NCBI RefSeq assembly: GCF_000422565.1
Contig: NZ_KE383875.1
Location: 317,742 to 381,741, forward strand
DNA length: 64,000 nt
Origin: Desulfovibrio aminophilus DSM 12254
Lineage (GTDB): Bacteria; Desulfobacterota; Desulfovibrionia; Desulfovibrionales; Desulfovibrionaceae
Direction of reading: 5' to 3'
Part shown: positions 1 to 64,000 of the stretch, in pieces
Layout of the letters: each line of letters starts with the position of its first letter
How positions within the stretch are numbered: position 1 is the first letter of the stretch
The notes under the pieces: generated by a model
What the model saw: only the letters and a program-made list of their open reading frames with translations
Told to the model about the DNA's origin: nothing
Database searches by the model: none
Translations under genes and position numbers: made by a program

Positions 1-1325
1 CCGTAGAGCAGGTCCATGGGCCGACGGCCGATGAGAAAGCGCGCGTCCACGCCGAGGATGTTCTGGGCCGCCTGGTTCACGGTGCCGATGAAGCCCTGGG
101 GGTCCATGGAGATGACCCCCGAGGTGATGTTGTCGAGCACGGCCTCGATGTAGCGGCCCCGGCGTTCCAGCTCCTTGTTCTGCTGGGCCAGGCGCTCGTT
201 GGCCTCGGTCAGGCTCTGCTGGCTCTCGGAAAGATCCTCGGTCATGCGGTTGAAGGACTGGACCAGGAAGCCCAGTTCGTCGTCCGAGGGGTCCTCCAGG
301 CGCACGGAAAGGTCGCCCCTGGCCACGCGCTCGGTGCCCGCCGCCAGGGCCTGCACCGGCGCGGATATCTCCTTGGCCAGCCGGAAACCGAACCAGATGG
401 CCCCCAGGAGGATGAGCATGGTCATGACCCCGAGGGTCAGGTAGAGGGTCATCTTCCAGGGCGACTTGAGGGTCTTGAGCTTCTTGTACTCGTCCAGACC
501 CCGGACCACCTGGTCCAGGCGGAAGAGCAGGCCCTGGCCGATGTTTTCCCCCACCAGGAGGTAGCCCAGGCGGCCCTCGTCCACAGGCAGCAGACCCACG
601 ATGAGATCCTGCCCGGCCGTGGGCATGATCGTGGACCAGTAGCGCGGCGTGGAGCGCAGCCCTTCCCAGTCCACCCGCTCCCTGATCTCCGGCCAGAGCG
701 TCTCCCAGCCGGGGTCGGGGTGCCGGTTGAGATCCTTGGCGTCCGGCCCGACGATGCCCAGCAGGCTCAGGTCGAACTCCACGAACTTCTCGTCCAGGTA
801 CTTGTCCATGGCCCGGCCGCCCCAGGCGTAGTTCCGGGCCCGGATGTCGCCCAGCATGGTCCGGCCCCGGCGCTCCAGGCGCTCCTGGGCCGAGGCGTAG
901 AAGGCCCGGCCCAGCTCCAGGGCCTGCTGCATGGAGTCCTCCACCTGGCCCTTGAACCAATAGTCCACCGAAGTCTGCACGAACTTCAACGAAACCAGAA
1001 ACATGAGCACCGTGGGAATGAGCGAGAGCGAGATGAAGGCCAGCACGAGCCGGGTCCGCAGCTTGGAGCCGAGCACCTTGCGGCGGCGCTCCAAAAGAAG
1101 CTTCACGCCATTGCGGGCCACGATGAAGAGCACCAGGAGCAGGAGGATGAAGTTCAGGTTGAAGAGGCCCAGGAAGAGGTAGGAATTGACCCCCAGGAAG
1201 CGCAGTTCCACCCAGGTGAGCACGATCACGGCCAGGAAACAGACCAGGGCCAGGGTCAGCTCCCTCCGTCGCCGCTTCCTCTCGCGGATGTCCGTGGCGC
1301 TCACGTTGATGGTGTCCGGGCTCAT
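1..1325 (-). CDS. ntrY: NtrY-like nitrogen-type sensor histidine kinase, partial at left edge
   Basis: Membrane sensor kinase of the NtrY type, normally paired with an NtrX response regulator. About 441 N-terminal residues are in the window; the kinase core lies off the left edge. Visible in order: a basic N-terminus, membrane segments near residues 22-45, 50-75 and 95-118, an extracytoplasmic stretch of about 170 residues, another membrane segment near 305-330, a HAMP linker (EISAPVQALAAGTERVA) and the start of a PAS domain at the edge. The three N-terminal membrane segments followed by sensor, HAMP and PAS match NtrY rather than NtrB. The ATG is one base after the stop of the DUF4390 gene, so the two are probably translationally coupled. 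The missing catalytic half prevents a firmer call. Confidence 0.85.
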   Translation of the reverse strand, partial: MSPDTINVSATDIRERKRRRRELTLALVCFLAVIVLTWVELRFLGVNSYLFLGLFNLNFILLLLVLFIVARNGVKLLLERRRKVLGSKLRTRLVLAFISLSLIPTVLMFLVSLKFVQTSVDYWFKGQVEDSMQQALELGRAFYASAQERLERRGRTMLGDIRARNYAWGGRAMDKYLDEKFVEFDLSLLGIVGPDAKDLNRHPDPGWETLWPEIRERVDWEGLRSTPRYWSTIMPTAGQDLIVGLLPVDEGRLGYLLVGENIGQGLLFRLDQVVRGLDEYKKLKTLKSPWKMTLYLTLGVMTMLILLGAIWFGFRLAKEISAPVQALAAGTERVARGDLSVRLEDPSDDELGFLVQSFNRMTEDLSESQQSLTEANERLAQQNKELERRGRYIEAVLDNITSGVISMDPQGFIGTVNQAAQNILGVDARFLIGRRPMDLLY

Positions 1326-1326
1326 C

Positions 1327-1899
1327 TCAGTACCGGAATTCCAGCTGGTAGGTGGTGGCCGGGACCACGTCCCAGGACCAGAAGAAGAGGGTGCGCCGGA
1401 ACCAGCCGGGGATGTCCACCTGGTTCAGTTTGATGGACAGGTCGAGGATGTATTCCTCGCCGCGCTCGAGTTTGCTCCAGGGGCCCAGGTCCACGGCGAT
1501 GGTGGACCAGGCCCGGGTCAGCAGCCGGGGCAGGTCCTTCTCGCGGTAGGGGGTTTCGCGGCCGGGCATGACGAGCACGTACTCGCCGGTCAGCGCGTCC
1601 TGCTGGAGCCTGCTGACCCACTGGATCTCGCTCACGGTCTTGTTGGACCAGAGGCTGCGCTTGCGCGAGAGCCGGGCGTCGCAGGTGAGCCCCAGGACCA
1701 CGCCGTTGTCCAGGTTCAGGGCCACGTCCTCGATGCCTTCCACGACCACGCCGAAACGGGCCATGAAGCTGCCCGCCTGGTTGTCGACCACCAGGTTGTT
1801 CAGGAACAGGCTCTGCGCCCGCGCGGGGCCGGCCAGAAAGAGAAGGAGAGCGAAGCCCAGGACCGCGAATCGGACCGCGCCTCGCGAGGGATGCGTCAT
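1327..1899 (-). CDS. DUF4390 domain-containing exported protein
   Basis: About 190 residues. The chosen ATG gives a short basic start and a clear signal peptide (hydrophobic stretch ending FLAGPARAQS). The mature part is a single beta-rich domain with tryptophans near the end (GWFRRTLFFWSWDV), which fits the DUF4390 family often found directly before ntrY genes. An upstream in-frame start at 1980 would add 27 arginine-rich residues before the signal peptide and is less likely. Function unknown; the location suggests an envelope accessory to the adjacent NtrY-type kinase, but this is inference from gene order only. Confidence 0.8.
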   Translation of the reverse strand: MTHPSRGAVRFAVLGFALLLFLAGPARAQSLFLNNLVVDNQAGSFMARFGVVVEGIEDVALNLDNGVVLGLTCDARLSRKRSLWSNKTVSEIQWVSRLQQDALTGEYVLVMPGRETPYREKDLPRLLTRAWSTIAVDLGPWSKLERGEEYILDLSIKLNQVDIPGWFRRTLFFWSWDVVPATTYQLEFRY

Positions 1900-2019
1900 C
1901 AGGGGTTCCCGCACCCGGCCGCGCCGGGTTCGAAGCCGCCGGACGATCCACCGGCTTCGTGGCGAAACTACCAGCACCAACGCGAGACTTCAACCTCGAC
2001 GGGACTTCGCCGCGCCCAC

Positions 2020-2061
2020 GAAAAAACGGGCCCCCGCGCCGGATGCGCGGAGGCCCGTCAT
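2020..2061 (-). terminator. Rho-independent terminator of acs
   Basis: Read on the minus strand, ACGGGCC (2058-2052) and GGCCCGT (2032-2026) enclose a second GC-rich inner pairing, followed by a run of six T. It begins about 20 bases after the acs stop codon. Confidence 0.85.
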
Positions 2062-2081
2062 TTTCTCGGGAGCCCTTGGCC

Positions 2082-4070
<1,989 letters not shown>

Positions 4071-4224
4071 GTGGACTCACTCCTGCTGTGTTGCGAGGAA
4101 AGACTGCCTCCAGGGGGGTCGCCCGGCGGACCCGCGCGGCCACGCTCCCGCTCTACCCCATTTTCAATTCCGACCCAGAATTTTTCCGGTGAACGGCGAA
4201 ATGCGGGGGTGAACGGCGGGCGGC

Positions 4225-4290
4225 GAAAAAAAGACCGCCTTTCGGCGGCCCATAAAAAAATGGGAGAGCGGCCGCGCCGCCCTCCCGAAA
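4225..4290 (-). terminator. Two successive terminator hairpins after the FlxA-like gene
   Basis: On the minus strand a GGGAG...CTCCC stem (4287-4263) is followed by a T run, and a CCGCC-GAAA-GGCGG stem (4249-4234) is followed by seven T. A small GGGGC-TTC-GCCCC hairpin at 4318-4306 precedes them. They separate the FlxA-like gene from acs, so acs is probably transcribed from its own promoter between about 4080 and 4225. Confidence 0.8.
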
Positions 4291-4318
4291 TTATCTTTTT
4301 GGGCAGGGGCGAAGCCCC

Positions 4319-4750
4319 TCAGGTCAGGCTGCTGGCGAAGCCTTTGGCCGGGGTGCCGCCGGGGTTGCGGTTGCCGCCGGATTTGGCCTGGGCCATCATG
4401 AGTTCGCTCTGCAGGGTCATCAGCTCGGTCTGCAGGGCCTGGATCTTGGTTTCCTTTTCCTCGTCGGTCAGGTCCGAACTGCCCTCCAGCTCCTGGATCT
4501 TCTGCTGGATCTCCTTGATCCGCTTCTGGATCTTCTCCACGGTGCTGCTCGCGGCGTCCTCCGCGGAATTCGACTCTTCGGACGTGCCGGTCTTGGCGGC
4601 CTGGGCCAGGGACTTGCCCTCCTCGGAGATGCTCACCGTGTCGCCGGAGGCCGTGGTCTGGGTCGTATCGTCCGAGGCGCCCCCGGAACCGGCCAGCTGG
4701 AACACGCTGGTTCCCTGCACCAACCCGGTGCCGATCGCGCTGATGGCCAT
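4319..4750 (-). CDS. FlxA-like coiled-coil protein
   Basis: 143 residues. The N-terminal third is Ser/Thr/Gly-rich and carries a DTVSISEEGKSLAQAA motif of the kind seen near the N-termini of small flagellar-associated proteins. Residues about 70-125 form a strongly charged coiled coil (KIQKRIKEIQQKIQELEG). The tail is Gly/Asn/Pro-rich. This fits FlxA-like proteins, which are co-regulated with flagella in enterobacteria; the role is unknown. An AAGGAG site lies 8 bases before the ATG. No flagellar gene is nearby, so a motility role is only suggested by the family. Confidence 0.7.
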   Translation of the reverse strand: MAISAIGTGLVQGTSVFQLAGSGGASDDTTQTTASGDTVSISEEGKSLAQAAKTGTSEESNSAEDAASSTVEKIQKRIKEIQQKIQELEGSSDLTDEEKETKIQALQTELMTLQSELMMAQAKSGGNRNPGGTPAKGFASSLT

Positions 4751-4884
4751 ACATTCGCTCCTTGCTTTCCCCCTTTTATCGACAGGCCGCTAAGATAACT
4801 TTAGGTTCTCCGGTTGCCTCGGCCGCCGCCTTCGGGCTATCCTGCCCCGGACATCCGGAGCAAACCGCCGACCACGAGGGCCAC

Positions 4885-7575
4885 ATGGGCATCAGCAACC
4901 TCGAACACATGTTCAATCCCAAGTCCGTGGCCGTCATCGGGGCCACCAACGAGCCCCAGAATCCGGGCAACATCGTCATGCGCAACATCATGACCGGCGG
5001 TTTCCTGGGTCCGGTCATGCCCGTGTCCGACGAGGCCGAGGCCATCGCCGGCGTGCTCACCTATCCCTCGGTGCAGAAGCTGCCCAAGACCCCGGACCTG
5101 GCCATCGTCTGCAGCCCCCTGCCGGAAGTTCCAGAAATCCTCATGCGGCTCAAGGAATTCGGCACCAAGGCCGTGGTCCTGCTGGCCGCCGGATACGCGG
5201 GCATGGACGCCGAGGAGCGCGCGGACGTGGCCCACACCATCCGCACGGTGGCCAACCCGCCGGATGTCCGGGTGCTCGGGCCCAAGTGCCTGGGTTTCAT
5301 GGTCCCGGCCGTGAACCTCTACGCCAGCATCGCCCACGCCAAGGCCCTGCCCGGGCGCATCGCCTTCATCTCCCAGTCCGACTCCCTGTACACGGCGGTC
5401 CTCGACTGGGCCATGTCCCAGGGCATCGGCTTCTCGCACATCGTCTCCCTGGGCAGCCGCCTGGACGTCGGTTTCTCCGACATCCTCGACTACCTGGCCT
5501 CGGACCCGCTGACCCGCTCCATCCTGCTCTACGTGGAGTCCACCCACGACGCCCGGGCCTTCATGTCCGCCGCCCGCGCCGCCTCGCGCAACAAGCCCGT
5601 GGTGGTCATGCGTCCGGGCCTGGCCCTGCGCGAGGTCCAGGCCACCCTGGCCGAGGCGGATCTGGGCTCGGACGACGTCTACGACGTGGCCTTCCGCCGC
5701 GCGGGCATGCTCCGCGTGGACAGCATCGACGGCCTATTCGACGCGGCCCAGACCCTGGCCCAGCCCAAGGCCGTGCGCGGCGACCGCTTGGCCATCCTGA
5801 CCAACGGCGGCAGCGCCGGGGTCCAGGCCGCCGACGCCCTGCTGCGCGGCGGCGGGCGGCTGGCCGAACTCTCCGCCGACACCCGCGAGGCCCTGGACAA
5901 CGCCCTCGGCGGCTCCTGGGCCCACTCCAACCCCGTGGGGGTTCCCTACAACGCGGGCGGCAAGGAGTACTCCGAGGCCCTCAAGGTCCTGGTCAAGGAC
6001 CCGGGCGTGGACGCGGTGCTCGTGATGCACGTGCCGTTCGCCGGGTTGGCCGACGAGGAAGTGGCCCAGGCCGTGGCCGAGACCCTCAAGCGGGTCAAAC
6101 GCATGGTCCTGGCCTCCTGGCTCGGCTCGGGCTCGGCCGGACGCGCGCGGGCCCGGCTCTCGGACGCGGGCATTCCCACCTACGAGACCCCGGACACGGC
6201 CATCCGCGCCTTCCTCTACATGGTCGAATACCAAAAGAACCAAGAACTACTCATCGAGACGCCGGACTCCCTGCCCTCGGATTTCTTCCCGGACACCACC
6301 ACGGCCCGCGAGGCCGTGCTCAAGGCCCTGGACTCCGGCCGAGACGGGCTCACCGAGCCCGAGGCCAAGGACGTGCTGGCGGCCTACGGCATCCCGGTGG
6401 TGGAGACGCGCCTCGCCATTTCGGCCCGAGAGGCGGTCATCGCCGCCGACGAACTGGGCTATCCCGTGGCCGTGAAGCTCCGCTCGCCCCAGATATCCCA
6501 GCCCTTCGACGTGGGCGGGGTGATCCTGGACCTGGAGAGCGCGGAAAAGGTCTGGGAGGCCTGCGCGGGCATCCTCGCCCGGGTCTCCCGCGAACGCCCC
6601 GACGCCTACATCGAGGGCTTCACCGTGCAGAAGATGGGCCGCCGCCCCGGGGCCCATGAACTGTTCATCTCCGCCGCCGTGGACCCGACCTTCGGCCCGG
6701 TGATCCGCTTCGGCCACGGCGGCATGGCCCGCGAACTCATCCAGGACAGCGCCCTGGCCCTGCCGCCCCTGTCCATGAGTCTGGCCCGCGAACTCGTTTC
6801 GCGCACGCGCATCTCGCGCCTGCTCTCCGGCACCCCGGACCATCCGGCCGCCGACCTGGACGACGTCAGCCTGACCCTCATCCAGGTCTCCCAGCTGCTC
6901 ATCGACGTGCCCCAGATCGCCGAGCTGGACATCAATCCGCTCTACGCCGACGACCTGGGCGTGCTGGCCCTGGGCGCGCGCATCCGGCTCACGCCCTACG
7001 CGGGCGACGGCCAGGGCCGCCTGGCCATCCGCCCCTATCCCCGCGAGCTGGAGGAGTGCGTGGTCACCAAGCAGGGCCGCAAGGTCACGCTGCGGCCCAT
7101 CCGGCCCGAGGACGAACCGGCCCACCTGGAGTTCATCTCCCGGCTCAGCGACGAGGACCTGCGCCTGCGCTTCTTCGGCGTGGTGCGCCGCGACTTCGGC
7201 CACAAGGACATGGCCCGCTTCACCCAGATCGACTACGACCGCGAAATGGCCTTCATCGCCACGGCCCAGGACGAACGCGGACGGCCCGAGACCCTGGGCG
7301 TGGTGCGCACCTCCACCCGGCCGGACAACTCCGAGGCCGAATTCGCCATCGTCATCCGCTCGGACCTCAAGGGTTCGGGTCTGGGCAGCCTGCTGTTCCA
7401 GAAGATGATCCGCTACACCGAGTCGCGCGGCACACGGCACATCGCGGGCCAGACCCTGGTGGAGAACAAGGCCATGCAGGGCCTGGCCCGCAAGTTCGGC
7501 TTCGCGATCTCCCCGGACCCTCACGACGAGAGCATGGTGGACATGGTCCTGGAGCTGGAGCGACGCCCGGACTGA
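4885..7575 (+). CDS. pat: Pat-type protein lysine acetyltransferase (NDP-forming acyl-CoA synthetase domains fused to GNAT)
   Basis: 896 residues from the ATG at 4885, which follows a GAGGG ribosome site; a longer in-frame start at 4762 has no such site. Domain order: CoA-binding Rossmann domain (1-140, SVAVIGATNEP), succinyl-CoA ligase-like domains (about 150-455), ATP-grasp domain (about 480-700) and a GNAT domain (about 729-890, with VTLRPIRPEDE and the acetyl-CoA loop SDLKGSGLGSLL). Length and order match Salmonella Pat, which acetylates and inactivates acetyl-CoA synthetase. Lying close to acs, that is the likely job here. The ligase part could instead be an active acid-CoA ligase; this cannot be told from sequence alone. 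Confidence 0.85.
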   Translation: MGISNLEHMFNPKSVAVIGATNEPQNPGNIVMRNIMTGGFLGPVMPVSDEAEAIAGVLTYPSVQKLPKTPDLAIVCSPLPEVPEILMRLKEFGTKAVVLLAAGYAGMDAEERADVAHTIRTVANPPDVRVLGPKCLGFMVPAVNLYASIAHAKALPGRIAFISQSDSLYTAVLDWAMSQGIGFSHIVSLGSRLDVGFSDILDYLASDPLTRSILLYVESTHDARAFMSAARAASRNKPVVVMRPGLALREVQATLAEADLGSDDVYDVAFRRAGMLRVDSIDGLFDAAQTLAQPKAVRGDRLAILTNGGSAGVQAADALLRGGGRLAELSADTREALDNALGGSWAHSNPVGVPYNAGGKEYSEALKVLVKDPGVDAVLVMHVPFAGLADEEVAQAVAETLKRVKRMVLASWLGSGSAGRARARLSDAGIPTYETPDTAIRAFLYMVEYQKNQELLIETPDSLPSDFFPDTTTAREAVLKALDSGRDGLTEPEAKDVLAAYGIPVVETRLAISAREAVIAADELGYPVAVKLRSPQISQPFDVGGVILDLESAEKVWEACAGILARVSRERPDAYIEGFTVQKMGRRPGAHELFISAAVDPTFGPVIRFGHGGMARELIQDSALALPPLSMSLARELVSRTRISRLLSGTPDHPAADLDDVSLTLIQVSQLLIDVPQIAELDINPLYADDLGVLALGARIRLTPYAGDGQGRLAIRPYPRELEECVVTKQGRKVTLRPIRPEDEPAHLEFISRLSDEDLRLRFFGVVRRDFGHKDMARFTQIDYDREMAFIATAQDERGRPETLGVVRTSTRPDNSEAEFAIVIRSDLKGSGLGSLLFQKMIRYTESRGTRHIAGQTLVENKAMQGLARKFGFAISPDPHDESMVDMVLELERRPD

Positions 7576-7693
7576 GTCCGCGCCGGGACGGTCATAACGG
7601 CCTTGCCTCCGGGGCGCTTCCATGTCAGCCTGGGAAACGGCGGAACCAGCGGGGCCGTCCCGCCGGAAGCATACTTTCTCCCGGAGCCGTGAC

Positions 7694-8128
7694 ATGAAGA
7701 TCCTCTCGGCCGCGCGCATGGAGCGCTGCATCGGCTGCAATTCCTGCTCCCTGGCCTGCGCCAGACTCGTGCACAAGCGCCTGTCCTGGTCCTCGGCGGG
7801 CATCCGAATCCATTCCTCGGGCGGCATCTCCACGGGCTTCCAGGCCCTGACCTGTCTGGCCTGCGATCCGCCGCCCTGCGCGGCGGCCTGCCCCACCGGA
7901 GCCTACTCCCCGCGCAAGGGCGGCGGCGTGGTGGTCAAGAAGGATCTCTGCATCCGCTGCGGGGCCTGCGTGAAGGCCTGCCCGGTGGACGCCATCGCCG
8001 AGGACTTCGAGGGCGCGCCCTACGTCTGCATCCACTGCGGCCGCTGCGTGGAGTTCTGCCCCCACGACTGCCTGGAGATGGTCGACGTCGAGGAACTCCA
8101 CGCCCGCGACAAGGAGGTGCCCGCATGA
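7694..8128 (+). CDS. 4Fe-4S ferredoxin-type electron transfer subunit (AOR partner)
   Basis: 144 residues from the ATG at 7694 after a GGAG site. Four cysteine clusters are visible: CIGCNSCSLAC near residue 11, CLACDPPPCAAACP near 57, CIRCGACVKACP near 85 and CIHCGRCVEFCP near 112, enough for about four [4Fe-4S] centres, as in HycB/DmsB-like polyferredoxins. It shares an ATGA stop/start overlap with the following aldehyde oxidoreductase gene, so the two are translated together and this protein most likely carries electrons from it. No signal peptide, so cytoplasmic. Confidence 0.88.
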   Translation: MKILSAARMERCIGCNSCSLACARLVHKRLSWSSAGIRIHSSGGISTGFQALTCLACDPPPCAAACPTGAYSPRKGGGVVVKKDLCIRCGACVKACPVDAIAEDFEGAPYVCIHCGRCVEFCPHDCLEMVDVEELHARDKEVPA

Positions 8129-9912
8129 TCCGCGACCACTTCCGCGTGCTCGTCATGGACCTGGCGGCGGGCAAGGGCAAGGTGGCCAAGATCGACGGCC
8201 GCGACGAGGTGGCCGGAGGATCGGGCCTGGCCGCCCTGCTCTTCAACCTCTACGGCCTCCCCGACCGGCCCTGGGACGATCCCGCGCAGCCCTTCATTTT
8301 GGCCATCGGCCCGCTCACCGGCTACTTCCCGCTCATGAGCAAGACCGTGGCGGCCTTCAAGTCGCCCTACCACGACCAGTACGCCGAGAGCCACGCCGGG
8401 GGCCGTTCGGCCCTGGCGCTGCGCTTCGCGGACTACGACGCCCTGGTGCTGGTGGGCCGCGCGGCGCGGCCGTCGGTGCTCGTGGTGGGCTCGCGCCGGG
8501 TGGAGCTCAGGGACGCCCAGTTCCTCTGGGGCATGGACGCCCTGAATGTGGCCAAGCGGCTGCGCCAGATGTCCGGCGGCTCCGGCCACCGGAGCATCCT
8601 GCGCATCGGCCCGGCGGGCGAGAACCGCTCGGCCCTGGCCTGCATCAACGTGGACACCTACCGCCACTTCGGCCGCCTGGGTTCGGGCACCGTGCTGGGG
8701 GCCAAGAACGTCAAGGCCGTGGCCATCCGGGGCGACGCGGACTTTCCCTTCGACCAGGGCGGCGCGGCCTGCGGCGGCGCGGTGTCCAAGGACTATCCCA
8801 AGCTCTTCAAGGAGATCCACCGCCAGCTCACGGACACCCAGATGATGAGCAAGTACCACAACCTCGGCACCGCCGGGAACGTGGCCGCGCTCAACGAACT
8901 GAAGTCCCTGCCCTGGCGCAACCTCCAGCAGACCACGGACCCAGGGGTGGAAGGCATCTCCGGCGAACGCTTCGCGGACGAGACCCTGCTGCGCAACACG
9001 GCCTGCGCGGGCTGTCCCGTGGGCTGCGTGCATATCGGCTTCGTGCGCGAGAAGTTCATGGCCGACAACCGTTGGCTCTACCGCCAGGTCTCCTACGACT
9101 ACGAGCTCATCTTCGCCGTGGGCTCCATGCTCGGCGTGACCAGCGCCTTCGACGTGCTGCGCATCGTGGACGCGGTGGAGAAGCAGGGCCTGGACGTCAT
9201 GGGCGCGGGCGTGGCCCTGGCCTGGGCCACCGAGGCCCTGGAGAAGGGCCTGCTCACGCCGGGGCAGGTGCTGGAGCCGTTGGCCTTCGGCGACGCGAAC
9301 GCCTACGCCCGGGCCGTGGAGCACCTGGGCCGGGCGGCCAACGAGTTCTACCGCGACCTGGGCCGGGGCGCACTGGTCGCTGCGGACACCTACGGCGGCG
9401 CGGACTTCGCCTGCGTCTTGGGCCAGGAGATGGCGGGCTACGCCACGGGCGAGCTCTACTTCGTGGCCCAGGCCCTGGGCTTCCGCCACTCGCACCTGGA
9501 CTCGGCGGCCTACTCCTGGGACCAGAAGCACGACGAGAAGGACGTGGACAAGGGGGTGGAGTTCCTGGTGGCCGACGAGTCCGGCCGGTCCTTCCTGACC
9601 TCCATGGTCTCCTGTCTCTTCGCCCGGGGCGTGTACAAGGACGAGCTCCTGGCCCAGGCCCTGGAGAGCGTGGGCTACACGGCCCTGGCCCGAAACATGG
9701 CCCAGGTCGGGGAGCACATCCGGCGGCTGCGCTGGCGCACCCGCTTCGCCACGGGCTTCAACCCCGAGGCCGTGCGCATCCCCAAGCGCTTCACCGAGGT
9801 GAGCACCTGGAAGGGACCGGTGGACCCGGTCTACATGGAGGCCCTGCGCCGAGCCTACGCCAAGCGCCTGCGCGAACTGGGCAAACCCCTGGAGGACGAG
9901 GCTCCGGCTTGA
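8125..9912 (+). CDS. Aldehyde:ferredoxin oxidoreductase family protein (tungsten enzyme)
   Basis: 595 residues, the usual length of AOR-family tungstopterin enzymes. The N-terminal domain binds the cofactor (GPLTGYFPLMSK and the SHAGGRSALALRFADYDALVLVG region). The iron-sulfur site is CAGCPVGC near residue 293 with a later cysteine in DFACVLGQ. AOR enzymes oxidise aldehydes to acids with ferredoxin as acceptor, or run in reverse. The polyferredoxin encoded just before it, with a 4-base overlap, suggests a two-subunit enzyme. Substrate unknown; it could belong to an AOR subfamily acting on something other than simple aldehydes. Confidence 0.9.
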   Translation: MIRDHFRVLVMDLAAGKGKVAKIDGRDEVAGGSGLAALLFNLYGLPDRPWDDPAQPFILAIGPLTGYFPLMSKTVAAFKSPYHDQYAESHAGGRSALALRFADYDALVLVGRAARPSVLVVGSRRVELRDAQFLWGMDALNVAKRLRQMSGGSGHRSILRIGPAGENRSALACINVDTYRHFGRLGSGTVLGAKNVKAVAIRGDADFPFDQGGAACGGAVSKDYPKLFKEIHRQLTDTQMMSKYHNLGTAGNVAALNELKSLPWRNLQQTTDPGVEGISGERFADETLLRNTACAGCPVGCVHIGFVREKFMADNRWLYRQVSYDYELIFAVGSMLGVTSAFDVLRIVDAVEKQGLDVMGAGVALAWATEALEKGLLTPGQVLEPLAFGDANAYARAVEHLGRAANEFYRDLGRGALVAADTYGGADFACVLGQEMAGYATGELYFVAQALGFRHSHLDSAAYSWDQKHDEKDVDKGVEFLVADESGRSFLTSMVSCLFARGVYKDELLAQALESVGYTALARNMAQVGEHIRRLRWRTRFATGFNPEAVRIPKRFTEVSTWKGPVDPVYMEALRRAYAKRLRELGKPLEDEAPA

Positions 9913-9938
9913 TTCCGCGCCGCCCCGCCACAAAGGGG

Positions 9939-9966
9939 TTGCAAAGGATCGCCGGATTCGTTAATA
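9939..9966 (+). promoter_or_regulatory. Candidate sigma-70 promoter for tRNA-Phe
   Basis: TTGCAA (9939-9944), a 16-base spacer and TTAATA (9961-9966), ending 16 bases before the tRNA. The AT content is well above the surroundings. Confidence 0.6.
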
Positions 9967-9982
9967 ACCGCTTCTCACCCGT

Positions 9983-10058
9983 GCCGAGGTAGCTCAGTTG
10001 GTAGAGCAGGGGACTGAAAATCCCCGTGTGGGCAGTTCGATTCTGTCCCTCGGCACCA
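9983..10058 (+). tRNA. tRNA-Phe (anticodon GAA)
   Basis: Complete cloverleaf: acceptor GCCGAGG pairs with CCTCGGC, the D arm reads GCTCAGTTGGTAGAGC, the anticodon stem GGGGA/TCCCC holds GAA at 10016-10018, and the T arm contains GTTCGATTC. The 3' CCA is encoded at 10056-10058. Confidence 0.98.
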
Positions 10059-10070
10059 CGGAAGACCAGA

Positions 10071-10113
10071 GCCCCAACGATTCCCGAAAAACGGACGTTG
10101 GGGTTCTTTTTTT
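10071..10113 (+). terminator. Terminator after tRNA-Phe
   Basis: CCCCAACG (10072-10079) pairs with CGTTGGGG (10096-10103), followed by TTCTTTTTTT. It closes the single-tRNA transcription unit. Confidence 0.9.
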
Positions 10114-10163
10114 GCGCGCACCATTGGGACCGGCGCGGCAGCCTGCGCGTGAACATACCATGC

Positions 10164-10192
10164 TTGAATGTTTATCGTTTCCCGTCTATCGA
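10164..10192 (+). promoter_or_regulatory. Candidate promoter of the glycerol dehydrogenase-like gene
   Basis: TTGAAT (10164-10169), a 17-base spacer and TATCGA (10187-10192) in an AT-richer stretch about 95 bases before the start codon. A TACAAT at 10230-10235 is an alternative -10 but lacks a good -35. Confidence 0.4.
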
Positions 10193-10286
10193 AAGCGAAA
10201 ATCAGGCTCGGTCGTCCTCGACTTCTCCCTACAATAGATGCGTTATGGTGAACGCCGGGGCAACGCGCGGAGTCAAAGGAAACACC

Positions 10287-11393
10287 ATGATCAGCTGCAC
10301 CTTGTTTCCTGGCCGGTACATGCAGGGGGCCGGAGCCCTGTCCCGCCTGCGCCACGAACTGGCGCGCATGGGCCGCAGGCATTTTCTCATCTGTTCGCCG
10401 ACTCCCCTGGAGCAGGTGCTGCCTCCGCTGCTGCCCGGACTGAAAACGATCGGGGACATCCGGACGGAACGTTTCGGACGTGAATGCTCGGACCAGGAAA
10501 TTCAACGGCTCACAGCGCTGGCCCGGGACTTTGGGGCCGAAGCGGTCTCCGCGGTCGGTGGCGGGAAAACCCTGGACGCCGCGAAAATGGTGGCGGCAGG
10601 GCTCGATCTCCCCGTCGCCCTGGTTCCGACCATCGCCTCAACGGATGCGCCGTGCAGTTCGGTCAGCATCATCTATTCCCCCCAGGGCGAATTCGAGCGG
10701 GTGGAAACGCTCTCCCGCAATCCCGACCTGGTTCTCGTGGATACCGAACTCATAGCGAAGGCCCCGGCCAGGTATCTTGTCGCGGGCATGGGAGACGCCC
10801 TGGCGACGTGGTTCGAGGCTGACTCCTGCCGCATCAGCCGCGCGACGACCATCGCCGGCGGCGTCTGCTCCATGACCGCGCTGACCCTGGCCCGCTCATG
10901 CTACGAGACCGTCCGGGACTGGGGCTTGGCCGCGCGCACGGCCTGCGAAGCAGGTGTGGTCACCCCGGCGCTCGAGCGTGTCGTGGAGGCCAATACGCTT
11001 CTGAGCGGCCTGGGGTTTGAAAGCGGAGGGTTGGGAGCGGCTCATGCGATGCACAACGGCCTGACCGCCCTGCCCGCCACCCATCGGCTGAACCACGGGG
11101 AAAAGGTCGCCTTCGGCGTCCTCGCCTCCCTGTTCCTGACCGACAAGCCGCTGATGCTCGTGGATGAAGTCTACACGGTGTGCGGGGAACTCGGATTGCC
11201 GACCACGCTCGCCGATCTGGGACTCGACGGAATCACGGAGCACGAATTGGCGCGCGTTGCTGAAAAGGCCTGCGCACCCGGGGAAAGCATCCACAACGAG
11301 CCCGTGGAAGTCTCTCCGGATCTGGTTCGCGCCGCCATCAAGGCTGCCGACGCGGAAGGCCGTCGCCGCAAAAAAACCGGCGCCGCGGGGTGA
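10287..11393 (+). CDS. gldA: Glycerol dehydrogenase-like iron-type alcohol dehydrogenase
   Basis: 368 residues from the ATG at 10287, preceded by AAAGGA; an open frame running further upstream enters the tRNA and is not the gene. NAD-binding motif GGGKTLDAAK near residue 95, substrate-region STDAPCSSVS, and metal ligands in GMGDALATWFEA (Asp), AAHAMHNGL (His) and LNHGEKVAFG (His), all at the spacing of GldA-type enzymes that oxidise glycerol to dihydroxyacetone. Related enzymes act on other polyols or hydroxyacids, so the substrate is not certain. A hairpin with a T run follows. Single-gene unit next to a broken regulator gene. Confidence 0.88.
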   Translation: MISCTLFPGRYMQGAGALSRLRHELARMGRRHFLICSPTPLEQVLPPLLPGLKTIGDIRTERFGRECSDQEIQRLTALARDFGAEAVSAVGGGKTLDAAKMVAAGLDLPVALVPTIASTDAPCSSVSIIYSPQGEFERVETLSRNPDLVLVDTELIAKAPARYLVAGMGDALATWFEADSCRISRATTIAGGVCSMTALTLARSCYETVRDWGLAARTACEAGVVTPALERVVEANTLLSGLGFESGGLGAAHAMHNGLTALPATHRLNHGEKVAFGVLASLFLTDKPLMLVDEVYTVCGELGLPTTLADLGLDGITEHELARVAEKACAPGESIHNEPVEVSPDLVRAAIKAADAEGRRRKKTGAAG

Positions 11394-11434
11394 GCCCCGG
11401 GTATATGCCACCCTTGGTATGCGCGGGATGAGGG

Positions 11435-11457
11435 AGCCCATTCGCGGGGGCTTTTTT
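11435..11457 (+). terminator. Likely terminator after the glycerol dehydrogenase-like gene
   Basis: AGCCC (11435-11439) pairs with GGGCT (11448-11452), overlapping a run of six T. The stem is short, so moderate strength. Confidence 0.55.
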
Positions 11458-11637
11458 CGGCCTTGCGCCGCGCGCCGAGGGCCGCCGCATTCGAGTCTGG
11501 GCGGCCGGAGGCCGGGCGAAGCATGGAAGGCACCGTGTCCGGCGGGGCGAGAGACGTCTCCGGCCTTGCGGACGTCCCGGCGACGGCGCGGGAACCACCC
11601 GGCTTCACCGGAGTTCCGCCGCCGACACGCCCATCCG

Positions 11638-12180
11638 ATGGAGGTGACCGCCATCACCAGAAAAACAGCCGGCCTGGCCGACATGCAGGCCTATATCCAA
11701 TCCCACGCCGACGTCATCTCCCACGTCACGTGCATCGACGTGGAGATCATGGACAACGACATGGTGCGCATCGCGGGCACGGGCATGCATGCGCCCGGCG
11801 TGGGCAACAGCATGGAGCAGGCTGGAGAGATCTACAAGGAGGCCATGCGGACGCACGAGACCATCCTCGAGGATTCCCCGCGCCGACACGCCATCTGCGC
11901 CCGCTGCCCGGACCGGGGGAACTGCATGGAGGGCTGTTCCCTCGCCACCCCCATCGTGGGCGGCGACACCCTGTACGGAGTCATCGGGCTGGTCTGCTTC
12001 AACGACGCCGACCGCATCCGTCGCGCCATCGCCTTGAAACCGAACAGCACCCGCGCCGCCTGGAAGGCGGTAATCCGGCATCTCCAAGATCGCGCCGAAG
12101 ATGCCGCGAAGCGGCGGTTTTCCGGCTTCCCGATACAGCGGGCGGCGAATACTCTTCGCGAAGCGGCGACACGGAAGGAG
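11638..12180 (+). pseudogene. Truncated sensor domain of a sigma-54-type regulator
   Basis: From the ATG at 11638 about 155 residues resemble the N-terminal sensory domain found on some sigma-54-dependent activators: IDVEIMDNDMVRIAGTGMH, then four cysteines in CARCPDRGNC and EGC, then PIVGGDTLYGVIGLVCF. The similarity fades after residue 155 or so, where an AAA+ domain and a Fis-type helix-turn-helix would be expected, and neither occurs. The frame stays open without a convincing end until 12537, inside the opposing binding-protein gene, which is not normal gene layout. I read this as the 5' remnant of a lost regulator; a short free-standing sensor is the alternative. Confidence 0.55.
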
Positions 12181-12183
12181 AAA

Positions 12184-12226
12184 AAGGGTGCCCGGCGTCG
12201 CGCGGGGATGCGCGACGCCGGGCGGC
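12184..12226 (-). terminator. Terminator of the OsmC/DsrE/importer operon
   Basis: A perfect 14-base inverted repeat, GCCCGGCGTCGCGC (12190-12203) with its complement at 12210-12223, six-base loop. On the minus strand it is followed by ACCCTTTTTC. It lies about 40 bases after the last operon gene. Confidence 0.85.
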
Positions 12227-12263
12227 GGGGGATCGGATCGGGAGGATATCAGGTCCGCTCAGC

Positions 12264-13334
12264 CTACTGCAGGGGCTTCTCCGCGGCGATCTTCAGGAAC
12301 TTGTCGGTGACCAGGTCGGCCTTCTTGAACTTCTCCAGTTCGGCCGGAGAGAAACGGCCCATCTTGGTGAAGAACGTGGCGGCCTCGACCTGCCACTTGG
12401 CCATGTCGGAGGAATTCGAGCCGCTGTTCAGCTTGAGGGCCTCGTCCAGGGTCCAGCGCGGGTGCACGGCCAAGTCGTTCTTGGCGTCCGTGACGCTCAT
12501 CTTGGTGCCGCAGAAGTCACTCATGAACTTCTGGTAGGCCTTGACGATCTCGTCCGCGTTGGCCGCGACGCGCATGGCCTTGGAGGCGCGGAAGTACACG
12601 CGCAGGAACTTGGCGGTCAGCTCGGGATGCTCGTTGCACCACTTCTTGTCGCCCACCAGGACGGTGGCGGTGTTGGCCTTGGTCGTGCCGGTGGAGCCGG
12701 CCTTGACCCAGCCGCGCGATTCGCAAGTGAAGGTGAACGGCGCCCAGACCGAGGCCGCGTCGCCGATGCCCTTCTCAAAGGCGGCCACGATGGAGGACTG
12801 CTCCATGTTCGTGATCTTCACGTCGCCTTCCTTCAGGCCCAGGATCTCGAGCCACTTGCCCACGATGTAGTGGGAGGTGGTCTGCGAGGTGAGCAGGATG
12901 GTCTTGCCCTTGACCGCGTCCGGGCTGCCGTACACGTCGGGGTAGGCCGGGTTGAAGCCCTTGGTCTTGAGGATCGGGCTGTCGGCGCGGACATAGAAGG
13001 CGTTCACTTCGCTCTCGTCGATGACCGGGGCGATGAGCGAGATGTCGTAACGCATGCCGCCGATGAGGACGCCGCCGACGCCGGTGCCGCCCATGACCCA
13101 CTGCTTGGCGGGCAAGGCCTCCATCTGGGCCGGGCCGCTGCCGAAGAGCAGCATCTCGATGTCCAGACCCTCTTCCTTGTCCCAGCCCTTTTCCTTGGCG
13201 TACCAGATGTTGAACGCCTCGGAAGAGTCCATCCAGCAGGTGGGAATCTTGACCAGCTTCTGCTGGGCGAAGGCCGCCCCGGACCAGGCCAGAATGCAGA
13301 CCGCGCAGAGCGCCAGTGCCATGAACCGTCTCAT
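12264..13334 (-). CDS. NitT/TauT-type ABC transporter substrate-binding protein
   Basis: 356 residues with a signal peptide cut after AFAQ near residue 23. The fold is that of the NMT1/SsuA/TauA family of periplasmic proteins: an N-terminal lobe with KIPTCWMDSSEAFNIWYAKEKGW and the later EQSSIVAAFEKGIGDAASVWAP segment. It delivers a substrate to the importer encoded upstream. Family members bind sulfonates, nitrate, thiamine precursors or aromatic acids; the linked DsrE/OsmC genes favour a sulfur compound, but no residue seen here proves it. Last gene of the nine-gene operon, 70 bases after the second ATPase gene, with GGAGG before its ATG. Confidence 0.88.
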   Translation of the reverse strand: MRRFMALALCAVCILAWSGAAFAQQKLVKIPTCWMDSSEAFNIWYAKEKGWDKEEGLDIEMLLFGSGPAQMEALPAKQWVMGGTGVGGVLIGGMRYDISLIAPVIDESEVNAFYVRADSPILKTKGFNPAYPDVYGSPDAVKGKTILLTSQTTSHYIVGKWLEILGLKEGDVKITNMEQSSIVAAFEKGIGDAASVWAPFTFTCESRGWVKAGSTGTTKANTATVLVGDKKWCNEHPELTAKFLRVYFRASKAMRVAANADEIVKAYQKFMSDFCGTKMSVTDAKNDLAVHPRWTLDEALKLNSGSNSSDMAKWQVEAATFFTKMGRFSPAELEKFKKADLVTDKFLKIAAEKPLQ

Positions 13335-13404
13335 GCAGAACCTCCAGTCGTTTCAGTTTCCGGTTTGAGGGAACGCCTTCTCGCGCGCTCCCGTTCTTTC
13401 TCCG

Positions 13405-14184
13405 CTAGAGCGTCAATTCCTGGGCATCGGTGATCTCCTGGCGCAGGCGCAGGAACTCGATGTCCATGGGATCCCTGGGACGCGGCAGGTCCACGTCGTA
13501 GGAGGCCTTGACGCGGCCCGGGAGCTTGCCCTCCAGGGTCACGATGCGGTCGCCCAGAAGCAGGGCCTCGTCGATGTTGTTGGTCACGAAGACCATGGTG
13601 CGCTTCTCCGCCAGCCAGATGCGCTCGGTCTCCTGCTCCATGAAGAAGCGGGTCTGGGCGTCGAGCTGGCCGAAGGGCTCGTCCATGAGCATGACCTTCG
13701 GCTGGGTGGCGAAGGCGCGGGCGATGCCCACGCGCTGCTTCATGCCGCCGGAGAGCTGGTGGGGGTAGTAGGACTCGAAGCCCTTCAACCCGACCATGTT
13801 CAGGTAGTGGTCCGCGATTTCGCGGCGCTTCTCCTGGGGGACGCCGCTCATCTCCAGGCCGAGGAGCACGTTGCCGAGCACCGTCTTCCAGGGGAAGAGC
13901 ATGTAGCTCTGGAAGACCAGCCCCCGGTCGGGGCCCGGCCCGGTCATGACCTCGCCGTCCAGGAGCACGCGGCCCTCGCTGGGCGTCTCCAACCCGGCGA
14001 TCATCCGCAGGAGCGTGGTCTTGCCGCTCTGGCCCGGCCCCAGGACCACCAGGAGTTCCTCGTCGTAGACCTCCAGGGAGACCTCCCGGAGCACGGGAAC
14101 CCGCTGCGTGCCCTTCTGGATGAAGGTCTTGCTCAGGTTCTCGCAGGCGATCTTCACCCGCGGCTGTTGTTCAGTGGTGTTCAC
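13405..14184 (-). CDS. NitT/TauT-type ABC transporter ATPase (second of two)
   Basis: 259 residues from a GTG preceded by AAGGA. Walker A reads GPGQSGKTT, less usual than GPSGSGKST but keeping the essential GK(T). The signature LSGGMKQRVGIARA and Walker B VMLMDEPFG are intact, as is the LDAQTR D-loop. It energises the permease encoded just upstream. A second ATPase gene in the same operon shares the family, so the importer may be a heteromeric complex or two importers sharing one binding protein. Confidence 0.92.
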   Translation of the reverse strand: MNTTEQQPRVKIACENLSKTFIQKGTQRVPVLREVSLEVYDEELLVVLGPGQSGKTTLLRMIAGLETPSEGRVLLDGEVMTGPGPDRGLVFQSYMLFPWKTVLGNVLLGLEMSGVPQEKRREIADHYLNMVGLKGFESYYPHQLSGGMKQRVGIARAFATQPKVMLMDEPFGQLDAQTRFFMEQETERIWLAEKRTMVFVTNNIDEALLLGDRIVTLEGKLPGRVKASYDVDLPRPRDPMDIEFLRLRQEITDAQELTL

Positions 14185-14212
14185 GTCCGCTTCCTTTCCG
14201 TGGTTGGCGGGC

Positions 14213-15070
14213 CTAGAGGCCCTTGATGTCGCGCCGCCAGGGGCAGAGCTTGCGGTCCAGCCAGTCCATGGCCTGGGACAGAATCCAGGCGATGGCCGCG
14301 ATGACGACCATGCCGCCGAGGACCATGGCCGGGTCCGAGACCTTCATGCCCTGGATGATGATGTAGCCGAGGCCGGAGCGGGAACTGACCAGCTCGGCGG
14401 CCAGCACGCAGCCCCAGGCGCTCGACATGGCGATCTGGAGCCCGGCGGAGATGGCCGGCAGCGAGGCCGGAATGCAGACCTGCCGGACCTCGTCCCAGCG
14501 GCTGCCGCCCATGACCCGGACCACGTCGTAGAGTTCGGGTTCGATGAGCAGGACGCTGTTGTAGGCGTTCAGCAGGGCGGGCACGAACGAGCCGATGACG
14601 ATGATGAATATCTTCGGCGTCTCCTGAATGCCGAACCAGAGGATCGCCACGGAGATCCAGGCCAGCGGCGGCATGGGCTTGAAGATGTCCACGATCGGCT
14701 TGACCACGGCGTTGACGTAGGGATTGAGGGCCATGAGCAGGCCCAGGGGCACGCCCAGCAGGGCGGCCAGCAGGAAGCCGATGAGCACCCGCTTCAGGCT
14801 GGCCAGGATGTGGCCCCACATGGTCAGGCCCGCCAAGGTCTCGGTGAACAGCTCATGCAGCTTGTCCACGACCTGAAAGGGCGTGGCCAGGGCGCTGGAG
14901 CTGCCGAGCACTTGGCTGGCGGCGGCCCAGTGCCAGAAACCGAAGAAGGCGATCAGGGAGACGGTGTTCAGGAAGTACTCGTTGCGCAGCACTCTCCCCA
15001 GAGTGATCCGCTTGCGCTCCCCGGCGCGCAGGATGACTTCGTTGCAGACGGATTCGGCGCTGTTGCTCAT
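14213..15070 (-). CDS. NitT/TauT-type ABC transporter permease (second of two)
   Basis: 285 residues, six predicted membrane segments. The EAA-type loop ...VVRVMGGSRWDEVRQVCIPASLPAI identifies a binding-protein-dependent importer permease of the TauC/SsuC family. The cytoplasmic N-terminus is about 35 residues longer than in its neighbour. It starts three bases after the stop of the first permease, with GGAG inside the upstream gene's end, so they are tightly coupled. Confidence 0.92.
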   Translation of the reverse strand: MSNSAESVCNEVILRAGERKRITLGRVLRNEYFLNTVSLIAFFGFWHWAAASQVLGSSSALATPFQVVDKLHELFTETLAGLTMWGHILASLKRVLIGFLLAALLGVPLGLLMALNPYVNAVVKPIVDIFKPMPPLAWISVAILWFGIQETPKIFIIVIGSFVPALLNAYNSVLLIEPELYDVVRVMGGSRWDEVRQVCIPASLPAISAGLQIAMSSAWGCVLAAELVSSRSGLGYIIIQGMKVSDPAMVLGGMVVIAAIAWILSQAMDWLDRKLCPWRRDIKGL

Positions 15071-15073
15071 GGC

Positions 15074-15883
15074 TTATCTCCGAATTCCGGCCAGGAGCCT
15101 GGCCTCGATCTTGTCGATGATCACGCCGATGACAGCGCCGGCCAGCCCCACGCTGACCATGCCCAGGATCACGATGTCGGTGCGGCCGAGGTTGCGGCCC
15201 ATGGTGATGAGGAAGCCCAGGCCCTGGTCCGAGGCCAGGAGTTCCGCGCCCACCAGCGTCACCCAGCAATAGGCCAGGGCGATCTGGAGCGCCCCGAAGA
15301 CCATCGGCAGGGCCGAGGGCACGCAGATGCTGGTGAATATCTTCCAGTCCCCGGCGCCGAAGGTCCGGGCCATCTGGATATGCACCGGGTTGGTCATGCG
15401 CACGCCGATGAAGGCGTTGATGACGCAGGGCACGATGCCCGAGATCCAGATGATGAAGACCTTGCCGCCCAGGCCGATGCCGAACCAGAAGATGGTCAGC
15501 GGAATCCAGGCGATGGGCGGAATGGGCCGGATGAGCTCGAAGATGGGCCGGGCCAGGCCGCGCACGGTGGCGAACCAGCCCATGAGCAGGCCCAGGGGCA
15601 GTCCGACGACTAGGGCCAGAAGGTAGCCCAGGAAGGCCTCCTGCATGCTCACCCAGGCGTGCGTCAGCAGGGTGGCGCCATCGGGATTCACGTTGGTCAG
15701 CTTGTCGATGGCCAGCAGCACGACATCGGACGGGCGGCTGAGCAGGGTCGAGGGAATGCGCCAGTCCTCGACTCCCGGAGGCGCGACGCAGAACTCCCAG
15801 AGCAGGATGAAGGAAGCCACACTGAGCACCGGCAGGACGCGGAGCAGCAAGGGCTTGTGCACTTTCACTGTTTCATAGGCCAT
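15074..15883 (-). CDS. NitT/TauT-type ABC transporter permease (first of two)
   Basis: 269 residues with six predicted membrane segments. The coupling loop MARTFGAGDWKIFTSICVPS is visible near residue 175. GAGGAG stands 9 bases before the ATG. It is followed at once by a second, clearly related permease, so this operon encodes a permease pair that is likely a heterodimer. Confidence 0.92.
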   Translation of the reverse strand: MAYETVKVHKPLLLRVLPVLSVASFILLWEFCVAPPGVEDWRIPSTLLSRPSDVVLLAIDKLTNVNPDGATLLTHAWVSMQEAFLGYLLALVVGLPLGLLMGWFATVRGLARPIFELIRPIPPIAWIPLTIFWFGIGLGGKVFIIWISGIVPCVINAFIGVRMTNPVHIQMARTFGAGDWKIFTSICVPSALPMVFGALQIALAYCWVTLVGAELLASDQGLGFLITMGRNLGRTDIVILGMVSVGLAGAVIGVIIDKIEARLLAGIRR

Positions 15884-15921
15884 TGCGATGTTCTCCTCTC
15901 GCTCTCTTCATGGACCCGGAG

Positions 15922-16677
15922 CTACCACCAGCGGATCAACTCGGTGACGTGCCGCCTGATCTCGATGAAACGGGGGTCCAGGAAGTTGCGCGGCCTGGGC
16001 AGGTCGACCACCACCTCCGCCCGCACCTTGGTCGGCTTGGGCGTCAGCACGATGATCCTCTCGGCCACGTAGACGGCTTCCTCGATGTTGTGGGTCACGA
16101 ACAGCACAGTGCTCTTGAGGGTCTGCCAGAGCTTGACCAGCTCGTCCTCCAGGTAGAAGCGGAGCTTCACGTCGAGCTGTCCGTAGGGTTCGTCCATGAG
16201 CAGCAGATCGGGATTCACGGCGAAGGCCCGGGCCACGGCGATGCGTTGCATCATGCTGGCCGAGACTTGGTTGGGATAGAGGTCGGCGGTGTCCTCGAGC
16301 CCCACGAGGTGGAGGATGTAGTCCAGCCGCTCGGCGGCCTCCTTCTTGCCGAACTTCTTGATCTCCATGCCGTAGGCCACGTTCTGGCGCACGGTCCGCC
16401 ACGGCAGGGCCGTGGGTTCCTGGAAGACGAAGGCCAGGTTGTGCCTGGTCGGGTTGGCCACCTCGCCGTCGATGAAGATGTTGCCTTCGGTGGTTTCGGC
16501 CAGCTTGGACATGCAGTTGAGGAAGGTGGTCTTGCCGCAGCCCGTGGGCCCGACGATGCTCACCAGTTCCCCTTCCCTGATGTCGAAGTTGATCTTGTCG
16601 AGGACGAGCAGGTCCCCGAACTTCTTCGTCAGGTCGGCAACGCGGATCTTGGGTTGCCGGTCGTCACACTCAGCCAC
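15922..16677 (-). CDS. NitT/TauT-type ABC transporter ATPase (first of two)
   Basis: 251 residues from a GTG preceded by GGAGAG. Walker A GPTGCGKTT, Walker B LLLMDEPYG and D-loop LDVKLR are present. The expected LSGGM signature is replaced by the atypical VSASMMQRIAVARA, which lacks the double glycine, while the second ATPase keeps LSGGM. That suggests an asymmetric ATPase pair with one degenerate site. It sits between the DsrE-like genes and the permease pair. Confidence 0.9.
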   Translation of the reverse strand: MAECDDRQPKIRVADLTKKFGDLLVLDKINFDIREGELVSIVGPTGCGKTTFLNCMSKLAETTEGNIFIDGEVANPTRHNLAFVFQEPTALPWRTVRQNVAYGMEIKKFGKKEAAERLDYILHLVGLEDTADLYPNQVSASMMQRIAVARAFAVNPDLLLMDEPYGQLDVKLRFYLEDELVKLWQTLKSTVLFVTHNIEEAVYVAERIIVLTPKPTKVRAEVVVDLPRPRNFLDPRFIEIRRHVTELIRWW

Positions 16678-16755
16678 GTTTCTCTCCTCGAATGCTCTCG
16701 CTGCTTGTTCGCCTGGTCCGGCGATTCCCGAACCACATCGCTGGTTGCCGGGACC

Positions 16756-17091
16756 TCAGTACGCGGTGGTGGCCTCCGCGTACTGGACCATTTCGGCGGC
16801 CTCCTCGGCGTCGACGACCTCCACGCCGTCGATGAGCGCCTCGGGGGACAGCCCGCGCTCCTCAAGGCTGGTCCCGAGGGCGTGCACGCTGCCGCCCTCG
16901 GCCATGAAACGCCGGAGCATGTCCCCGGCGTAGCCGGGCAGCCCCAGGAGATTGAACACTCCGTCACCCATGCAGAGCAGGCGCACATCGAAGCCGCCGT
17001 TGGTCAGCATGGCCCAGGCGGCGCGCAGACCGAGCACCGCGGGCTCCTGCCCGGGAGCCTTGCGCACCACGACATTGACAGTGGAAAACAT
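16756..17091 (-). CDS. DsrE/DsrF-like sulfur-relay family protein
   Basis: 111 residues, a single DsrE-fold domain: an N-terminal beta strand (STVNVVVRKA), the LGLRAAWAMLTNGGFDVRLLCMGDGVFNLL core and a C-terminal EVVDAEEAAEMVQYA segment. The only cysteine is in LLCMGDG. DsrE-fold proteins pass persulfide sulfur on cysteines or serve as structural partners. GGAGG precedes the ATG and overlaps the end of the upstream dsrE-like gene. Encoded with two other DsrE/DsrH-like proteins, as in the DsrEFH/TusBCD heterohexamers. Confidence 0.8.
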   Translation of the reverse strand: MFSTVNVVVRKAPGQEPAVLGLRAAWAMLTNGGFDVRLLCMGDGVFNLLGLPGYAGDMLRRFMAEGGSVHALGTSLEERGLSPEALIDGVEVVDAEEAAEMVQYAEATTAY

Positions 17092-17101
17092 CCGGGGCCT
17101 C

Positions 17102-17500
17102 CTAGTTGCCGATGGCGAGAAGCACGTCCGTCGCCATCAGGAAACGGGTGTAGGAGTTGCCGACGTCGCCGCGCTCCACGCCGTCCAGATAGGGGCAGCC
17201 TTCGGTGCCCCGGCTGTATTCCGTGGTGTGGCAGGTGGCGATCTTGGCCCCCAGCCGGGTCAGCTCCTCGATCTTTTCCGAAAGGACGTAGCCGTCCATG
17301 TGCGCCCGCAGGGCGTCGGAGATGGCCGAGCGGCCCTCGACGGGCACGGGCTTGTTGGCCAGGTTGCAGCCGTTGCCGTAAAGGAAGAGGTTGACCTTGC
17401 CGCCCTTCTCCAGAATGGCCTTGGAGAGGTTCACGGCGAAGACCGCGTCGTCGTTTTCCGTGCTGCCGGAAAGCAATACCAGGGTGATGGTCCGCGACAT
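17102..17500 (-). CDS. DsrE family protein with four conserved-looking cysteines
   Basis: 132 residues. Starts MSRTITLVLLSGSTENDDAVFAV with the usual DsrE first strand and helix, then NLFLYGNGCNL and a cysteine-bearing IATCHTTEY segment followed by GCPYLDGVE. The cysteine in the ATCHTTEY position corresponds roughly to the active persulfide cysteine of DsrE/TusD; this alignment is by eye. It would be the sulfur-carrying member of the trio encoded here. Eleven bases separate it from the upstream dsrH-like gene. Confidence 0.82.
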   Translation of the reverse strand: MSRTITLVLLSGSTENDDAVFAVNLSKAILEKGGKVNLFLYGNGCNLANKPVPVEGRSAISDALRAHMDGYVLSEKIEELTRLGAKIATCHTTEYSRGTEGCPYLDGVERGDVGNSYTRFLMATDVLLAIGN

Positions 17501-17511
17501 GCCTTCTCCTC

Positions 17512-17793
17512 CTACAGGGCCACGAACTGGTCGTGGTCGTCCAGGATCAGCCCGGCCATGCCGGGGTAGTCCACGATCCGAACCTTGGGGTCCAGGGCCA
17601 GCCCCCGGGCCTTGACCGCGTCCTCGGCGGCGTAGAACTCCTCCACGCCCAATTCCTCGAGCCCGGGCAACATGCCCGGGAGGCCGAAGAAGACGGCGTC
17701 GCCCACCAGGAGGACGGTCTTGTCCTCGTCTCCGGCGAGCACCCGGATCTCCTCGGCGTATTCCTTGCGCATCTTGTTCAGAAGCAGCAGCAT
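17512..17793 (-). CDS. DsrH/TusB-like small protein
   Basis: 93 residues with KTVLLVGDAVFFGLPG in the centre and a short C-terminus (DYPGMAGLILDDHDQFVAL), resembling DsrH/TusB in size and fold. It has no cysteine, so if it belongs to a DsrEFH-type complex it is a structural subunit. GGAG lies 8 bases before the ATG. Positioned between OsmC and DsrE in the operon. Confidence 0.65.
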   Translation of the reverse strand: MLLLLNKMRKEYAEEIRVLAGDEDKTVLLVGDAVFFGLPGMLPGLEELGVEEFYAAEDAVKARGLALDPKVRIVDYPGMAGLILDDHDQFVAL

Positions 17794-17817
17794 GGCGATG
17801 TCTCCGCGAAGCCGGGT

Positions 17818-18252
17818 CTAGACCCGCTCGATCTCGTAGTCGAACTCCAGGCCTTCCTCCATGGAGTAGGTCACCAGGGAGCCGCGATAGAGGGCGGTCT
17901 GGATGGTGTCGAAGGCCGCCTCGTCCAGGTCCTCCGCGCTGACCTGCACCCGCAGGTCGATGTGCGTGAAGGCGGTGCGCATGGAGTCGGTCTTTTCCTT
18001 GGAGACGGTGGCCTCGGCGGTCATGCGCACGGGCTTGCCCGCCGCGCGCTTGATGTCGTTCCACAGGGAGTTGGTGTAGCAGGCGATGGCCGCGGCCACG
18101 AGAAAACGGCCGCCCATGTGCTCGTTGGCCTTCTGGTCCGGGGTCAAGGCCGAGCTGTCGTAGTTGATGACCGGCAGCGCGGCGGAGCCGGTTCCGATCT
18201 TCCACTGGGAATCACTGCCGCGTTCGAAAGTCAGGGTCATAGTCTCTGGCAT
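17818..18252 (-). CDS. OsmC family protein
   Basis: 144 residues from the ATG at 18252, the one with a 7-base spacing from GGAG; an ATG two codons earlier is too close to that site. The OsmC/Ohr fold shows in HMGGRFLVAAAIACYTNSLWNDI and in KTDSMRTAFTHIDLRVQVSAEDL. One cysteine (AIACYTNS) sits at the position of the first redox cysteine of the family; the second is absent, so classical peroxidase activity is doubtful and a sulfur-carrier or persulfide-handling role is possible. First gene of the operon, about 155 bases after a sigma-54 promoter. Confidence 0.85.
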   Translation of the reverse strand: MPETMTLTFERGSDSQWKIGTGSAALPVINYDSSALTPDQKANEHMGGRFLVAAAIACYTNSLWNDIKRAAGKPVRMTAEATVSKEKTDSMRTAFTHIDLRVQVSAEDLDEAAFDTIQTALYRGSLVTYSMEEGLEFDYEIERV

Positions 18253-18418
18253 ATGCATGCTCCGTATCAACTGATGCGAAGTCGCATCACGGTTGGCTTC
18301 TTTTTTCATCGTCGCGTCACATTGCATGGCACTCCAGGTGCGGGACGCTAACTGTGCAGACTCCACTCCTCAGATGTTGCGTACGGATCAGGCCTCTCAT
18401 CATCGTGACCGTGGTAAA

Positions 18419-18433
18419 GCAAGGCCCATGCCA
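18419..18433 (-). promoter_or_regulatory. Sigma-54 (-24/-12) promoter of the OsmC/DsrE/importer operon
   Basis: On the minus strand TGGCATGGGCCTTGC, followed by TT. It matches the consensus TGGCAC-G-N4-TTGC(A/T) except for one base, with GG and GC at the exact spacing. Transcription would start near 18407, leaving a leader of about 155 bases before osmC. Confidence 0.75.
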
Positions 18434-18753
18434 CGAAATTCACAAGGGAGCCATCCCCTTGTGCGCCAAAAATTCCGACTGATTTAGTACGGAATTATGC
18501 GCGGCCTTGCTTCCCGGCGCATCACCCGGTCCTCTTTCAGACGAAACGACGTTTGTTCCAATTCGCACATTTCTTGTTTGAAAGGCCGTGGGCTCGGGGA
18601 TTTCGCGGCGTCGAGGTTTTAATATACTGATTTTAATCATCATGGATCGCAATAGGCGACAGCGGCCGACGGCATGTGCCGCCCATGCCCGGCAGGTTCA
18701 AAACGGGACAAGCGCCCCATCCGTCGCCTGCGGCGGGGAAAATACGACATTTA

Positions 18754-18770
18754 TGACACCAAAGGCGTCA
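18754..18770. promoter_or_regulatory. Candidate operator dyad TGAC-N9-GTCA, copy 1
   Basis: TGAC (18754-18757) and GTCA (18767-18770) flank ACCAAAGGC; the inner bases are also nearly symmetric (ACC/GGC). The same arms and spacing recur 78 bases downstream. Confidence 0.4.
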
Positions 18771-18831
18771 CACCTGGCATGAGCACAAAATAATCATAAA
18801 ACCGACATGTTGCCAGGATCACTCTTGGAAA

Positions 18832-18848
18832 TGACGACACATATGTCA
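18832..18848. promoter_or_regulatory. Candidate operator dyad TGAC-N9-GTCA, copy 2
   Basis: TGAC (18832-18835) and GTCA (18845-18848) with A and T extending the arms by one base each. It lies about 265 bases before the phosphatase-family gene. Confidence 0.4.
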
Positions 18849-19113
18849 TGGCACGGTGTCGCCGCATCTGGATTTCGTCCATTATCCCCTATGCTTTCCT
18901 TGAGTTCCGGCTGCCGACGGATTGGCCCGCTTTTTGGATAGGCCGGGAAACTCCGGGCGCCGTCATTGTTTCGGATCAGGCCGCCCCTTTCATCATCGTC
19001 GCTACGCGGCGCGTTCGGAGAAAAAAGTGTCATCGGCTCGAACGGTTCCGGGCCCGCCCCGCGGGTTGGACAATCGACGCGGACAACAACAGAAGCAAGG
19101 AAGAGATCATACC

Positions 19114-21012
19114 ATGAAGACAATGGCGAAAAAGGCGGCCGTCATAGGATTCGACTGCGCCATACCGAAACGGTTGCAGGCCCTGGTGGCCGAAGGAGCC
19201 CTGCCCAACTTCAAGAAGTTCATCGAGGACGGCAGCTACATGACCGAGGGCTACAACCTGCCCACCGTGACCCCGCCGTCCTGGGCCACCATCTGCACCG
19301 GCGCCTATCCCCGGACTCACGGCGTGGAGGACTACTATTACTACCTCGAGGGCGAGAGCCTGGAACACAAGAAGACCTGCCAGGCCTTCGGCTCCGAGAT
19401 CCTCACCGCCGAGACCATCTGGGACGCCTGGGACAAGAGGGGCAGGAAGTGCATCGTGGTCAACTATCCCATGTCCTGGCCGAGCAAGATGAGAAACGGC
19501 GTCATGGTCATGGGCGAGGGCCTCTCCCCGGCCGAAACCCGCTGGCAGCAGCTCGGCAACGGCCACAAGGAGTACCTGGCCTCCGAAAGCGTGATCTCCT
19601 CGGATTTCTACCCCATGGGCGTCCAGGCCCGCTTCGACGACGCCAAGGGCTGGGCCAATCTGCCCGCCGGGGCCGAGGAGCCCCTGGAGGCGGTCATTCC
19701 CATGACCTTCAAGGAGTCCATGGAGCCCCTCAAGGGCCAGACCTGGTACGCCCTAACCTGGGAAGGCGGCGACGACGGCTACGACCGCTTCGCCCTCTGT
19801 CCCGAGCGCGACTTCTCCAAGGCCTTCTTCACCATCGGCGCCGGCCAGTGGAGTGACGTGGTGACCCACGACTTCACCATCGCCGCCGACGGCCGCACCG
19901 AGAAGGGCACTTTCCGCTGCAAGCTCATGGAGCTTTCCGACGACGCCGAGAGCTTCCGGCTCTACATCACCGGCATCTCCGGCTTCAGCGGCTTCACCGC
20001 CCCGGCCGAGGCGGCCGACAAGCTGGCCATCTCCGACCAGGTCATCTGCAACGACATGGGCCTGGTGGCCTTCATCCACGGCGTCATCGACATGGACACC
20101 GTGGTCGAGCTGGCCCAGTTCCACTCCGACTGGCTCACGGCCGCGGCCACGTCCACGCTCAAGGCCAACCCGGACTGGGATCTCTTCTACATGCACACCC
20201 ACCTGGTGGACTGGTTCTACCACGGCTGGCTCTCGGACATGGACAGCGAGGACGCGGTCCGCCGCGAACGGGCCCTGGACATGGAGCGCCGCATCTACCA
20301 GATCGAGGACCGGCTGCTGGGCAACCTGCTCAAGGCCCTGGGCGACGACGCCCTGGTCTGTCTCTGCTCGGACCACGGCGCCACGCCCATGGGCCCGATC
20401 TTCAACACCGCCGAGGCCCTCAAGGCCGCCGGGCTGTGCCACTACGAGCCCAAAGCCTCGGAAAACTACTGGGAGATATACGAGGAGTCCGAGGGCTACA
20501 ACTACATCCTGGACGTGACCAAGTCCAAGGCCGTGCCCCAGCGCTACATGTTCGTCTACGTGAACCAGGAGGGCAAGTATCCCGGCGGCATCGTCAAGCC
20601 CGAGGATTACGAAGAGGTCCGCGACGCGATCATCGACGCCCTGCTGGACTACAAGCACCCCCAGACCGGCAAGCGGCCGGTGCTCCTGGCCGTGCGCAAG
20701 GAGGACGCCAAGGTCTTCGGCATGGGCGGGGCCCAGGCCGGCGACGTGGTCTACGCCCTCAAGCCCGAATACATGGCCGAGCATGGCTACGGCCTGCCCA
20801 CGGGCGTGTCCGGCTGCGGCGAACTGAAGAACGTGCTCATCTTCAAGGGCCCGAACGTCAAACGCAACTTCCGTTACGAGCGGCCCCGTTGGCTGGCCGA
20901 CATCGTGCCCACCCTCTGCTACATGACCGGCAATCCCATCCCGGCCGACGCCGAGGGCGGCCCCATCTACCAAATCATGGAAAACCCCGACCTGAACGGG
21001 ACCAAGGATTGA
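19114..21012 (+). CDS. Alkaline phosphatase superfamily (type I phosphodiesterase/nucleotide pyrophosphatase-like) protein
   Basis: 632 residues from the ATG at 19114 after AGGAAGAG; no signal peptide, so cytoplasmic. Visible family motifs: the first metal Asp in AVIGFDCAIP, the nucleophile region TVTPPSWATICTGAYPRTHG, DWFYHGW near residue 370 and the metal pair in SDHGATPMGP near 420. The last metal ligand region, usually G-x-H, reads SGCGELKNVLIFKGP, with cysteine where histidine is expected. It may hydrolyse a phosphodiester or act on another bound anion; the substrate cannot be read. Followed after 51 bases by a small protein resembling its own C-terminus. Confidence 0.82.
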   Translation: MKTMAKKAAVIGFDCAIPKRLQALVAEGALPNFKKFIEDGSYMTEGYNLPTVTPPSWATICTGAYPRTHGVEDYYYYLEGESLEHKKTCQAFGSEILTAETIWDAWDKRGRKCIVVNYPMSWPSKMRNGVMVMGEGLSPAETRWQQLGNGHKEYLASESVISSDFYPMGVQARFDDAKGWANLPAGAEEPLEAVIPMTFKESMEPLKGQTWYALTWEGGDDGYDRFALCPERDFSKAFFTIGAGQWSDVVTHDFTIAADGRTEKGTFRCKLMELSDDAESFRLYITGISGFSGFTAPAEAADKLAISDQVICNDMGLVAFIHGVIDMDTVVELAQFHSDWLTAAATSTLKANPDWDLFYMHTHLVDWFYHGWLSDMDSEDAVRRERALDMERRIYQIEDRLLGNLLKALGDDALVCLCSDHGATPMGPIFNTAEALKAAGLCHYEPKASENYWEIYEESEGYNYILDVTKSKAVPQRYMFVYVNQEGKYPGGIVKPEDYEEVRDAIIDALLDYKHPQTGKRPVLLAVRKEDAKVFGMGGAQAGDVVYALKPEYMAEHGYGLPTGVSGCGELKNVLIFKGPNVKRNFRYERPRWLADIVPTLCYMTGNPIPADAEGGPIYQIMENPDLNGTKD

Positions 21013-21063
21013 ACAACCAGTTCCCCGGGGCCGAGCCCCGGGGAGCGCGAAAGGAGATCCGCG

Positions 21064-21642
21064 ATGGCTGAAAAGAAAGTGATCCTGCTGCTGGCCGGAG
21101 AGGTCAGCCTGGACGGCGGCGACGCCGCGAAGAAGTTCAAGAAGAAGGCCGTGCTCGTGAACAACTACACGGCCGGGGACGTGGCCGCCGAGGCCTTGCG
21201 CGTGGCCGGCGCCGCCGCCGTGGCCCCGGAAGGCATCGCCCAGACCCTGGAGGCCGGCGCGGCCCTCTGCGTGGTCAAACTCGGCGCACCCGACGCCGCC
21301 GCCCTGGACGCGGCCCTGGCCAAGGCCCTGGAGGCCGCCGACCGCCGTACCCTGGTGGTTCTGGCCGGATCGAACCTGCTGGCCTTCCAGGGGCTCGGCG
21401 TGAACACCAAGACCGGCTCCACCGATCGTCAGGCCTTCGCCCGCGACGTGGTGCCCACCCTGGCCCACATCGCCGACCTGCCCATTCCCGACGACACCAC
21501 CGGCGCGGTGCTCTACCAGGTGCTCAAGGAAACCAACCTCAAGCTGAACGAATTCATCAAGCTCAAGGAAGCCCTGGCCCGCATGGAAACCGCGCTCCAG
21601 CGCGACAATCGCGAACCCTGGGACAAACACGACTGCGCGTGA
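21064..21642 (+). CDS. Unknown protein resembling the C-terminal end of the phosphatase-family neighbour
   Basis: 192 residues, start preceded by GGAGAT. The first 100 residues are Ala/Val-rich with alternating strands and helices and are not recognised. The second half mirrors the neighbour's tail: RDVVPTLAHIADLPIPDDTT against ADIVPTLCYMTGNPIPADAE, followed by VLYQVLKETNL against IYQIMENPDL. The end (about 30 residues) is a charged helix. The likeness suggests a duplicated terminal segment that became a separate subunit. No catalytic residues are seen, so an accessory or regulatory role is most likely. Confidence 0.6.
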   Translation: MAEKKVILLLAGEVSLDGGDAAKKFKKKAVLVNNYTAGDVAAEALRVAGAAAVAPEGIAQTLEAGAALCVVKLGAPDAAALDAALAKALEAADRRTLVVLAGSNLLAFQGLGVNTKTGSTDRQAFARDVVPTLAHIADLPIPDDTTGAVLYQVLKETNLKLNEFIKLKEALARMETALQRDNREPWDKHDCA

Positions 21643-21683
21643 TATGCTGTCACCATGAGTGAGGAGGTCGACGGTCCTCCGCC

Positions 21684-21718
21684 GGGATGGGCGAGCCCTG
21701 TGCGCGCCCATCCCTTTT
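21684..21718 (+). terminator. Terminator of the phosphatase-family operon
   Basis: A perfect GGGATGGGCG (21684-21693) / CGCCCATCCC (21705-21714) stem followed by TTTT. Its position shows that an apparent ATG start at 21687 for the next gene falls inside the terminator and should not be used. Confidence 0.75.
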
Positions 21719-21752
21719 CCGTTTCAGGAACCGACAAAACACAAGGGCATCC

Positions 21753-22622
21753 ATGGTCGCCGAACTGATCCGCCGCGTCCCGCGCAACTCGCTGGCCGCC
21801 AACCTTTTCCTGCTTACCGCCGGGGCCCTGCTCTACGTCCTCGGCTACAACGGCATCGCCGCCTCCCAGCAGTTCATCCCCGGCGGGCTCTACGGCCTGG
21901 GCGCCCTGATCCAGGACTGGACCGGGCTGCAATCCACGGCCTTCTGGTACACCCTGCTGAACATCCCGGTCTTCATCTACGCCCTGGGCGGGGTCAGCAC
22001 CCGCTTCTTCCTGCTCAACCTCTACTGCATGGCCGTCATCGCCCTACTCACGGCCTACCTGCCCGTGGACCTGGGCATCCACGACCGGCTGCACGCGGCC
22101 ATCGCCGCCGGGGCGGTCATGGGCGCGGGCAGCGGCGTGATCCTGCGCTCCAGCGGGGCCGGGGGCGGACTGGACGTCCTGGCCGTGATGCTCAACCGGC
22201 GCTACGGCCTGCGTATCGGCGTCTTCTATTTCCTGGTCAACTCCGCGCTCATGCTGGCCGCGGCGGTCCGGCTGGAGGCCGATCTGGTGGTGGCCTCCAT
22301 CGTGCTCCAGTTCGTCAGCTCCCTGGTCACGGAGTACGTGCTCTCGCTCTTCAACCAGCGCAAGGCGGTCTGGATCATCTCGCCGGAGTCCGGGCGCATC
22401 GCCAAGGCCCTGGCCGGCGAGACCAACCTGGGCTCCACCATGCTCAAGGGGCAGGGGGGATTCAGCGGCTCGGACGTGGAGCTGCTCTTCTCCATCACCG
22501 ACAACATGCACGTGAAGCGGCTCGAGGATCTCGTCTTCAGCATCGACCCCAAGGCCCTGTTCGTGGTCGAGAACACCTTCAACGTGCTCGGCGGGGCCTT
22601 CGGCGGCCGCAAGCCCCTCTGA
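21753..22622 (+). CDS. YitT family membrane protein
   Basis: 289 residues from the ATG at 21753, preceded by AAGGG; an in-frame start at 21687 lies inside a terminator. Five to six N-terminal membrane segments carry the family signature around FIPGGLYGLGALIQDWTGL and GVILRSSGAGGGLDVLAVML. The C-terminal soluble part from about residue 205 is a DUF2179 domain (STMLKGQGGFSGSDVELLFSI ... VENTFNVLGGAF). YitT proteins are conserved membrane proteins of unknown transport function. It ends eight bases from the stop of the convergent sigma-54 activator gene. Confidence 0.9.
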   Translation: MVAELIRRVPRNSLAANLFLLTAGALLYVLGYNGIAASQQFIPGGLYGLGALIQDWTGLQSTAFWYTLLNIPVFIYALGGVSTRFFLLNLYCMAVIALLTAYLPVDLGIHDRLHAAIAAGAVMGAGSGVILRSSGAGGGLDVLAVMLNRRYGLRIGVFYFLVNSALMLAAAVRLEADLVVASIVLQFVSSLVTEYVLSLFNQRKAVWIISPESGRIAKALAGETNLGSTMLKGQGGFSGSDVELLFSITDNMHVKRLEDLVFSIDPKALFVVENTFNVLGGAFGGRKPL

Positions 22623-22629
22623 GCCGGAA

Positions 22630-24087
22630 TCAGATGCCGTATTGGCGGATCTTGCGCTGCATGGTGCGCAGGTTCAGCCCAAGGGCCTGGGCCGTCTCGG
22701 CCTTGCGCCAGCGGTTCCGCTCCAAGGCCTTGAGCAGGAGCGCCTTCTCGTAGCGCGCCACGGCCTCGTCGAAGGTCAGGGCGCCCGCTTCCCGCAGATC
22801 GGCCTCCAGGGGCACCTCCGGGGCCTTGCCGCTCAACTCCAGGAAGTCGATCTCCCCGAAGGTCACGTAGCGGTCCAGGAGGTTCTGCATCTCCCGGATG
22901 TTGCCCGGCCAGTCGTAGTTCTCCAGGGCGATGCGCAGGCCCGGCGGAAGCATGGCCGCGCTGTTCTCCACGCCGGTCTTGCGCGAGAGGATGCTGTCGA
23001 TCAGCAACGGGATGTCCTCCTTGCGCGCGCGCACGGGCGGCAGGTGGATGGCCAGCACGTGCACGCGGTAGAAGAAGTCCGCGCGCATGGTCTTTTGCTG
23101 GACCATCTCCTTGAGGTCGCGGTTGGTGGCCGAGACGAGCCGAAAGTCGGAACGGCGGGGCACGGTCTCGCCCACGGGGATATACTGTTTGGTCTCGATG
23201 GCCCGCAGAAGCTTGACCTGGAGCCCCAGGCTCAGCTCCCCGAGTTCGTCCAGGAAGAGCGTGCCGCCGTCGGCCGCCGCCAGATAGCCCTGGCGGGTGT
23301 CCACCGCGCCGGAGAAGGCGCCCTTCTTGTGCCCGAAAAACTCGCTCTCCAGGAGCTGCTCCGGAATGGCCCCGCAGTTCACCGGCACATACTTGCCCGG
23401 CCGCCCGCTCAATTCGTGGATGGTCCGGGCCACGAGATCCTTGCCCGTGCCGGTCTCGCCCAGGATGATCACGCTCGTGTCGCTCTGCGCGGCCTTGAGG
23501 ATGAGCGTGTAGACGTTGTTCATGGCCTCGCTCTTGCCCACGATCTCGCCCAGGCCGCAGCTGCCCTTGACCGAGGAGCGCAACCGCTCGTTCTCCTCCT
23601 GGAGCCGCAGCTCCTGCATCTTCTGGGCGCTGACGTCCATGATGATGCCTTCCAGGCCCACGGCGACTCCCTGCTCGTCGTAGACGGCCTCGCCCTGGTC
23701 CCAGATCCACTTGACCTCGCCCGAGGACATGGTCACCCGGTACATGGTCTTGTAGGGCGTGCGCTCGAGAACACCGCGCAGCACGTCCCGGCGCATGCGC
23801 TCCAGGTCGTCCGGATGGGTCATGCGCTCAATGGTGTTCTTGCGGCCGCGCACCAGATCGTCGGGGGTGTAGCCCAGCAGGTCGATGCTGCCCCGGCTGA
23901 CGAACTCCAGCGAATACGTGTACCCCTCGCCGATGGTGCAGCGGTAGGCCATGCCCGGCAGGCTGTCCATGAGCCGCGCGATCTTGTCCTCGCTCTTGCG
24001 GAGCCGGCGGCGGATGTCCTCGCTCTCGTCCGCCTGTTCACGCAGGGATTCGTTTTCGCGGACCAATTCGTCATAATGTCGCGGCAC
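22630..24087 (-). CDS. PAS-domain sigma-54-dependent transcriptional activator
   Basis: 485 residues from a GTG at 24087 that has AGAGGA seven bases upstream; an in-frame TTG at 24129 has no such site. Order: short coiled coil, PAS domain (about 30-150, LDSLPGMAYRC ... IIMDVSAQK), AAA+ domain (about 170-400) with Walker A GETGTGKD and Walker B GGTLFLDELGEL, and a Fis-type helix-turn-helix at the C-terminus (WRKAETAQALGLNLRTMQRKI). The sigma-54-contacting loop reads GAFSGA instead of GAFTGA; serine variants are known to remain active in some members. It faces an EamA exporter gene bearing a sigma-54 promoter, its most likely target. Confidence 0.93.
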   Translation of the reverse strand: MPRHYDELVRENESLREQADESEDIRRRLRKSEDKIARLMDSLPGMAYRCTIGEGYTYSLEFVSRGSIDLLGYTPDDLVRGRKNTIERMTHPDDLERMRRDVLRGVLERTPYKTMYRVTMSSGEVKWIWDQGEAVYDEQGVAVGLEGIIMDVSAQKMQELRLQEENERLRSSVKGSCGLGEIVGKSEAMNNVYTLILKAAQSDTSVIILGETGTGKDLVARTIHELSGRPGKYVPVNCGAIPEQLLESEFFGHKKGAFSGAVDTRQGYLAAADGGTLFLDELGELSLGLQVKLLRAIETKQYIPVGETVPRRSDFRLVSATNRDLKEMVQQKTMRADFFYRVHVLAIHLPPVRARKEDIPLLIDSILSRKTGVENSAAMLPPGLRIALENYDWPGNIREMQNLLDRYVTFGEIDFLELSGKAPEVPLEADLREAGALTFDEAVARYEKALLLKALERNRWRKAETAQALGLNLRTMQRKIRQYGI

Positions 24088-24102
24088 GGGCTTATCCTCT
24101 TC

Positions 24103-24124
24103 GCCAAAACATGTCGCTTTTGGC
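24103..24124. promoter_or_regulatory. Candidate activator-binding dyad GCCAAAA-N8-TTTTGGC
   Basis: A perfect 7-base inverted repeat in the leader of the activator gene, about 150 bases above the sigma-54 promoter of the divergent EamA gene. A further pair, TGTCGTTG (24133-24140) and CAACGACA (24176-24183), is also perfectly complementary. Confidence 0.5.
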
Positions 24125-24241
24125 GGCAAAAATGTCGTTGTCTGAACTCCCTGTAACCCTTCACTTCTTTCATTGCAACGACAAAACAGTCATGCCGCCC
24201 GGCCGCGCCGCCAGGTCGATATCCGCTGTCGCCGCCCGGGA

Positions 24242-24260
24242 ACCCTTGTTCCACAAGGGT
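24242..24260. promoter_or_regulatory. Palindrome ACCCTTGT-TCC-ACAAGGGT
   Basis: Perfect 8-base arms with a 3-base centre, just above the -24 element of the EamA promoter. No T run follows, so an operator is more likely than a terminator. Confidence 0.45.
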
Positions 24261-24269
24261 ACAAGCTCC

Positions 24270-24285
24270 TGGCACCAAAACTGCT
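24270..24285 (+). promoter_or_regulatory. Sigma-54 (-24/-12) promoter of the EamA gene
   Basis: TGGCACCAAAACTGCT has TGGCAC at -24 and TGCT at -12 with exact GG-to-GC spacing; one base departs from TTGC. The start site would be near 24296, 22 bases before the EamA ATG. Confidence 0.65.
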
Positions 24286-24317
24286 TACCCCGCCCAACGT
24301 CACCAAGGAGCCCCCGG

Positions 24318-25319
24318 ATGTCCGAAGCCTCTCTTTCCGCAACCGCCCTGGTCGCCCGGCGCGACCTGACATTCGCCAGGAAAGGCCTGCTCTGGGCCCT
24401 GCTCTCCGGCGCCCTCTGGGGCGCCAACGGCGTGATCCTCGGGCTGGCCCTGAACCGCCAGCCCTTCGCCGGGTCGCCGCTCTGGCTCTTGGCTCCGCTG
24501 ACCCTGGCGGGCATGCACGACGTGATCTCCGGATTCTGGAACCTCCTCTACAACTGGCGGACCGGCCGCCTGCGCGAGATCGGGCGCAGCCTGTTCACCC
24601 GGCCGGGCCTGATGGTCTGCCTGGGAGCCCTGTTCGGCGGCCCCGTCGGCATGGGATCCTATCTCATCGGACTGAATCTGGCCGGACCGGCCTACGTCTT
24701 GCCGATCACCTCCTTGTACCCCGCCGTGGCGGCCGCCCTGGCCATGATCTTCCTCAAGGAGAAGATCGTGGCCAGGGCATGGTTCGGCCTGGCCCTCTGC
24801 GTCTGCGGCGTGGCCGTCATCGGCTGGGCTCCGCCCGAGTCCGCGCCCGGCCCGATGTTCTTCCTGGGCATCGGCATCGCCGCCCTGGCCACCCTGGGCT
24901 GGGGCGCGGAGGGCGTGCTCTCCACCAGCGGCATGGATCTGCTGGACCCGGCCGTGGCCCTGAACATCCGCCAGCTGATCAGCGGCTGCACTTACCTCCT
25001 CGTGGTCCTGCCCCTGGCCGGGGGCTGGTCCATGCTGGGGCAGGCCGTTTTCTCCGAGGCCGCGCTCCTGCTCCGCCTGGCCGCCGGATTGGGGGCCTGC
25101 TCCTATCTCTGCTGGTACCGGGGCATGAACATGACCGGCGTGAGCCGGGCCATGGCCTGCAACGTGACCTACGCCCTCTGGGGCATCCTCTTCAGCGCCC
25201 TGTTCACGGACACGGAGATCACCGCCAACCTGGTGGCCGGGGCGCTGGTCATCCTCTGCGGCATGGTCCTGGTGGTCGGCAACCCGCGCGAGATGACCAG
25301 CCTGCGCAAGACGGCCTGA
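24318..25319 (+). CDS. EamA (DMT) family transporter
   Basis: 333 residues from the ATG at 24318, seven bases after AAGGAG; longer in-frame starts lie upstream of the promoter. Ten predicted membrane segments in two repeats, with the family-typical GLLWALLSGALWGANGVI and, in the second half, MACNVTYALWGILFSALF. DMT proteins usually export amino acids or small metabolites. Unusual for the family is a roughly 45-residue loop after the second membrane segment (NLLYNWRTGRLREIGRSLF). Transcription is probably from the sigma-54 promoter directly upstream, under the divergent activator. Confidence 0.9.
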   Translation: MSEASLSATALVARRDLTFARKGLLWALLSGALWGANGVILGLALNRQPFAGSPLWLLAPLTLAGMHDVISGFWNLLYNWRTGRLREIGRSLFTRPGLMVCLGALFGGPVGMGSYLIGLNLAGPAYVLPITSLYPAVAAALAMIFLKEKIVARAWFGLALCVCGVAVIGWAPPESAPGPMFFLGIGIAALATLGWGAEGVLSTSGMDLLDPAVALNIRQLISGCTYLLVVLPLAGGWSMLGQAVFSEAALLLRLAAGLGACSYLCWYRGMNMTGVSRAMACNVTYALWGILFSALFTDTEITANLVAGALVILCGMVLVVGNPREMTSLRKTA

Positions 25320-25334
25320 GCCGAGGAAACGACG

Positions 25335-25613
25335 ATGTTCGGCATGCACCCCCCGTTGCGTTTCATGGTGGCGCGACTGCTGGCCGAAGGCCGTGCCGGT
25401 CGGGTCGATGAACTCATGCGCAGCCTGGAGCCGCTCTACGGCGGCGAAAAGCAGTTCACGCGCCGGAACCTGGAGGAACATCTCCAGGCCCTCAAGGCCG
25501 TGGGCATCGTCGAAATCGCGGAGACCTCCCGGGATTCCGCCGGGGATCTGGCCTACAGCTACCGCATCAGCGAAACCGGGCGGAAGCTGATGGCGCGCCT
25601 GACCCGAACATGA
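25335..25613 (+). CDS. Small winged-helix-like protein of unknown function
   Basis: 92 residues beginning 15 bases after the EamA stop and so probably in its operon. The predicted helix-helix-strand pattern ([22 protein letters not shown] ... [23 protein letters not shown] ... [13 protein letters not shown]) resembles a winged-helix DNA-binding domain of the kind found in PadR- or ArsR-type regulators, with SETGRKLM as the wing end. It might tune expression of the exporter. The call rests on secondary-structure pattern only. Confidence 0.6.
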
Positions 25614-25656
25614 CCTCGCCTCCGGGCGGACAACCCACACGCAAGCGGGAGCGGAC

Positions 25657-27786
25657 ATGGACGGCATGAAACTCGGCACGAGGATAGGATTGGGGTTCGG
25701 CGTCCTGCTATTGCTCTGCCTGGGCATCGGCGGACTGTCCTTCTGGAGCATGTCCTCCGTCGCCCGCCAGTCCTCGACCCTCATCCAGGAATACATGCCC
25801 GAGGTGGAGTTGGTGACCTCCTTGCGCCGGGCCGTGGGCGACGCCGCGGGCGACATGCGGGCCTTCACCCTCTCCCAGGACGCGGCCTGCCTCCAGGACG
25901 CCGCCGAAGCCATGGACGAGGTGGATCGGCTGCTCGGCGAGGCCGAAGAGCTGGGCAAGCGCGCGCCCGAACTTCAGATGTTGCGCCAGAGCCTCGATCC
26001 CATGCGTCAGGCCGCCGCCGAATACCGTAGCCGCATCGGGGAGGTGCGCAGCGTCAGCGAGACGGTCAAGAGTCAACGCGAGGAACTCTTCAAGTGGGCC
26101 GAGGTCTTCGACGAGGGACTCACGAGTTTCCTGGAACTGGAGCATGCCCGCCTGGAGGAGGGCATCGAGGCCCACGCCGACCCCGCGGAGCTTTCCGGCC
26201 GTCGAGCCAAGATCGCCCTGGCCACGGAGGTCATGGGACTGGCGGCCCGCATCCGGGAAACCAACTGGCGGGCCCAGGCCCTGCGCGACGCCTCCCTGGT
26301 TCAGAGCGCCGGGGATCTGCACACCGACGCGGCCCAGCGGGTGCGGACGCTGCGCCAGTCGGCCTTCAAGGCCGAGGAGATCAAGCTCCTGGAGCCCATG
26401 CGTACGGCCTTGGAGCAATACCAAGCCAGCCAGGAAGCCGTGCTTGAAGGCGTACGCGCCATCGGCGCGGCCGGAACGGCCCTGGGCGTCACGGCCGAAC
26501 ATCTCGAATCCCTCGCCGGCGAAACCGTACGCTCCGGCCTGTCCAGCTCCAAGACCTCCGCCCAATCCACCATGAACGAACTTTCCCGGTCCAGGACCGG
26601 CCTTCTGATCGGCCTTGGCGCGGCTCTGCTCATAGGAGTCGCCGCGGCCGTGCTCATGACCCGCGCCGTTACCCTGCCGCTGGTGGAGGGCGTCGCCTTC
26701 GCCAGGGCCGTCGCCGCCGGGAACCTGGACCGGGAACTGGCGATCGTGCGCCGGGACGAGATCGGCCATTTGGCCGAGGCCTTGCGTGAGATGGTCGCCA
26801 CACTCAAACGCAACCTGTCGGACATCCAGGCCAAGAGCGGCCAGGCCGACCGCGAGGCCGAAAACGCCCGCGCGGCATTGGCGCAGGCCAAGGCGGGCGA
26901 AGCCAGGGTGGCCGCGCTCATCGCCACCATGCGCGAAGCCGCGGGCGGGGTCGAAGACATCGCCGGGCGTGTTTCCGTGGCCGTGGCCGACCTCTCGGGC
27001 CGGGTGGACCTGACCGCCCGGGGGGCCGAGGTGCAGAAGGGGCGCATGGAGGAGATCGCCACGGCCATGCAGCAGATGAACGCGGCCGTGCTGGAGGTGG
27101 CCAAGAACGCCTCCCGGGCCTCCAGCAGCGCGGAAAACGCCAAATCCGAGGCCCACGAGGGCGCGGACATCGTCTGTCAGGCCATCGAGATCATCGGCCG
27201 AACCGAACAGGCCACGGCCAAGCTGCGCGCGGACACCGCCGCCCTCGGGGAACAGGCCCAGGCCGTGGGCGGCGTGATCGGCGTCATCAACGACATCGCG
27301 GACCAGACCAACCTGCTGGCCCTGAACGCGGCCATCGAGGCCGCCCGCGCGGGCGAGGCCGGGCGAGGCTTCGCGGTGGTGGCCGACGAGGTGCGCAAGC
27401 TGGCCGAGATGACCATGCGGGCCACCGGGGAGGTGGGCGAGAAGATCAGCGCCATCCGCGAGGCCACCAGCAGCAACATCGCCAGCGTGGAGACCACCGC
27501 GGCCACCGTGGCCCAGGCCGCCGCCCTGAGCCGGGACTCGGGCCGGGCCCTGGATCGCATCGCCGCCCTGGCCCTGGACAGCGCCAACCAGGTCCAGGGC
27601 ATCGCCGCGGCGGCCGAACAACAGTCGGTGGCCACCGAACGCATCCATCAGGCCGTGGAGGAAGTGGGACAGATCACGCGCGAGACCTCCGACGGCATGA
27701 CCCGTTCCGAGCAGGCCACAGCCCAGCTCTCCACGCTCACCGGCAACCTCAAGGATCTCATCCGGGAACTGAACGAGCAGGGGTGA
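25657..27786 (+). CDS. Methyl-accepting chemotaxis protein
   Basis: 709 residues. First membrane segment at about 10-28, periplasmic sensor of about 290 largely helical residues, second membrane segment near 314-334, HAMP domain, then the cytoplasmic signalling rod. The hairpin tip [20 protein letters not shown] near residue 552 is diagnostic and couples to CheA/CheW. The long helical sensor resembles four-helix-bundle ligand domains; the ligand is unknown. The ATG at 25657 follows GGGAG. No che genes are near, so it is an orphan receptor. Confidence 0.95.
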
Positions 27787-27863
27787 TCGGCGGTCGGCCG
27801 GCGGCCTGGGGTTCGCCGACCGCACGGGACAAAGGTCGCTCACTCCTCCGAAAAGGCCTTGGC

Positions 27864-27892
27864 CCCGGGATTTTCGTGGACTATCCTCGCTC
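27864..27892 (+). promoter_or_regulatory. Candidate promoter of the iminopeptidase-like gene
   Basis: TTGGCC, a 17-base spacer and TATCCT lie about 30 bases before a GGAGGTGA ribosome site. Only moderate agreement with the consensus. Confidence 0.35.
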
Positions 27893-27921
27893 CCGTGTGG
27901 TGAAAGCACGGAGGTGACGAC

Positions 27922-28806
27922 ATGCGAGAGGGTTTCATCCCGGCTCCCGGCGGCAGGGTTTTCTACCGGATCATCGGCCAGGACGCGATCGGCGTTCCGC
28001 TGCTGGCGCTGCACGGCGGCCCCGGCATCCCGCATGACTATCTGGAGCCGCTGGAGGCTCTGGCCGACGAGCGGCCCGTGGTCTTCTACGACCAGCTCGG
28101 CTGCGGCGAATCTGACCGGCCGGGCGACCTTTCCCTTTACACCCTGCCCCGCTTCGTGGAAGAACTCGCGGCCGTGCGCCGTGAGCTCGGCCTGGAGCGG
28201 GTGCACCTCCTCGGCCAGTCCTGGGGCTGCATGCTGGCCGTGGAATACATGTTGGTAAGCCGTCCCGCCGGGGTGGCGAGCCTGGTGCTCTGCGGCCCTT
28301 GCCTCGACTCGCGGCGCTTCGCCGAAGACCAGCGCGTCCATCTCGAACACATGCCCGAGGCCGTGCGCGAAGCGGTTCTGAAGGCGGAGGCGTCCGGCGA
28401 CTTCACCGCGCCCGACTACCAGGCGGCCATCATGGAGTACTACCGGAAACACGTCTGCCGCCTGGACCCCTGGCCCGAGTGCTTGAATCGGGCCGTGGAG
28501 AAAATGAACCCGGCGATCTATGAACACATGTGGGGACCGAGCGAATTCACCGCCCGGGGCACGCTCAGGAACCACGGCCGAACCGAGGAGTTGGGGGCGA
28601 TCGATGCCCCCGTCCTGTTCACCTGCGGCCGCCTGGACGAAGCGCGGCCGGAGACCGCGGAGGAATACCGAGCCAGCATTCCCGGAGCCGAGCTGCGGAT
28701 CTTCGAGGACGCCTCCCACGAACACCACCTGGAACAGACCGAAGCCTTTCTCGCCGCCGTGGCCGATTTCCTGCGGCGGGCCGACGAATCCGTGAGGCGG
28801 TCCTGA
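27922..28806 (+). CDS. Proline iminopeptidase-family alpha/beta hydrolase
   Basis: 294 residues, the usual length of the tricorn-interacting/proline iminopeptidase and amino-acid amidase family. HGGPG forms the oxyanion hole near residue 32, GQSWG holds the catalytic serine near 104, and the acid and base appear in CGRLDEARPE and DASHEHHLEQ. A cap domain lies between. These enzymes remove N-terminal proline or hydrolyse amino-acid amides. A strong GGAGGTGA site precedes the ATG. The short gap to aspA suggests co-transcription. Confidence 0.9.
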   Translation: MREGFIPAPGGRVFYRIIGQDAIGVPLLALHGGPGIPHDYLEPLEALADERPVVFYDQLGCGESDRPGDLSLYTLPRFVEELAAVRRELGLERVHLLGQSWGCMLAVEYMLVSRPAGVASLVLCGPCLDSRRFAEDQRVHLEHMPEAVREAVLKAEASGDFTAPDYQAAIMEYYRKHVCRLDPWPECLNRAVEKMNPAIYEHMWGPSEFTARGTLRNHGRTEELGAIDAPVLFTCGRLDEARPETAEEYRASIPGAELRIFEDASHEHHLEQTEAFLAAVADFLRRADESVRRS

Positions 28807-28858
28807 GCAGCACCGCGCGGACGAGAAGAGAACACACTCAGCACATGGAGCCGATCCC

Positions 28859-30262
28859 ATGAAATCCCGCACCGAACACGACTTTCTCGGCGAGAGGGAG
28901 ATTCCTTCCGGCGCCTATTACGGCATCCAGACCCTGCGCGCCGTGGAGAACTTCAACATCTCCCGCCGCTCCATCTCCCACTGGCCCGAGATGATCACGG
29001 CCCTGGCCCAGGTGAAGAAGGCCGCGGCCACGGCCAACATGCAACTCGGCGTGGTCCCGGCCGAGATCGGCGGGGCCATCCGCTCCGCCTGCGACGAAAT
29101 CATCGCGGGCAGCCTCCACGACCAGTTCCCCGTGGACTGCATCCAGGGCGGCGCGGGCACCTCCACGAACATGAACGCCAACGAGGTCATCGCCAACCGC
29201 GCCCTGGAACTCCTGGGGCGCGAGAAGGGCCAGTACGAGCACTGCCACCCGAACAACCACGTGAACTGCTGCCAGTCCACCAACGACGTCTATCCCACGG
29301 CCTTCCGTCTGGCCCTGTACAACGACCTGACCGCGCTCACGGGCGACATGGCCCATCTGCAGGAGGGATTCGCCAACAAGGGCGAGGAGTTCGCCGACGT
29401 GCTCAAGATGGGCCGGACCCAGCTTCAGGACGCCGTGCCCATGACCCTGGGCCAGGAGTTCTCGGCCTACGCCACGACCCTGGGCGAGGACATCTGCCGC
29501 GTGCGCGAGGCCCGCGACTTGGTCCTGGAGATCAACCTCGGGGCCACGGCCATCGGCACCGGGATCAACTCCCCCGAGGGCTACGCCCGCCTGGCCACCG
29601 AGGCCCTGCGCGAGCAGACCGGCCTGCCCTTCGTCACCTCGCCGAACCTGGTGGAGGCCACCTGGGACACCGGGGCCTACGTGCAGGTCTCCGGCGTGCT
29701 CAAGCGCGTGGCCGTGAAGCTCTCCAAGATCTGCAACGACCTGCGGCTGCTCTCCTCCGGCCCTCGCGCGGGCCTGAACGAGATCAACCTGCCCAAGATG
29801 CAGCCCGGTTCCTCGATCATGCCCGGCAAGGTCAATCCCGTGATTCCCGAAGTGGTCAACCAGGTGGCCTACGACATCATCGGCAAGGACGTGACCGTGT
29901 CTCTGGCGGCCGAGGGCGGCCAGCTGGAGCTGAACGTCATGGAGCCGGTCATCGTCAACTGCCTGTTCCAGGGCATCGACATGCTCCGCCGCGCCTGCCG
30001 CGTGCTGCGCGACCGCTGCGTGGACGGCATCACCGCCAACCGCGACGACTGCCGCCGGATGGTCGAGAACAGCATCGGCATCATCACCGCCCTCAACCCG
30101 CTCATCGGCTACGAGAAGTCCGCCGCCGTGGCCAGGGAGGCGCTGGAGACCGGCGCGTCCGTCTACGACCTGGTCCTCAAATACAAGCTGCTGAGCAAGG
30201 AAAAGATGGACGAGGTGCTTTCACCCGAAAACATGATGCGGCCACGCTTCATCGGGAGCTGA
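28859..30262 (+). CDS. aspA: Aspartate ammonia-lyase
   Basis: 467 residues, standard for AspA, which splits aspartate to fumarate and ammonia in the cytoplasm. The N-terminal TEHDFLGEREIPSGAYYGIQT, the substrate loop QGGAGTSTNMNANEV and the fumarase-superfamily signature GSSIMPGKVNP near residue 320 are all intact. Fumarase class II looks similar, but the YYGIQTLRA start and the overall sequence favour aspartase. Start preceded by GGAG with 8-base spacing. In sulfate reducers the fumarate formed can feed the reductive branch of the citric acid pathway. Confidence 0.93.
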   Translation: MKSRTEHDFLGEREIPSGAYYGIQTLRAVENFNISRRSISHWPEMITALAQVKKAAATANMQLGVVPAEIGGAIRSACDEIIAGSLHDQFPVDCIQGGAGTSTNMNANEVIANRALELLGREKGQYEHCHPNNHVNCCQSTNDVYPTAFRLALYNDLTALTGDMAHLQEGFANKGEEFADVLKMGRTQLQDAVPMTLGQEFSAYATTLGEDICRVREARDLVLEINLGATAIGTGINSPEGYARLATEALREQTGLPFVTSPNLVEATWDTGAYVQVSGVLKRVAVKLSKICNDLRLLSSGPRAGLNEINLPKMQPGSSIMPGKVNPVIPEVVNQVAYDIIGKDVTVSLAAEGGQLELNVMEPVIVNCLFQGIDMLRRACRVLRDRCVDGITANRDDCRRMVENSIGIITALNPLIGYEKSAAVAREALETGASVYDLVLKYKLLSKEKMDEVLSPENMMRPRFIGS

Positions 30263-30274
30263 CGAGGCCGGGGC

Positions 30275-31204
30275 TCAGCCTTCCCGGCTGAACGGGCGGC
30301 CCAGGTCGGCCGGGGCGTTGCCGAGACGCCGCAGACGCTCCAGCCGGTTGGACGCCGCCAGCACGAGCAGGGTCAGGACGTAGGGCAGGACGCGCAGGAT
30401 CCAGACCGGGACCGCGTCCAGTCCCGCTGCCTGGAAGTAGAACTGGAGGGCCGAGAGCCCGCCGAAGAGGAGCGCGCCCACGGCCACCCGGCCGGGCCGC
30501 CAGCCGGCGAAGACGACCATGGCGATGGCGATGTAGCCCTGGCCCGCGCTCATGCCGTCCTTCCAGCCCGGGGTGAAGCAGAGCGAGAGGTAGGCCCCGG
30601 CCAGACCGGCCAGACACCCGCCGAAGAGCACGCAGAGGCTGCGCGTCAGCCGCACCGGCACGCCCGCCGCGTCCGCGGCCTGGGCGTTCTCGCCCGAGGC
30701 CCGCACGGCCAGACCGGCGCGGGTGCGCGCGAGGAACCAGCAGACCAGGGGCAGCAGGACATAGGCCGCGTAGGCCAGGGGCGGCTGGCGGAACAGGACG
30801 TCGCCCAGCGCCGGGATGTCCGCCAGCAGCGGCATGTCGTACGACGGCAGGCGCAGACCCTGGCCGCCGATCCAGGCCCGGCCCAGGAAGCTCGTGCCGC
30901 CTATGCCGAGCAGACCCACGGCCAGGCCGGAAAGCACCTGGTCCGCCCCGCAGCCCACGCTGAACAGGGCGTGCAGCGAGGCCAGGGCCATGCCCGCCAG
31001 GGCGGCCGCGCCCACGGCGGCCAGGGGATCGCCCGTGGCCGCGCCCACCGCGAATCCCGCCAGGGCCCCGGCCAGCATCATGCCCTCCAGGCCCAGGTTG
31101 AGCACCCCGCCGCGCTCGGAAAGCGCCTCGCCCAGGGCCGCCAGGAGCACGGCGATGGAGGACTTCACCGCGATCTGGGCCACCAGGATCAGGTCATTGC
31201 CCAC
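30275..31204 (-). CDS. BMP-type ABC importer permease (second)
   Basis: 309 residues with eight to ten predicted membrane segments, of the BPD_transp_2 (RbsC/LivH-like) type. ERGGVLNLGLEGMMLAGALAG near residue 30 is the conserved motif of nucleoside/BMP-type permeases. Its start overlaps the end of the first permease gene by 11 bases. Last gene of a four-gene purine-nucleoside-type importer operon. Confidence 0.92.
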   Translation of the reverse strand: MGNDLILVAQIAVKSSIAVLLAALGEALSERGGVLNLGLEGMMLAGALAGFAVGAATGDPLAAVGAAALAGMALASLHALFSVGCGADQVLSGLAVGLLGIGGTSFLGRAWIGGQGLRLPSYDMPLLADIPALGDVLFRQPPLAYAAYVLLPLVCWFLARTRAGLAVRASGENAQAADAAGVPVRLTRSLCVLFGGCLAGLAGAYLSLCFTPGWKDGMSAGQGYIAIAMVVFAGWRPGRVAVGALLFGGLSALQFYFQAAGLDAVPVWILRVLPYVLTLLVLAASNRLERLRRLGNAPADLGRPFSREG

Positions 31205-32273
31205 GGCCGCCTCCGTCCGCGCCGCCCAGGACCACGCGGCGGCCCGAAATCCACTCGCCCAGAAGCAGGCCGAAGAGGAGCGCGGCCTCGATCACCGCAA
31301 CCACGGCCCCGGGCAGGCCCAGGGCGGTCTGGAGTTGGTCCCCGCCGACCTCCGCCGCGCCCAGGAACACGGCCGCCGGAACCACGGCCAGGGGGTGCAG
31401 CCGGGCCAGGAAGGCCACGATGATGCCGTCGAAGCCGTAGCCCGAGGCCAGGCCGTCCTGGAGGCGGTGCTGCATGCCCAGGACCTCGCAGGCCCCGGCC
31501 AGCCCGGCCAGGGCCCCGGAAAGACAGAGGGCCAGGACCGTGATCCGCTCCACCCGGAACCCGCCGTAGCGCGCGGCGGACGGGCTGTGGCCGATGATCC
31601 GGGCCCGGTAGCCGAAACCCGTGCGCCGGAGGAGGAACAGGAGGAGCGCGGCGCAGGCCAGGGCCAGGGCCAGCCCCAGATGCAGGCGGGTGCCGGGCCA
31701 GACCGGCAGGAAGGAGGCGGCGGGCAGCTCGGCCGTGCCCGGGAAGCCGAACCCGGCCGGATCGCGCCAGGGGCCGAAATAGAGGTGCTCCATGAAGATC
31801 ACGGCCACGTAGTTCAGGAGCAGGGTGGAGAGGATCTCGTTGACCCCGCAGCGGGTCTTGAGCAGCGCGGCCAACCCGGCCCAGAGCCCGCCCAGGAGGG
31901 CCCCGGCCAGGAGGCAGGCCGGGATCAGGGCCCAGGGACCGGCCTCGGGCCAGAGCCGCAGCCCCACCAGGCCCGCGCCGACCGCGCCGAACACGAACTG
32001 GCCCTCGGCTCCGATGTTCCAGACCTGGAGCGAGCAGCACAGGGCCACGGCCAGGCCGGTGAGGGTCAAGGGCGCGGCCTTGAGCAGTACCTCGGTGAAG
32101 GCCCCGGGATACCCGAGCGCGCCCCGGATCATGGCCGCGTAGGCCGCCAGGGGGTCGGCTCCGAGCGCGGCGAAGGCCGCCGCGCCGAGGACCAGGGCCA
32201 GGACCAGGGCCGCTCCCGTGGCCGGGAGCCCGCCCAGGGGCGGCGGGCCGTGACGCTTTTCCAAACGGATCAC
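31194..32273 (-). CDS. BMP-type ABC importer permease (first)
   Basis: 359 residues, about ten membrane segments, with the family motif VWNIGAEGQFVFGAVGAGLV. It begins with GTG in a GTGA overlap with the ATPase gene. Together with the second permease it forms the membrane channel of a nucleoside-type importer. Confidence 0.92.
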   Translation of the reverse strand: MIRLEKRHGPPPLGGLPATGAALVLALVLGAAAFAALGADPLAAYAAMIRGALGYPGAFTEVLLKAAPLTLTGLAVALCCSLQVWNIGAEGQFVFGAVGAGLVGLRLWPEAGPWALIPACLLAGALLGGLWAGLAALLKTRCGVNEILSTLLLNYVAVIFMEHLYFGPWRDPAGFGFPGTAELPAASFLPVWPGTRLHLGLALALACAALLLFLLRRTGFGYRARIIGHSPSAARYGGFRVERITVLALCLSGALAGLAGACEVLGMQHRLQDGLASGYGFDGIIVAFLARLHPLAVVPAAVFLGAAEVGGDQLQTALGLPGAVVAVIEAALLFGLLLGEWISGRRVVLGGADGGGRGQ

Positions 32274-33757
32274 GCGGCCTCCAGACCGGACATGAGCCGC
32301 CCCAGGACGTCCAGGGCCCCCGGCGCGCCGGAATCGACCCAGCCCGCCGGACGCCCGCGATAGAGGACCATCACCCGCGAGGCCAGGGCCAGGGCCTCCT
32401 CGGGGTCGCCGGTGAGCAGGATCACGGCCGCGTCGTCGGCCGCGCGCGCCAGGGCGGCGCGCACTTCGGCCACGGCGGACACGTCCAGGCCCTGGGTGGG
32501 CTGCTCCACCACCAGCAACGGAGCTTCCTTGTGGAGTTCTCGCGCCAGGATGAACTTCTGCAGATTGCCGCCGGACAGTTCGCGGGCCAGGGCTCCGGGA
32601 CCGGAGGCCGCGATGCGGAACTCCTCGATGGCCCGACGCACGAGCCGGTCGGCCCCGGCGAAGTCCGGGAACAGGCTCCGGCCGCCGGGCGTGGTGAGCA
32701 GGAAATTCTCGCGCAGGGTCAGGTCCGGGACCGTGGCCTGACCGTGCCGGTCCTCGGGCACGAAGGCCACCCGCTCGCGTTCCGGCGGCCAGCGACGCGC
32801 GTCCATGTCCCGGCCCAGAAAAACGATCCGGCCGGACACAGGCGGCCGCACCCCGCCCAGAGCCTGGGCCAGGGCCTCCAGGCCGTTGCCGGCCACGGCC
32901 GTGACCGCCACGATCTCCCCCTGTCGGGCCTCGATGTCGACACCGGAGAAGGCGGGCAGCCCCTGGGCGTCCGAGCCGCCCAGGCCCCGCGCGGAAAAGA
33001 CCGTTTCGCCCGCCGCGCGCCGGAGCCGGGCCGGAGGCGTCCCGCTCTCCCCGCCCATCATGAGCCGGGCCAGTTCGGCGGGGTCCAGCTCCGAGGCCGG
33101 GCCCAGGTTGCGGGCCACCACCCGACCGCGCCGGAGTATGGAAACCTCGTCGGCGGCCAGGCCGATCTCCTCCAGCTTGTGGCTCACGAAGACCACGGCC
33201 CGGCCATCGGCGGCCAGACGGCGCAGCAGGGCGTAGAGTTCACGGATTTCCTCCGGGGCCAGCACCGAGGTGGGCTCGTCGAGAATGAGCACGCCCGCAT
33301 CGCGGGCCAGGAGTTTGAGAATCTCCACCCGCTGGCGCTCGCCCATGGACAGGTCGTCGATGCGCCGCTCCGGCTCCACGGGGATGCCGAAGCGCTCGCC
33401 CAGATCCCGGACCTCGCCGGGGCCGAGCAGGCGGCCCAGGGCCAGGGAAAGGTTCTCGACCACGCTCAGGGGGCCCACGAGCATGAAGCGCTGGTGGACC
33501 ATGCCGATGCCCAGGCGCAGGGAGCGGGCCGGGGAGTCCAGGCGCACCGGGACCCCGCGCAGGAGGATGGTCCCGGCGTCCGGGCGGCGGCTCCCGGCCA
33601 GCATGCCCATGAGCGTGCTCTTGCCCGCCCCGTTCTCGCCCAGCAGGGCGTGGACCCGGCCCGCGTACAGGTCCAGGTCCACGGCGTCGTTGGCCGTGAA
33701 CGGCCCGAAGCGCTTGGTCAGGCCCCGGCAGGCGAGGAGCGGCGTGTCATGCGGCAT
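32270..33757 (-). CDS. BMP-type ABC importer ATPase (two ABC domains)
   Basis: 495 residues with two nucleotide-binding domains. The first has Walker A GENGAGKST, signature LSMGERQRVEILK and Walker B VLILDEPTS. The second is degenerate at Walker A (TAVAGNGLEAL) but keeps the signature LSGGNLQKFILARE and LLVVEQPTQGLD. This is usual for the YufO/NupA-like ATPases of the family. There is no clear ribosome site: the ATG follows directly after a T run belonging to an intercistronic hairpin, so translation may be weak or the start differ by a few codons. Confidence 0.93.
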   Translation of the reverse strand: MPHDTPLLACRGLTKRFGPFTANDAVDLDLYAGRVHALLGENGAGKSTLMGMLAGSRRPDAGTILLRGVPVRLDSPARSLRLGIGMVHQRFMLVGPLSVVENLSLALGRLLGPGEVRDLGERFGIPVEPERRIDDLSMGERQRVEILKLLARDAGVLILDEPTSVLAPEEIRELYALLRRLAADGRAVVFVSHKLEEIGLAADEVSILRRGRVVARNLGPASELDPAELARLMMGGESGTPPARLRRAAGETVFSARGLGGSDAQGLPAFSGVDIEARQGEIVAVTAVAGNGLEALAQALGGVRPPVSGRIVFLGRDMDARRWPPERERVAFVPEDRHGQATVPDLTLRENFLLTTPGGRSLFPDFAGADRLVRRAIEEFRIAASGPGALARELSGGNLQKFILARELHKEAPLLVVEQPTQGLDVSAVAEVRAALARAADDAAVILLTGDPEEALALASRVMVLYRGRPAGWVDSGAPGALDVLGRLMSGLEAA

Positions 33758-33761
33758 GGCG

Positions 33762-33787
33762 AAAAAGGGGACCGGAAGCCGGTCCCC
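33762..33787 (-). terminator. Intercistronic attenuating hairpin after the BMP binding-protein gene
   Basis: On the minus strand GGGGACCGG (33787-33779), a 3-base loop, CCGGTCCCC (33775-33767) and TTTTT. It lies between binding-protein and ATPase genes and would lower expression of the downstream membrane and ATPase genes relative to the binding protein. Confidence 0.7.
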
Positions 33788-33805
33788 CGGTTGCGCGTCG
33801 GAACG

Positions 33806-34900
33806 CTAGTTCGGCAGCTTGCCGCCGACGCCCTTGACGAACCACTGCATGGTCAGCAGATCCTTGTCCGAGGCCTTCTGGCCCGCGGCGATGCGTTCCT
33901 TGCCGGACTGGTCCAGGATGGGACCGGCGAAGGACTCGTCCTGGCCCTTCTCCATCCGGGCCGCCACGGCCTGGACCTTGTCGCGCACGGCCTGGGGCAC
34001 GGCCTTGCCCAAGGGCGAAAGCCCGACGACCCCGTCCTCCATGCCGCCGAAGTACTCCACCGGCTTCCAGGTTCCGTCCAGAACCTTGCGGACCTGGTCC
34101 ACATAGACCCGGCCCCAGTGGAAGACCGTGGAGACCAGCGCGCAGTCCGCGCCGTAACGGGCCACGTCGTCGCAGTAGCCGACGGCGGCCACGCCCTTGG
34201 CGCAGGCGGCCTTGGCGCTGTCGGGCGTGTCGGCCATCTGGCGGATGAGGTCGTGGCCCCGGCCCGCCAGGGTTTCGGCCAGGGTGGTTTCGTTGACCGG
34301 ATCGCGCCAGGCCTTGAGCCAGACCACGGTGTTCACCTTGGCCGGGTCGTGGGTGGCCTTGGCCTCGCCCAGGCCGCGCAGCAGGCCCAGGGTGAAGGCG
34401 TTGATCCCGCGCACCACTTCGGGGATGGGCTGGGTGGCCACGGTGCCCACGTTCTTGTAGCCCATGAGTCCGGCCAGGTAGCCCGCCAGATACTCGGTCT
34501 GCTCGATGCGGATCATGTAGGTGCCCATGTTCGGCCGGGTCTTGTAGCCCGCGCAGTGCATGAACTTCACCTTGGGGAACTCCCCGGCCACCTTGTACAT
34601 GGCGTCCATGTGCGTGAAGGTGGTGCCGAAGACGATGTCGCAGCCCTGCTGGGCGTAGGAGCGGATGACCCGCTCGGAGTCGGCCGGGCTCATGACGTTC
34701 TCGGTGTAGGACACCTCCACCTTGTCGCCCAGCTCCTTCTTGAGCTGTTCGATGCCCGCGTAATGGCTGGCGGTCCAGCCCTGGTCGTTGATCGTCTCCA
34801 GCAGCACGAAGGCCACCCGGACCTTGTTTCCCGCGAACGCGGCCGAGGCGGCCAGCAGCACCAGCGCGACGGCCAGCGCCGCCATGAGGATTCTCTTCAT
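33806..34900 (-). CDS. BMP family (PnrA-like) nucleoside-type substrate-binding protein
   Basis: 364 residues from the ATG at 34900, which has AAGGAG eight bases upstream; a longer in-frame start at 35161 is unlikely. Signal peptide cut after AAFA near residue 23. Family motifs: INDQGWTASHYAGIEQLK, CDIVFGTTFTHMDAM, EYLAGYLAGLMGY. BMP proteins bind purine nucleosides or, in some members, other ligands. First gene of the importer operon. Confidence 0.92.
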   Translation of the reverse strand: MKRILMAALAVALVLLAASAAFAGNKVRVAFVLLETINDQGWTASHYAGIEQLKKELGDKVEVSYTENVMSPADSERVIRSYAQQGCDIVFGTTFTHMDAMYKVAGEFPKVKFMHCAGYKTRPNMGTYMIRIEQTEYLAGYLAGLMGYKNVGTVATQPIPEVVRGINAFTLGLLRGLGEAKATHDPAKVNTVVWLKAWRDPVNETTLAETLAGRGHDLIRQMADTPDSAKAACAKGVAAVGYCDDVARYGADCALVSTVFHWGRVYVDQVRKVLDGTWKPVEYFGGMEDGVVGLSPLGKAVPQAVRDKVQAVAARMEKGQDESFAGPILDQSGKERIAAGQKASDKDLLTMQWFVKGVGGKLPN

Positions 34901-35066
34901 CTCCCTCGCTCCTTGTTTGTCCGTGCGGGCGCATCCGGCCGCGCCGCTCCATCTGCGGACATACCCGATATTTCCCCGGCCCGCAAAGCCCTGGCATCCC
35001 GGCGGGATGCGCGGTGGAACCGATCGAGGGAGCGGAATCCAGGGGGAGTGATTCCCGATCGTTTTC

Positions 35067-35095
35067 TTGCTACTTGAACCGTCCTGCGACATACT
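35067..35095 (+). promoter_or_regulatory. Promoter of the glnHPQ-like operon
   Basis: TTGCTA (35067-35072), 17-base spacer, CATACT (35090-35095). The leader of about 80 bases then folds into CTGCCCG/CGGGCAG (35094-35100 with 35113-35119) and CGCCCCTC-AGC-GAGGGGCG (35127-35145). The 280-base gap between the divergent importers otherwise shows nothing clear. Confidence 0.6.
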
Positions 35096-35181
35096 GCCCG
35101 CGCAGCGAAATACGGGCAGGCCGTTCCGCCCCTCAGCGAGGGGCGTGGAATATCCCAGCAACCCGAACCCTGGAGAGCACC

Positions 35182-35928
35182 ATGAAACGCATTCTTTCCC
35201 TGTTCCTCGCCGCCGCTCTGCTGGTCTCCTTCGCGGGAGCAGCCTCGGCCAAGAAACTCATCGTGGCCACGGACACCAACTTCCCGCCCTTCGAATTCAA
35301 GGATCCGGCCTCCGGCAAGCACACCGGCTTCGACGTGGAGCTGTGGGACGCCATCGCCAAGAAGATCGGCGCGGAGTACGACCTCCAGCCCATGGACTTC
35401 AACGGCATCATTCCCGGCCTCCAGTCCGGCCAGATCGACGTGGGCATCGCGGGCATGACCATCAAGCCCGAGCGCGCCAAGGTCGTGGACTTCTCCGACC
35501 CCTACTACAACGCGGGCCTGCTCATCCTGGTCAAGAGCGACAACAAGGACATCACGGACGTGAAGAGCCTGGCCGGCAAGGTCGTCTCCACGAAGCTCGG
35601 CACCACCAGCGAGGACTTCGTGAAGAAGGAGGCCGGAGCCAAGGACGTGAAGCTCTTCCCGAACAACGACGCCATGTTCATGGAGCTGCTCTCCGGCGGC
35701 GCCGACGCCGTGGTCTTCGACTCCCCGGTGGTCTCCGACTTCATGCGCACCGCGGGCAAGGGCCAGGTCAAGGTCGTCGGCCCCCTGTACCAGGGCCAGT
35801 CCTACGGCATCGCCTTCCCCAAGGGCAGCGGCCTGAAGGCCAAGGCCGACGCGGCCCTGAAGGCCCTCAAGGACAGCGGCGCCTACCGCACCCTGTATAT
35901 GAAGTGGTTCGGCACGGAGCCGAAGTAA
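35182..35928 (+). CDS. glnH: Glutamine-type amino acid ABC transporter binding protein
   Basis: 248 residues from the ATG at 35182 (GGAGAG upstream); signal peptide ends AASA near residue 23. The solute-binding family 3 signature TDTNFPPFEFKDP and GFDVELWDAIAKKIGAEYDL are clear, with the ligand-binding GIAGMTIKPERA. It is very close to GlnH in pattern, so glutamine or a similar polar amino acid is the likely ligand. First of three genes. Confidence 0.92.
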   Translation: MKRILSLFLAAALLVSFAGAASAKKLIVATDTNFPPFEFKDPASGKHTGFDVELWDAIAKKIGAEYDLQPMDFNGIIPGLQSGQIDVGIAGMTIKPERAKVVDFSDPYYNAGLLILVKSDNKDITDVKSLAGKVVSTKLGTTSEDFVKKEAGAKDVKLFPNNDAMFMELLSGGADAVVFDSPVVSDFMRTAGKGQVKVVGPLYQGQSYGIAFPKGSGLKAKADAALKALKDSGAYRTLYMKWFGTEPK

Positions 35929-35945
35929 CCCCAACGCCTTTCACG

Positions 35946-35981
35946 ACCGAGGCCCGGACGCCTAGGCGTCCGGGCCTCGGT
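35946..35981 (+). repeat. Perfect 36-base palindrome between glnH and glnP
   Basis: An 18-base arm (35946-35963) is followed at once by its exact complement (35964-35981). The RNA would form a very stable hairpin without a T run, so it more likely protects the glnH message end or partly attenuates transcription than terminates it. Confidence 0.7.
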
Positions 35982-36003
35982 CCCGCCTTGAGACGAGGTT
36001 CCC

Positions 36004-36669
36004 ATGGCCTTTCAGTTTGAACCAAGCGTGGTCATCGAGACTTTTCCCATGCTCATGCGCGGGCTGAAGTTCACCGTGCTCATCACGGTGGGCGGCCTGA
36101 GCTTCGGCTTCCTCCTGGGAGCCCTCTTCGGGCTCATGAAACTGGCCCGCTCCCCCTGGCCCCGCAAGCTGGCCGGAGCCTACATCGAGACCATCCGGGG
36201 CACGCCCATGCTCGTGCAGGCCATGTTCCTGTATTACGGCGTGCCCATGGCCCTGGGCATCCGCATCCACCCCCTGCTGGCGGGCGGCCTCGTCATCGCC
36301 GTCAACTCCGGGGCCTACATCGCGGAGATCGTGCGCGGAGCCATCCAGTCCATCCATTCGGGCCAGACCGAGGCCGGACGCTCCATCGGCCTCACCGGCT
36401 TCCAGACCATGCGCTACATCATCTGGCCCCAGGCCTTCCGGCGCATGATCCCGCCCCTGGGCAACCAGTTCATCATCAGCCTCAAGGACACCTCCCTGCT
36501 CATGGTCATCGGCGTCGGCGAACTGCTGCGCACCGGCCAGGAGATCGTGGCCGTGAACTTCCGGGCCTTCGAGGTCTATCTGGCCGTGGCCCTGGTCTAC
36601 CTCGTCATGACCCTGAGCATCGCCGAGGCTCTGAAGCGGCTGGAGCGCCGCCTGCGCATCCGCCAGTAA
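36004..36669 (+). CDS. glnP: Glutamine-type amino acid ABC transporter permease
   Basis: 221 residues, five predicted membrane segments, HisM/GlnP family. Motifs [13 protein letters not shown] and [17 protein letters not shown] mark the coupling region. ATG follows a weak GAGGTTCCC site. Forms the channel with GlnQ. Confidence 0.93.
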
Positions 36670-36679
36670 GGATCATCGC

Positions 36680-37408
<729 letters not shown>

Positions 37409-37413
37409 CATCG

Positions 37414-37440
37414 GGGCCCGGCCACGCCGGGCCTTTTCTT
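37414..37440 (+). terminator. Terminator of the glnHPQ-like operon
   Basis: GGCCCGGC (37415-37422) pairs with GCCGGGCC (37426-37433), followed by TTTTCTT. Confidence 0.85.
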
Positions 37441-37480
37441 TATCCCCCGCGCCTTTTCCGCCCCGGGCCCGACTTCCCGC

Positions 37481-37509
37481 TTGCGCCCGCATTCCCCTGT
37501 AGATAGAGT
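37481..37509 (+). promoter_or_regulatory. Candidate promoter of the cysteine desulfidase gene
   Basis: TTGCGC (37481-37486), a 17-base spacer and TAGAGT (37504-37509) about 64 bases before the chosen ATG. Confidence 0.4.
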
Positions 37510-37572
37510 GCCTTACCATCAGAGGCCCGGCGCGACGCGGACGGGCCCACACCTTTGGCAAGCGAGGCCAAC

Positions 37573-38904
37573 ATGGGATTCAGCCTCAAGGACATCCTCC
37601 ACGGCAACGCCCGCCAGCTCCTGCGGCTGGAGACCGATCCCGGGCTGGGCTGCACCGAACCGGCGGCCATCGGACTCTGCGCCGCCACCGCCGCCGCCCT
37701 GCTCCCCCCGGGCTCGGCCATCGAGTCCGTGCGGGTGGAGACCGACCCGAACATCTACAAGAACGCCATGGGCGTCATCGTGCCCAACTCGGGCTCCGAG
37801 TCCGGGGTCGCCCTGGCGGCGGCCATGGGCGCGGCGGCCGGCGACCCGGCGAAAAAACTCCAGGTCTTCGCCTCCGTGGCCTCCGAGGGTCTGGAGCGGG
37901 CCAAGGCCCTGCTCCGCGCGGGCAAGGTTCAGGCGGGCATCGCCCCGGATGTCCAGGGCCTGTTCGTCAAGGTCACGCTGACCTCCGACGGCCATGAAGC
38001 CACAGCCACGGTGGCCGGACGCCACGACCGGGTGGTGGCCCGCACCCTGGACGGCAAGGAGCTGGGCGGCGACGCCTGCGACGGCGGCGGCGCGTCCGAC
38101 GGGGGGCTGGAGGGCCTGGAGCAATGGCTCCTGGGCCTGACTCTGGACGACCTCGTGGACCTGGTGGACGGCATGGACGCCACGGACCTGAATTACATCC
38201 GCGAGGGCCTGGCCCTGAACGAGGCCCTGGTGGAATACGGCCTGGCCCACGGGCCGGGCATCGGCGTGGGCCGCGCCCAGCTCGGGCTCCTGCGCCAGGG
38301 CCTGCTCAAGAAGGACGTCTGCGTCTGGGCCGGCATCCGCACCGCCTCGGGCATCGACTCGCGCATGGGCGGCGTGCCCCTGCCGGCCATGACTCTGGCG
38401 GGATCGGGCAACCAGTGCATCGCCTCGGGCATCCCCGTGGCCTCGGCCGCCGAATTCGCGGCCGTGGAGGACAAGGATCTCATGCCCCGGGCGGTCATGC
38501 TCAGCTATCTCGTGACCTGCTCCATCAAGATCGGCGTCGGGCGGCTCTCCGCGCTCTGCGGCAGCGGCGTGGCCGGAGGCGCGGGCGTGGCCGCGGCCAC
38601 GGCCTACCTCTTCGGCGGCACGGTGGAGAAGATCGGCGGAGCGGTGAAGAACCACATCGCCTGCTCCTGCCCGGTGGCCTGCGACGGAGCCAAGACCGGC
38701 TGCGCCCTGAAGGTCGGGGAGATGGTCGCCTCGGCCGTGAAGAGCGGGCTCCTGGCCCTGGGCGGCTGCATCGTCCGGGGCACCGACGGCGTGGTGGACC
38801 CGAGCGCCGAGCAGACCATGCGCAACCTGGGGCTGGTGGCCCGCAAGGGCCTGGCCGGACTGGACCCTGTGATCCTGGACATCATGCTCAACAAGAAACT
38901 CTAG
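37573..38904 (+). CDS. cyuA: L-cysteine desulfidase family protein (CyuA/UPF0597)
   Basis: 443 residues from the ATG at 37573, five bases after GCGAGG; an in-frame TTG six codons earlier is possible. The N-terminal GLGCTEPAAIGL and the conserved NCPSC-like region SCPVACDGAKTGCALK near residue 380 supply the cysteines for the [4Fe-4S] centre of this serine-dehydratase-like family. CyuA enzymes break L-cysteine into pyruvate, ammonia and sulfide; L-serine dehydratase activity is an alternative. The next gene is an amino-acid permease ten bases away, matching the enterobacterial cyuPA arrangement. Confidence 0.87.
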   Translation: MGFSLKDILHGNARQLLRLETDPGLGCTEPAAIGLCAATAAALLPPGSAIESVRVETDPNIYKNAMGVIVPNSGSESGVALAAAMGAAAGDPAKKLQVFASVASEGLERAKALLRAGKVQAGIAPDVQGLFVKVTLTSDGHEATATVAGRHDRVVARTLDGKELGGDACDGGGASDGGLEGLEQWLLGLTLDDLVDLVDGMDATDLNYIREGLALNEALVEYGLAHGPGIGVGRAQLGLLRQGLLKKDVCVWAGIRTASGIDSRMGGVPLPAMTLAGSGNQCIASGIPVASAAEFAAVEDKDLMPRAVMLSYLVTCSIKIGVGRLSALCGSGVAGGAGVAAATAYLFGGTVEKIGGAVKNHIACSCPVACDGAKTGCALKVGEMVASAVKSGLLALGGCIVRGTDGVVDPSAEQTMRNLGLVARKGLAGLDPVILDIMLNKKL

Positions 38905-38913
38905 GAGCGCCAC

Positions 38914-40134
38914 ATGGCCGCGACCACCGGCAAGGCCTCCGTGCCGACCATGTCCCTGCTCGTCACGGGCAATCTCCTGGGTGCGGGAATCCTGGCCCTG
39001 CCCGTGAACCTGGGCCCGGCGGGCATGATCCCGGCGGCCGCTGGCATCGTCCTGGTCTGGGCCATCATGCTGGCCAGCGCCTGGATCCTGGTCGGCCAGG
39101 ACGATCTCGTCCAGGGCGACTCCGGCGGACTGCCTTCCTTCTTCGGCGCCAAGATGGGCCCGGCGGCCAAGTGGCTGGCCGTGGCGGCGGACCTCGTCGT
39201 GTTCTACGGCGTGCTCACGGCCTACCTCACGGGCACCACCACCATCCTCACCAACCTGTTCATTCTGCCCGTGTCCAAGCCCGTGGCCACCCTGGCCTAC
39301 TTCGTCATCGTGGCCGGACTCACCGGCTTCGGCATGAGCCTTTTGCGGCGCTGCAACACGGTCATCCTGGTCTGCATGGGCCTGACCTTCTCGGCCATGG
39401 TGGCCATGACCCTGGGCCACGTGGAGCCGGCCCGGGCCTTGCCCATGCGCTGGGGGTTCCTGCCCGCGGCCATGCCCGTGGCCCTGACCGCCTTCCTGTT
39501 CCACAACCTCATCCCGACGCTCTGCCGGGAGATGGGCGACCGCGCGGCCGTCCGGAGAGCCGTCCTCTACGGCTCGCTCATCGGCCTGGCCATGAACCTG
39601 GCCTGGACCGGAGCCGTGTTCTGCTCCCTGCCCATGCAGGGCCCGGAGAGCATTTCCCTGCTCTGGGCCTACAAGGCCAACCTTCCGGCCACGGTGCCCC
39701 TGTCCCTGCTGCTCGACTCCAAGCTCTTCACGAACATCGGGCTGATCTTCGCCATCCTGTCCATGAGCGCGGCCTTCCTGGCCAACGGCACAGCACTCCA
39801 GGACTTCCTTCTGGACCTGACCAGCACCTATCTGCGCACACGCAGCAAGATCCTCATCTGGGCCCTGGCCTTCCTGCCTCCGCTCCTGGTTTCGATCTTC
39901 TATCCGGGAATCTTCCTGACGGCCATGAACCTGGTGGGCGGGGTGGGCATCTGCCTGCTCTTCGGCGTGTTGCCGGGCTTTCTCCTGCTGCGCCAGGCCA
40001 CGGGCCCCAAGCGGATTCTGGCCGTGGCCCTGCTGGTTCTGTTCGGCGCGGTGCTCGTGTTCGAATTAGGCCAGGAACTGGGCCTGACCAACATCCACCC
40101 GGACGTGGAGTACTGGACCCAGTTCGTGAACTGA
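38914..40134 (+). CDS. Hydroxy/aromatic amino acid permease family transporter (CyuP-like)
   Basis: 406 residues, eleven predicted membrane segments. The N-terminal SLLVTGNLLGAGILALPVNLGPAG and the unwound-helix sequence FHNLIPTLCREMGD mark the HAAAP family (SdaC, TdcC, Tnab, YhaO/CyuP). Encoded ten bases after the cysteine desulfidase, so cysteine or serine uptake is likely. A bidirectional terminator follows. Confidence 0.88.
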   Translation: MAATTGKASVPTMSLLVTGNLLGAGILALPVNLGPAGMIPAAAGIVLVWAIMLASAWILVGQDDLVQGDSGGLPSFFGAKMGPAAKWLAVAADLVVFYGVLTAYLTGTTTILTNLFILPVSKPVATLAYFVIVAGLTGFGMSLLRRCNTVILVCMGLTFSAMVAMTLGHVEPARALPMRWGFLPAAMPVALTAFLFHNLIPTLCREMGDRAAVRRAVLYGSLIGLAMNLAWTGAVFCSLPMQGPESISLLWAYKANLPATVPLSLLLDSKLFTNIGLIFAILSMSAAFLANGTALQDFLLDLTSTYLRTRSKILIWALAFLPPLLVSIFYPGIFLTAMNLVGGVGICLLFGVLPGFLLLRQATGPKRILAVALLVLFGAVLVFELGQELGLTNIHPDVEYWTQFVN

Positions 40135-40150
40135 CCCCCATACGACGCGA

Positions 40151-40193
40151 AAAGGCCCCGGAACCCCACGACGGCGGATCCCGGGGCCTTTCT
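40151..40193 (+). terminator. Terminator shared by convergent operons
   Basis: AAAGGCCCCGG (40151-40161) pairs with CCGGGGCCTTT (40181-40191). A and T tracts on both sides let it serve the plus-strand cyu pair and the minus-strand HisC-like operon. Confidence 0.8.
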
Positions 40194-40214
40194 TCCCGTC
40201 TCCGGCTCCAGGGC

Positions 40215-41327
40215 TCAGGCCCCGCGCAGAACCTCGGCCAAGGCGGCCGTGAATTCCTCCATGACCGGGGCGAGGCCCAGGGTCACGCGGATCCAGTTGG
40301 GAAAACGGAAGCCGGTCATGGTCCGCACCATGACGCCCCGACGCATGAGTTTGCGGTAGAGGAGCGTGTCCGGGAGCTTCGTGCGCAGCATGAGGAAGTT
40401 GCCCTCCCCGCCGATGTGCTCCAGGCCCAGGTCCACGCAGGCGCGGCGCACGATCTCCCGGGCGGCGGCGACCATCTCGCGGGTGGCCTTCATGTGCCCG
40501 CCGTCGTCTTCCACGGCGGCCCGGGCCGCCTCCTGGCCCAGGGTGTTCACCGAGTAAACCACATGGGTCCGGCGGATGAGGTCCACCACCTCCGGCGCGC
40601 CGCAGAGGTAGCCCACGCGCAGGGCCGCCAGCCCGTACATCTTGGAGAAGGTGCGGAAGACCACCACGTTGGGATGCCGCTCCAGCAGGTCCATGCCGTC
40701 CGGGAATCCGGGCGTGTCCACGAACTCCCGGTAGGCCTCGTCCACCACCACCAGAGCCCGGCCGCCCACGGCGGCCAGGAAGCGCTCCATGCGCCCCTCG
40801 TCCCACCACGTCCCGGTGGGATTGTTGGGGTTGCAGACGAAGAAGATCTTGGTCCGGCCGTCGGCGGCGGCCAGCATCCCCTCGGGGTCGAAGCCCCAGT
40901 CCCTGAGCGGGGCCAGGCGTGCCTGGAAACCCGAGAAGTCGGCCACCCACTCGTAGACCGCGAAGGTCTTGTCCGCGGTCACGATGTTGTCGCCCGGGCC
41001 GCAGAAGGCCTTGATCACGCTGGCGATGACCTCGCAGGAGCCGTTGCCCACCAGGAAGCGGTCCGGGTCCTTGCCGAAGGCCCGGCCCAGGGCCTGTCGC
41101 AGGAGGTAGGAATCGCCGCTGGGGTAGATGGCCGCGCGGGGCGGGGCGAACTCCGCGATGACGGCCCGGGACGCGGGCGTCGGGCCCAGGGCGTTCTCGT
41201 TGTTGTTCAGCCGGTGCAGATGCGTGACGCCGTACTGACGCGCCAGAATGGGATCGGGGCGGCTGGGGGTGTAGGCCTGGAAGCCCCGGACATACTCCGG
41301 GGCCAGATCAACGAGGCTGGGGGTCAT
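40215..41327 (-). CDS. hisC: Histidinol-phosphate aminotransferase-like PLP enzyme
   Basis: 370 residues, class I/II aminotransferase fold. Motifs: NNNENALGPTP at the start, NPNNPTGTWW near 167, VVDEAYREFV near 195 and the pyridoxal-binding lysine in FRTFSKMYGLAALRVGY near 230. This set matches HisC, but the family also contains aromatic and threonine-phosphate aminotransferases, and no other histidine gene is near. Its start lies 20 bases inside the preceding gene, so it is translated with the signalling operon upstream, an unusual place for a biosynthetic enzyme. Confidence 0.87.
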   Translation of the reverse strand: MTPSLVDLAPEYVRGFQAYTPSRPDPILARQYGVTHLHRLNNNENALGPTPASRAVIAEFAPPRAAIYPSGDSYLLRQALGRAFGKDPDRFLVGNGSCEVIASVIKAFCGPGDNIVTADKTFAVYEWVADFSGFQARLAPLRDWGFDPEGMLAAADGRTKIFFVCNPNNPTGTWWDEGRMERFLAAVGGRALVVVDEAYREFVDTPGFPDGMDLLERHPNVVVFRTFSKMYGLAALRVGYLCGAPEVVDLIRRTHVVYSVNTLGQEAARAAVEDDGGHMKATREMVAAAREIVRRACVDLGLEHIGGEGNFLMLRTKLPDTLLYRKLMRRGVMVRTMTGFRFPNWIRVTLGLAPVMEEFTAALAEVLRGA

Positions 41328-42615
41328 GCTCGAAGACCGCCTCGTCGGACACGCCGGAATGGGGCAACACCAGCCGGGGAGTGAACCCGGCCGCCAGCAG
41401 CGCCGGGGTCATGGCCGCCTGCCAGGACCAGGCCATGTCCAGGTAGAAAAGGATGTCCGGGATTCCCTCCCGCCGCAACGCCTCCACGTGCCGCCCGAGA
41501 TTTTCGGCCAGATCCCGGCCCCCCAGCAGGGGCCGCAGCACGGCCAGCCCGCGCCGCAGGTCCAGCTCCGTGGAGAGCAGGGAGTGCTCGCGTTCCCGGC
41601 CCTCGTCGGGGTCCGGGGACAGGATGTCGCGCATGAAGGCCAGGCGGTCGTACTCGCGCTCCAGAAAGGAGGCCAGGTCCGGGTGGGCCCAGACCGCCGC
41701 GCCCTCATCCTCACGCAGGGAGCGGTAGAAGGCGGCCTGCTCGGCCACCTCGCCCCCGGCCGTGAAGAACAGCGACCCGAGGGGCTCGAAGTACTCGGCC
41801 GGCAGATCGGCGGTGGGTCGTTCGCTCACGGCGCAGACGGCCTTGGTGCGCGCCACTCGGGCCAGGAATCCCTCCGCCAGCAGGCGGCCGATCTCCGGCC
41901 CGCGCTCGGGGTCCAAAACATAGGGCCCGGAAAAGAGCACTCCCTGTCCGCCCGGGGAACGCCAGAGCAGGAGCCCGGCCGGACGGCCGCCGGAGTCGGT
42001 GACGGCCAAGGCCGAATAGAGGCCCGCCTCGACCATGTCCACCAACCGGCCCGGGTTGAAGAAACCCTTGGGGCAGAGCCGCGCGGGATAGCGCCCGGCC
42101 GCCAGCATGGCCGCGTGGCGCAGGGTCTCGGAGGTCGGAGCCTCGGAGAGTGTGAACGGCGGCGTCAGCTTCGGCGTCTCGCGCAACGCCTCGGCCGCTG
42201 GATATTCGCGGTCCACCTCGGCGGCGAGCAGGACGTCGTCCTTGCCCAAGAGGGTCAGGCGGCAGCGGTCGGTGAAGCGCGCGGCCAAAACGAGGCCCAT
42301 CTCTCCACCGTCGCCGGGGGCCACCCCGGCGGCGTAGTTCAACGCCCGCAGATCCAGGTGCTCGGCCCGGAAGCGGAATTCCGCCCGCGCGGCCGGTCCC
42401 AGGCGGCGCAGGGTCAGGCCCAACGGCTCGTCCCGGCGCGCCTCGCGGCGCAGATATTCGAAGAACTCCTCCACGGCCAGGGCCAGCCGGGGCACACGCG
42501 CCTCGCCCAGGCCGAAGGCCCGTCCGGCGGCCTCGGCGGCGGCCACGGCCACGGACAGGAATTCCGCCTCGGGCGGCAGTTCCAGCTTGAGAATCCCTTC
42601 CATCGCCGCGTTCAC
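41308..42615 (-). CDS. Degenerate anti-sigma-kinase-like domain fused to a GNAT-like domain
   Basis: 435 residues from a GTG preceded by GAAGGAGG. Residues about 8-130 resemble the HATPase fold of RsbW-type kinases (RLALAVEEFFEYLRREARRDE), but the conserved asparagine of the N-box is missing, so ATP binding is doubtful. Residues about 160-300 look like a GNAT acyltransferase (AGLLLWRSPGGQGVLFSGPYVL). The C-terminal 130 residues are helical and not recognised, with FLYLDMAWSWQAAMTPALLAAGF. Located between a PP2C/HATPase signalling protein and the HisC-like gene. Function unknown; a regulatory or modifying step is the best guess. Confidence 0.65.
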   Translation of the reverse strand: MNAAMEGILKLELPPEAEFLSVAVAAAEAAGRAFGLGEARVPRLALAVEEFFEYLRREARRDEPLGLTLRRLGPAARAEFRFRAEHLDLRALNYAAGVAPGDGGEMGLVLAARFTDRCRLTLLGKDDVLLAAEVDREYPAAEALRETPKLTPPFTLSEAPTSETLRHAAMLAAGRYPARLCPKGFFNPGRLVDMVEAGLYSALAVTDSGGRPAGLLLWRSPGGQGVLFSGPYVLDPERGPEIGRLLAEGFLARVARTKAVCAVSERPTADLPAEYFEPLGSLFFTAGGEVAEQAAFYRSLREDEGAAVWAHPDLASFLEREYDRLAFMRDILSPDPDEGREREHSLLSTELDLRRGLAVLRPLLGGRDLAENLGRHVEALRREGIPDILFYLDMAWSWQAAMTPALLAAGFTPRLVLPHSGVSDEAVFEHDPQPR

Positions 42616-42626
42616 CCGATCCTCCT

Positions 42627-44978
42627 TCAGCCGAAGGCCAGGACGAGGACGTTGGCCTCGCCCCGGCGCTCGTAGCGCGCGTGCGAGGTCACGGTCTTGA
42701 TGAAGAACACGCCGAGACCTCCCGGCTCACGCTCGTCCAGCCCGGCCGTCAGGTCCGGCACGGCGGCCTCGGACAGGGGGTCGTAGACGCCGCCCCAGTC
42801 CGTGATGCTCAGGGCGAAAGCCCCGGGCTCGCCGGACAGCGGGCAGGCCACCTCCACCTCGCCCTGCCCCCCGGGATAGGCGTAGTGGAAGATGTTGACC
42901 AAGGCCTCCTCCAGGGCCAGCTCCACCTTGGAGAGGGCCTCCGGAGGCAGATGCCCGGCAGCGCGCTCGATCACGAAGACCCGCAGCGGCTCCAGGCTTT
43001 CCATGACGGCGGGCAGCCGCAAAGCCTGGGTTCCGCCGGTCAGGTCGCGCACCTCGCCGCCCTGGAAGCGCAGGGCCAGCATGGTGATGTCGTCGGACTG
43101 CTCGGCCCCGCCGGTGAAGGCTGCCACCGAGACGCCCACGGCGTCGATGACCTCCCGGGCGGGGCGGCCGGGGAGTCCGGCCAGGGTCTGGAGCAGACGA
43201 TCCTCGCCGTAGAGTTCCTCGGCCCCGTTCATGGCCTCGGTGACGCCGTCGGTGTAGACGAAGAGCGTGTCCCCGGGATTCATGACGAAGCGTTCGGTGG
43301 TGTAGCGGACGCCGGGCATGGCTCCGGCCACGGGCTCGCGCAGCACGGGCAGCCAGCCCGTCTCCCCGCCGGCCCGGACGAACACCGGCGGGTTGTGCCC
43401 GGCCGAGGCCCACTCCACCTCGCCGGTGCGGAAGTTCAGAACCGCGCAGAAGATGGTCACGAACATGCAGGAGTCGTTCTCCTCGGCCAGGTCGTCGTTG
43501 ACCTTGGAGAGAATCTCGCCGGGGGTGTGGACCTGATCGGCCACGGCCTTCATGAGCGTCTTGGCCACGGCCATGAAGAAGGCGGCCGGGACGCCCTTGC
43601 CCGAGACGTCGCCCACCAGGAAGCAGAAGCGGTCCTCGCCCAGGAGGAAGAAATCGTAGAGGTCGCCGCCAACCTCGCGGGCCGGAACGATGCCCGCGAA
43701 GATGTCGAACTGGGTATGCTGCGGGAAGGGCGGGAAGATCTTCGGCAGGATGCCCATCTGAATGTCGTGGGCGATGCGCAGCTCGCTCTCGATGCGCTCC
43801 TTGGCGGCCGTGGTGCTGGTCAGGTCTCGGATGTAGTCCTTGAGCGAGGCGGTCATGTGGCCGAAGGCCCGGGTCAGGTCGCGCACCTCGTCGTCGCGCT
43901 TCACCTCGGGCAGGACCGCGTCCAGATTTCCGGCCGCGATCTCCCCGGTGGCCTGGGAGAGCCGCCGCAGGGGCCGGGTGATGGAGCCGGCGATGATCCC
44001 GGCCAGGGCGGCCAGGGCCAGGAAGCCCGCCACGCCCAGGCCCGTGGTGATGGCGGTCATGCGCCGCACGTCGGTCAGCAGTTCGTCCCGGGGATAGAAC
44101 ACGCCCAGGGACCAGCCGCTGCTGGGCAGGGGGGCATAGAAAAGAAACCCCGCGCGGCCGGAGGTGGGGCTCACGGCCTCCACGAAACGCGAGCCGCCGC
44201 GGATCATGTCCCGGCCGACGGCCCGAAGCTCCGAGTCATGCCGCTCCTCGGCAAGGGTGAAGATGGTTTCGTTGAGCACCAGGGACATGTCCGGGTGGGT
44301 CACATAGACCCCGCTCTGGGAAACCATGAAGGCGTATCCGGTCTCCAGCACGCGCACCTCGGAGACGATCCGACGCAACCACTCCAGGGACACGTCCACG
44401 GTGACCACGCCGGTGAAGCGGCGCTCACCGTCCGCCTCGCGCCAGAAGGGCACGGAGTAGGTGGTCATGAGGATGTTGCCGCCCCCCTCGTCGAAATAGG
44501 GCTCGGTCCAGACCGGGCGCAGCAGTTCCCGGGGGAGCTGGTACCAGTCCTGATAGAAATAGCGGTAGGAGTCCCCGCCGAGCATGGTTTCGCGAATGTC
44601 GGCCCCGTCGCGGTAGAGATAGGGGGCGTAATACAGGCTCTTGCCGTCGAAGCCGTAAGGCTCGAAAGCCACGGCCGTGGCGTAGACCTCGGGCGTGTCG
44701 GCCAGGATGCGGCGGCCCAGGCGCAGGATCTCCGGCTTGGACAGGGGCGCGTTCTCCAAGGCGTAGGCCGTGCTCCAGGGCACCTTCTGGAGGGTCGAAA
44801 GCACGGACTCGATCCGGTTCACCGTGGCCTGGGCCTGGTTGCGCGCGTTCTCCTCGACCTTGTCCAGGATGATGTCCCGGCAGACCTTGTAGGTATATGC
44901 CGAAACCCCGCCGAGGACCGCCGCCGCGCCGAGCAGCACGAGCAGGGCCAGCCGGGGCGCGATGCCGCCGAGCCTCAT
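42627..44978 (-). CDS. Cache-HAMP-PP2C (SpoIIE) phosphatase with C-terminal anti-sigma-kinase domain
   Basis: 783 residues. Order: membrane segment 9-27; Cache-type periplasmic sensor about 30-300 (YFYQDWYQLPRELLRPVWTEPYFDEGG); membrane segment 312-335; HAMP 336-390; coiled coil with AHDIQMGILPK; SpoIIE/RsbU phosphatase 425-620 with metal-binding REVGGDLYDFF, VGDVSGKGVPAA and EQSDDITML; and an RsbW-like HATPase from about 640 (ELALEEALVNIFHYAYP). Such proteins set the phosphorylation state of an anti-sigma-factor antagonist. The gene overlaps the upstream binding-protein gene by ATGA, suggesting that the binding protein feeds a signal to the Cache domain. Confidence 0.93.
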   Translation of the reverse strand: MRLGGIAPRLALLVLLGAAAVLGGVSAYTYKVCRDIILDKVEENARNQAQATVNRIESVLSTLQKVPWSTAYALENAPLSKPEILRLGRRILADTPEVYATAVAFEPYGFDGKSLYYAPYLYRDGADIRETMLGGDSYRYFYQDWYQLPRELLRPVWTEPYFDEGGGNILMTTYSVPFWREADGERRFTGVVTVDVSLEWLRRIVSEVRVLETGYAFMVSQSGVYVTHPDMSLVLNETIFTLAEERHDSELRAVGRDMIRGGSRFVEAVSPTSGRAGFLFYAPLPSSGWSLGVFYPRDELLTDVRRMTAITTGLGVAGFLALAALAGIIAGSITRPLRRLSQATGEIAAGNLDAVLPEVKRDDEVRDLTRAFGHMTASLKDYIRDLTSTTAAKERIESELRIAHDIQMGILPKIFPPFPQHTQFDIFAGIVPAREVGGDLYDFFLLGEDRFCFLVGDVSGKGVPAAFFMAVAKTLMKAVADQVHTPGEILSKVNDDLAEENDSCMFVTIFCAVLNFRTGEVEWASAGHNPPVFVRAGGETGWLPVLREPVAGAMPGVRYTTERFVMNPGDTLFVYTDGVTEAMNGAEELYGEDRLLQTLAGLPGRPAREVIDAVGVSVAAFTGGAEQSDDITMLALRFQGGEVRDLTGGTQALRLPAVMESLEPLRVFVIERAAGHLPPEALSKVELALEEALVNIFHYAYPGGQGEVEVACPLSGEPGAFALSITDWGGVYDPLSEAAVPDLTAGLDEREPGGLGVFFIKTVTSHARYERRGEANVLVLAFG

Positions 44979-45985
44979 GGCGTGGCCTCCCGCGCGAAGC
45001 GCTCATAGGTGGGTGCGAAGGGGATCAGGCCCCGCTCCAGAAGCGCCGCGGCCATGCGCTGGTAGCCCAGCCGGTCCAGTTTGCCCATGCGGGCCTCGCC
45101 GCCGCCCCGGCGGTTCCCCGCGGGCATGACGATGTCGCGCATGCGCGCCAGCATCCAGCGCTGATGCGCGCGATTGGCCGGAACCCTGGCCTCCCGCATG
45201 CGGGAGAGCATGATTTCCAAGGCCTCCTCGGGATTGTCGAAGGCGTAGCGCCAGCCGCGCAGGGTGGCCGCGACCACGGCCCGGCACATCTCCGGATCCT
45301 CGTCCCAGGTGGTCTGGAGGCAGTAGATGCCGTCCTCCGGATAGTTCAGCTCCAGGTCGGAGAAGGAGAAGACCGTCAACTCCGAAGGGTCCAGCCCGGA
45401 GGCCAGAAGCGTGTGGTATTCGTTGTACCACATGGCCGAGACGGCGGCCACGCCGCCGCGCAGAAAGAGGTTCACGGTGCTTCCCTGGGGCACGAGTTCC
45501 GGGATGACGCCCAGGCGCTGGAACAAAGCCATGGGCTGGAGTTGGAACTCGTTGTCCCAGATGCTCACGCGCCTTCCGCCCAGGTCGCGGGGTGAGACGA
45601 TGCCCGAGTCCTTGCGGGCCACGAGCATGAGCGCCGAACGCTGGACGATCTGGGCCAGATGCACGATGGGCATGCCCTCGGCGCGGCGCTGGACGCCCGT
45701 GGCCAGGAACATGGTGGCGAACTCCACCTCTCCTTCGGCCAGTTCGCGCGACGCCAGGATGTCCGGGCCGCCGGCCCGAATCTTCAGATCCACCCCGGCC
45801 TCGCGGTAGAAGCCCTTGTCCTGGGCCACATAGTAGCCCGCGAACTGGGCCTGGGGCAGCCATTGCAGAAGCAGGACGGCCTGTTTCATGGCCAGGGCGC
45901 AGTTCGGAAGGCACAGCGTCAGGGCCAGCGCCAGAACGGCGACCGGGCCGAGAAACCTGCGTCCGTGCCTGAAATCGTTCGTCAT
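44975..45985 (-). CDS. NMT1/THI5-like periplasmic binding protein without its own transporter
   Basis: 336 residues; signal peptide ends near residue 32 (NCALA). KQAVLLLQWLPQAQFAGYYVAQDKGFYREAGVDLKI is typical of NMT1-type solute-binding proteins (thiamine-pyrimidine, sulfonate, nitrate). Later ELNYPEDGIYCLQTTWDEDPE matches the family's second lobe. No permease or ATPase gene is adjacent; the following gene, overlapping by four bases, is a Cache-domain phosphatase. It is therefore probably a sensor partner rather than a transporter subunit. Ribosome site is weak. Confidence 0.87.
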   Translation of the reverse strand: MTNDFRHGRRFLGPVAVLALALTLCLPNCALAMKQAVLLLQWLPQAQFAGYYVAQDKGFYREAGVDLKIRAGGPDILASRELAEGEVEFATMFLATGVQRRAEGMPIVHLAQIVQRSALMLVARKDSGIVSPRDLGGRRVSIWDNEFQLQPMALFQRLGVIPELVPQGSTVNLFLRGGVAAVSAMWYNEYHTLLASGLDPSELTVFSFSDLELNYPEDGIYCLQTTWDEDPEMCRAVVAATLRGWRYAFDNPEEALEIMLSRMREARVPANRAHQRWMLARMRDIVMPAGNRRGGGEARMGKLDRLGYQRMAAALLERGLIPFAPTYERFAREATP

Positions 45986-46056
45986 CGTATCCGTCTTCGT
46001 ACACGCAAGGGGCGTACGCTGTCCACCGCCTCCGCGCGACGAAATGACGCCGGATG

Positions 46057-49000
46057 TCAGCGCCCCTGGGGCTCGGCGCAGGGACTCGCGACAAGCCCGG
46101 CCCCGTTCACGGTGCCGGCGGTCCCCTGCGGAGCGCTGCCCAGGGCCAGCTCCTGGAGTTCCTCCAGGTACTTGCGGGAATAGTCGAGATAAAAGGCCAG
46201 GGCCTTGGAGAAATCCTTGCCCACCAGCCCGTCAAGGAAAAGCTGGCTGATCTCCTTGGCCTCCAGCAGCACGTATTGGGAGAGGATGAAGACCTTGCGT
46301 TCCTCCTGGGTCATCTCCCGCAGGCAGCGCTTGAGCACGCTCTTGGCCCGGGGCTGGTACCACCAGAAATACAGAAGATCGAGGGCGTTGACCGCCACGA
46401 TCTTGTCGAAGTCCCGGCCCTCGGAGGCGATGGTCGAGAGGAACTCCCGGGGCGACTCCAGCATCCGCAGCACGTCCTGGCGCGGGAAAAGCATCTCCAG
46501 CCGCGCGTATACCTTGAAGATCTGCTCGATCTTGCCGGTGTAATCCCAACGCCGCATGCGCATGTTCTGGCCCCGGTCCGCCAGCCCCTCGATGACGGCC
46601 GCCACGGTGTCCGAGGCCAGCTTGGAGATGATCGCCGCCCACTGCTGGAGGATGGCGTTGACGCCGACGACTCCGACCCAGCCCAGGACCACGCCGAGCA
46701 CGTCGTTGAGGGCCAGGGCCACGGGAATGGAAAGCACCGAACGGAAGAGGTTGGCCACAGCCGCCGCCCGGGGCAGCCCGCGGAACAGGTTGTGGCTCAT
46801 GAGGTACAGGCCGTTGGCCAGGGCCATGAACGCATACAGCCCCAGGGGACTCGTCGTGGTGTTGATGGACAGGCCCCGGTCCAGGATCACGGTCTTCACC
46901 AGCCAGTCCAGCAGGGGCACGGAGAAGCCGGTGTAGAGCAGCGAGTCGGCCACCCGCTCCCAGCTCACGTAGTCCCGCCAGCGCAGCAGCGGGGAACGGC
47001 GGAATCCGCCCGAACCGAGCACGGACTGGATGACGTTGCGCACACCGGTGATGGCGAACCAGATGAAGGCCCCGCCGTAGGCCAGCAGCCACCAGTCCTT
47101 GCTGAGAAGGAAGGTCAGGCAGGCGGGCACGAAGCCGAGCAGGATCTTGAGCGAGTTCTTGAGCCAGCTGTTCAGGTAGCGCAACGGGATGGCTCGATGG
47201 GATTCCCGCGGCTCACACGGGCTGTAGGCCTTGGGCGGATCCTTCTGCACCCCGCCCAGGGTGTAGATGTTGCTCTCCTCCGGCCGGGAGGCCGCGTAGT
47301 CCTGGACCACCCAGTCGCGCGCCACGCGGGTGAAGAGCCGTCGGCCGCCGGGCAGGCGGCCGAGCAGCCCGAGACCGCGCCGGGTGAAGCCGCCGCCCTC
47401 CCTGGGGCGGAAGGTCTCGCGCAGGAAGGCCTTGGCCCGCACGGGAATGCGCCGCCGCGTGGACTGAATGGAGTCCAGGGCCTTCTGGCCCCGTACCGGC
47501 AGGGTCTCGCGGATCACGTAGCCCATGCCGTGCAGCCGGTGGGACTGGCCCGTGGAGTCCGTGCCCACCCGCGACTTGAGCGGGGTATACTTGTAGTAGG
47601 ACTGGAAGCCGGGGATGTCGCAGAGGATGCGCTCCAGGACGCGCACGCGCTCGGCGGCGTCCGCGGCGGCGGAGGTCTCGGTCTTGGCGATGACGCCCTG
47701 GATGAAACGCTTCAGGCGCACCACGTTCTGGGAGTTGATGGCCGCCTGGAGCTCCAGGATGCGCTCGTTGTCCACGGCCTTGCCCAGGGCGCAGTCCTTG
47801 AGGTTGAAGACCTCCAGGTGGGTCACGCGGCCCTGGCAGCCGTAGAGGATTTCCAGCACATCCTCGGCCCGCAGCCGGGACAGGCTGAGCACGATGCGGA
47901 AACCGGCGTGCAGCTGGGTCAGGCCCTCGGCCAGTTCGGCCGGCCCCAGGGTCAGGAGCCAGGGCACGTCCGGGCCGTCGTCCGGCACGTTGGGGTCGGG
48001 CAGGTCCGGGTTGCGGCCGGGCTCCAGGTAGGTCTCGATGAGCGACTCCGGGGTCAGCTCGTTCATGTCCCGCACGAGATCGTCGAGCCCTCGGCGCTCC
48101 TCGCTGTCCGGGAGGGCGCAGTAGGCCGAGAGACGCTGGGCCCGCTCGGCCAGAAGCGGCGTCAGGGCGTCGTGAATGAACTTGCCCAGGTGCAGGAGCG
48201 AGGCTTGGCCCGTGCCGATGGAGGCCAGGAAGTCGTCCTTCTCCAGGGGGTCGAGCTGAATGCCGAAGCGCTCGTTGAGGGCCAGCCGGTGGCTCGAGTT
48301 GAAGGACTCGAAGACACGCATGACGTAGCGCTGGTGGTACTGGGAGACCTTCTGGCCCTCGGCCATGAAGGCGGCCACCTGGGGGTCGGCCAGGAAGCGC
48401 AGATACTCCTGGGTGTCGGTGTTCTCGCGCGAGGCCAGGATGAGCTTCAGGTAGCGGCCCCGGAAACGCGGCGAGAACTCGATGCCGATGCGCACGTTCA
48501 TGCCCATGATGGCGGCCGCCTCGAGCAGTTCCTCGGCCACCTCCTTGGTCACGTAGTTGTAGTAGATGACCGTGAGCCGGCGGATGCCCTTGATCCAGGC
48601 GTCCATGATGAGGTGCGTGGCGGACTTGCGCCCCTTGGTGTTGGCGTCGTGCACGTGGTCGTCGAAGGCGACCTGGTTCCACTCCTCGGGCATCTCGATG
48701 AGGTGGTACTTGCGCAGCTGGGCGTGGATCACGCGGGGCTTGCCCGTGGCCGCGGAACGGAAGTCGCGGGCCAGCTTGAGCTGGGCCACGTGGTCGCCCC
48801 GGCCGCGCACCAGTTCCTTCATGATCTGCAGGAGCACCCGGGCGGTGTTGCGCCGCAGACTGCTGGTGGCCGTGGTCAGAACCTCGTCGCGCAGGGTCCG
48901 CAGGGCGTCCAGGCGATCCTCGGTGCGCCCCGTCTCCAGGGAGCCGAGCAGGTGCACGACCGCGTAGGCCACGCGCAGGCCCTTGGTGGCGGCCATCTCC

Positions 49001-49206
49001 TTGATGCCGTGGGGATGGAGGTAGGAGGACAGGAGCTTCTTGAGGCTCGGGTAATCCTTGCGGCTCAACACGTCGTTGACGATGTTGAGCAGGTCGAAGT
49101 CCCGCGTGTCGAAGTACCCGCGAGGAAGCTTGCGGAACTGCCCCGAGTCCATGCGCGAAAGCCTTCCCTTCTTCCGGCCGGAAAACCGCGACGGACCCGC
49201 CTCCAT
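46057..49206 (-). CDS. Large membrane-associated protein of unknown function
   Basis: 1,049 residues if the ATG at 49206 is used; an ATG at 49152 (after GGGAAGG) is equally likely. Residues 1-650 are soluble and mostly helical; a segment near 230-260 (MGMNVRIGIEFSPRFRGRYLKLILA) has strand-like character reminiscent of PHP or PLD folds but lacks obvious metal ligands. From about 700 to 880 there are five to six hydrophobic segments (SLKILLGFVPACLTFLLS, WWLLAYGGAFIWFAI, VLGVVLGWVGVVGVN). The rest is a soluble helical tail. No recognised domain. Single gene between a signalling operon and an efflux operon. Confidence 0.8.
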   Translation of the reverse strand: MEAGPSRFSGRKKGRLSRMDSGQFRKLPRGYFDTRDFDLLNIVNDVLSRKDYPSLKKLLSSYLHPHGIKEMAATKGLRVAYAVVHLLGSLETGRTEDRLDALRTLRDEVLTTATSSLRRNTARVLLQIMKELVRGRGDHVAQLKLARDFRSAATGKPRVIHAQLRKYHLIEMPEEWNQVAFDDHVHDANTKGRKSATHLIMDAWIKGIRRLTVIYYNYVTKEVAEELLEAAAIMGMNVRIGIEFSPRFRGRYLKLILASRENTDTQEYLRFLADPQVAAFMAEGQKVSQYHQRYVMRVFESFNSSHRLALNERFGIQLDPLEKDDFLASIGTGQASLLHLGKFIHDALTPLLAERAQRLSAYCALPDSEERRGLDDLVRDMNELTPESLIETYLEPGRNPDLPDPNVPDDGPDVPWLLTLGPAELAEGLTQLHAGFRIVLSLSRLRAEDVLEILYGCQGRVTHLEVFNLKDCALGKAVDNERILELQAAINSQNVVRLKRFIQGVIAKTETSAAADAAERVRVLERILCDIPGFQSYYKYTPLKSRVGTDSTGQSHRLHGMGYVIRETLPVRGQKALDSIQSTRRRIPVRAKAFLRETFRPREGGGFTRRGLGLLGRLPGGRRLFTRVARDWVVQDYAASRPEESNIYTLGGVQKDPPKAYSPCEPRESHRAIPLRYLNSWLKNSLKILLGFVPACLTFLLSKDWWLLAYGGAFIWFAITGVRNVIQSVLGSGGFRRSPLLRWRDYVSWERVADSLLYTGFSVPLLDWLVKTVILDRGLSINTTTSPLGLYAFMALANGLYLMSHNLFRGLPRAAAVANLFRSVLSIPVALALNDVLGVVLGWVGVVGVNAILQQWAAIISKLASDTVAAVIEGLADRGQNMRMRRWDYTGKIEQIFKVYARLEMLFPRQDVLRMLESPREFLSTIASEGRDFDKIVAVNALDLLYFWWYQPRAKSVLKRCLREMTQEERKVFILSQYVLLEAKEISQLFLDGLVGKDFSKALAFYLDYSRKYLEELQELALGSAPQGTAGTVNGAGLVASPCAEPQGR

Positions 49207-49326
49207 CGCGACGCCCCCCGAAGACGAAATCTAACGCCACGACAACGCAGCGTTCTTTTTTTCACAACCTCGACATCTTTTGCCCCGCTGTCAAGCTGAA
49301 AAGCGCATCCTCCCGGCATCTCGCCG

Positions 49327-49373
49327 GAAAAAAGGCCCTTTCAGCCCGAGGCCGAGTTTTCTACTCGGCCTCG
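49327..49373 (-). terminator. Likely terminator of the RND efflux operon
   Basis: On the minus strand CGAGGCCGAG (49373-49364) pairs with CTCGGCCTCG (49356-49347), overlapping the stop codon of the RND gene. A T run lies about 14 bases beyond the stem, so termination may be imperfect. Confidence 0.55.
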
Positions 49374-52300
49374 CCGGCCCCGCGGGCCCGGCCGAAGGCC
49401 CGGTCCAGCAGCCGTTGCAGCTTGTCCAGGTAGATGTAGTACACCGGGGTCAGGTAGAGGGTCAAAAGCTGGGAGACCAGCAGGCCGCCGACCACGGCCA
49501 GGCCCAGGGGACGCCGGGACTCGGCTCCGGCGCCGAAGCCGATGGCGATGGGCAGGGTGCCCATGAGCGCGGCCATGGTGGTCATCATGATCGGCCGGAA
49601 GCGCACCAGCGCGCCGTCGAAGATGGACTGTTCGGCGGTCTTGCCCTCCTTGCGCTCGGCCTCCACCGCGAAGTCGATCATCATGATCGCGTTCTTCTTC
49701 ACGATGCCGATGAGCATGATGATGCCCACGAAACCGTAGATGTCCAAGTCCAGACGGAAGAGCAGCAGGGTCAGCAGCGCGCCCACGCCCGCCGCCGGCA
49801 GGCCGGAGAGGATGGTCAGGGGGTGGATGAAGCTCTCGTAGAGCACGCCGAGCACGATGTAGATGACCACGATGGAAAGGATGACCAGGGCCAGAAGGCC
49901 CTTGAACGAGGACTGGAAGGCCTGGGCCGTGCCCTGGAAGCTGGTGGAGAAGGTGCCCGGCAGCATCTCCGAGGCCAGGCCCTGGACCCGGGGCATGGCG
50001 TCGCCCAGCGACAGGCCCGGAGCCAGGTTGAAGGACACGGTCACGGAAGGCATCTGGCCGGTGTGGTTGATGGACTGCGGCCCGACCCCCACGCCCACCT
50101 TGGTCAGGGTGTCCAGGGGGGCCAACGTGCCGCTCTTGGTGCGGATGTAGAGCATGGACAGGGCCCCCGGGTCGGCCTGGTAGCGCGGCAGGAGCTCCAT
50201 CTGCACCGGGTAGTCGTTGGTGCTGGCGTAGATGGTCGAGATCTCCCGCGTGCTGAAGGCCGAGGCCAGGGCGTCCTCGATCTGGAAGGCCGTGACGCCC
50301 AGCGCCGCCGCCCGGTCGCGGTCGATGTCCAGGACGACCTCGGGGTTGGAGATCTCCAGGTCGCTGCTCACGTCCTGCAGGCCGGGAAGTTCATGCATGC
50401 GGGCCTCGAAGGCCGTCGCGTACTGGTAGAGCTCCTCGGTGTCCGGATTTTGGAGCGTGAACTGGTAGAGAGCGCGGGCGCTCCGCCCGCCCACGTTGAT
50501 GGTCGGGGGCACCACGAGCATGACCCGCAGGCCGGAAATCGAGGACAGCTTGGCGCGCATGGACTGCACGAACTGCTGGGCCGAAAGGGGCCGCTCCTTG
50601 CGCGGCTTGAGCTGGATGAACACGCGGCCGCTGTTGCTCGAGGGGTTGGGACCGCCCGCGCCCACCAGGGTGGTGAATTTGCCGACGTTGGGGTCGGCCA
50701 GGAGTATCTCGTTGACGCGCTTGTGCCGGGCCACCATCTCCTCGAAGGGGACGCCCTGTTCGGCCATGGTCGTGCCGGAGACTTGGCCGGTGTCCTCGGA
50801 AGGAAGGAATCCCTTGGGCGTGATGGAGAAGAGCCAGCCGGTGAGGACCAGCAGGCCGAAGGAGGCGTAGAGGGTCAGGCGGCGGTGGCGCAGGACGAGG
50901 CGCAGGGTCCGCTCGTAGGCCGCCAGCGACCGATCGAAGAAGGATTCGGCGAAGTCGTGGAACCGCCCCTTGGGCTTCTCGGCCTGGCCCGGCTGGTGGG
51001 CCTTGAGGCCCAGGGAGCAGAGCATGGGCGTGAGACTCAGGGAAACGAAGCCGGAAATGAGGATCGCGGCCATGATGGTCACGGAGAACTCGTGGAACAG
51101 ACGGCCGACCACCCCGCCCATGAAGAACACGGGAATGAACACGGCGGCCAGGGAGACGGTCATGGACAGAATGGTGAAGCTGATCTCCTTGGAGCCGTCG
51201 ATGGACGCGCGCAGGGGACTCTTGCCCATCTCCATGTGGCGGACGATGTTCTCGAGCATGACGATGGCGTCGTCCACCACGAAGCCCACGGAGAGCGTCA
51301 GGGACATGAGCGAAATGTTGTTCAGCGAGAAGCCCATGACGTGCATGACCGCGAAGGTGCCCACGATGGACATGGGCAGGGCCAGGGAGGGGATGATCGT
51401 GGCCCGCAAGTTGCGGAGGAAGAGGAAGATGACCAGGATCACCAGGCAGACCGTGAGCGTCAGGGTGAACTTCACGTCCGACACGGACTCGCGGATGGAC
51501 TCGGAGCGGTCGTAGAGCACGTCGATCTTCACCGACTCGGGCACCTGGGCCCGGATCTTGGGCATGAGTTCCTTGACGGCGTCCACCAGGGCCACCGTGT
51601 TCGTGCCGGGCTGGCGCTGCACGGCCAGGACGAAGGCCGGCACCCCGTTGAACCAGTTGCCGCGCTTGGAGCTTTCCACGCTGTCCGAGACCAGGGCCAC
51701 ATCCTGGAGCCGCACGGGGGAGCCGTTGCGGTAGGCCACGATGAGCGGACGGTAGCCGTCGGCCTTGAGGATCTGGCCCTCGGAGCGCACGGTGTAGGCC
51801 CGGTCGGCGCCTTCCATGACGCCCGTGGGCAGATTCACGTTGGCCTTGGACACGGCGTCGGCCAGTTCGTCGATGCCGATCTGGCGGCTGGCCAGGGCCT
51901 CGGGGTCGACCTGGATGCGCACGGCGTACTTGGCCGAACCGTAGATGTTCACCAAGGCCACGCCGTTGATGGACGAGATGCGCTGGGCCATGAGCGTGTC
52001 GGCGTACTCGTTGAGCTGCCACAGCGGCATGGTGTCCGAGGACACGGCCAGGTAGTAGATCGGCTGGTCCGAGGGGTTGACCTTGCGCATGAAGGGCGGC
52101 GTGGTCATGTTTTCGGGCAGCTTGCGGGTGGCCACGGAAATGGCCGACTGCACGTCCAGGGCCGCGCCGTCCAGCTCGCGCTCCAGGTTGAACTGGAGGG
52201 TGATCTTGGTGGTGCCGAGCGTGTTGGTGGAGCTCATGGAGTCCAGGCCCGCGATGGTCGAGAACTCGCGCTCCAGGGGCGCGGCCACCGAGGAGGCCAT

Positions 52301-52474
52301 GGTCTCGGGCGAAGCCCCGGAGAGCTGGGCCGTGACCTGGATGGTGGGGAAGTCCACGTTGGGCAGGTCCGACACCGGCAGGGAACGGTAGGCCATGGTC
52401 CCGAAAATGAGAATGCCGAACATGACCAGGATGGTCATGACCGGCCGTTCGATGAACAGCCGGGAGAGGTTCAC
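49361..52474 (-). CDS. RND multidrug efflux permease (HAE1 family)
   Basis: 1,037 residues, the AcrB/MdtB length, with twelve predicted membrane segments and two large periplasmic loops. N-terminus NLSRLFIERPVMTILVMFGI; proton-relay aspartates in the fourth membrane segment (SVGFVVDDAIVMLENIVRH); second-half LIGIVKKNAIMMIDFA. Begins at a GTG in a GTGA overlap with the adaptor gene. Exports lipophilic compounds with the adaptor and an outer-membrane channel encoded elsewhere; no TolC-type gene is in the window. Confidence 0.96.
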   Translation of the reverse strand: MNLSRLFIERPVMTILVMFGILIFGTMAYRSLPVSDLPNVDFPTIQVTAQLSGASPETMASSVAAPLEREFSTIAGLDSMSSTNTLGTTKITLQFNLERELDGAALDVQSAISVATRKLPENMTTPPFMRKVNPSDQPIYYLAVSSDTMPLWQLNEYADTLMAQRISSINGVALVNIYGSAKYAVRIQVDPEALASRQIGIDELADAVSKANVNLPTGVMEGADRAYTVRSEGQILKADGYRPLIVAYRNGSPVRLQDVALVSDSVESSKRGNWFNGVPAFVLAVQRQPGTNTVALVDAVKELMPKIRAQVPESVKIDVLYDRSESIRESVSDVKFTLTLTVCLVILVIFLFLRNLRATIIPSLALPMSIVGTFAVMHVMGFSLNNISLMSLTLSVGFVVDDAIVMLENIVRHMEMGKSPLRASIDGSKEISFTILSMTVSLAAVFIPVFFMGGVVGRLFHEFSVTIMAAILISGFVSLSLTPMLCSLGLKAHQPGQAEKPKGRFHDFAESFFDRSLAAYERTLRLVLRHRRLTLYASFGLLVLTGWLFSITPKGFLPSEDTGQVSGTTMAEQGVPFEEMVARHKRVNEILLADPNVGKFTTLVGAGGPNPSSNSGRVFIQLKPRKERPLSAQQFVQSMRAKLSSISGLRVMLVVPPTINVGGRSARALYQFTLQNPDTEELYQYATAFEARMHELPGLQDVSSDLEISNPEVVLDIDRDRAAALGVTAFQIEDALASAFSTREISTIYASTNDYPVQMELLPRYQADPGALSMLYIRTKSGTLAPLDTLTKVGVGVGPQSINHTGQMPSVTVSFNLAPGLSLGDAMPRVQGLASEMLPGTFSTSFQGTAQAFQSSFKGLLALVILSIVVIYIVLGVLYESFIHPLTILSGLPAAGVGALLTLLLFRLDLDIYGFVGIIMLIGIVKKNAIMMIDFAVEAERKEGKTAEQSIFDGALVRFRPIMMTTMAALMGTLPIAIGFGAGAESRRPLGLAVVGGLLVSQLLTLYLTPVYYIYLDKLQRLLDRAFGRARGAGEAE

Positions 52475-53643
52475 GGCTTCGCCCCTTCGGCCCCGGCCGG
52501 GGCCGCGGCGCCCTTGGCGGCCTGCACCGGGGCTCCGGGCACCAGACGGATCTGGCCCTCGGTGACCACGGTTTCCCCGCCCTCCAGCCCGGAGTCGATG
52601 ATCGTCAGCCCGTCCATGATGGTCCCGACCTTCACCGGGCGCAACTCCGCCGCGTTCTGGGCCGTCACCACGTAGACGTACTGTCCCTTGTTCCCGGCCT
52701 GCACGGCCCGCGAGGGCACGACCACCACCCCTTCGCGGGAGGAGAGGCTGAGCGTCACGCGCACGAACTGGCCGGGCCAGAGCAGGATCTTCTCGTTGGA
52801 GAAGACGGCCTTGAGCTTGATGGTGCCGGTGGTCTTGTCCACGGCGTTGTCCAGCGAGGCGAGGGCGCCGCTCTCCAGGAAGGAGCCGTCCGAGGAGGAA
52901 TACGCCTCCACCGGCAGGGTTCCCTCGTGCATGCGCTGGAGGATGGCCGTGACGTGCTGCTCAGGCACGGCGAAGGTCACGTAGATGGGCCGGATCTGGT
53001 TGATCACGGCCAGGTCGCGGTCGTCGTTGGCCTTGATGACGTTGCCCTGGGTGACCAGGATGTGGCCCACGCGGCCGTCGATGGGCGAGGAGATCAGGGT
53101 GTAGGAGAGGTCCAGCTCCCGGCTCTCCAGCTCGGCCTGGTTCAGGCGGATGGTGGCGGCCAGGGACTTGGCGTTGGCCTCGGTCTGCTCGTACTGCTCC
53201 CGGCTGATGACGTTCTTCTCGATGAGCCCGGAATACCGCCGAAGGTCATCGGCGGCTTTCTTGAGCAGCGCCTGGTCGCGCTCCAGCTTGGCCCGGGCCT
53301 CGCGCACGGCGGCCTCGTAGGGCCTGGGATCGATGCGGAAAAGCGGGTCGCCCTGGCGCACGTCCTGGCCGTCGCGCACGAACTGCTCCAGGATCTGGCC
53401 GCCCAGGCGGGTCTTGATGGCCACGGAGGCGTAGGCCTCCACCGACCCCACGGCCTTGAGCTCCACGGGCATCGTGCGCTTCTCGGCCGTGGCCGTGGAC
53501 ACCGGCACGGGTTTCTTGCCCTTCTCCTCCTTGCCGCCGCATCCCGGCAACAGGAGCAGGCTCGAGAGGGTCAGCGGGAGCAGAAGGCGGAAGAGGAGGC
53601 GGGCCGGATGAAGCGGCCTCGTGAGGAGCAAGAGGGTGATCAC
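52471..53643 (-). CDS. RND efflux periplasmic adaptor lipoprotein
   Basis: 390 residues from a GTG at 53643 six bases after GGAGG. The signal peptide ends in the lipobox LLPGC, so the protein is a lipoprotein. Membrane-fusion features: the beta-barrel and lipoyl halves RLGGQILEQFVRDGQDVRQGDPLFRID and SPIDGRVGHILVTQGNVI, a helical hairpin between, and WPGQFVRVTLSL. Joins the RND pump to an outer-membrane channel. The start overlaps the tetR stop in GTGA. Confidence 0.94.
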   Translation of the reverse strand: MITLLLLTRPLHPARLLFRLLLPLTLSSLLLLPGCGGKEEKGKKPVPVSTATAEKRTMPVELKAVGSVEAYASVAIKTRLGGQILEQFVRDGQDVRQGDPLFRIDPRPYEAAVREARAKLERDQALLKKAADDLRRYSGLIEKNVISREQYEQTEANAKSLAATIRLNQAELESRELDLSYTLISSPIDGRVGHILVTQGNVIKANDDRDLAVINQIRPIYVTFAVPEQHVTAILQRMHEGTLPVEAYSSSDGSFLESGALASLDNAVDKTTGTIKLKAVFSNEKILLWPGQFVRVTLSLSSREGVVVVPSRAVQAGNKGQYVYVVTAQNAAELRPVKVGTIMDGLTIIDSGLEGGETVVTEGQIRLVPGAPVQAAKGAAAPAGAEGAKP

Positions 53644-54278
53644 GATCGTCCTCCCGCGCTGTCGGCGCGGCGGTAATTTTCGATGGCCGCCAGGGAGAAG
53701 GCCAGAATGTGGTCCGCCAATTCCTCCAGCCCCTGGCGGTCGAAGCGGAGCGAGGGATCGATGCGACGAACCACCTCGCTGGAACGAAAGAAATGCTGAC
53801 ACTGGGCCGCGACGCTCAGGCCGCAAAAGAGCACCGCGCGATCGTCCAGGCCGGGACCACCCAATTCGCGGACCCTCTCCTGGAGCAGCTTGGACATGGG
53901 ACGGATGGCCCGCTGGACGAGCTGGTCCAGGGCCTCGGTGGGCTCGTACATCTCGCGGGTCAGCAGCATGCCGAACCAGGAGCCCCGACCCGAGCCGTGC
54001 AGACGGAAGACGAAGGAGCGGATGAAGGCCCGCAGGCGCTCCGCGGGCGGAAAGTCGGGGCCGGGATCGGGCGGGTGGTCGCGGATGCTCTCCTCGAAGG
54101 CCGCCTGCAGGACTTCCTCGTAGAGACGCCGCTTGTTCCCGAAGTGATACTTCACCGAGGCCACGTTGGCTTCGGCCCGAGCGCAGATCTCGCGCACGGT
54201 GGCCGCGCGGAATCCCTTGCGCGAGATGATTTCCCCGGCGGCGCGCAGAAGCCGCTGGCGGGTTCCGTCCTGAGTCAT
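53640..54278 (-). CDS. TetR/AcrR family repressor (CerR-like)
   Basis: 212 residues from the ATG at 54278 after GGGGAGGGGG; a longer start at 54347 is arginine-rich and unlikely. N-terminal helix-turn-helix TRQRLLRAAGEIISRKGFRAATVREICARAEANVASVKYHFGNK is typical. The C-terminal part follows the DUF1956/CerR pattern (HGSGRGSWFGMLLTREMYEPTEALDQLV). First gene of the efflux operon, so it probably represses its own transcription and that of the pump until a drug binds. Confidence 0.92.
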   Translation of the reverse strand: MTQDGTRQRLLRAAGEIISRKGFRAATVREICARAEANVASVKYHFGNKRRLYEEVLQAAFEESIRDHPPDPGPDFPPAERLRAFIRSFVFRLHGSGRGSWFGMLLTREMYEPTEALDQLVQRAIRPMSKLLQERVRELGGPGLDDRAVLFCGLSVAAQCQHFFRSSEVVRRIDPSLRFDRQGLEELADHILAFSLAAIENYRRADSAGGRS

Positions 54279-54311
54279 GCCGCACCCCCTCCCCCTCCGA
54301 CGGGCAGGTTG

Positions 54312-54323
54312 AAACAGTTGTTT
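54312..54323. promoter_or_regulatory. Candidate TetR operator
   Basis: AAACA-GT-TGTTT dyad 34 bases upstream of the tetR start codon, in an AT-richer patch where the promoter must lie. A second partial dyad, GAACAGCGGCTGTC, follows at about 54332. Confidence 0.45.
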
Positions 54324-54460
54324 ATGGCGCTGAACAGCGGCTGTCAAAGGATTTCTCGGTGGGACGGCGCAGAAAGCCGACCGCCGGGGAAGCGTTTCAC
54401 AGGCGGAGTTTCCGCCAGGAAACGGCGGCGCGGAGGATCCGCGCCGCCGGGACAGGCGGA

Positions 54461-55237
54461 TCAGGACTTCTTGAAGATGATCAGGGGGCAGTTCTTGCAG
54501 ACGTCGGCGCCCGGGAAGTGGTCGCCGGGACGGGTGATGGCGCCGCTGCCCAGCTCACGCTTGCGGGTCAGCAGACGTTCCACCGTGGGCGCGAGGGCCT
54601 CGCCCTGAAGCACGAAGTTGATCTCCCCGCGCTCGGTCTTGCCCGCGTTGTACGAACCCGAGCAGGCGGGCAGGAGGTTGGCGCTCTTCTCCAAATAGGA
54701 ATAGACGTTGCCGCCGCAGGCCGAGGAGTTCATGGTGATGTTCGAGCGCAACGGGTGCTGGTCCATGGCCGCCATGTAGTCCACGCAGAGATGGTAGGCC
54801 TGCATGTTGTCGCAGTAGAAATGCACCGTGGACGGCGGCAGGGTGGCCTCGCCCAGGGGGCCCACGGAGACGGCCTTGAGCGCGCCCAGGGGCAGGCGGG
54901 TCTTGGAGCGCACGAAACGCTCGGCCTGCTCGGCGTCACGGCAGTACTTGAGGTGGCTCTTGATCTCGTTCTCGTCGATGTCCTTCCAGCCGAAGCCGAC
55001 CAGGGCGTTGGAGCAGCCCAACGTCTCCTTGGCGCCGAGCACGGTCTGGCCCTTCATTCGCGCGGCGATCTCCCACTGGCAGAAGGTCATGGGTTTCACC
55101 GGCACGTAGAACTCGGTCTCGGCCTTGAAGCGCTCCAGTTCGGCGTCGTCGAAGAAGAAGTGCACGGCCACGGGGTAGTGATAGAGCCGCAGCTCCTCCA
55201 TGAGCACGCGCTGCATGTCCTGGTACGAAAGCGTCAT
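54461..55237 (-). CDS. DUF169 domain-containing protein
   Basis: 258 residues from the ATG at 55237, six bases after AGGAGG; two earlier in-frame ATGs are too close to or upstream of that site. A single DUF169 domain with several cysteines: PMTFCQWEIAA, ETLGCSNALVGFG, HLKYCRDAEQ, SACGGN, PACSGSYN, and a C-terminal CKNCPLIIF. The number of cysteines hints at metal or cofactor binding. DUF169 proteins are common in anaerobes and methanogens; function unknown. Single-gene unit. Confidence 0.85.
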   Translation of the reverse strand: MTLSYQDMQRVLMEELRLYHYPVAVHFFFDDAELERFKAETEFYVPVKPMTFCQWEIAARMKGQTVLGAKETLGCSNALVGFGWKDIDENEIKSHLKYCRDAEQAERFVRSKTRLPLGALKAVSVGPLGEATLPPSTVHFYCDNMQAYHLCVDYMAAMDQHPLRSNITMNSSACGGNVYSYLEKSANLLPACSGSYNAGKTERGEINFVLQGEALAPTVERLLTRKRELGSGAITRPGDHFPGADVCKNCPLIIFKKS

Positions 55238-55243
55238 CGTCAT

Positions 55244-55518
55244 CCTCCTTGTGCGTGTTTCCATGCGGCTGAAAGTTTCACTTTCCTTCAAGGCCATTGG
55301 TATGAAACAAGACAGGAGGTCAAGAAAAATCGTCCATTGTGAAAAGAAAGACGCGACATCATGCTTTTCTGCTCATTTCTCCCTTTGAACAGGATACGAC
55401 ATTGTGCGAAACAGAACGATTCGGCACGAAAATGATCGTTTCACGAAGTGTCACGCCGCATCAGCAACTCGTGACATCAGCATGTCGAACCACACCCCCG
55501 ACTTTCGCCGGGATGGTC
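55244..55518. other. Intergenic region between DUF169 and the manganese riboswitch
   Basis: No gene is seen. It contains a GAAAG-TTTCA-CTTTC dyad at 55271-55285, close to where the DUF169 promoter should be (TTGACC on the minus strand at 55315-55320 with a poor -10), and repeated TTTCAC/TGTCAC words between 55430 and 55480. Composition is AT-rich from 55300 to 55460. Confidence 0.5.
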
Positions 55519-55547
55519 TTGACAGCTGGTGAAATCCGGTTTATCTG
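55519..55547 (+). promoter_or_regulatory. Promoter of the manganese riboswitch transcript
   Basis: Consensus -35 TTGACA (55519-55524), 17-base spacer, TATCTG (55542-55547). Transcription would begin near 55554, just before the aptamer. Confidence 0.75.
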
Positions 55548-55559
55548 CCATCTCAACAG

Positions 55560-55660
55560 TCGAAGGGGAGTAGCTCTTTCGGACAAGGTCAACAATACTG
55601 GCGCCGCTTTCGGCGCTTGGCCTTGTCGTCGGTGACCTACCGATGAGCCAGACCTTCCGC
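55560..55660 (+). ncRNA. yybP-ykoY manganese riboswitch aptamer
   Basis: Hallmarks of the family: GGGGAGTAGC (55565-55574), the AATACTGG element (55594-55601) and GCCAGACCTTCC near the 3' end (55647-55658). P1 pairs GAAGG (55562-55566) with CCTTC (55653-55657); a long stem pairs ACAAGG (55583-55588) with CCTTGT (55621-55626) and holds a GCGCC/GGCGC hairpin; the second arm is CGGT-GACCT-ACCG. The downstream genes include a TerC/Alx protein, the classical target of this Mn2+-sensing RNA. Confidence 0.88.
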
Positions 55661-55721
55661 GTGAGCGATCATGCTGGAGGTCTCTTTTTTTTGGAACCTC
55701 CAGCCAAAACAGACCTGGAGG
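55650..55721 (+). promoter_or_regulatory. Riboswitch expression platform: terminator, antiterminator and start-site masking
   Basis: Four segments: A AGACCTTCC (55650-55658), B GGAGGTCT (55676-55683, extended as GCTGGAGGT from 55673), C ACCTCCAGC (55696-55704) and D CTGGAGG (55715-55721), the ribosome site of the next gene. A:B forms a terminator followed by eight T (55685-55692); C:D hides the ribosome site. B:C excludes both. Since P1 of the aptamer uses A, Mn2+ binding should favour B:C and turn expression on. Confidence 0.7.
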
Positions 55722-55726
55722 CTTCC

Positions 55727-56767
55727 ATGCGACACGACACGCTTTCCCCCATCCCCCCCACAAACGACGGATCATTCCGTACGGCTCCCGCACGCAGCGG
55801 GGCCGCGCTTTTCGCGCGCCGCTTCTTCGCCGCGCTGCTGGCGGCGGCCGTGCTCTTCGCGTCCTTCGACCATGCCGAGGCCAAGCGCCTCGGAGGCGGG
55901 CGCTCCTTCGGCGGCGGGGGCTCCTACTCCAAGCCCTACAACAAGCCCACTCCCCCGCCCAACCAACAGGGTGCGCCCACCCAACGACAGGACAACGCGG
56001 GTCAGAACCAGCAGGCCGCCCCGGGCCAGCAGGCCGGCAAGGCCGGCGGCGGGCTCTCTCGCTTCGGCGGCATCGGCGGCATGATCGGCGGCCTGCTCAT
56101 GGGCGGCATGATCGGCTCGCTCCTGTTCGGCGGCGGTTTCGGCGGCGGCTTCGGCCTCCTGGAAATGCTCCTGGTGGGCGTGGGTATTTACATGCTCATG
56201 AAGTTCTTCCGCTCGCGCCGCGCGGCCCAGGAGCAGCGGACCGCGCCCATCGGCGGCGAGCGCTTCGCCTATGCCTCCGGCCCGGCCGCTTCCGACCCCG
56301 CCGACGTCCGCGACAACGCCGACGGCTGGGGTTCGTTGCGCGCGGGTTCCTCCCGGCAGGACGCGACCGTCCCCACCGGCCCGGTCATGCCCGAGGGCGT
56401 GGACGAGGCCGAGTTCATCGCCGGGGCCAAGGCCCTCTACTCCCGCCTGCAAGCGTCCTGGGACAAGCGCGACCTGGAGGACATCCGCTCCTTCACCACC
56501 CCCGAGGTCTTCGAGGAGATCGCCCGCCAGGCCCAGGAGGATCCGAATCCCGGCAAGACCGACGTGCTCATGGTCGAGGCCCGGGTGGTCGAGGTGGAAC
56601 GCGAGGGGAGTCACACGGTGATGACCGTGCTCTTCGACGCCCTGCTGCGCGAGGACCAGGCCGCCTCCATGCCCGGCCAGGCCCGCGAGGTCTGGCGCAT
56701 CCGCCGCGACGAGTCCTCGGCCAAGCCCGAATGGCTTCTCGACGGCATCCAGCAGCTTGAGAACTGA
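55727..56767 (+). CDS. Tim44-like domain protein
   Basis: 346 residues from the ATG at 55727 five bases after CTGGAGG. A hydrophobic N-terminal segment (ARRFFAALLAAAVLFASFDHAEA) reads as a signal peptide. Residues 50-115 are Gly/Gln/Pro-rich and disordered; a Gly-rich membrane segment follows (about 120-175). The C-terminal 130 residues form the Tim44-like fold (FIAGAKALYSRLQASWDKRDLEDIRSFTTPEVFEEI). Bacterial members of this family are envelope proteins of unknown function. Placement directly behind a manganese riboswitch links it to manganese stress. Confidence 0.87.
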   Translation: MRHDTLSPIPPTNDGSFRTAPARSGAALFARRFFAALLAAAVLFASFDHAEAKRLGGGRSFGGGGSYSKPYNKPTPPPNQQGAPTQRQDNAGQNQQAAPGQQAGKAGGGLSRFGGIGGMIGGLLMGGMIGSLLFGGGFGGGFGLLEMLLVGVGIYMLMKFFRSRRAAQEQRTAPIGGERFAYASGPAASDPADVRDNADGWGSLRAGSSRQDATVPTGPVMPEGVDEAEFIAGAKALYSRLQASWDKRDLEDIRSFTTPEVFEEIARQAQEDPNPGKTDVLMVEARVVEVEREGSHTVMTVLFDALLREDQAASMPGQAREVWRIRRDESSAKPEWLLDGIQQLEN

Positions 56768-56780
56768 GTGCCCGTTCGTG

Positions 56781-56812
56781 ACCCGGGCCGGGAAAATCCC
56801 GGTCCGGGTTTC
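56781..56812 (+). terminator. Intercistronic hairpin before the TerC gene
   Basis: ACCCGGGCCGGGA (56781-56793) pairs with TCCCGGTCCGGGT (56797-56809) with one G-T wobble, followed only by TTC. Probably a partial terminator or message-end protector between Tim44-like and terC genes. Confidence 0.5.
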
Positions 56813-56844
56813 ATTCCGACGGACAACCATGATATGACGGAGCG

Positions 56845-57870
56845 ATGATGAGCACCGCCTGGATGTGGATCGGCTTCAACCTGCTGGTTCTGGCCCTGCT
56901 GGCCCTGGACCTCGGCGTCCTGCACCGGGGCGGCCGCGAGATCGGGGTGCGCGAATCCCTGCTGCTCAGCCTGGGCTACGTGATCCTGGCCCTGGCCTTC
57001 GGCGCGGGCCTCCACCACTTCCTCGGGCCCCAGGCCGCCGCCGAGTACCTGACGGGCTATCTCATCGAGAAAAGCCTGAGCGTCGACAACATCTTCGTCT
57101 TCGTCCTCGTCTTCACGCACTTCGCCGTGCCCAAGGACTGCCGCCACCGGGTCCTGTTCTGGGGCATCCTGGGCGCCCTGGCCATGCGCGCCGCGCTCAT
57201 CGTGGCTGGAGCGGCGGTCATCGCGGCCTTCCACTGGCTCATCTACGTCTTCGGGGCCTTCCTCGTGTTCACGGGCGTGAAGATGCTCATCACCGTGGGC
57301 AAGGAACCGGACCTGGCGCGCAACCCCGTGAACCGCTTCATGCGCCGCCACTTCCGCGTGACCGAGGGCTACGAAGACCGCCACTTTTTCGTCCGGCGGA
57401 ACGGTGCGTTGCACATCACGCCGCTGTTCATCGTCCTGGCGCTCATCGAATTCACGGACGTGGTCTTCGCCCTGGACTCCATTCCGGCCATCTTCGCCAT
57501 CACCACGGATCCGTTCCTGGTCTACACCTCCAACGTCTTCGCCATCCTCGGCCTGCGGGCGCTCTACTTCGCCCTCGAGGGGGTCATCCACCGCTTCCAC
57601 TACCTCAAGTACGGGCTCTCGCTGGTGCTCGTTCTCGTGGGCGCGAAGATGCTCCTGAACGCCTGGTTCGAGGCCAAGGTCATCCCCACGGAATGGGCCC
57701 TGGGGGCCACGGCCGCGATCATCGCGGGCTCCATGCTCATCTCGCTGCTCAAGACCCGCGCCGCGCCGGAAGAGGAGGACCGCAGACAGGCGGCCCGCTG
57801 GTGGGTGCCGGGAAGCCCGGCCAAAAAGGACGGCCCGACGGCCGACGACGGCGAAACCCGCAACAACTGA
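56845..57870 (+). CDS. TerC/Alx family membrane protein (probable Mn2+ exporter)
   Basis: 341 residues, nine predicted membrane segments. Signature acidic motifs EKSLSVDNIFVF in the third segment and EFTDVVFALDSIPAIFAIT in the seventh are intact and likely bind the metal. Alx in Escherichia coli is controlled by the same riboswitch class and exports Mn2+. GGAG precedes two adjacent ATGs (56845, 56848). The soluble tail of about 40 residues is charged. Second gene behind the riboswitch. Confidence 0.92.
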   Translation: MMSTAWMWIGFNLLVLALLALDLGVLHRGGREIGVRESLLLSLGYVILALAFGAGLHHFLGPQAAAEYLTGYLIEKSLSVDNIFVFVLVFTHFAVPKDCRHRVLFWGILGALAMRAALIVAGAAVIAAFHWLIYVFGAFLVFTGVKMLITVGKEPDLARNPVNRFMRRHFRVTEGYEDRHFFVRRNGALHITPLFIVLALIEFTDVVFALDSIPAIFAITTDPFLVYTSNVFAILGLRALYFALEGVIHRFHYLKYGLSLVLVLVGAKMLLNAWFEAKVIPTEWALGATAAIIAGSMLISLLKTRAAPEEEDRRQAARWWVPGSPAKKDGPTADDGETRNN

Positions 57871-57917
57871 ATACCGGCGGCTCGACGTCGGCGACTTTAT
57901 GACGACGAGGCGACACC

Positions 57918-59093
57918 ATGGACATCGACCCCCGCGAAGAAACGAATCCGCCGCTCCAGTCTTCTCCGGACTCCGATCCCGGCCCGGCGCCGCAAGAGTG
58001 TCACACCACGCGGACGGAAGACGTGGGCCCCCTGCACGCGCGCTTCTACCGGCCCTTCCTGCTGCTCGTCTTCATCGCGGCGGTGCTCCTGTTCGGGGCG
58101 CTTCTCTGGCCGTTCCGTCACGCGGTCTTCCTGGCCGCCATCCTGGCCCTGTTGCTCAACCCCCTGCGCCAGCGCCTGGCCGCGCTGATGCGGGGATCGC
58201 GGTTCCTCACCGCGGCCCTGCTCACCATCGCAACCCTGCTCTTCATCCTCATGCCCGCCGCGCTGCTGACCACCGTCCTGGCGAACGAGGCAGGCGCGGT
58301 CATCGAGGCCGGAGTCGTCTGGTTCCAAAAGGGAGGGGTGGCCTCCCTCGTCGACTGGATCACGTCGATGCATCTCCCGGACTGGCTGCGCGACATCGTG
58401 GACAAGACGCTCGCCGACCCCCAGAAGATCAGGGACGGCCTCGCCGCCACAGCGACGCAGGCGGGCAAGGGACTGCTGGCCGCCGGCCGGGGGGTCGCCG
58501 GGCAGACCGCGAACCTTCTGTTCCAGGTGCTCATGCTGTTGCTGTTCCTGTTCTACTTCCTGGCCGAAAGGGACCGGGTGGTGGCCGGGCTGCGTCGGCT
58601 TTCCCCGTTGCGGCCCCACCAGGAACAGGAACTGGCCGGGCGGCTCAAGACCGTGATGCAGTCCATCCTCGCGGGCGGGCTGGCGGCGGGCCTGACCCAG
58701 GGCGTGGCCACCGCCGTCGGCCTGTGGATCGTCGGCGTCGACCCCTTGTTCTGGGGCATGGTCGCCGTGGCGGCCTCCCTCGTGCCCTTCGTCGGCCTGG
58801 CCCTGATCCACGTGCCCATCGTCGTCTTTCTCCTCGCCGGAGGCGCGACGGGCAAGGCGCTCTTCCTTCTCGCCTGGTGGCTGCTGGTGGTGAGCACGGT
58901 GGACAACATCGTCCGGCCGTTCTTCATCAGCGGCGGGGCACGCCTGCCCACGCTGATGATCTTCGTCTCCATCGTGGGAGGCGTCCTGCTCTTCGGCCCG
59001 CTGGGCCTGATCTACGGCCCCATTTCCATGAGCCTGTGCCTCGTGGTCTTCCAACTCTTCATCGAGGCCCAGTCGACCGAAAAACACCCCTGA
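57918..59093 (+). CDS. AI-2E (PerM) family transporter
   Basis: 391 residues, eight predicted membrane segments after a 45-residue charged N-terminus. The family pattern VAVAASLVPFVGLALIHVPIVVFLLAGG and the late WWLLVVSTVDNIVRPFFISGGARLPTLMIFVSIVGGVLLFGPLGLIYGP are clear when read in pieces. PerM proteins export diverse solutes, including sodium in some lineages and AI-2 in others. It may be the third gene of the riboswitch operon; 47 bases separate it from terC. Confidence 0.9.
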   Translation: MDIDPREETNPPLQSSPDSDPGPAPQECHTTRTEDVGPLHARFYRPFLLLVFIAAVLLFGALLWPFRHAVFLAAILALLLNPLRQRLAALMRGSRFLTAALLTIATLLFILMPAALLTTVLANEAGAVIEAGVVWFQKGGVASLVDWITSMHLPDWLRDIVDKTLADPQKIRDGLAATATQAGKGLLAAGRGVAGQTANLLFQVLMLLLFLFYFLAERDRVVAGLRRLSPLRPHQEQELAGRLKTVMQSILAGGLAAGLTQGVATAVGLWIVGVDPLFWGMVAVAASLVPFVGLALIHVPIVVFLLAGGATGKALFLLAWWLLVVSTVDNIVRPFFISGGARLPTLMIFVSIVGGVLLFGPLGLIYGPISMSLCLVVFQLFIEAQSTEKHP

Positions 59094-59180
59094 CGGCGGG
59101 CGTGGCTGACCTCGGGTCCGAGAACGGCCGCGCGGTTCAGGAAACGAAATGCTTCCGGGTTTCACTCCCTGGCCCGGGGC

Positions 59181-59621
59181 TCAAGGCCGTCCCGGGGCCT
59201 CGGCCCGGCGACGCCCGACATGCAGCCACAGACAGCCGCCCAGCATGAACGCGTCCCGAAGCATGGCGGCCTTCAGCTCTTCGGTCCCGACCGGCGCGGT
59301 TCCGTCGAGCCCAAAGCAGCCGCAGTCGGCCTCCAGACCGCCCAGAACGCCGTACCCGAGCACAGCCATGAAGAGCAAAAGCTGCCCCGCCACCAGGAAC
59401 AGCGCCCCCCGCAGGTTGCAGGCCAATCCCAGCCCGCCGGCGACCTCCAAGACGGGCAGGGCGACGGACAACACCCTGGCGGTGCGCCAGGGCACCAGGC
59501 CGAAGCTGTCGATGGCCAGGGCGAACGTACCGGGATCGATCAGCTTCATGGCCCCGGCGTAAATGAAGACCAGGGCCAGGACGAACCGGATGGCGGCCAG
59601 GATGCCCCGGCCCCGAAGCAT
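59181..59621 (-). CDS. MauE/DoxX-like redox-associated membrane protein
   Basis: 146 residues, four predicted membrane segments beginning ILAAIRFVLALVFIYAGAMKLIDP, the usual MauE/DoxX opening. A cysteine pair EADCGCFG lies in the loop before the last segment, as in MauE proteins that take part in periplasmic disulfide or sulfur chemistry. Ribosome site weak (CCAGGA). It lies 53 bases after a chemoreceptor gene and downstream of a periplasmic rhodanese, which supports a sulfur-redox role. Confidence 0.85.
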   Translation of the reverse strand: MLRGRGILAAIRFVLALVFIYAGAMKLIDPGTFALAIDSFGLVPWRTARVLSVALPVLEVAGGLGLACNLRGALFLVAGQLLLFMAVLGYGVLGGLEADCGCFGLDGTAPVGTEELKAAMLRDAFMLGGCLWLHVGRRRAEAPGRP

Positions 59622-59674
59622 CCTGGCCGGCCGATCCGTCCAGCGGCGGAGCCGGGACGGGGGGAATCCGGTCC

Positions 59675-61546
59675 TCACCGGTCCGCCCGCCTGGGGGGGG
59701 ATGTCCGCGCCCCGCCGTCCTGGAGGAACATGCTCCGGGCCGTTTCCCCGGAACCCTCCGTGGTCGTTGGACCATTGGCCGCCTTGTTGATTTCCGCGAT
59801 GAGCCCATGAAGGCCCTGGGCCAGATCGGAGAGGTCGCGCACGGCCTGGTCGGTCTGCCGGATGCCGCCCGCGGTTTCGCTGACGATGCCGTTGATCTCC
59901 CCGACGGTGTGGCTGATCTGTTTCGTGCTCATGGACTGCTGTTCCGCGGCCGCGGCCATGGAGCCCACCTGGGCGGCGTTGGAGGTGATGACCTGGACGA
60001 TTTCCTGCAGCGCGCGGCCGGCTTCGCCTGAAAGCGTGGTGCACCGGGCCACGGCAGCGACCGCGCCGTCCATCTCGCTGATGTTGCGCCGCGTGCCGTC
60101 CTGGATGGAGGAGATGGCCTGTTCGACCTCCTTGGTGGCGGTCATGGTCTTTTCCGCGAGCTTGCGCACCTCGTCGGCCACCACCGCGAATCCCCGGCCG
60201 TGATCCCCGGCCCGGGCGGCCTCGATGGCGGCGTTCAGCGCCAGCAGATTGGTCTGGTCGGCGATGTCGGCGATGACGTTCATGACCGCGCCGATGCGCT
60301 CGGCCTTGTCTCCCAGGTCGTCCAGGCTGACCTTCATCTCCGCGACCTTCCGCTGCACCTGGGTGGTGGCGTCCACCACGCTGGCCACGGTGCCCGCTCC
60401 CTGCTCGGCCTTCTTCTTGACCTCGTCCGCGGTCTGGGCCGCGTCGCCCGCATTGCGGGCCATGTCGGTCACGGTGGAATCCATCTGCCCGATGGCGCTC
60501 GTGGTTTCCGCCAGACGCTGACGCTGACTGTCCGCGCTCCGGGCGATCTGCTCGGACTGCGCGGCCAGTTCCTCGGAGGCCGTGGCCAGGCGGTCGGCGT
60601 AGTCCGTGGCCTGGGTGGCCATCTCGGTCATGGCGGTCAGCAGGCCGGACACCCGGGTCCGCTCCGATTCCGCCGCATCCTTGGCCTGGTCGGCCAGGCG
60701 GGCCTGCTGTTCGATCTCCCGGCTCTTGGCCTCGGCATCCTCGATGCTCCGCTTGAGGCTGCGCATCATGGCGCGGAAGGCGTCGGCCAGCATTCCGACC
60801 TCGTCATCGCGGCGGATGTCCACCTCGATGTCGAGCTGCCCTGCGGCGATCTTCTCCGCGCAATCCGCCAGTCGGCGCATGGGCCGCACCAACAGCCGGT
60901 TCAGGGACATCTTCTGGAACATCACGATGAGCACCGTGGCCGCCAGCAGCAAGCCCGCGCCGGAGACCATCATGGTTTTCTGGACGCGGTTCTTGAAGTC
61001 CAAGGCATCGGCCTTGGTCCGGGCGTTGGCCGCCGCCAGCTCCTGGATTTTTATCCGAATGGGCGCGGGATCGAGCCCCAGTTCCACATGACCCACCACG
61101 GTGTCGCCGAAGAGGACGGGCTTGGACAAAACCTTGCCCCCGGCGACCGGAGAGCCGGACTGAAGAGGGGCGTTCTCCAGATCCTTGAGCGGTGAACCAT
61201 CGCCGTTGACGAAGCGCGCCGAAGCGATGAAGGGATTCTGCTCACGGATGGTGAGCATCCTCTTGAGCGGTTCGAAGTCGTAGTTGTTGATCAGGCCCCC
61301 CGAACCGAGCACCAGGGAATCCAGCACCGAGCCAGCGGATATCTCCTGCTGGTTCTGCATCAGCCTGCCCAGGGCCTCGTTGCGCTCCTCGAGCGTGGCC
61401 TGCGACGCCTCGATGAGCGTTTCGATGTGATTGTTGGCCATCCAGACGAGAACCAGCACGATGCCGGCCACGGAGGCCACGATGCTGACGGAATTCTTGA
61501 TGGTCTGGAACAGGTTTCTCCAGGTGGCTGACGCGGGTGTCTGCAT
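59675..61546 (-). CDS. Methyl-accepting chemotaxis protein
   Basis: 623 residues. Membrane segments near 19-37 and 195-215 bound a compact periplasmic sensor with QNQQEISAGSVLDSLVLG and FGDTVVGHVELGLDP (a double-PAS or sCache-like fold). HAMP follows, then the signalling rod with [20 protein letters not shown] near residue 435. A long coiled coil carries the usual glutamate methylation sites. Start supported by AGAGG. Ligand unknown; neighbours point to sulfur or redox cues. Confidence 0.94.
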   Translation of the reverse strand: MQTPASATWRNLFQTIKNSVSIVASVAGIVLVLVWMANNHIETLIEASQATLEERNEALGRLMQNQQEISAGSVLDSLVLGSGGLINNYDFEPLKRMLTIREQNPFIASARFVNGDGSPLKDLENAPLQSGSPVAGGKVLSKPVLFGDTVVGHVELGLDPAPIRIKIQELAAANARTKADALDFKNRVQKTMMVSGAGLLLAATVLIVMFQKMSLNRLLVRPMRRLADCAEKIAAGQLDIEVDIRRDDEVGMLADAFRAMMRSLKRSIEDAEAKSREIEQQARLADQAKDAAESERTRVSGLLTAMTEMATQATDYADRLATASEELAAQSEQIARSADSQRQRLAETTSAIGQMDSTVTDMARNAGDAAQTADEVKKKAEQGAGTVASVVDATTQVQRKVAEMKVSLDDLGDKAERIGAVMNVIADIADQTNLLALNAAIEAARAGDHGRGFAVVADEVRKLAEKTMTATKEVEQAISSIQDGTRRNISEMDGAVAAVARCTTLSGEAGRALQEIVQVITSNAAQVGSMAAAAEQQSMSTKQISHTVGEINGIVSETAGGIRQTDQAVRDLSDLAQGLHGLIAEINKAANGPTTTEGSGETARSMFLQDGGARTSPPRRADR

Positions 61547-61567
61547 ATCTGCAACCTCTTGTCGCGG

Positions 61568-61598
61568 AAAAGGCCCGGGGCCGGACTCGGCCCCGGGC
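61568..61598 (-). terminator. Terminator of the rhodanese gene
   Basis: On the minus strand GCCCGGGGCC (61598-61589) pairs with GGCCCCGGGC (61582-61573), followed by CTTTTCC. It separates the rhodanese gene from the chemoreceptor. Confidence 0.75.
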
Positions 61599-61627
61599 GT
61601 CCGCAGTCTGCTGTCCAGGGACCGGCG

Positions 61628-62407
61628 TCAGCCCTGGAGGGCCTTGCGCACGCCGCCTTCCAGGAACAGGTAGTCCTTCTGGCCGCTGTCCTCCAGGTAG
61701 TACTGAAGCCACTGGATCTGCTTGCCCACCGCATCGAAGATGAGCAGGGTCTTGCCCTTGAATGCTCCCTTCTGCAGCAGCGGAACCATGCGCTCGAAGG
61801 GAATGCTCTTCACCCCCGCCACTCCGGGGAGCTGGTCCTTGCGCTGCATCGGGTCGCGAATGTCGATGACCTCGGCTCCCGAGGCGGCCTTGGCCTTGAA
61901 GGCGGCGAAATCCACCGTGTGGTCCTTGAGCTGCGCCTTGGTGATCAGCTTGGACGGGTCCGCGGGAGTCTTCCCGAGCAGGGTGGTGTCTTCGGCGTGC
62001 TCGGCGGCCCACTCCGGAATGCCCGCGTCGTAGACGAAGACATTGATGAAGCCGGCGTCCTTGGCCGCCCGGCAGGCTTCATACGACTTGGCGCAGGTCA
62101 CTCCGTTGCAGTAGAAGGCCAGCTTCTTTCCGTCGGACTTGCCTCTGGCCTTCTCCAACTGGGCCAAAAAGTCCTTCTGGGAAATCGGGATGTGCTTGGA
62201 CCCGTTGACGTGAATGACCTCGTATTCCTCGATCGAGCGGACGTCGACGACCACGGACTGGCCCGCCTTGCCCCAGGCGTACAGGTCGGCCGTTGTGACC
62301 GGAGTCAGCTCCTTGAACTCGGGCTTCTCGCGCAACGGGAATTCAGCGGCCCAGGCCGCGGCTGCGAAAAAAAACACCAAGAGGCACAGGACAATGCATT
62401 TTCTCAT
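61628..62407 (-). CDS. Periplasmic protein with two rhodanese domains
   Basis: 259 residues from the ATG at 62407, five bases after GGAGG. Signal peptide ends WAAE near residue 21. The first rhodanese domain (about 30-135) has SVVVDVRSIEEYEVIHVNGSKHIP and an active-site loop YCNGVTCAKS with two cysteines. The second (about 150-255) has AEVIDIRDPMQRKDQLPGV but no cysteine in its loop (FDAVGKQIQW), so it is inactive and probably structural or binding. Likely handles persulfide or thiosulfate sulfur outside the cytoplasm. Confidence 0.9.
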   Translation of the reverse strand: MRKCIVLCLLVFFFAAAAWAAEFPLREKPEFKELTPVTTADLYAWGKAGQSVVVDVRSIEEYEVIHVNGSKHIPISQKDFLAQLEKARGKSDGKKLAFYCNGVTCAKSYEACRAAKDAGFINVFVYDAGIPEWAAEHAEDTTLLGKTPADPSKLITKAQLKDHTVDFAAFKAKAASGAEVIDIRDPMQRKDQLPGVAGVKSIPFERMVPLLQKGAFKGKTLLIFDAVGKQIQWLQYYLEDSGQKDYLFLEGGVRKALQG

Positions 62408-62770
62408 CGTGACCTCCACATGGTTGTTGGCGCCTCCCCGCAACGGGGGGGCTCTGTCCCGTTCCTTCGCCTGAACGGCCCTGCCGCCCGACCCGCGAAA
62501 TGAGACTCACGGCGGGAAGTCGCGGGTCGGCGGGCCCATTGCCGGGCCTTCCAAGAGACATGCCAACCGACCGGGAACGGCAACCAGCTTGAATCGTTTG
62601 ATTCTATCCGCGAAAAATCCTGGCGGCCGCCAACCCGAGTTGGCAGGCTGCCAACCATTTCGTTTGCGGGCCGCGGCGCGGATCCGGTTCCCGAATGACG
62701 ATGCGCGTGTCGGCGTCGGTGGGGTTCAGGCCCTCGCCTGAATTGGAAGTGGCGGAACGGAGGCGGAGAG
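62408..62770. other. Intergenic region with overlapping dyads upstream of the rhodanese gene
   Basis: No gene seen over 360 bases. Holds TTGGCAG-G-CTGCCAA (62640-62654), which overlaps CCAAC-N4-GTTGG (62630-62643); another CCAAC at 62563-62567; and GAATC-GTTT-GATTC (62591-62604). The rhodanese promoter on the minus strand should lie in this span, but I see no clear -35/-10 pair. Confidence 0.55.
62640..62654. promoter_or_regulatory. Perfect palindrome TTGGCAG-G-CTGCCAA
   Basis: Seven-base arms around one base, about 230 bases above the rhodanese start. Together with the overlapping CCAAC/GTTGG dyad it makes three evenly repeated half-sites. Confidence 0.45.
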
Positions 62771-64000
62771 TCAGCCGGACAGCCCGGCGATGTCCTTTTC
62801 CATCTTTTCGCGCAGCGGGCCGATCACGGCCTCGTTGCCCATGGCCATGTCCAGCTGGCGGGTGTGGATGACCACGTAGCCGAGCACGGCCACGCGATCC
62901 AGGGTGGCGGCCTTGTCCAGGCCTTCCAGACGGGCGAAGAGCGCATCCTCCCGCACCTCAACCCGGAAGTCCCGCTCCTCCAGGAGCCCGGCCACGAGCA
63001 GAGCGCGGCTCCGGCGACGCGGCAGGTCCGCGGCCCCGCCCTTGAACTGGAAGCTGACGTAATTTTCCTGGGGATCGTCCCCGGCCTGGGCCTCCACGGT
63101 GCAGAAGTGGAACCCGAAGCGGGACTGAAGATTGCAAAAATCCCTGGAGATCATGAAGTAATTTTTGACCGCGAAGGCGCTGGCCACGGTCGGCTCCAGC
63201 TCCGGGTTGCTGGCCGCGCCCGCCACCACGGCGAGGAAGCCCCGGGCGTCGGCCGCCGGGGGCCCGGCCCAGGGCACGGCGGTCATGCCTCGCCAGAGAG
63301 CGCGCATGGGCCCGGAGGCGATGCGCGTGATGTCCACGAAGCGGCCTTCCACCGGACCGTCGAAGCCGTCTTCAAGATCAATGACCCAATACTTGAGCTT
63401 GCTCTTGCCGCAGGTGAGCTGCTTGCTGAAGCCCTCCAGCCCCGCCTGTTCGCCCTCCAGGAACATCTCGCGCACGCTCTTTTCGTGGCAGAAACGGGTG
63501 ATGTCGTGCAGGGTCCGGCAGTTCTCGGGCGTGAATTCCGGCGCGTCGGGGTCGATGAGGTTCAGGGGCACGACGTGGGCGCAGGCCCCGGCCAGGGCGG
63601 CATGCACCGGGCTGCCCTCCATGAGGTTGCGCGGGGCCGGACGCAGGGCCAGCAACTCCTCGGCCCGGCCCGGATGCACGCGGCGGTTGTCCGCGTCCAC
63701 CGTGACCTCGCCCGCGCCGTCCAGGGCCTCCAGCGCTCCCGCCACGCCGAGCAGAGCCGGAACGCCATACTCGCGGGCCACGTTGGCCAGGTGTCCGGCC
63801 GCGCTGCCCGCCTCGCAGACCACGGCCGCGGTCCGCGAGAGCAACGGGGCCCAGCGTGGATGGGCCTGGGCCGCCACGAGCACCGCGCCGTCCGGGAAGC
63901 GCAGGGCGTCGGCGTCCTTGCGCACCGCGAAGGCCGCGCCGCAGCCCACGCCCGGGGCCGCCGTGGTCCCGCCGGAGAGGAGCACGGGCAAGCCCGAGTC
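62771..64000 (-). CDS. C-terminal part of a PEP/pyruvate dikinase-like protein, partial at right edge
   Basis: About 409 residues; the frame is open through the right edge, so the start is outside. The first 90 residues in the window form the swivelling phosphohistidine domain: GGTTAAPGVGCGAAFAV, then EAGSAAGHLANVAREYGVPALLG with the histidine that is phosphorylated in PEP-utilising enzymes. The remaining 280 residues carry CHEKSVREMFLEGEQAGLEGFSKQL and a GLEDGF-like segment and are not a standard PEP-binding barrel. It resembles the PEP/pyruvate-binding proteins of sulfate reducers with an N-terminal ATP-grasp domain, which would lie off the edge. Substrate unknown. Confidence 0.78.
   Translation of the reverse strand, partial: DSGLPVLLSGGTTAAPGVGCGAAFAVRKDADALRFPDGAVLVAAQAHPRWAPLLSRTAAVVCEAGSAAGHLANVAREYGVPALLGVAGALEALDGAGEVTVDADNRRVHPGRAEELLALRPAPRNLMEGSPVHAALAGACAHVVPLNLIDPDAPEFTPENCRTLHDITRFCHEKSVREMFLEGEQAGLEGFSKQLTCGKSKLKYWVIDLEDGFDGPVEGRFVDITRIASGPMRALWRGMTAVPWAGPPAADARGFLAVVAGAASNPELEPTVASAFAVKNYFMISRDFCNLQSRFGFHFCTVEAQAGDDPQENYVSFQFKGGAADLPRRRSRALLVAGLLEERDFRVEVREDALFARLEGLDKAATLDRVAVLGYVVIHTRQLDMAMGNEAVIGPLREKMEKDIAGLSG

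Follow-up and report, generated by a model that had tools for sequence, protein, structure and literature searches.

Bacterial type II DsrEFH proteins are accompanied by tusA and yeeE/yedE, as stated in the part of PMC13293266 concerned with them. According to passages of PMC4175335, DsrE and TusA carry a Cys-S-thiosulfonate, and genes for dihydrolipoyl dehydrogenase (Lpd) and GcvH-like proteins lie nearby; in that paper and in PMC6067878, DsrE-like proteins share a single pathway, sHdr/LbpA sulfur oxidation, with lipoyl proteins and Lpd. The SAO (Sec-assisted organometallic) system, as outlined in the review PMC13188914, has several cysteine/selenocysteine proteins. Ohr/OsmC proteins are re-reduced by Lpd and a lipoylated protein, and replacement of either cysteine of Ohr leads to a drastic loss of activity (both from passages of PMC4486171), and in a marine bacterium the induction of osmC under sulfur limitation was explained by a role as peroxidase (in a passage of PMC5069961). 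PMC4215793 mentions choline; OsmC, taurine, isethionate, phosphodiesterase and betaine were not found there. Judged by titles and abstract openings, no paper met in searches of an open-licence collection describes the gene set reported below.

We analysed a 64 kb stretch of DNA (the window), in which an initial annotation had seen a sigma-54-driven operon of nine minus-strand genes, running from osmC at 18252 to a binding protein at 12264. All nine genes are present and open, with gaps of 24, 11, 10, 78, 38, 3, 28 and 70 bp from osmC to the binding protein, and the gene order, the three Dsr-like proteins, the two permeases with two ATPases and the short spacing were borne out. The operon is real, yet the locus as a whole is divergent and the operon makes up only one of its arms; the nine genes belong to a larger gene set, found in sulfate-reducing bacteria, that is apparently undescribed. 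The plus-strand arm of the same locus, 19114-25319, had been missed. The features are as follows.

18433-18418, minus strand: sigma-54-type promoter TGGCATGGGCCTTGCT, 181 bp ahead of the osmC start
17818..18252, minus strand: osmC-like gene; one cysteine, at the peroxidatic position, and Ser at the resolving position (RGSLVTYS)
17512..17793, minus strand: dsrH-like gene (PF04077 30.1 bits, cut-off 24.4)
17102..17500, minus strand: dsrE-like gene, relay cysteine C90 (TCHTTEYSRG)
16756..17091, minus strand: dsrF-like gene (PF02635 40.2 bits)
15922..16677, minus strand: NitT/TauT-type ABC ATPase 1, by profile matches
15074..15883, minus strand: NitT/TauT-type permease 1, by profile matches
14213..15070, minus strand: NitT/TauT-type permease 2, by profile matches
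13405..14184, minus strand: NitT/TauT-type ABC ATPase 2, by profile matches
12264..13334, minus strand: substrate-binding protein, NMT1_2/SsuA-like, under the SsuA cut-off; relatives adjoin taurine-type genes
12223-12190, minus strand: intrinsic terminator, a 14-pair stem then a T run (folding z -6.9)
19114..21012, plus strand: AP, an alkaline-phosphatase-superfamily enzyme (PF01663) and core of the locus, with threonine nucleophile T53 and an Asp/His metal-ligand set
21064..21642, plus strand: APc, small partner of AP, of weakly AP-like fold, with an invariant C-terminal tail ending HDCA and a penultimate cysteine
21747..22622, plus strand: YitT-family membrane protein with DUF2179, by profile match
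22630..24129, minus strand: sigma-54-dependent activator with a PAS_3 domain, by profile match
24270..24285, plus strand: second sigma-54-like site, ahead of the EamA gene; the number of such sites is not above chance
24381..25319, plus strand: EamA/DMT-type transporter, a possible exporter, by profile match

The promoter was called with what we take to be the sigma-54 consensus. Across the 64 kb window two sites match with one mismatch, and since 1.99 are expected by chance, the site alone proves nothing. Of 128 stretches lying ahead of osmC or AP genes, drawn from the window and from related loci, 36 hold a match of at least 9/11, against 3.3 for base shuffles, although the loci are related and the stretches therefore not independent. 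Upstream of the window AP gene there is no such site (best 5/11), and the region yielded no sigma-70-type promoter. The single terminator placed after the operon was confirmed.

OsmC (26.8 vs 27.5) and the middle protein DsrE (20.9 vs 22.7) just miss their Pfam gathering scores, which the importer parts, DsrH and the DsrF-like protein exceed. As in DsrEFH type I/TusBCD and type II, there are three small Dsr-type proteins with a single conserved DsrE cysteine. Only DsrE has a cysteine, C90 in a C-x6-RG context, at what we take to be the canonical relay position, as had been annotated; among 20 copies aligned per protein it is the sole invariant cysteine, and none is invariant in DsrF or DsrH. 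Unlike both types, the genes run H-E-F and are tied to OsmC and AP, and the window proteins fall below all three NCBIfam cut-offs for type I/TusBCD (TusB 36.6/49.2, TusC 22/94.15, TusD 15.2/89.25 bits). In contrast to type II, tusA and yeeE/yedE lie on other contigs of this genome, with TusA matches on C2 and C5, YeeE/YedE on C5 and C24, and neither on the window contig (C23) or on C3, which bears a second osmC-dsrHEF cassette next to an alkyl-sulfatase-family protein (PF14863 128.3 bits) and a TRAP carrier. The other DsrHEF loci likewise showed no such synteny, judging from recurrent neighbour families counted over loci other than the window, L010 and L008. Of 23 copies of this DsrE subfamily in 348 genomes, 19 have AP no more than 8 kb away on their own contig and the remaining four are at contig ends. 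This linkage, together with the retention of C90 in 20/20 copies, is in keeping with the hand-off of sulfur to a carrier that had been proposed.

The most constant members of the locus are AP and APc, both outside the nine genes first annotated. AP was found in 71/348 genomes of the class, fragments from this search being left out of the fetched sequences. The residues assigned by analogy as its nucleophile and metal ligands (T53, D366, H370, D420, H421 and H557) are present in 70/70 sequences, as in the AP superfamily, and D14 is invariant in 8 aligned rows. AP does not classify as a formylglycine sulfatase, since the nucleophile is T in 70/70 rather than a formylglycine precursor and only PF01663 was matched (E 0.001); the letters of the C/S-x-P-x-R motif occur somewhere in the first 200 residues of 6/70 sequences. 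It also lies below the cut-off of every named family, including PhnA (TIGR02335, 26.9/407.55 bits), and its solved or named relatives are mostly NPP, phosphonoacetate hydrolase and PafA, with sulfatases at weak E-values only. AP shares superfamily, metal ligands and threonine nucleophile with NPP and phosphonoacetate hydrolases, and possibly a choline ester with choline sulfatase. It differs from NPP, PhnA and choline sulfatase in its scores below named cut-offs, in having no formylglycine precursor, and in being paired with or fused to a cysteine-tailed part. As no signal peptide was seen by eye, we take it to be cytoplasmic.

The C-terminus of APc (KHDCA) keeps its HDCA ending, with the penultimate cysteine (C191), in 61/61 copies, and loci that lack APc carry the tail as a fusion to AP itself (HDCA in L035, L036, L121 and L122; HHDCI in L123 and L124). 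The distant AP homologues L033, L034 and L127 have no tail. A model of APc from three sequences reached a pLDDT of 64.8, with the tail below 50. Its best Foldseek match had E 0.021, none reaching E 0.001, so that the AP-like fold is weak; the top rows include arylsulfatase A, YejM, phosphoglycerate mutase, alkaline phosphatase and choline sulfatase, and also unrelated proteins such as phosphofructokinase. The AP model, from two sequences, had a mean pLDDT of 30.3 and was not used, and hence no geometry supports a reach of the tail to the active site. The hydrolase that releases the sulfur group is probably AP.

The partner of OsmC is either DsrHEF or Lpd with GcvH, swapped between loci. In a comparison of 59 rows, the resolving position is Ser in 20/20 OsmC proteins with DsrHEF, Cys in 32/32 with Lpd/GcvH, and Cys in 7/7 with neither partner within reach. 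The single cysteine annotated in the window OsmC is confirmed; the protein keeps the peroxidatic Cys with Ser at the resolving position, and so does not qualify as a two-cysteine OsmC/Ohr peroxidase. Its proposed part as a plain redox partner has to be refined, the resolving cysteine being absent. In the alternative cassette, the lipoyl lysine of GcvH is kept in 30/30 and each redox cysteine of Lpd in 31/32. On the AP tree (70 sequences, of which 50 have a single type of partner) the partner switched at least 7 times, and the OsmC form follows in 6/6 independent pairs (p 0.031). On the OsmC tree the Cys/Ser difference is one change, which makes it one linked cassette and not many independent events. 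OsmC had no match in 15 mapped stretches, ten of them shorter than 15 kb and five (L032, L082, L093, L100 and L127) of at least 15 kb. From the OsmC, AP/APc, tail, promoter, cysteine, tree, neighbour and mapping counts we dropped L010, which shares its contig with L068, and L008, which covers the stretch already given by L035. This left 72 mapped stretches, with L007 and L036 probably the two ends of a single locus.

The binding protein (NMT1_2 50.8 bits, cut-off 24.7), together with passing BPD_transp_1 and ABC_tran matches, identifies a NitT/TauT importer; the binding protein is below both curated SsuA (89.5/163.5) and TauA (56.2/304.25). The same architecture of two ATPases, two permeases and a binding protein is shared with taurine catabolism (aminotransferase, alanine dehydrogenase, Xsc): it adjoins sulfoacetaldehyde acetyltransferase Xsc in L138 and L139 (TIGR03457 778 and 776 bits, cut-off 676.4), and the L138-L140 binding proteins are 44-46% identical to that of the window. 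An organosulfur cargo, as initially suggested, is therefore likely. Unlike taurine catabolism, the window proteins scanned include no Xsc or aminotransferase, and AP, APc, OsmC and DsrHEF stand in their place. Both ATPases match the SaoA model best, and one permease has SaoP as its best and the other as its second-best match. SAO membership was rejected, as the scores (SaoA 223.1 and 232.9 vs 360; SaoP 147.1 and 159.6 vs 295) are too low; SaoB, SaoX, SaoL, SaoT and SaoC had no match among the ten window proteins scanned, and cassettes of lipoyl proteins or DsrHEF are found instead, together with AP and OsmC. The locus also differs from sHdr/LbpA systems, in that DsrE-like and lipoyl proteins alternate beside OsmC and we noticed no Hdr-like complex at any of the loci mapped.

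Importer and sulfur relay are exchanged like modules between species. Among 70 AP loci, BCCT carriers accompany the lipoyl cassette in 23 and DsrHEF in 13, ABC importers in 6 and 3, and TRAP carriers in 1 and 2, respectively; the other 22 are without a recognised cassette, transporter or both. Of the DsrHEF-linked AP loci, 15 thus have a carrier of the BCCT or TRAP type, and 3 have an ABC importer. At 82-83% identity, importer ATPase 1 occurs with OsmC and Lpd/GcvH, not DsrHEF, in L028, L029, L030, L102, L104 and L105. A search of 99 genomes placed relatives of the binding protein (30-49% identity) in 10 others, of which G713 alone appears on the AP list. A single dedicated unit of importer and DsrE/OsmC is not supported. 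Importer genes standing apart from the DsrE/OsmC genes, named at the outset as the case that would tell against that view, were encountered in part: either OsmC is kept and DsrHEF replaced, or the relatives lie in genomes that, with one exception, are off the AP list.

The choline TMA-lyase CutC occurs in 46/71 AP genomes vs 20/277 others, counts that ignore kinship, and within 30 kb of AP in 19 genomes, distances being taken where the two share a contig. It was not found in the window genome, as in 25/71 AP genomes likewise.

The gene set would appear to take up a small, charged compound of sulfur, part of which is handed along a series of cysteine-bearing proteins. From the observed locus, its conservation, the cassette swap and the co-variation of cysteines, we infer a substrate, a chemistry for AP and a route of transfer. 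It is quite possible, though we hold it tentatively, that this is a modular locus for a small zwitterionic organosulfur compound in which a sulfo group is combined with a positive nitrogen (a sulfate ester of the choline-O-sulfate type being the likeliest), with AP-catalysed sulfo transfer to cysteine and discharge through OsmC-DsrE or lipoyl-GcvH. Going by the site and the activator gene, sigma-54 and the PAS activator would turn on at least the osmC operon, and the compound may enter by the NitT/TauT importer here and by BCCT or TRAP carriers elsewhere. AP, with its threonine nucleophile and two metals, would cleave the sulfo group off its alcohol, and the penultimate cysteine of APc, in place of water, would accept it as Cys-S-SO3-, much like the swinging C-terminal arm of DsrC. 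The single cysteine of OsmC may then receive the group; as the window OsmC has no resolving cysteine, it would pass on to the DsrE cysteine of DsrHEF, towards sulfite/thiosulfate reduction. The two-cysteine OsmC of sister loci would be re-reduced by lipoyl-GcvH and Lpd with release of sulfite. Energetically, a sulfate ester would yield sulfite without the ATP cost of activating free sulfate. The occurrence of AP in 71/348 genomes, its constant neighbours, the cassette swap, the OsmC form that follows its partner, the tail cysteine, the conserved DsrE, GcvH and Lpd residues, the CutC link, the importer beside Xsc and the alkyl-sulfatase-family gene of the second cassette speak for this sulfate-ester reading, and the re-reduction of Ohr/OsmC (PMC4486171) and the thiosulfonate-carrying DsrE/TusA (PMC4175335) are precedents. 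Against it count a threonine nucleophile like that of phospho- and phosphono-hydrolases, a window genome without CutC, a window contig without TusA, the missing sigma-54 site before the window AP, the tail-less distant AP homologues, the OsmC-less stretches of at least 15 kb, and the single Cys/Ser change in OsmC. The proposal of a full thiol-dependent sulfate-ester reductase, in which AP transfers the sulfo group to the swinging cysteine and OsmC with the DsrHEF or lipoyl-GcvH/Lpd cassette delivers sulfite or protein-bound thiosulfonate, providing an electron acceptor without ATP-consuming sulfate activation, we regard as unlikely.

The affinity of AP to PF01663 and, weakly, to PhnA and NPP1, with the enrichment and proximity of CutC, would also suit a phospho-ester. 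The BCCT or ABC carrier would then import phosphocholine, glycerophosphocholine or a trimethylammonium phosphonate, and an NPP/PhnA-like AP would free phosphate and choline for CutC, with OsmC and Lpd/GcvH or DsrHEF as attached thiol repair. This is somewhat unlikely; it gives no job to the invariant tail cysteine, the swap of OsmC partners or the DsrHEF cassette, and it sits poorly with importer relatives beside Xsc, an SsuA-like binding protein and the alkyl-sulfatase-family gene of the second cluster. The route first annotated, in which an organosulfonate related to taurine is imported and cleaved elsewhere, its sulfur being delivered to DsrEFH in persulfide form while OsmC acts as thiol partner, is quite improbable: the importer family and the DsrE relay cysteine agree with it, but in the window proteins scanned we recognised no enzyme for C-S cleavage, the member that stays constant is AP, and another carrier serves 15 of the 18 DsrHEF-linked AP loci with a recognised carrier. 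It is very improbable that OsmC is simply a hydroperoxide peroxidase in a stress-linked nutrient operon, with DsrHEF only for thiolation or repair. The near-threshold family match and the re-reduction of Ohr/OsmC by Lpd and lipoyl proteins (in the passage of PMC4486171 cited above) would fit; the resolving cysteine is missing in 20/20 DsrHEF-linked OsmC proteins, and the loss of either cysteine cripples Ohr according to that same source.

If the sulfate-ester reading is true, sulfate reducers would use sulfate esters as respiratory sulfur without prior payment of ATP, one thiol carrier would have two interchangeable systems for its discharge, DsrHEF and lipoyl-GcvH/Lpd, and the cysteine-tailed partner of AP would represent an arm like that of DsrC on a protein unrelated to it. 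The CutC link bears on the diet of the Desulfovibrionales. Even with another substrate, the match of OsmC Cys/Ser to its partner and the penultimate cysteine offer a handle on the roles of OsmC and GcvH-like proteins in anaerobic sulfur metabolism.

The nine minus-strand genes that the initial annotation had joined in one operon (osmC, dsrH, dsrE, dsrF and a NitT/TauT importer) were borne out as such, with intergenic gaps of 3-78 bp and, as also proposed, a strong terminator, at 12223-12190. The operon is thus real, but the unit and its core enzyme differ from that proposal: the locus extends beyond these genes into a divergent arm, and its core is an alkaline-phosphatase-superfamily enzyme (AP), accompanied by a small partner (APc) for which no Pfam family was found at E 0.001.

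19114-21012, divergent from osmC: AP, PF01663
21064-21642, divergent from osmC: APc

The arm also encodes a membrane protein of the YitT type, a PAS_3-domain σ54 activator and an EamA transporter. The σ54 promoter assigned to the operon corresponds to a σ54-type site at 18433-18418, but the motif alone is not significant within the window (2 found vs 1.99 expected); both matches precede genes of the AP/osmC locus. Of 128 upstream stretches (of osmC or AP, taken from the window and from related loci), 36 contain a site matching at 9 or more of 11 positions, as against 3.3 in shuffles; in this 9/11-match search no comparable site was found upstream of the window's AP gene. Just past the operon terminator, 7694-11393 (plus strand) encodes a ferredoxin-like protein, an aldehyde:ferredoxin oxidoreductase and an iron-containing alcohol dehydrogenase, and 11638-12147 (plus strand) a small cysteine-rich GAF-like protein (CARCPDRGNCMEGC; weak GAF matches only), its 3' end toward the terminator.

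The locus recurs. In another family of the order (L009) it comprises a BCCT carrier, AP, dsrHEF, osmC, APc, EamA, activator and YitT. In Desulfovibrio sp. DV (L010/L068) a single AP gene has two osmC-dsrHEF cassettes around it, the second followed by a window-type importer at 77-89% identity. The window's genome also carries a second cassette (G000:C3, L007), next to a TRAP carrier, its own σ54 activator and an alkyl-sulfatase-family protein, and a second AP gene, with fused tail, on contig C15; this second locus was probably split by a contig break within the TRAP binding-protein gene (starts of G000:C15 and G000:C3).

AP was detected in 71/348 genomes of the class (E 1e-60) and in 12/395 sampled across the phylum (E 1e-20). 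The DsrE subfamily occurs in 20 of the 348, in 23 copies. Since 19 of these lie on the same contig as AP, at most 8 kb away, and the other four (G000:C3, G609, G712, G648) at contig ends, DsrHEF of this subfamily seems, on the contigs at hand, to be reserved for the AP locus. Three of the four contig-end stretches were inspected further and all contained osmC-dsrHEF; two also held APc, EamA, activator and YitT as far as the broken end, and in the third (L132) osmC-dsrHEF alone was recognisable. Judged by eye, the association of AP with OsmC may predate the class, as suggested by distant AP homologues adjoining TctC-type binding proteins in L033 and L034 (G179, G207), L034 with an OsmC-like reading frame as well.

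Transporter and thiol cassette, the latter being OsmC's partner set (DsrHEF, or dihydrolipoyl dehydrogenase, Lpd, with GcvH), combine freely.

Combinations of transporter and thiol cassette in 70 AP loci
BCCT + Lpd/GcvH: 23
BCCT + DsrHEF: 13
ABC + Lpd/GcvH: 6
ABC + DsrHEF: 3
TRAP + DsrHEF: 2
TRAP + Lpd/GcvH: 1
Without cassette, recognised transporter or both: 22 (in part because contigs are short)

On the AP tree, a quick tree with 17/67 forks open, the partner cassette changed at least seven times and the transporter at least six. The first OsmC cysteine is kept in 59/59 proteins, and the second position is serine in 20/20 adjoining DsrHEF, cysteine in 32/32 adjoining Lpd/GcvH and cysteine in 7/7 with neither. 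Dsr-linked OsmC forms one clade, with a single change on the OsmC tree, and under the repeated exchange of cassettes beneath AP its form tracks the partner in 6/6 independent pairs (p 0.031); judged from these sequences, OsmC form and partner are therefore one inherited unit. In one locus (L116, G713) a single AP is accompanied by two OsmC proteins, a one-cysteine form next to DsrHEF and a partnerless two-cysteine form.

HDCA ends APc in 61/61 copies (conserved tail type REPW(D/E)KHDCA). Where APc is absent, AP itself bears the tail (L035, L036, L121, L122; as HHDCI in L123 and L124); for L109 and L117 the contig breaks off and APc is not visible, and in three distant AP homologues (28-34% identical) the tail was sought and not found. 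AP residues T53, D366, H370, D420, H421 and H557 are kept in 70/70, and of the 61 rows that cover the position right after metal-ligand D14, 60 have a cysteine there.

We infer all chemical steps of the following mechanism, as distinct from the gene-level facts. The sulfo group would pass from an ester to the APc tail cysteine, presumably analogous to the penultimate cysteine of the DsrC arm, then to OsmC, and from there either on to DsrE or to reductive release via lipoyl-GcvH/Lpd. The usual DsrEFH partner is TusA; its genes in the window's genome lie elsewhere, on C2 and C5, one directly after a YeeE/YedE-type gene (G000:C5:227910-229237). Lpd with lipoylated proteins re-reduces two-cysteine Ohr/OsmC (PMC4486171). 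A one-cysteine OsmC cannot form that intramolecular disulfide, which fits transfer to the DsrE cysteine. The initial annotation was right about a single relay cysteine, but the role of OsmC differs from the redox partner it proposed. DsrE-type proteins can bear Cys-S-thiosulfonate (PMC4175335), and DsrE3A genes of sulfur oxidisers are linked with those of Lpd and lipoyl-proteins (PMC4175335; PMC6067878).

Microcompartment shell proteins recur near AP in 11 mapped loci (e.g. L030, L069, L104); L030 additionally has an acetaldehyde-dehydrogenase-like gene, and five loci have RnfC-like genes. These probably belong to the cut (choline TMA-lyase) gene cluster. Three lines, namely the association with BCCT and choline TMA-lyase (CutC), the importer relatives and the alkyl-sulfatase-family neighbour, suggest that the substrate is a small N⁺/sulfo zwitterion. 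CutC (TIGR04394 over cut-off) occurs in 46/71 AP genomes vs 20/277 of the rest (Fisher p 1e-23, not corrected for kinship). In 19 genomes it lies no more than 30 kb from AP; one of these is G596, which has an operon matching the window's. Outside AP loci, importer relatives adjoin sulfoacetaldehyde acetyltransferase (over cut-off) in L138 and L139, with alanine dehydrogenase (over cut-off) also near in L138; in L140 the neighbour is a SarD-like enzyme that scores below cut-off. L007 and L008, both TRAP-type clusters, contain an alkyl-sulfatase-family protein. Choline-O-sulfate would agree with all three lines; against it speak the nearest solved AP relatives, NPP and phosphonoacetate hydrolase, and the absence of CutC from the window's genome. 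The import of an organosulfur compound, as originally suggested, is probably correct.
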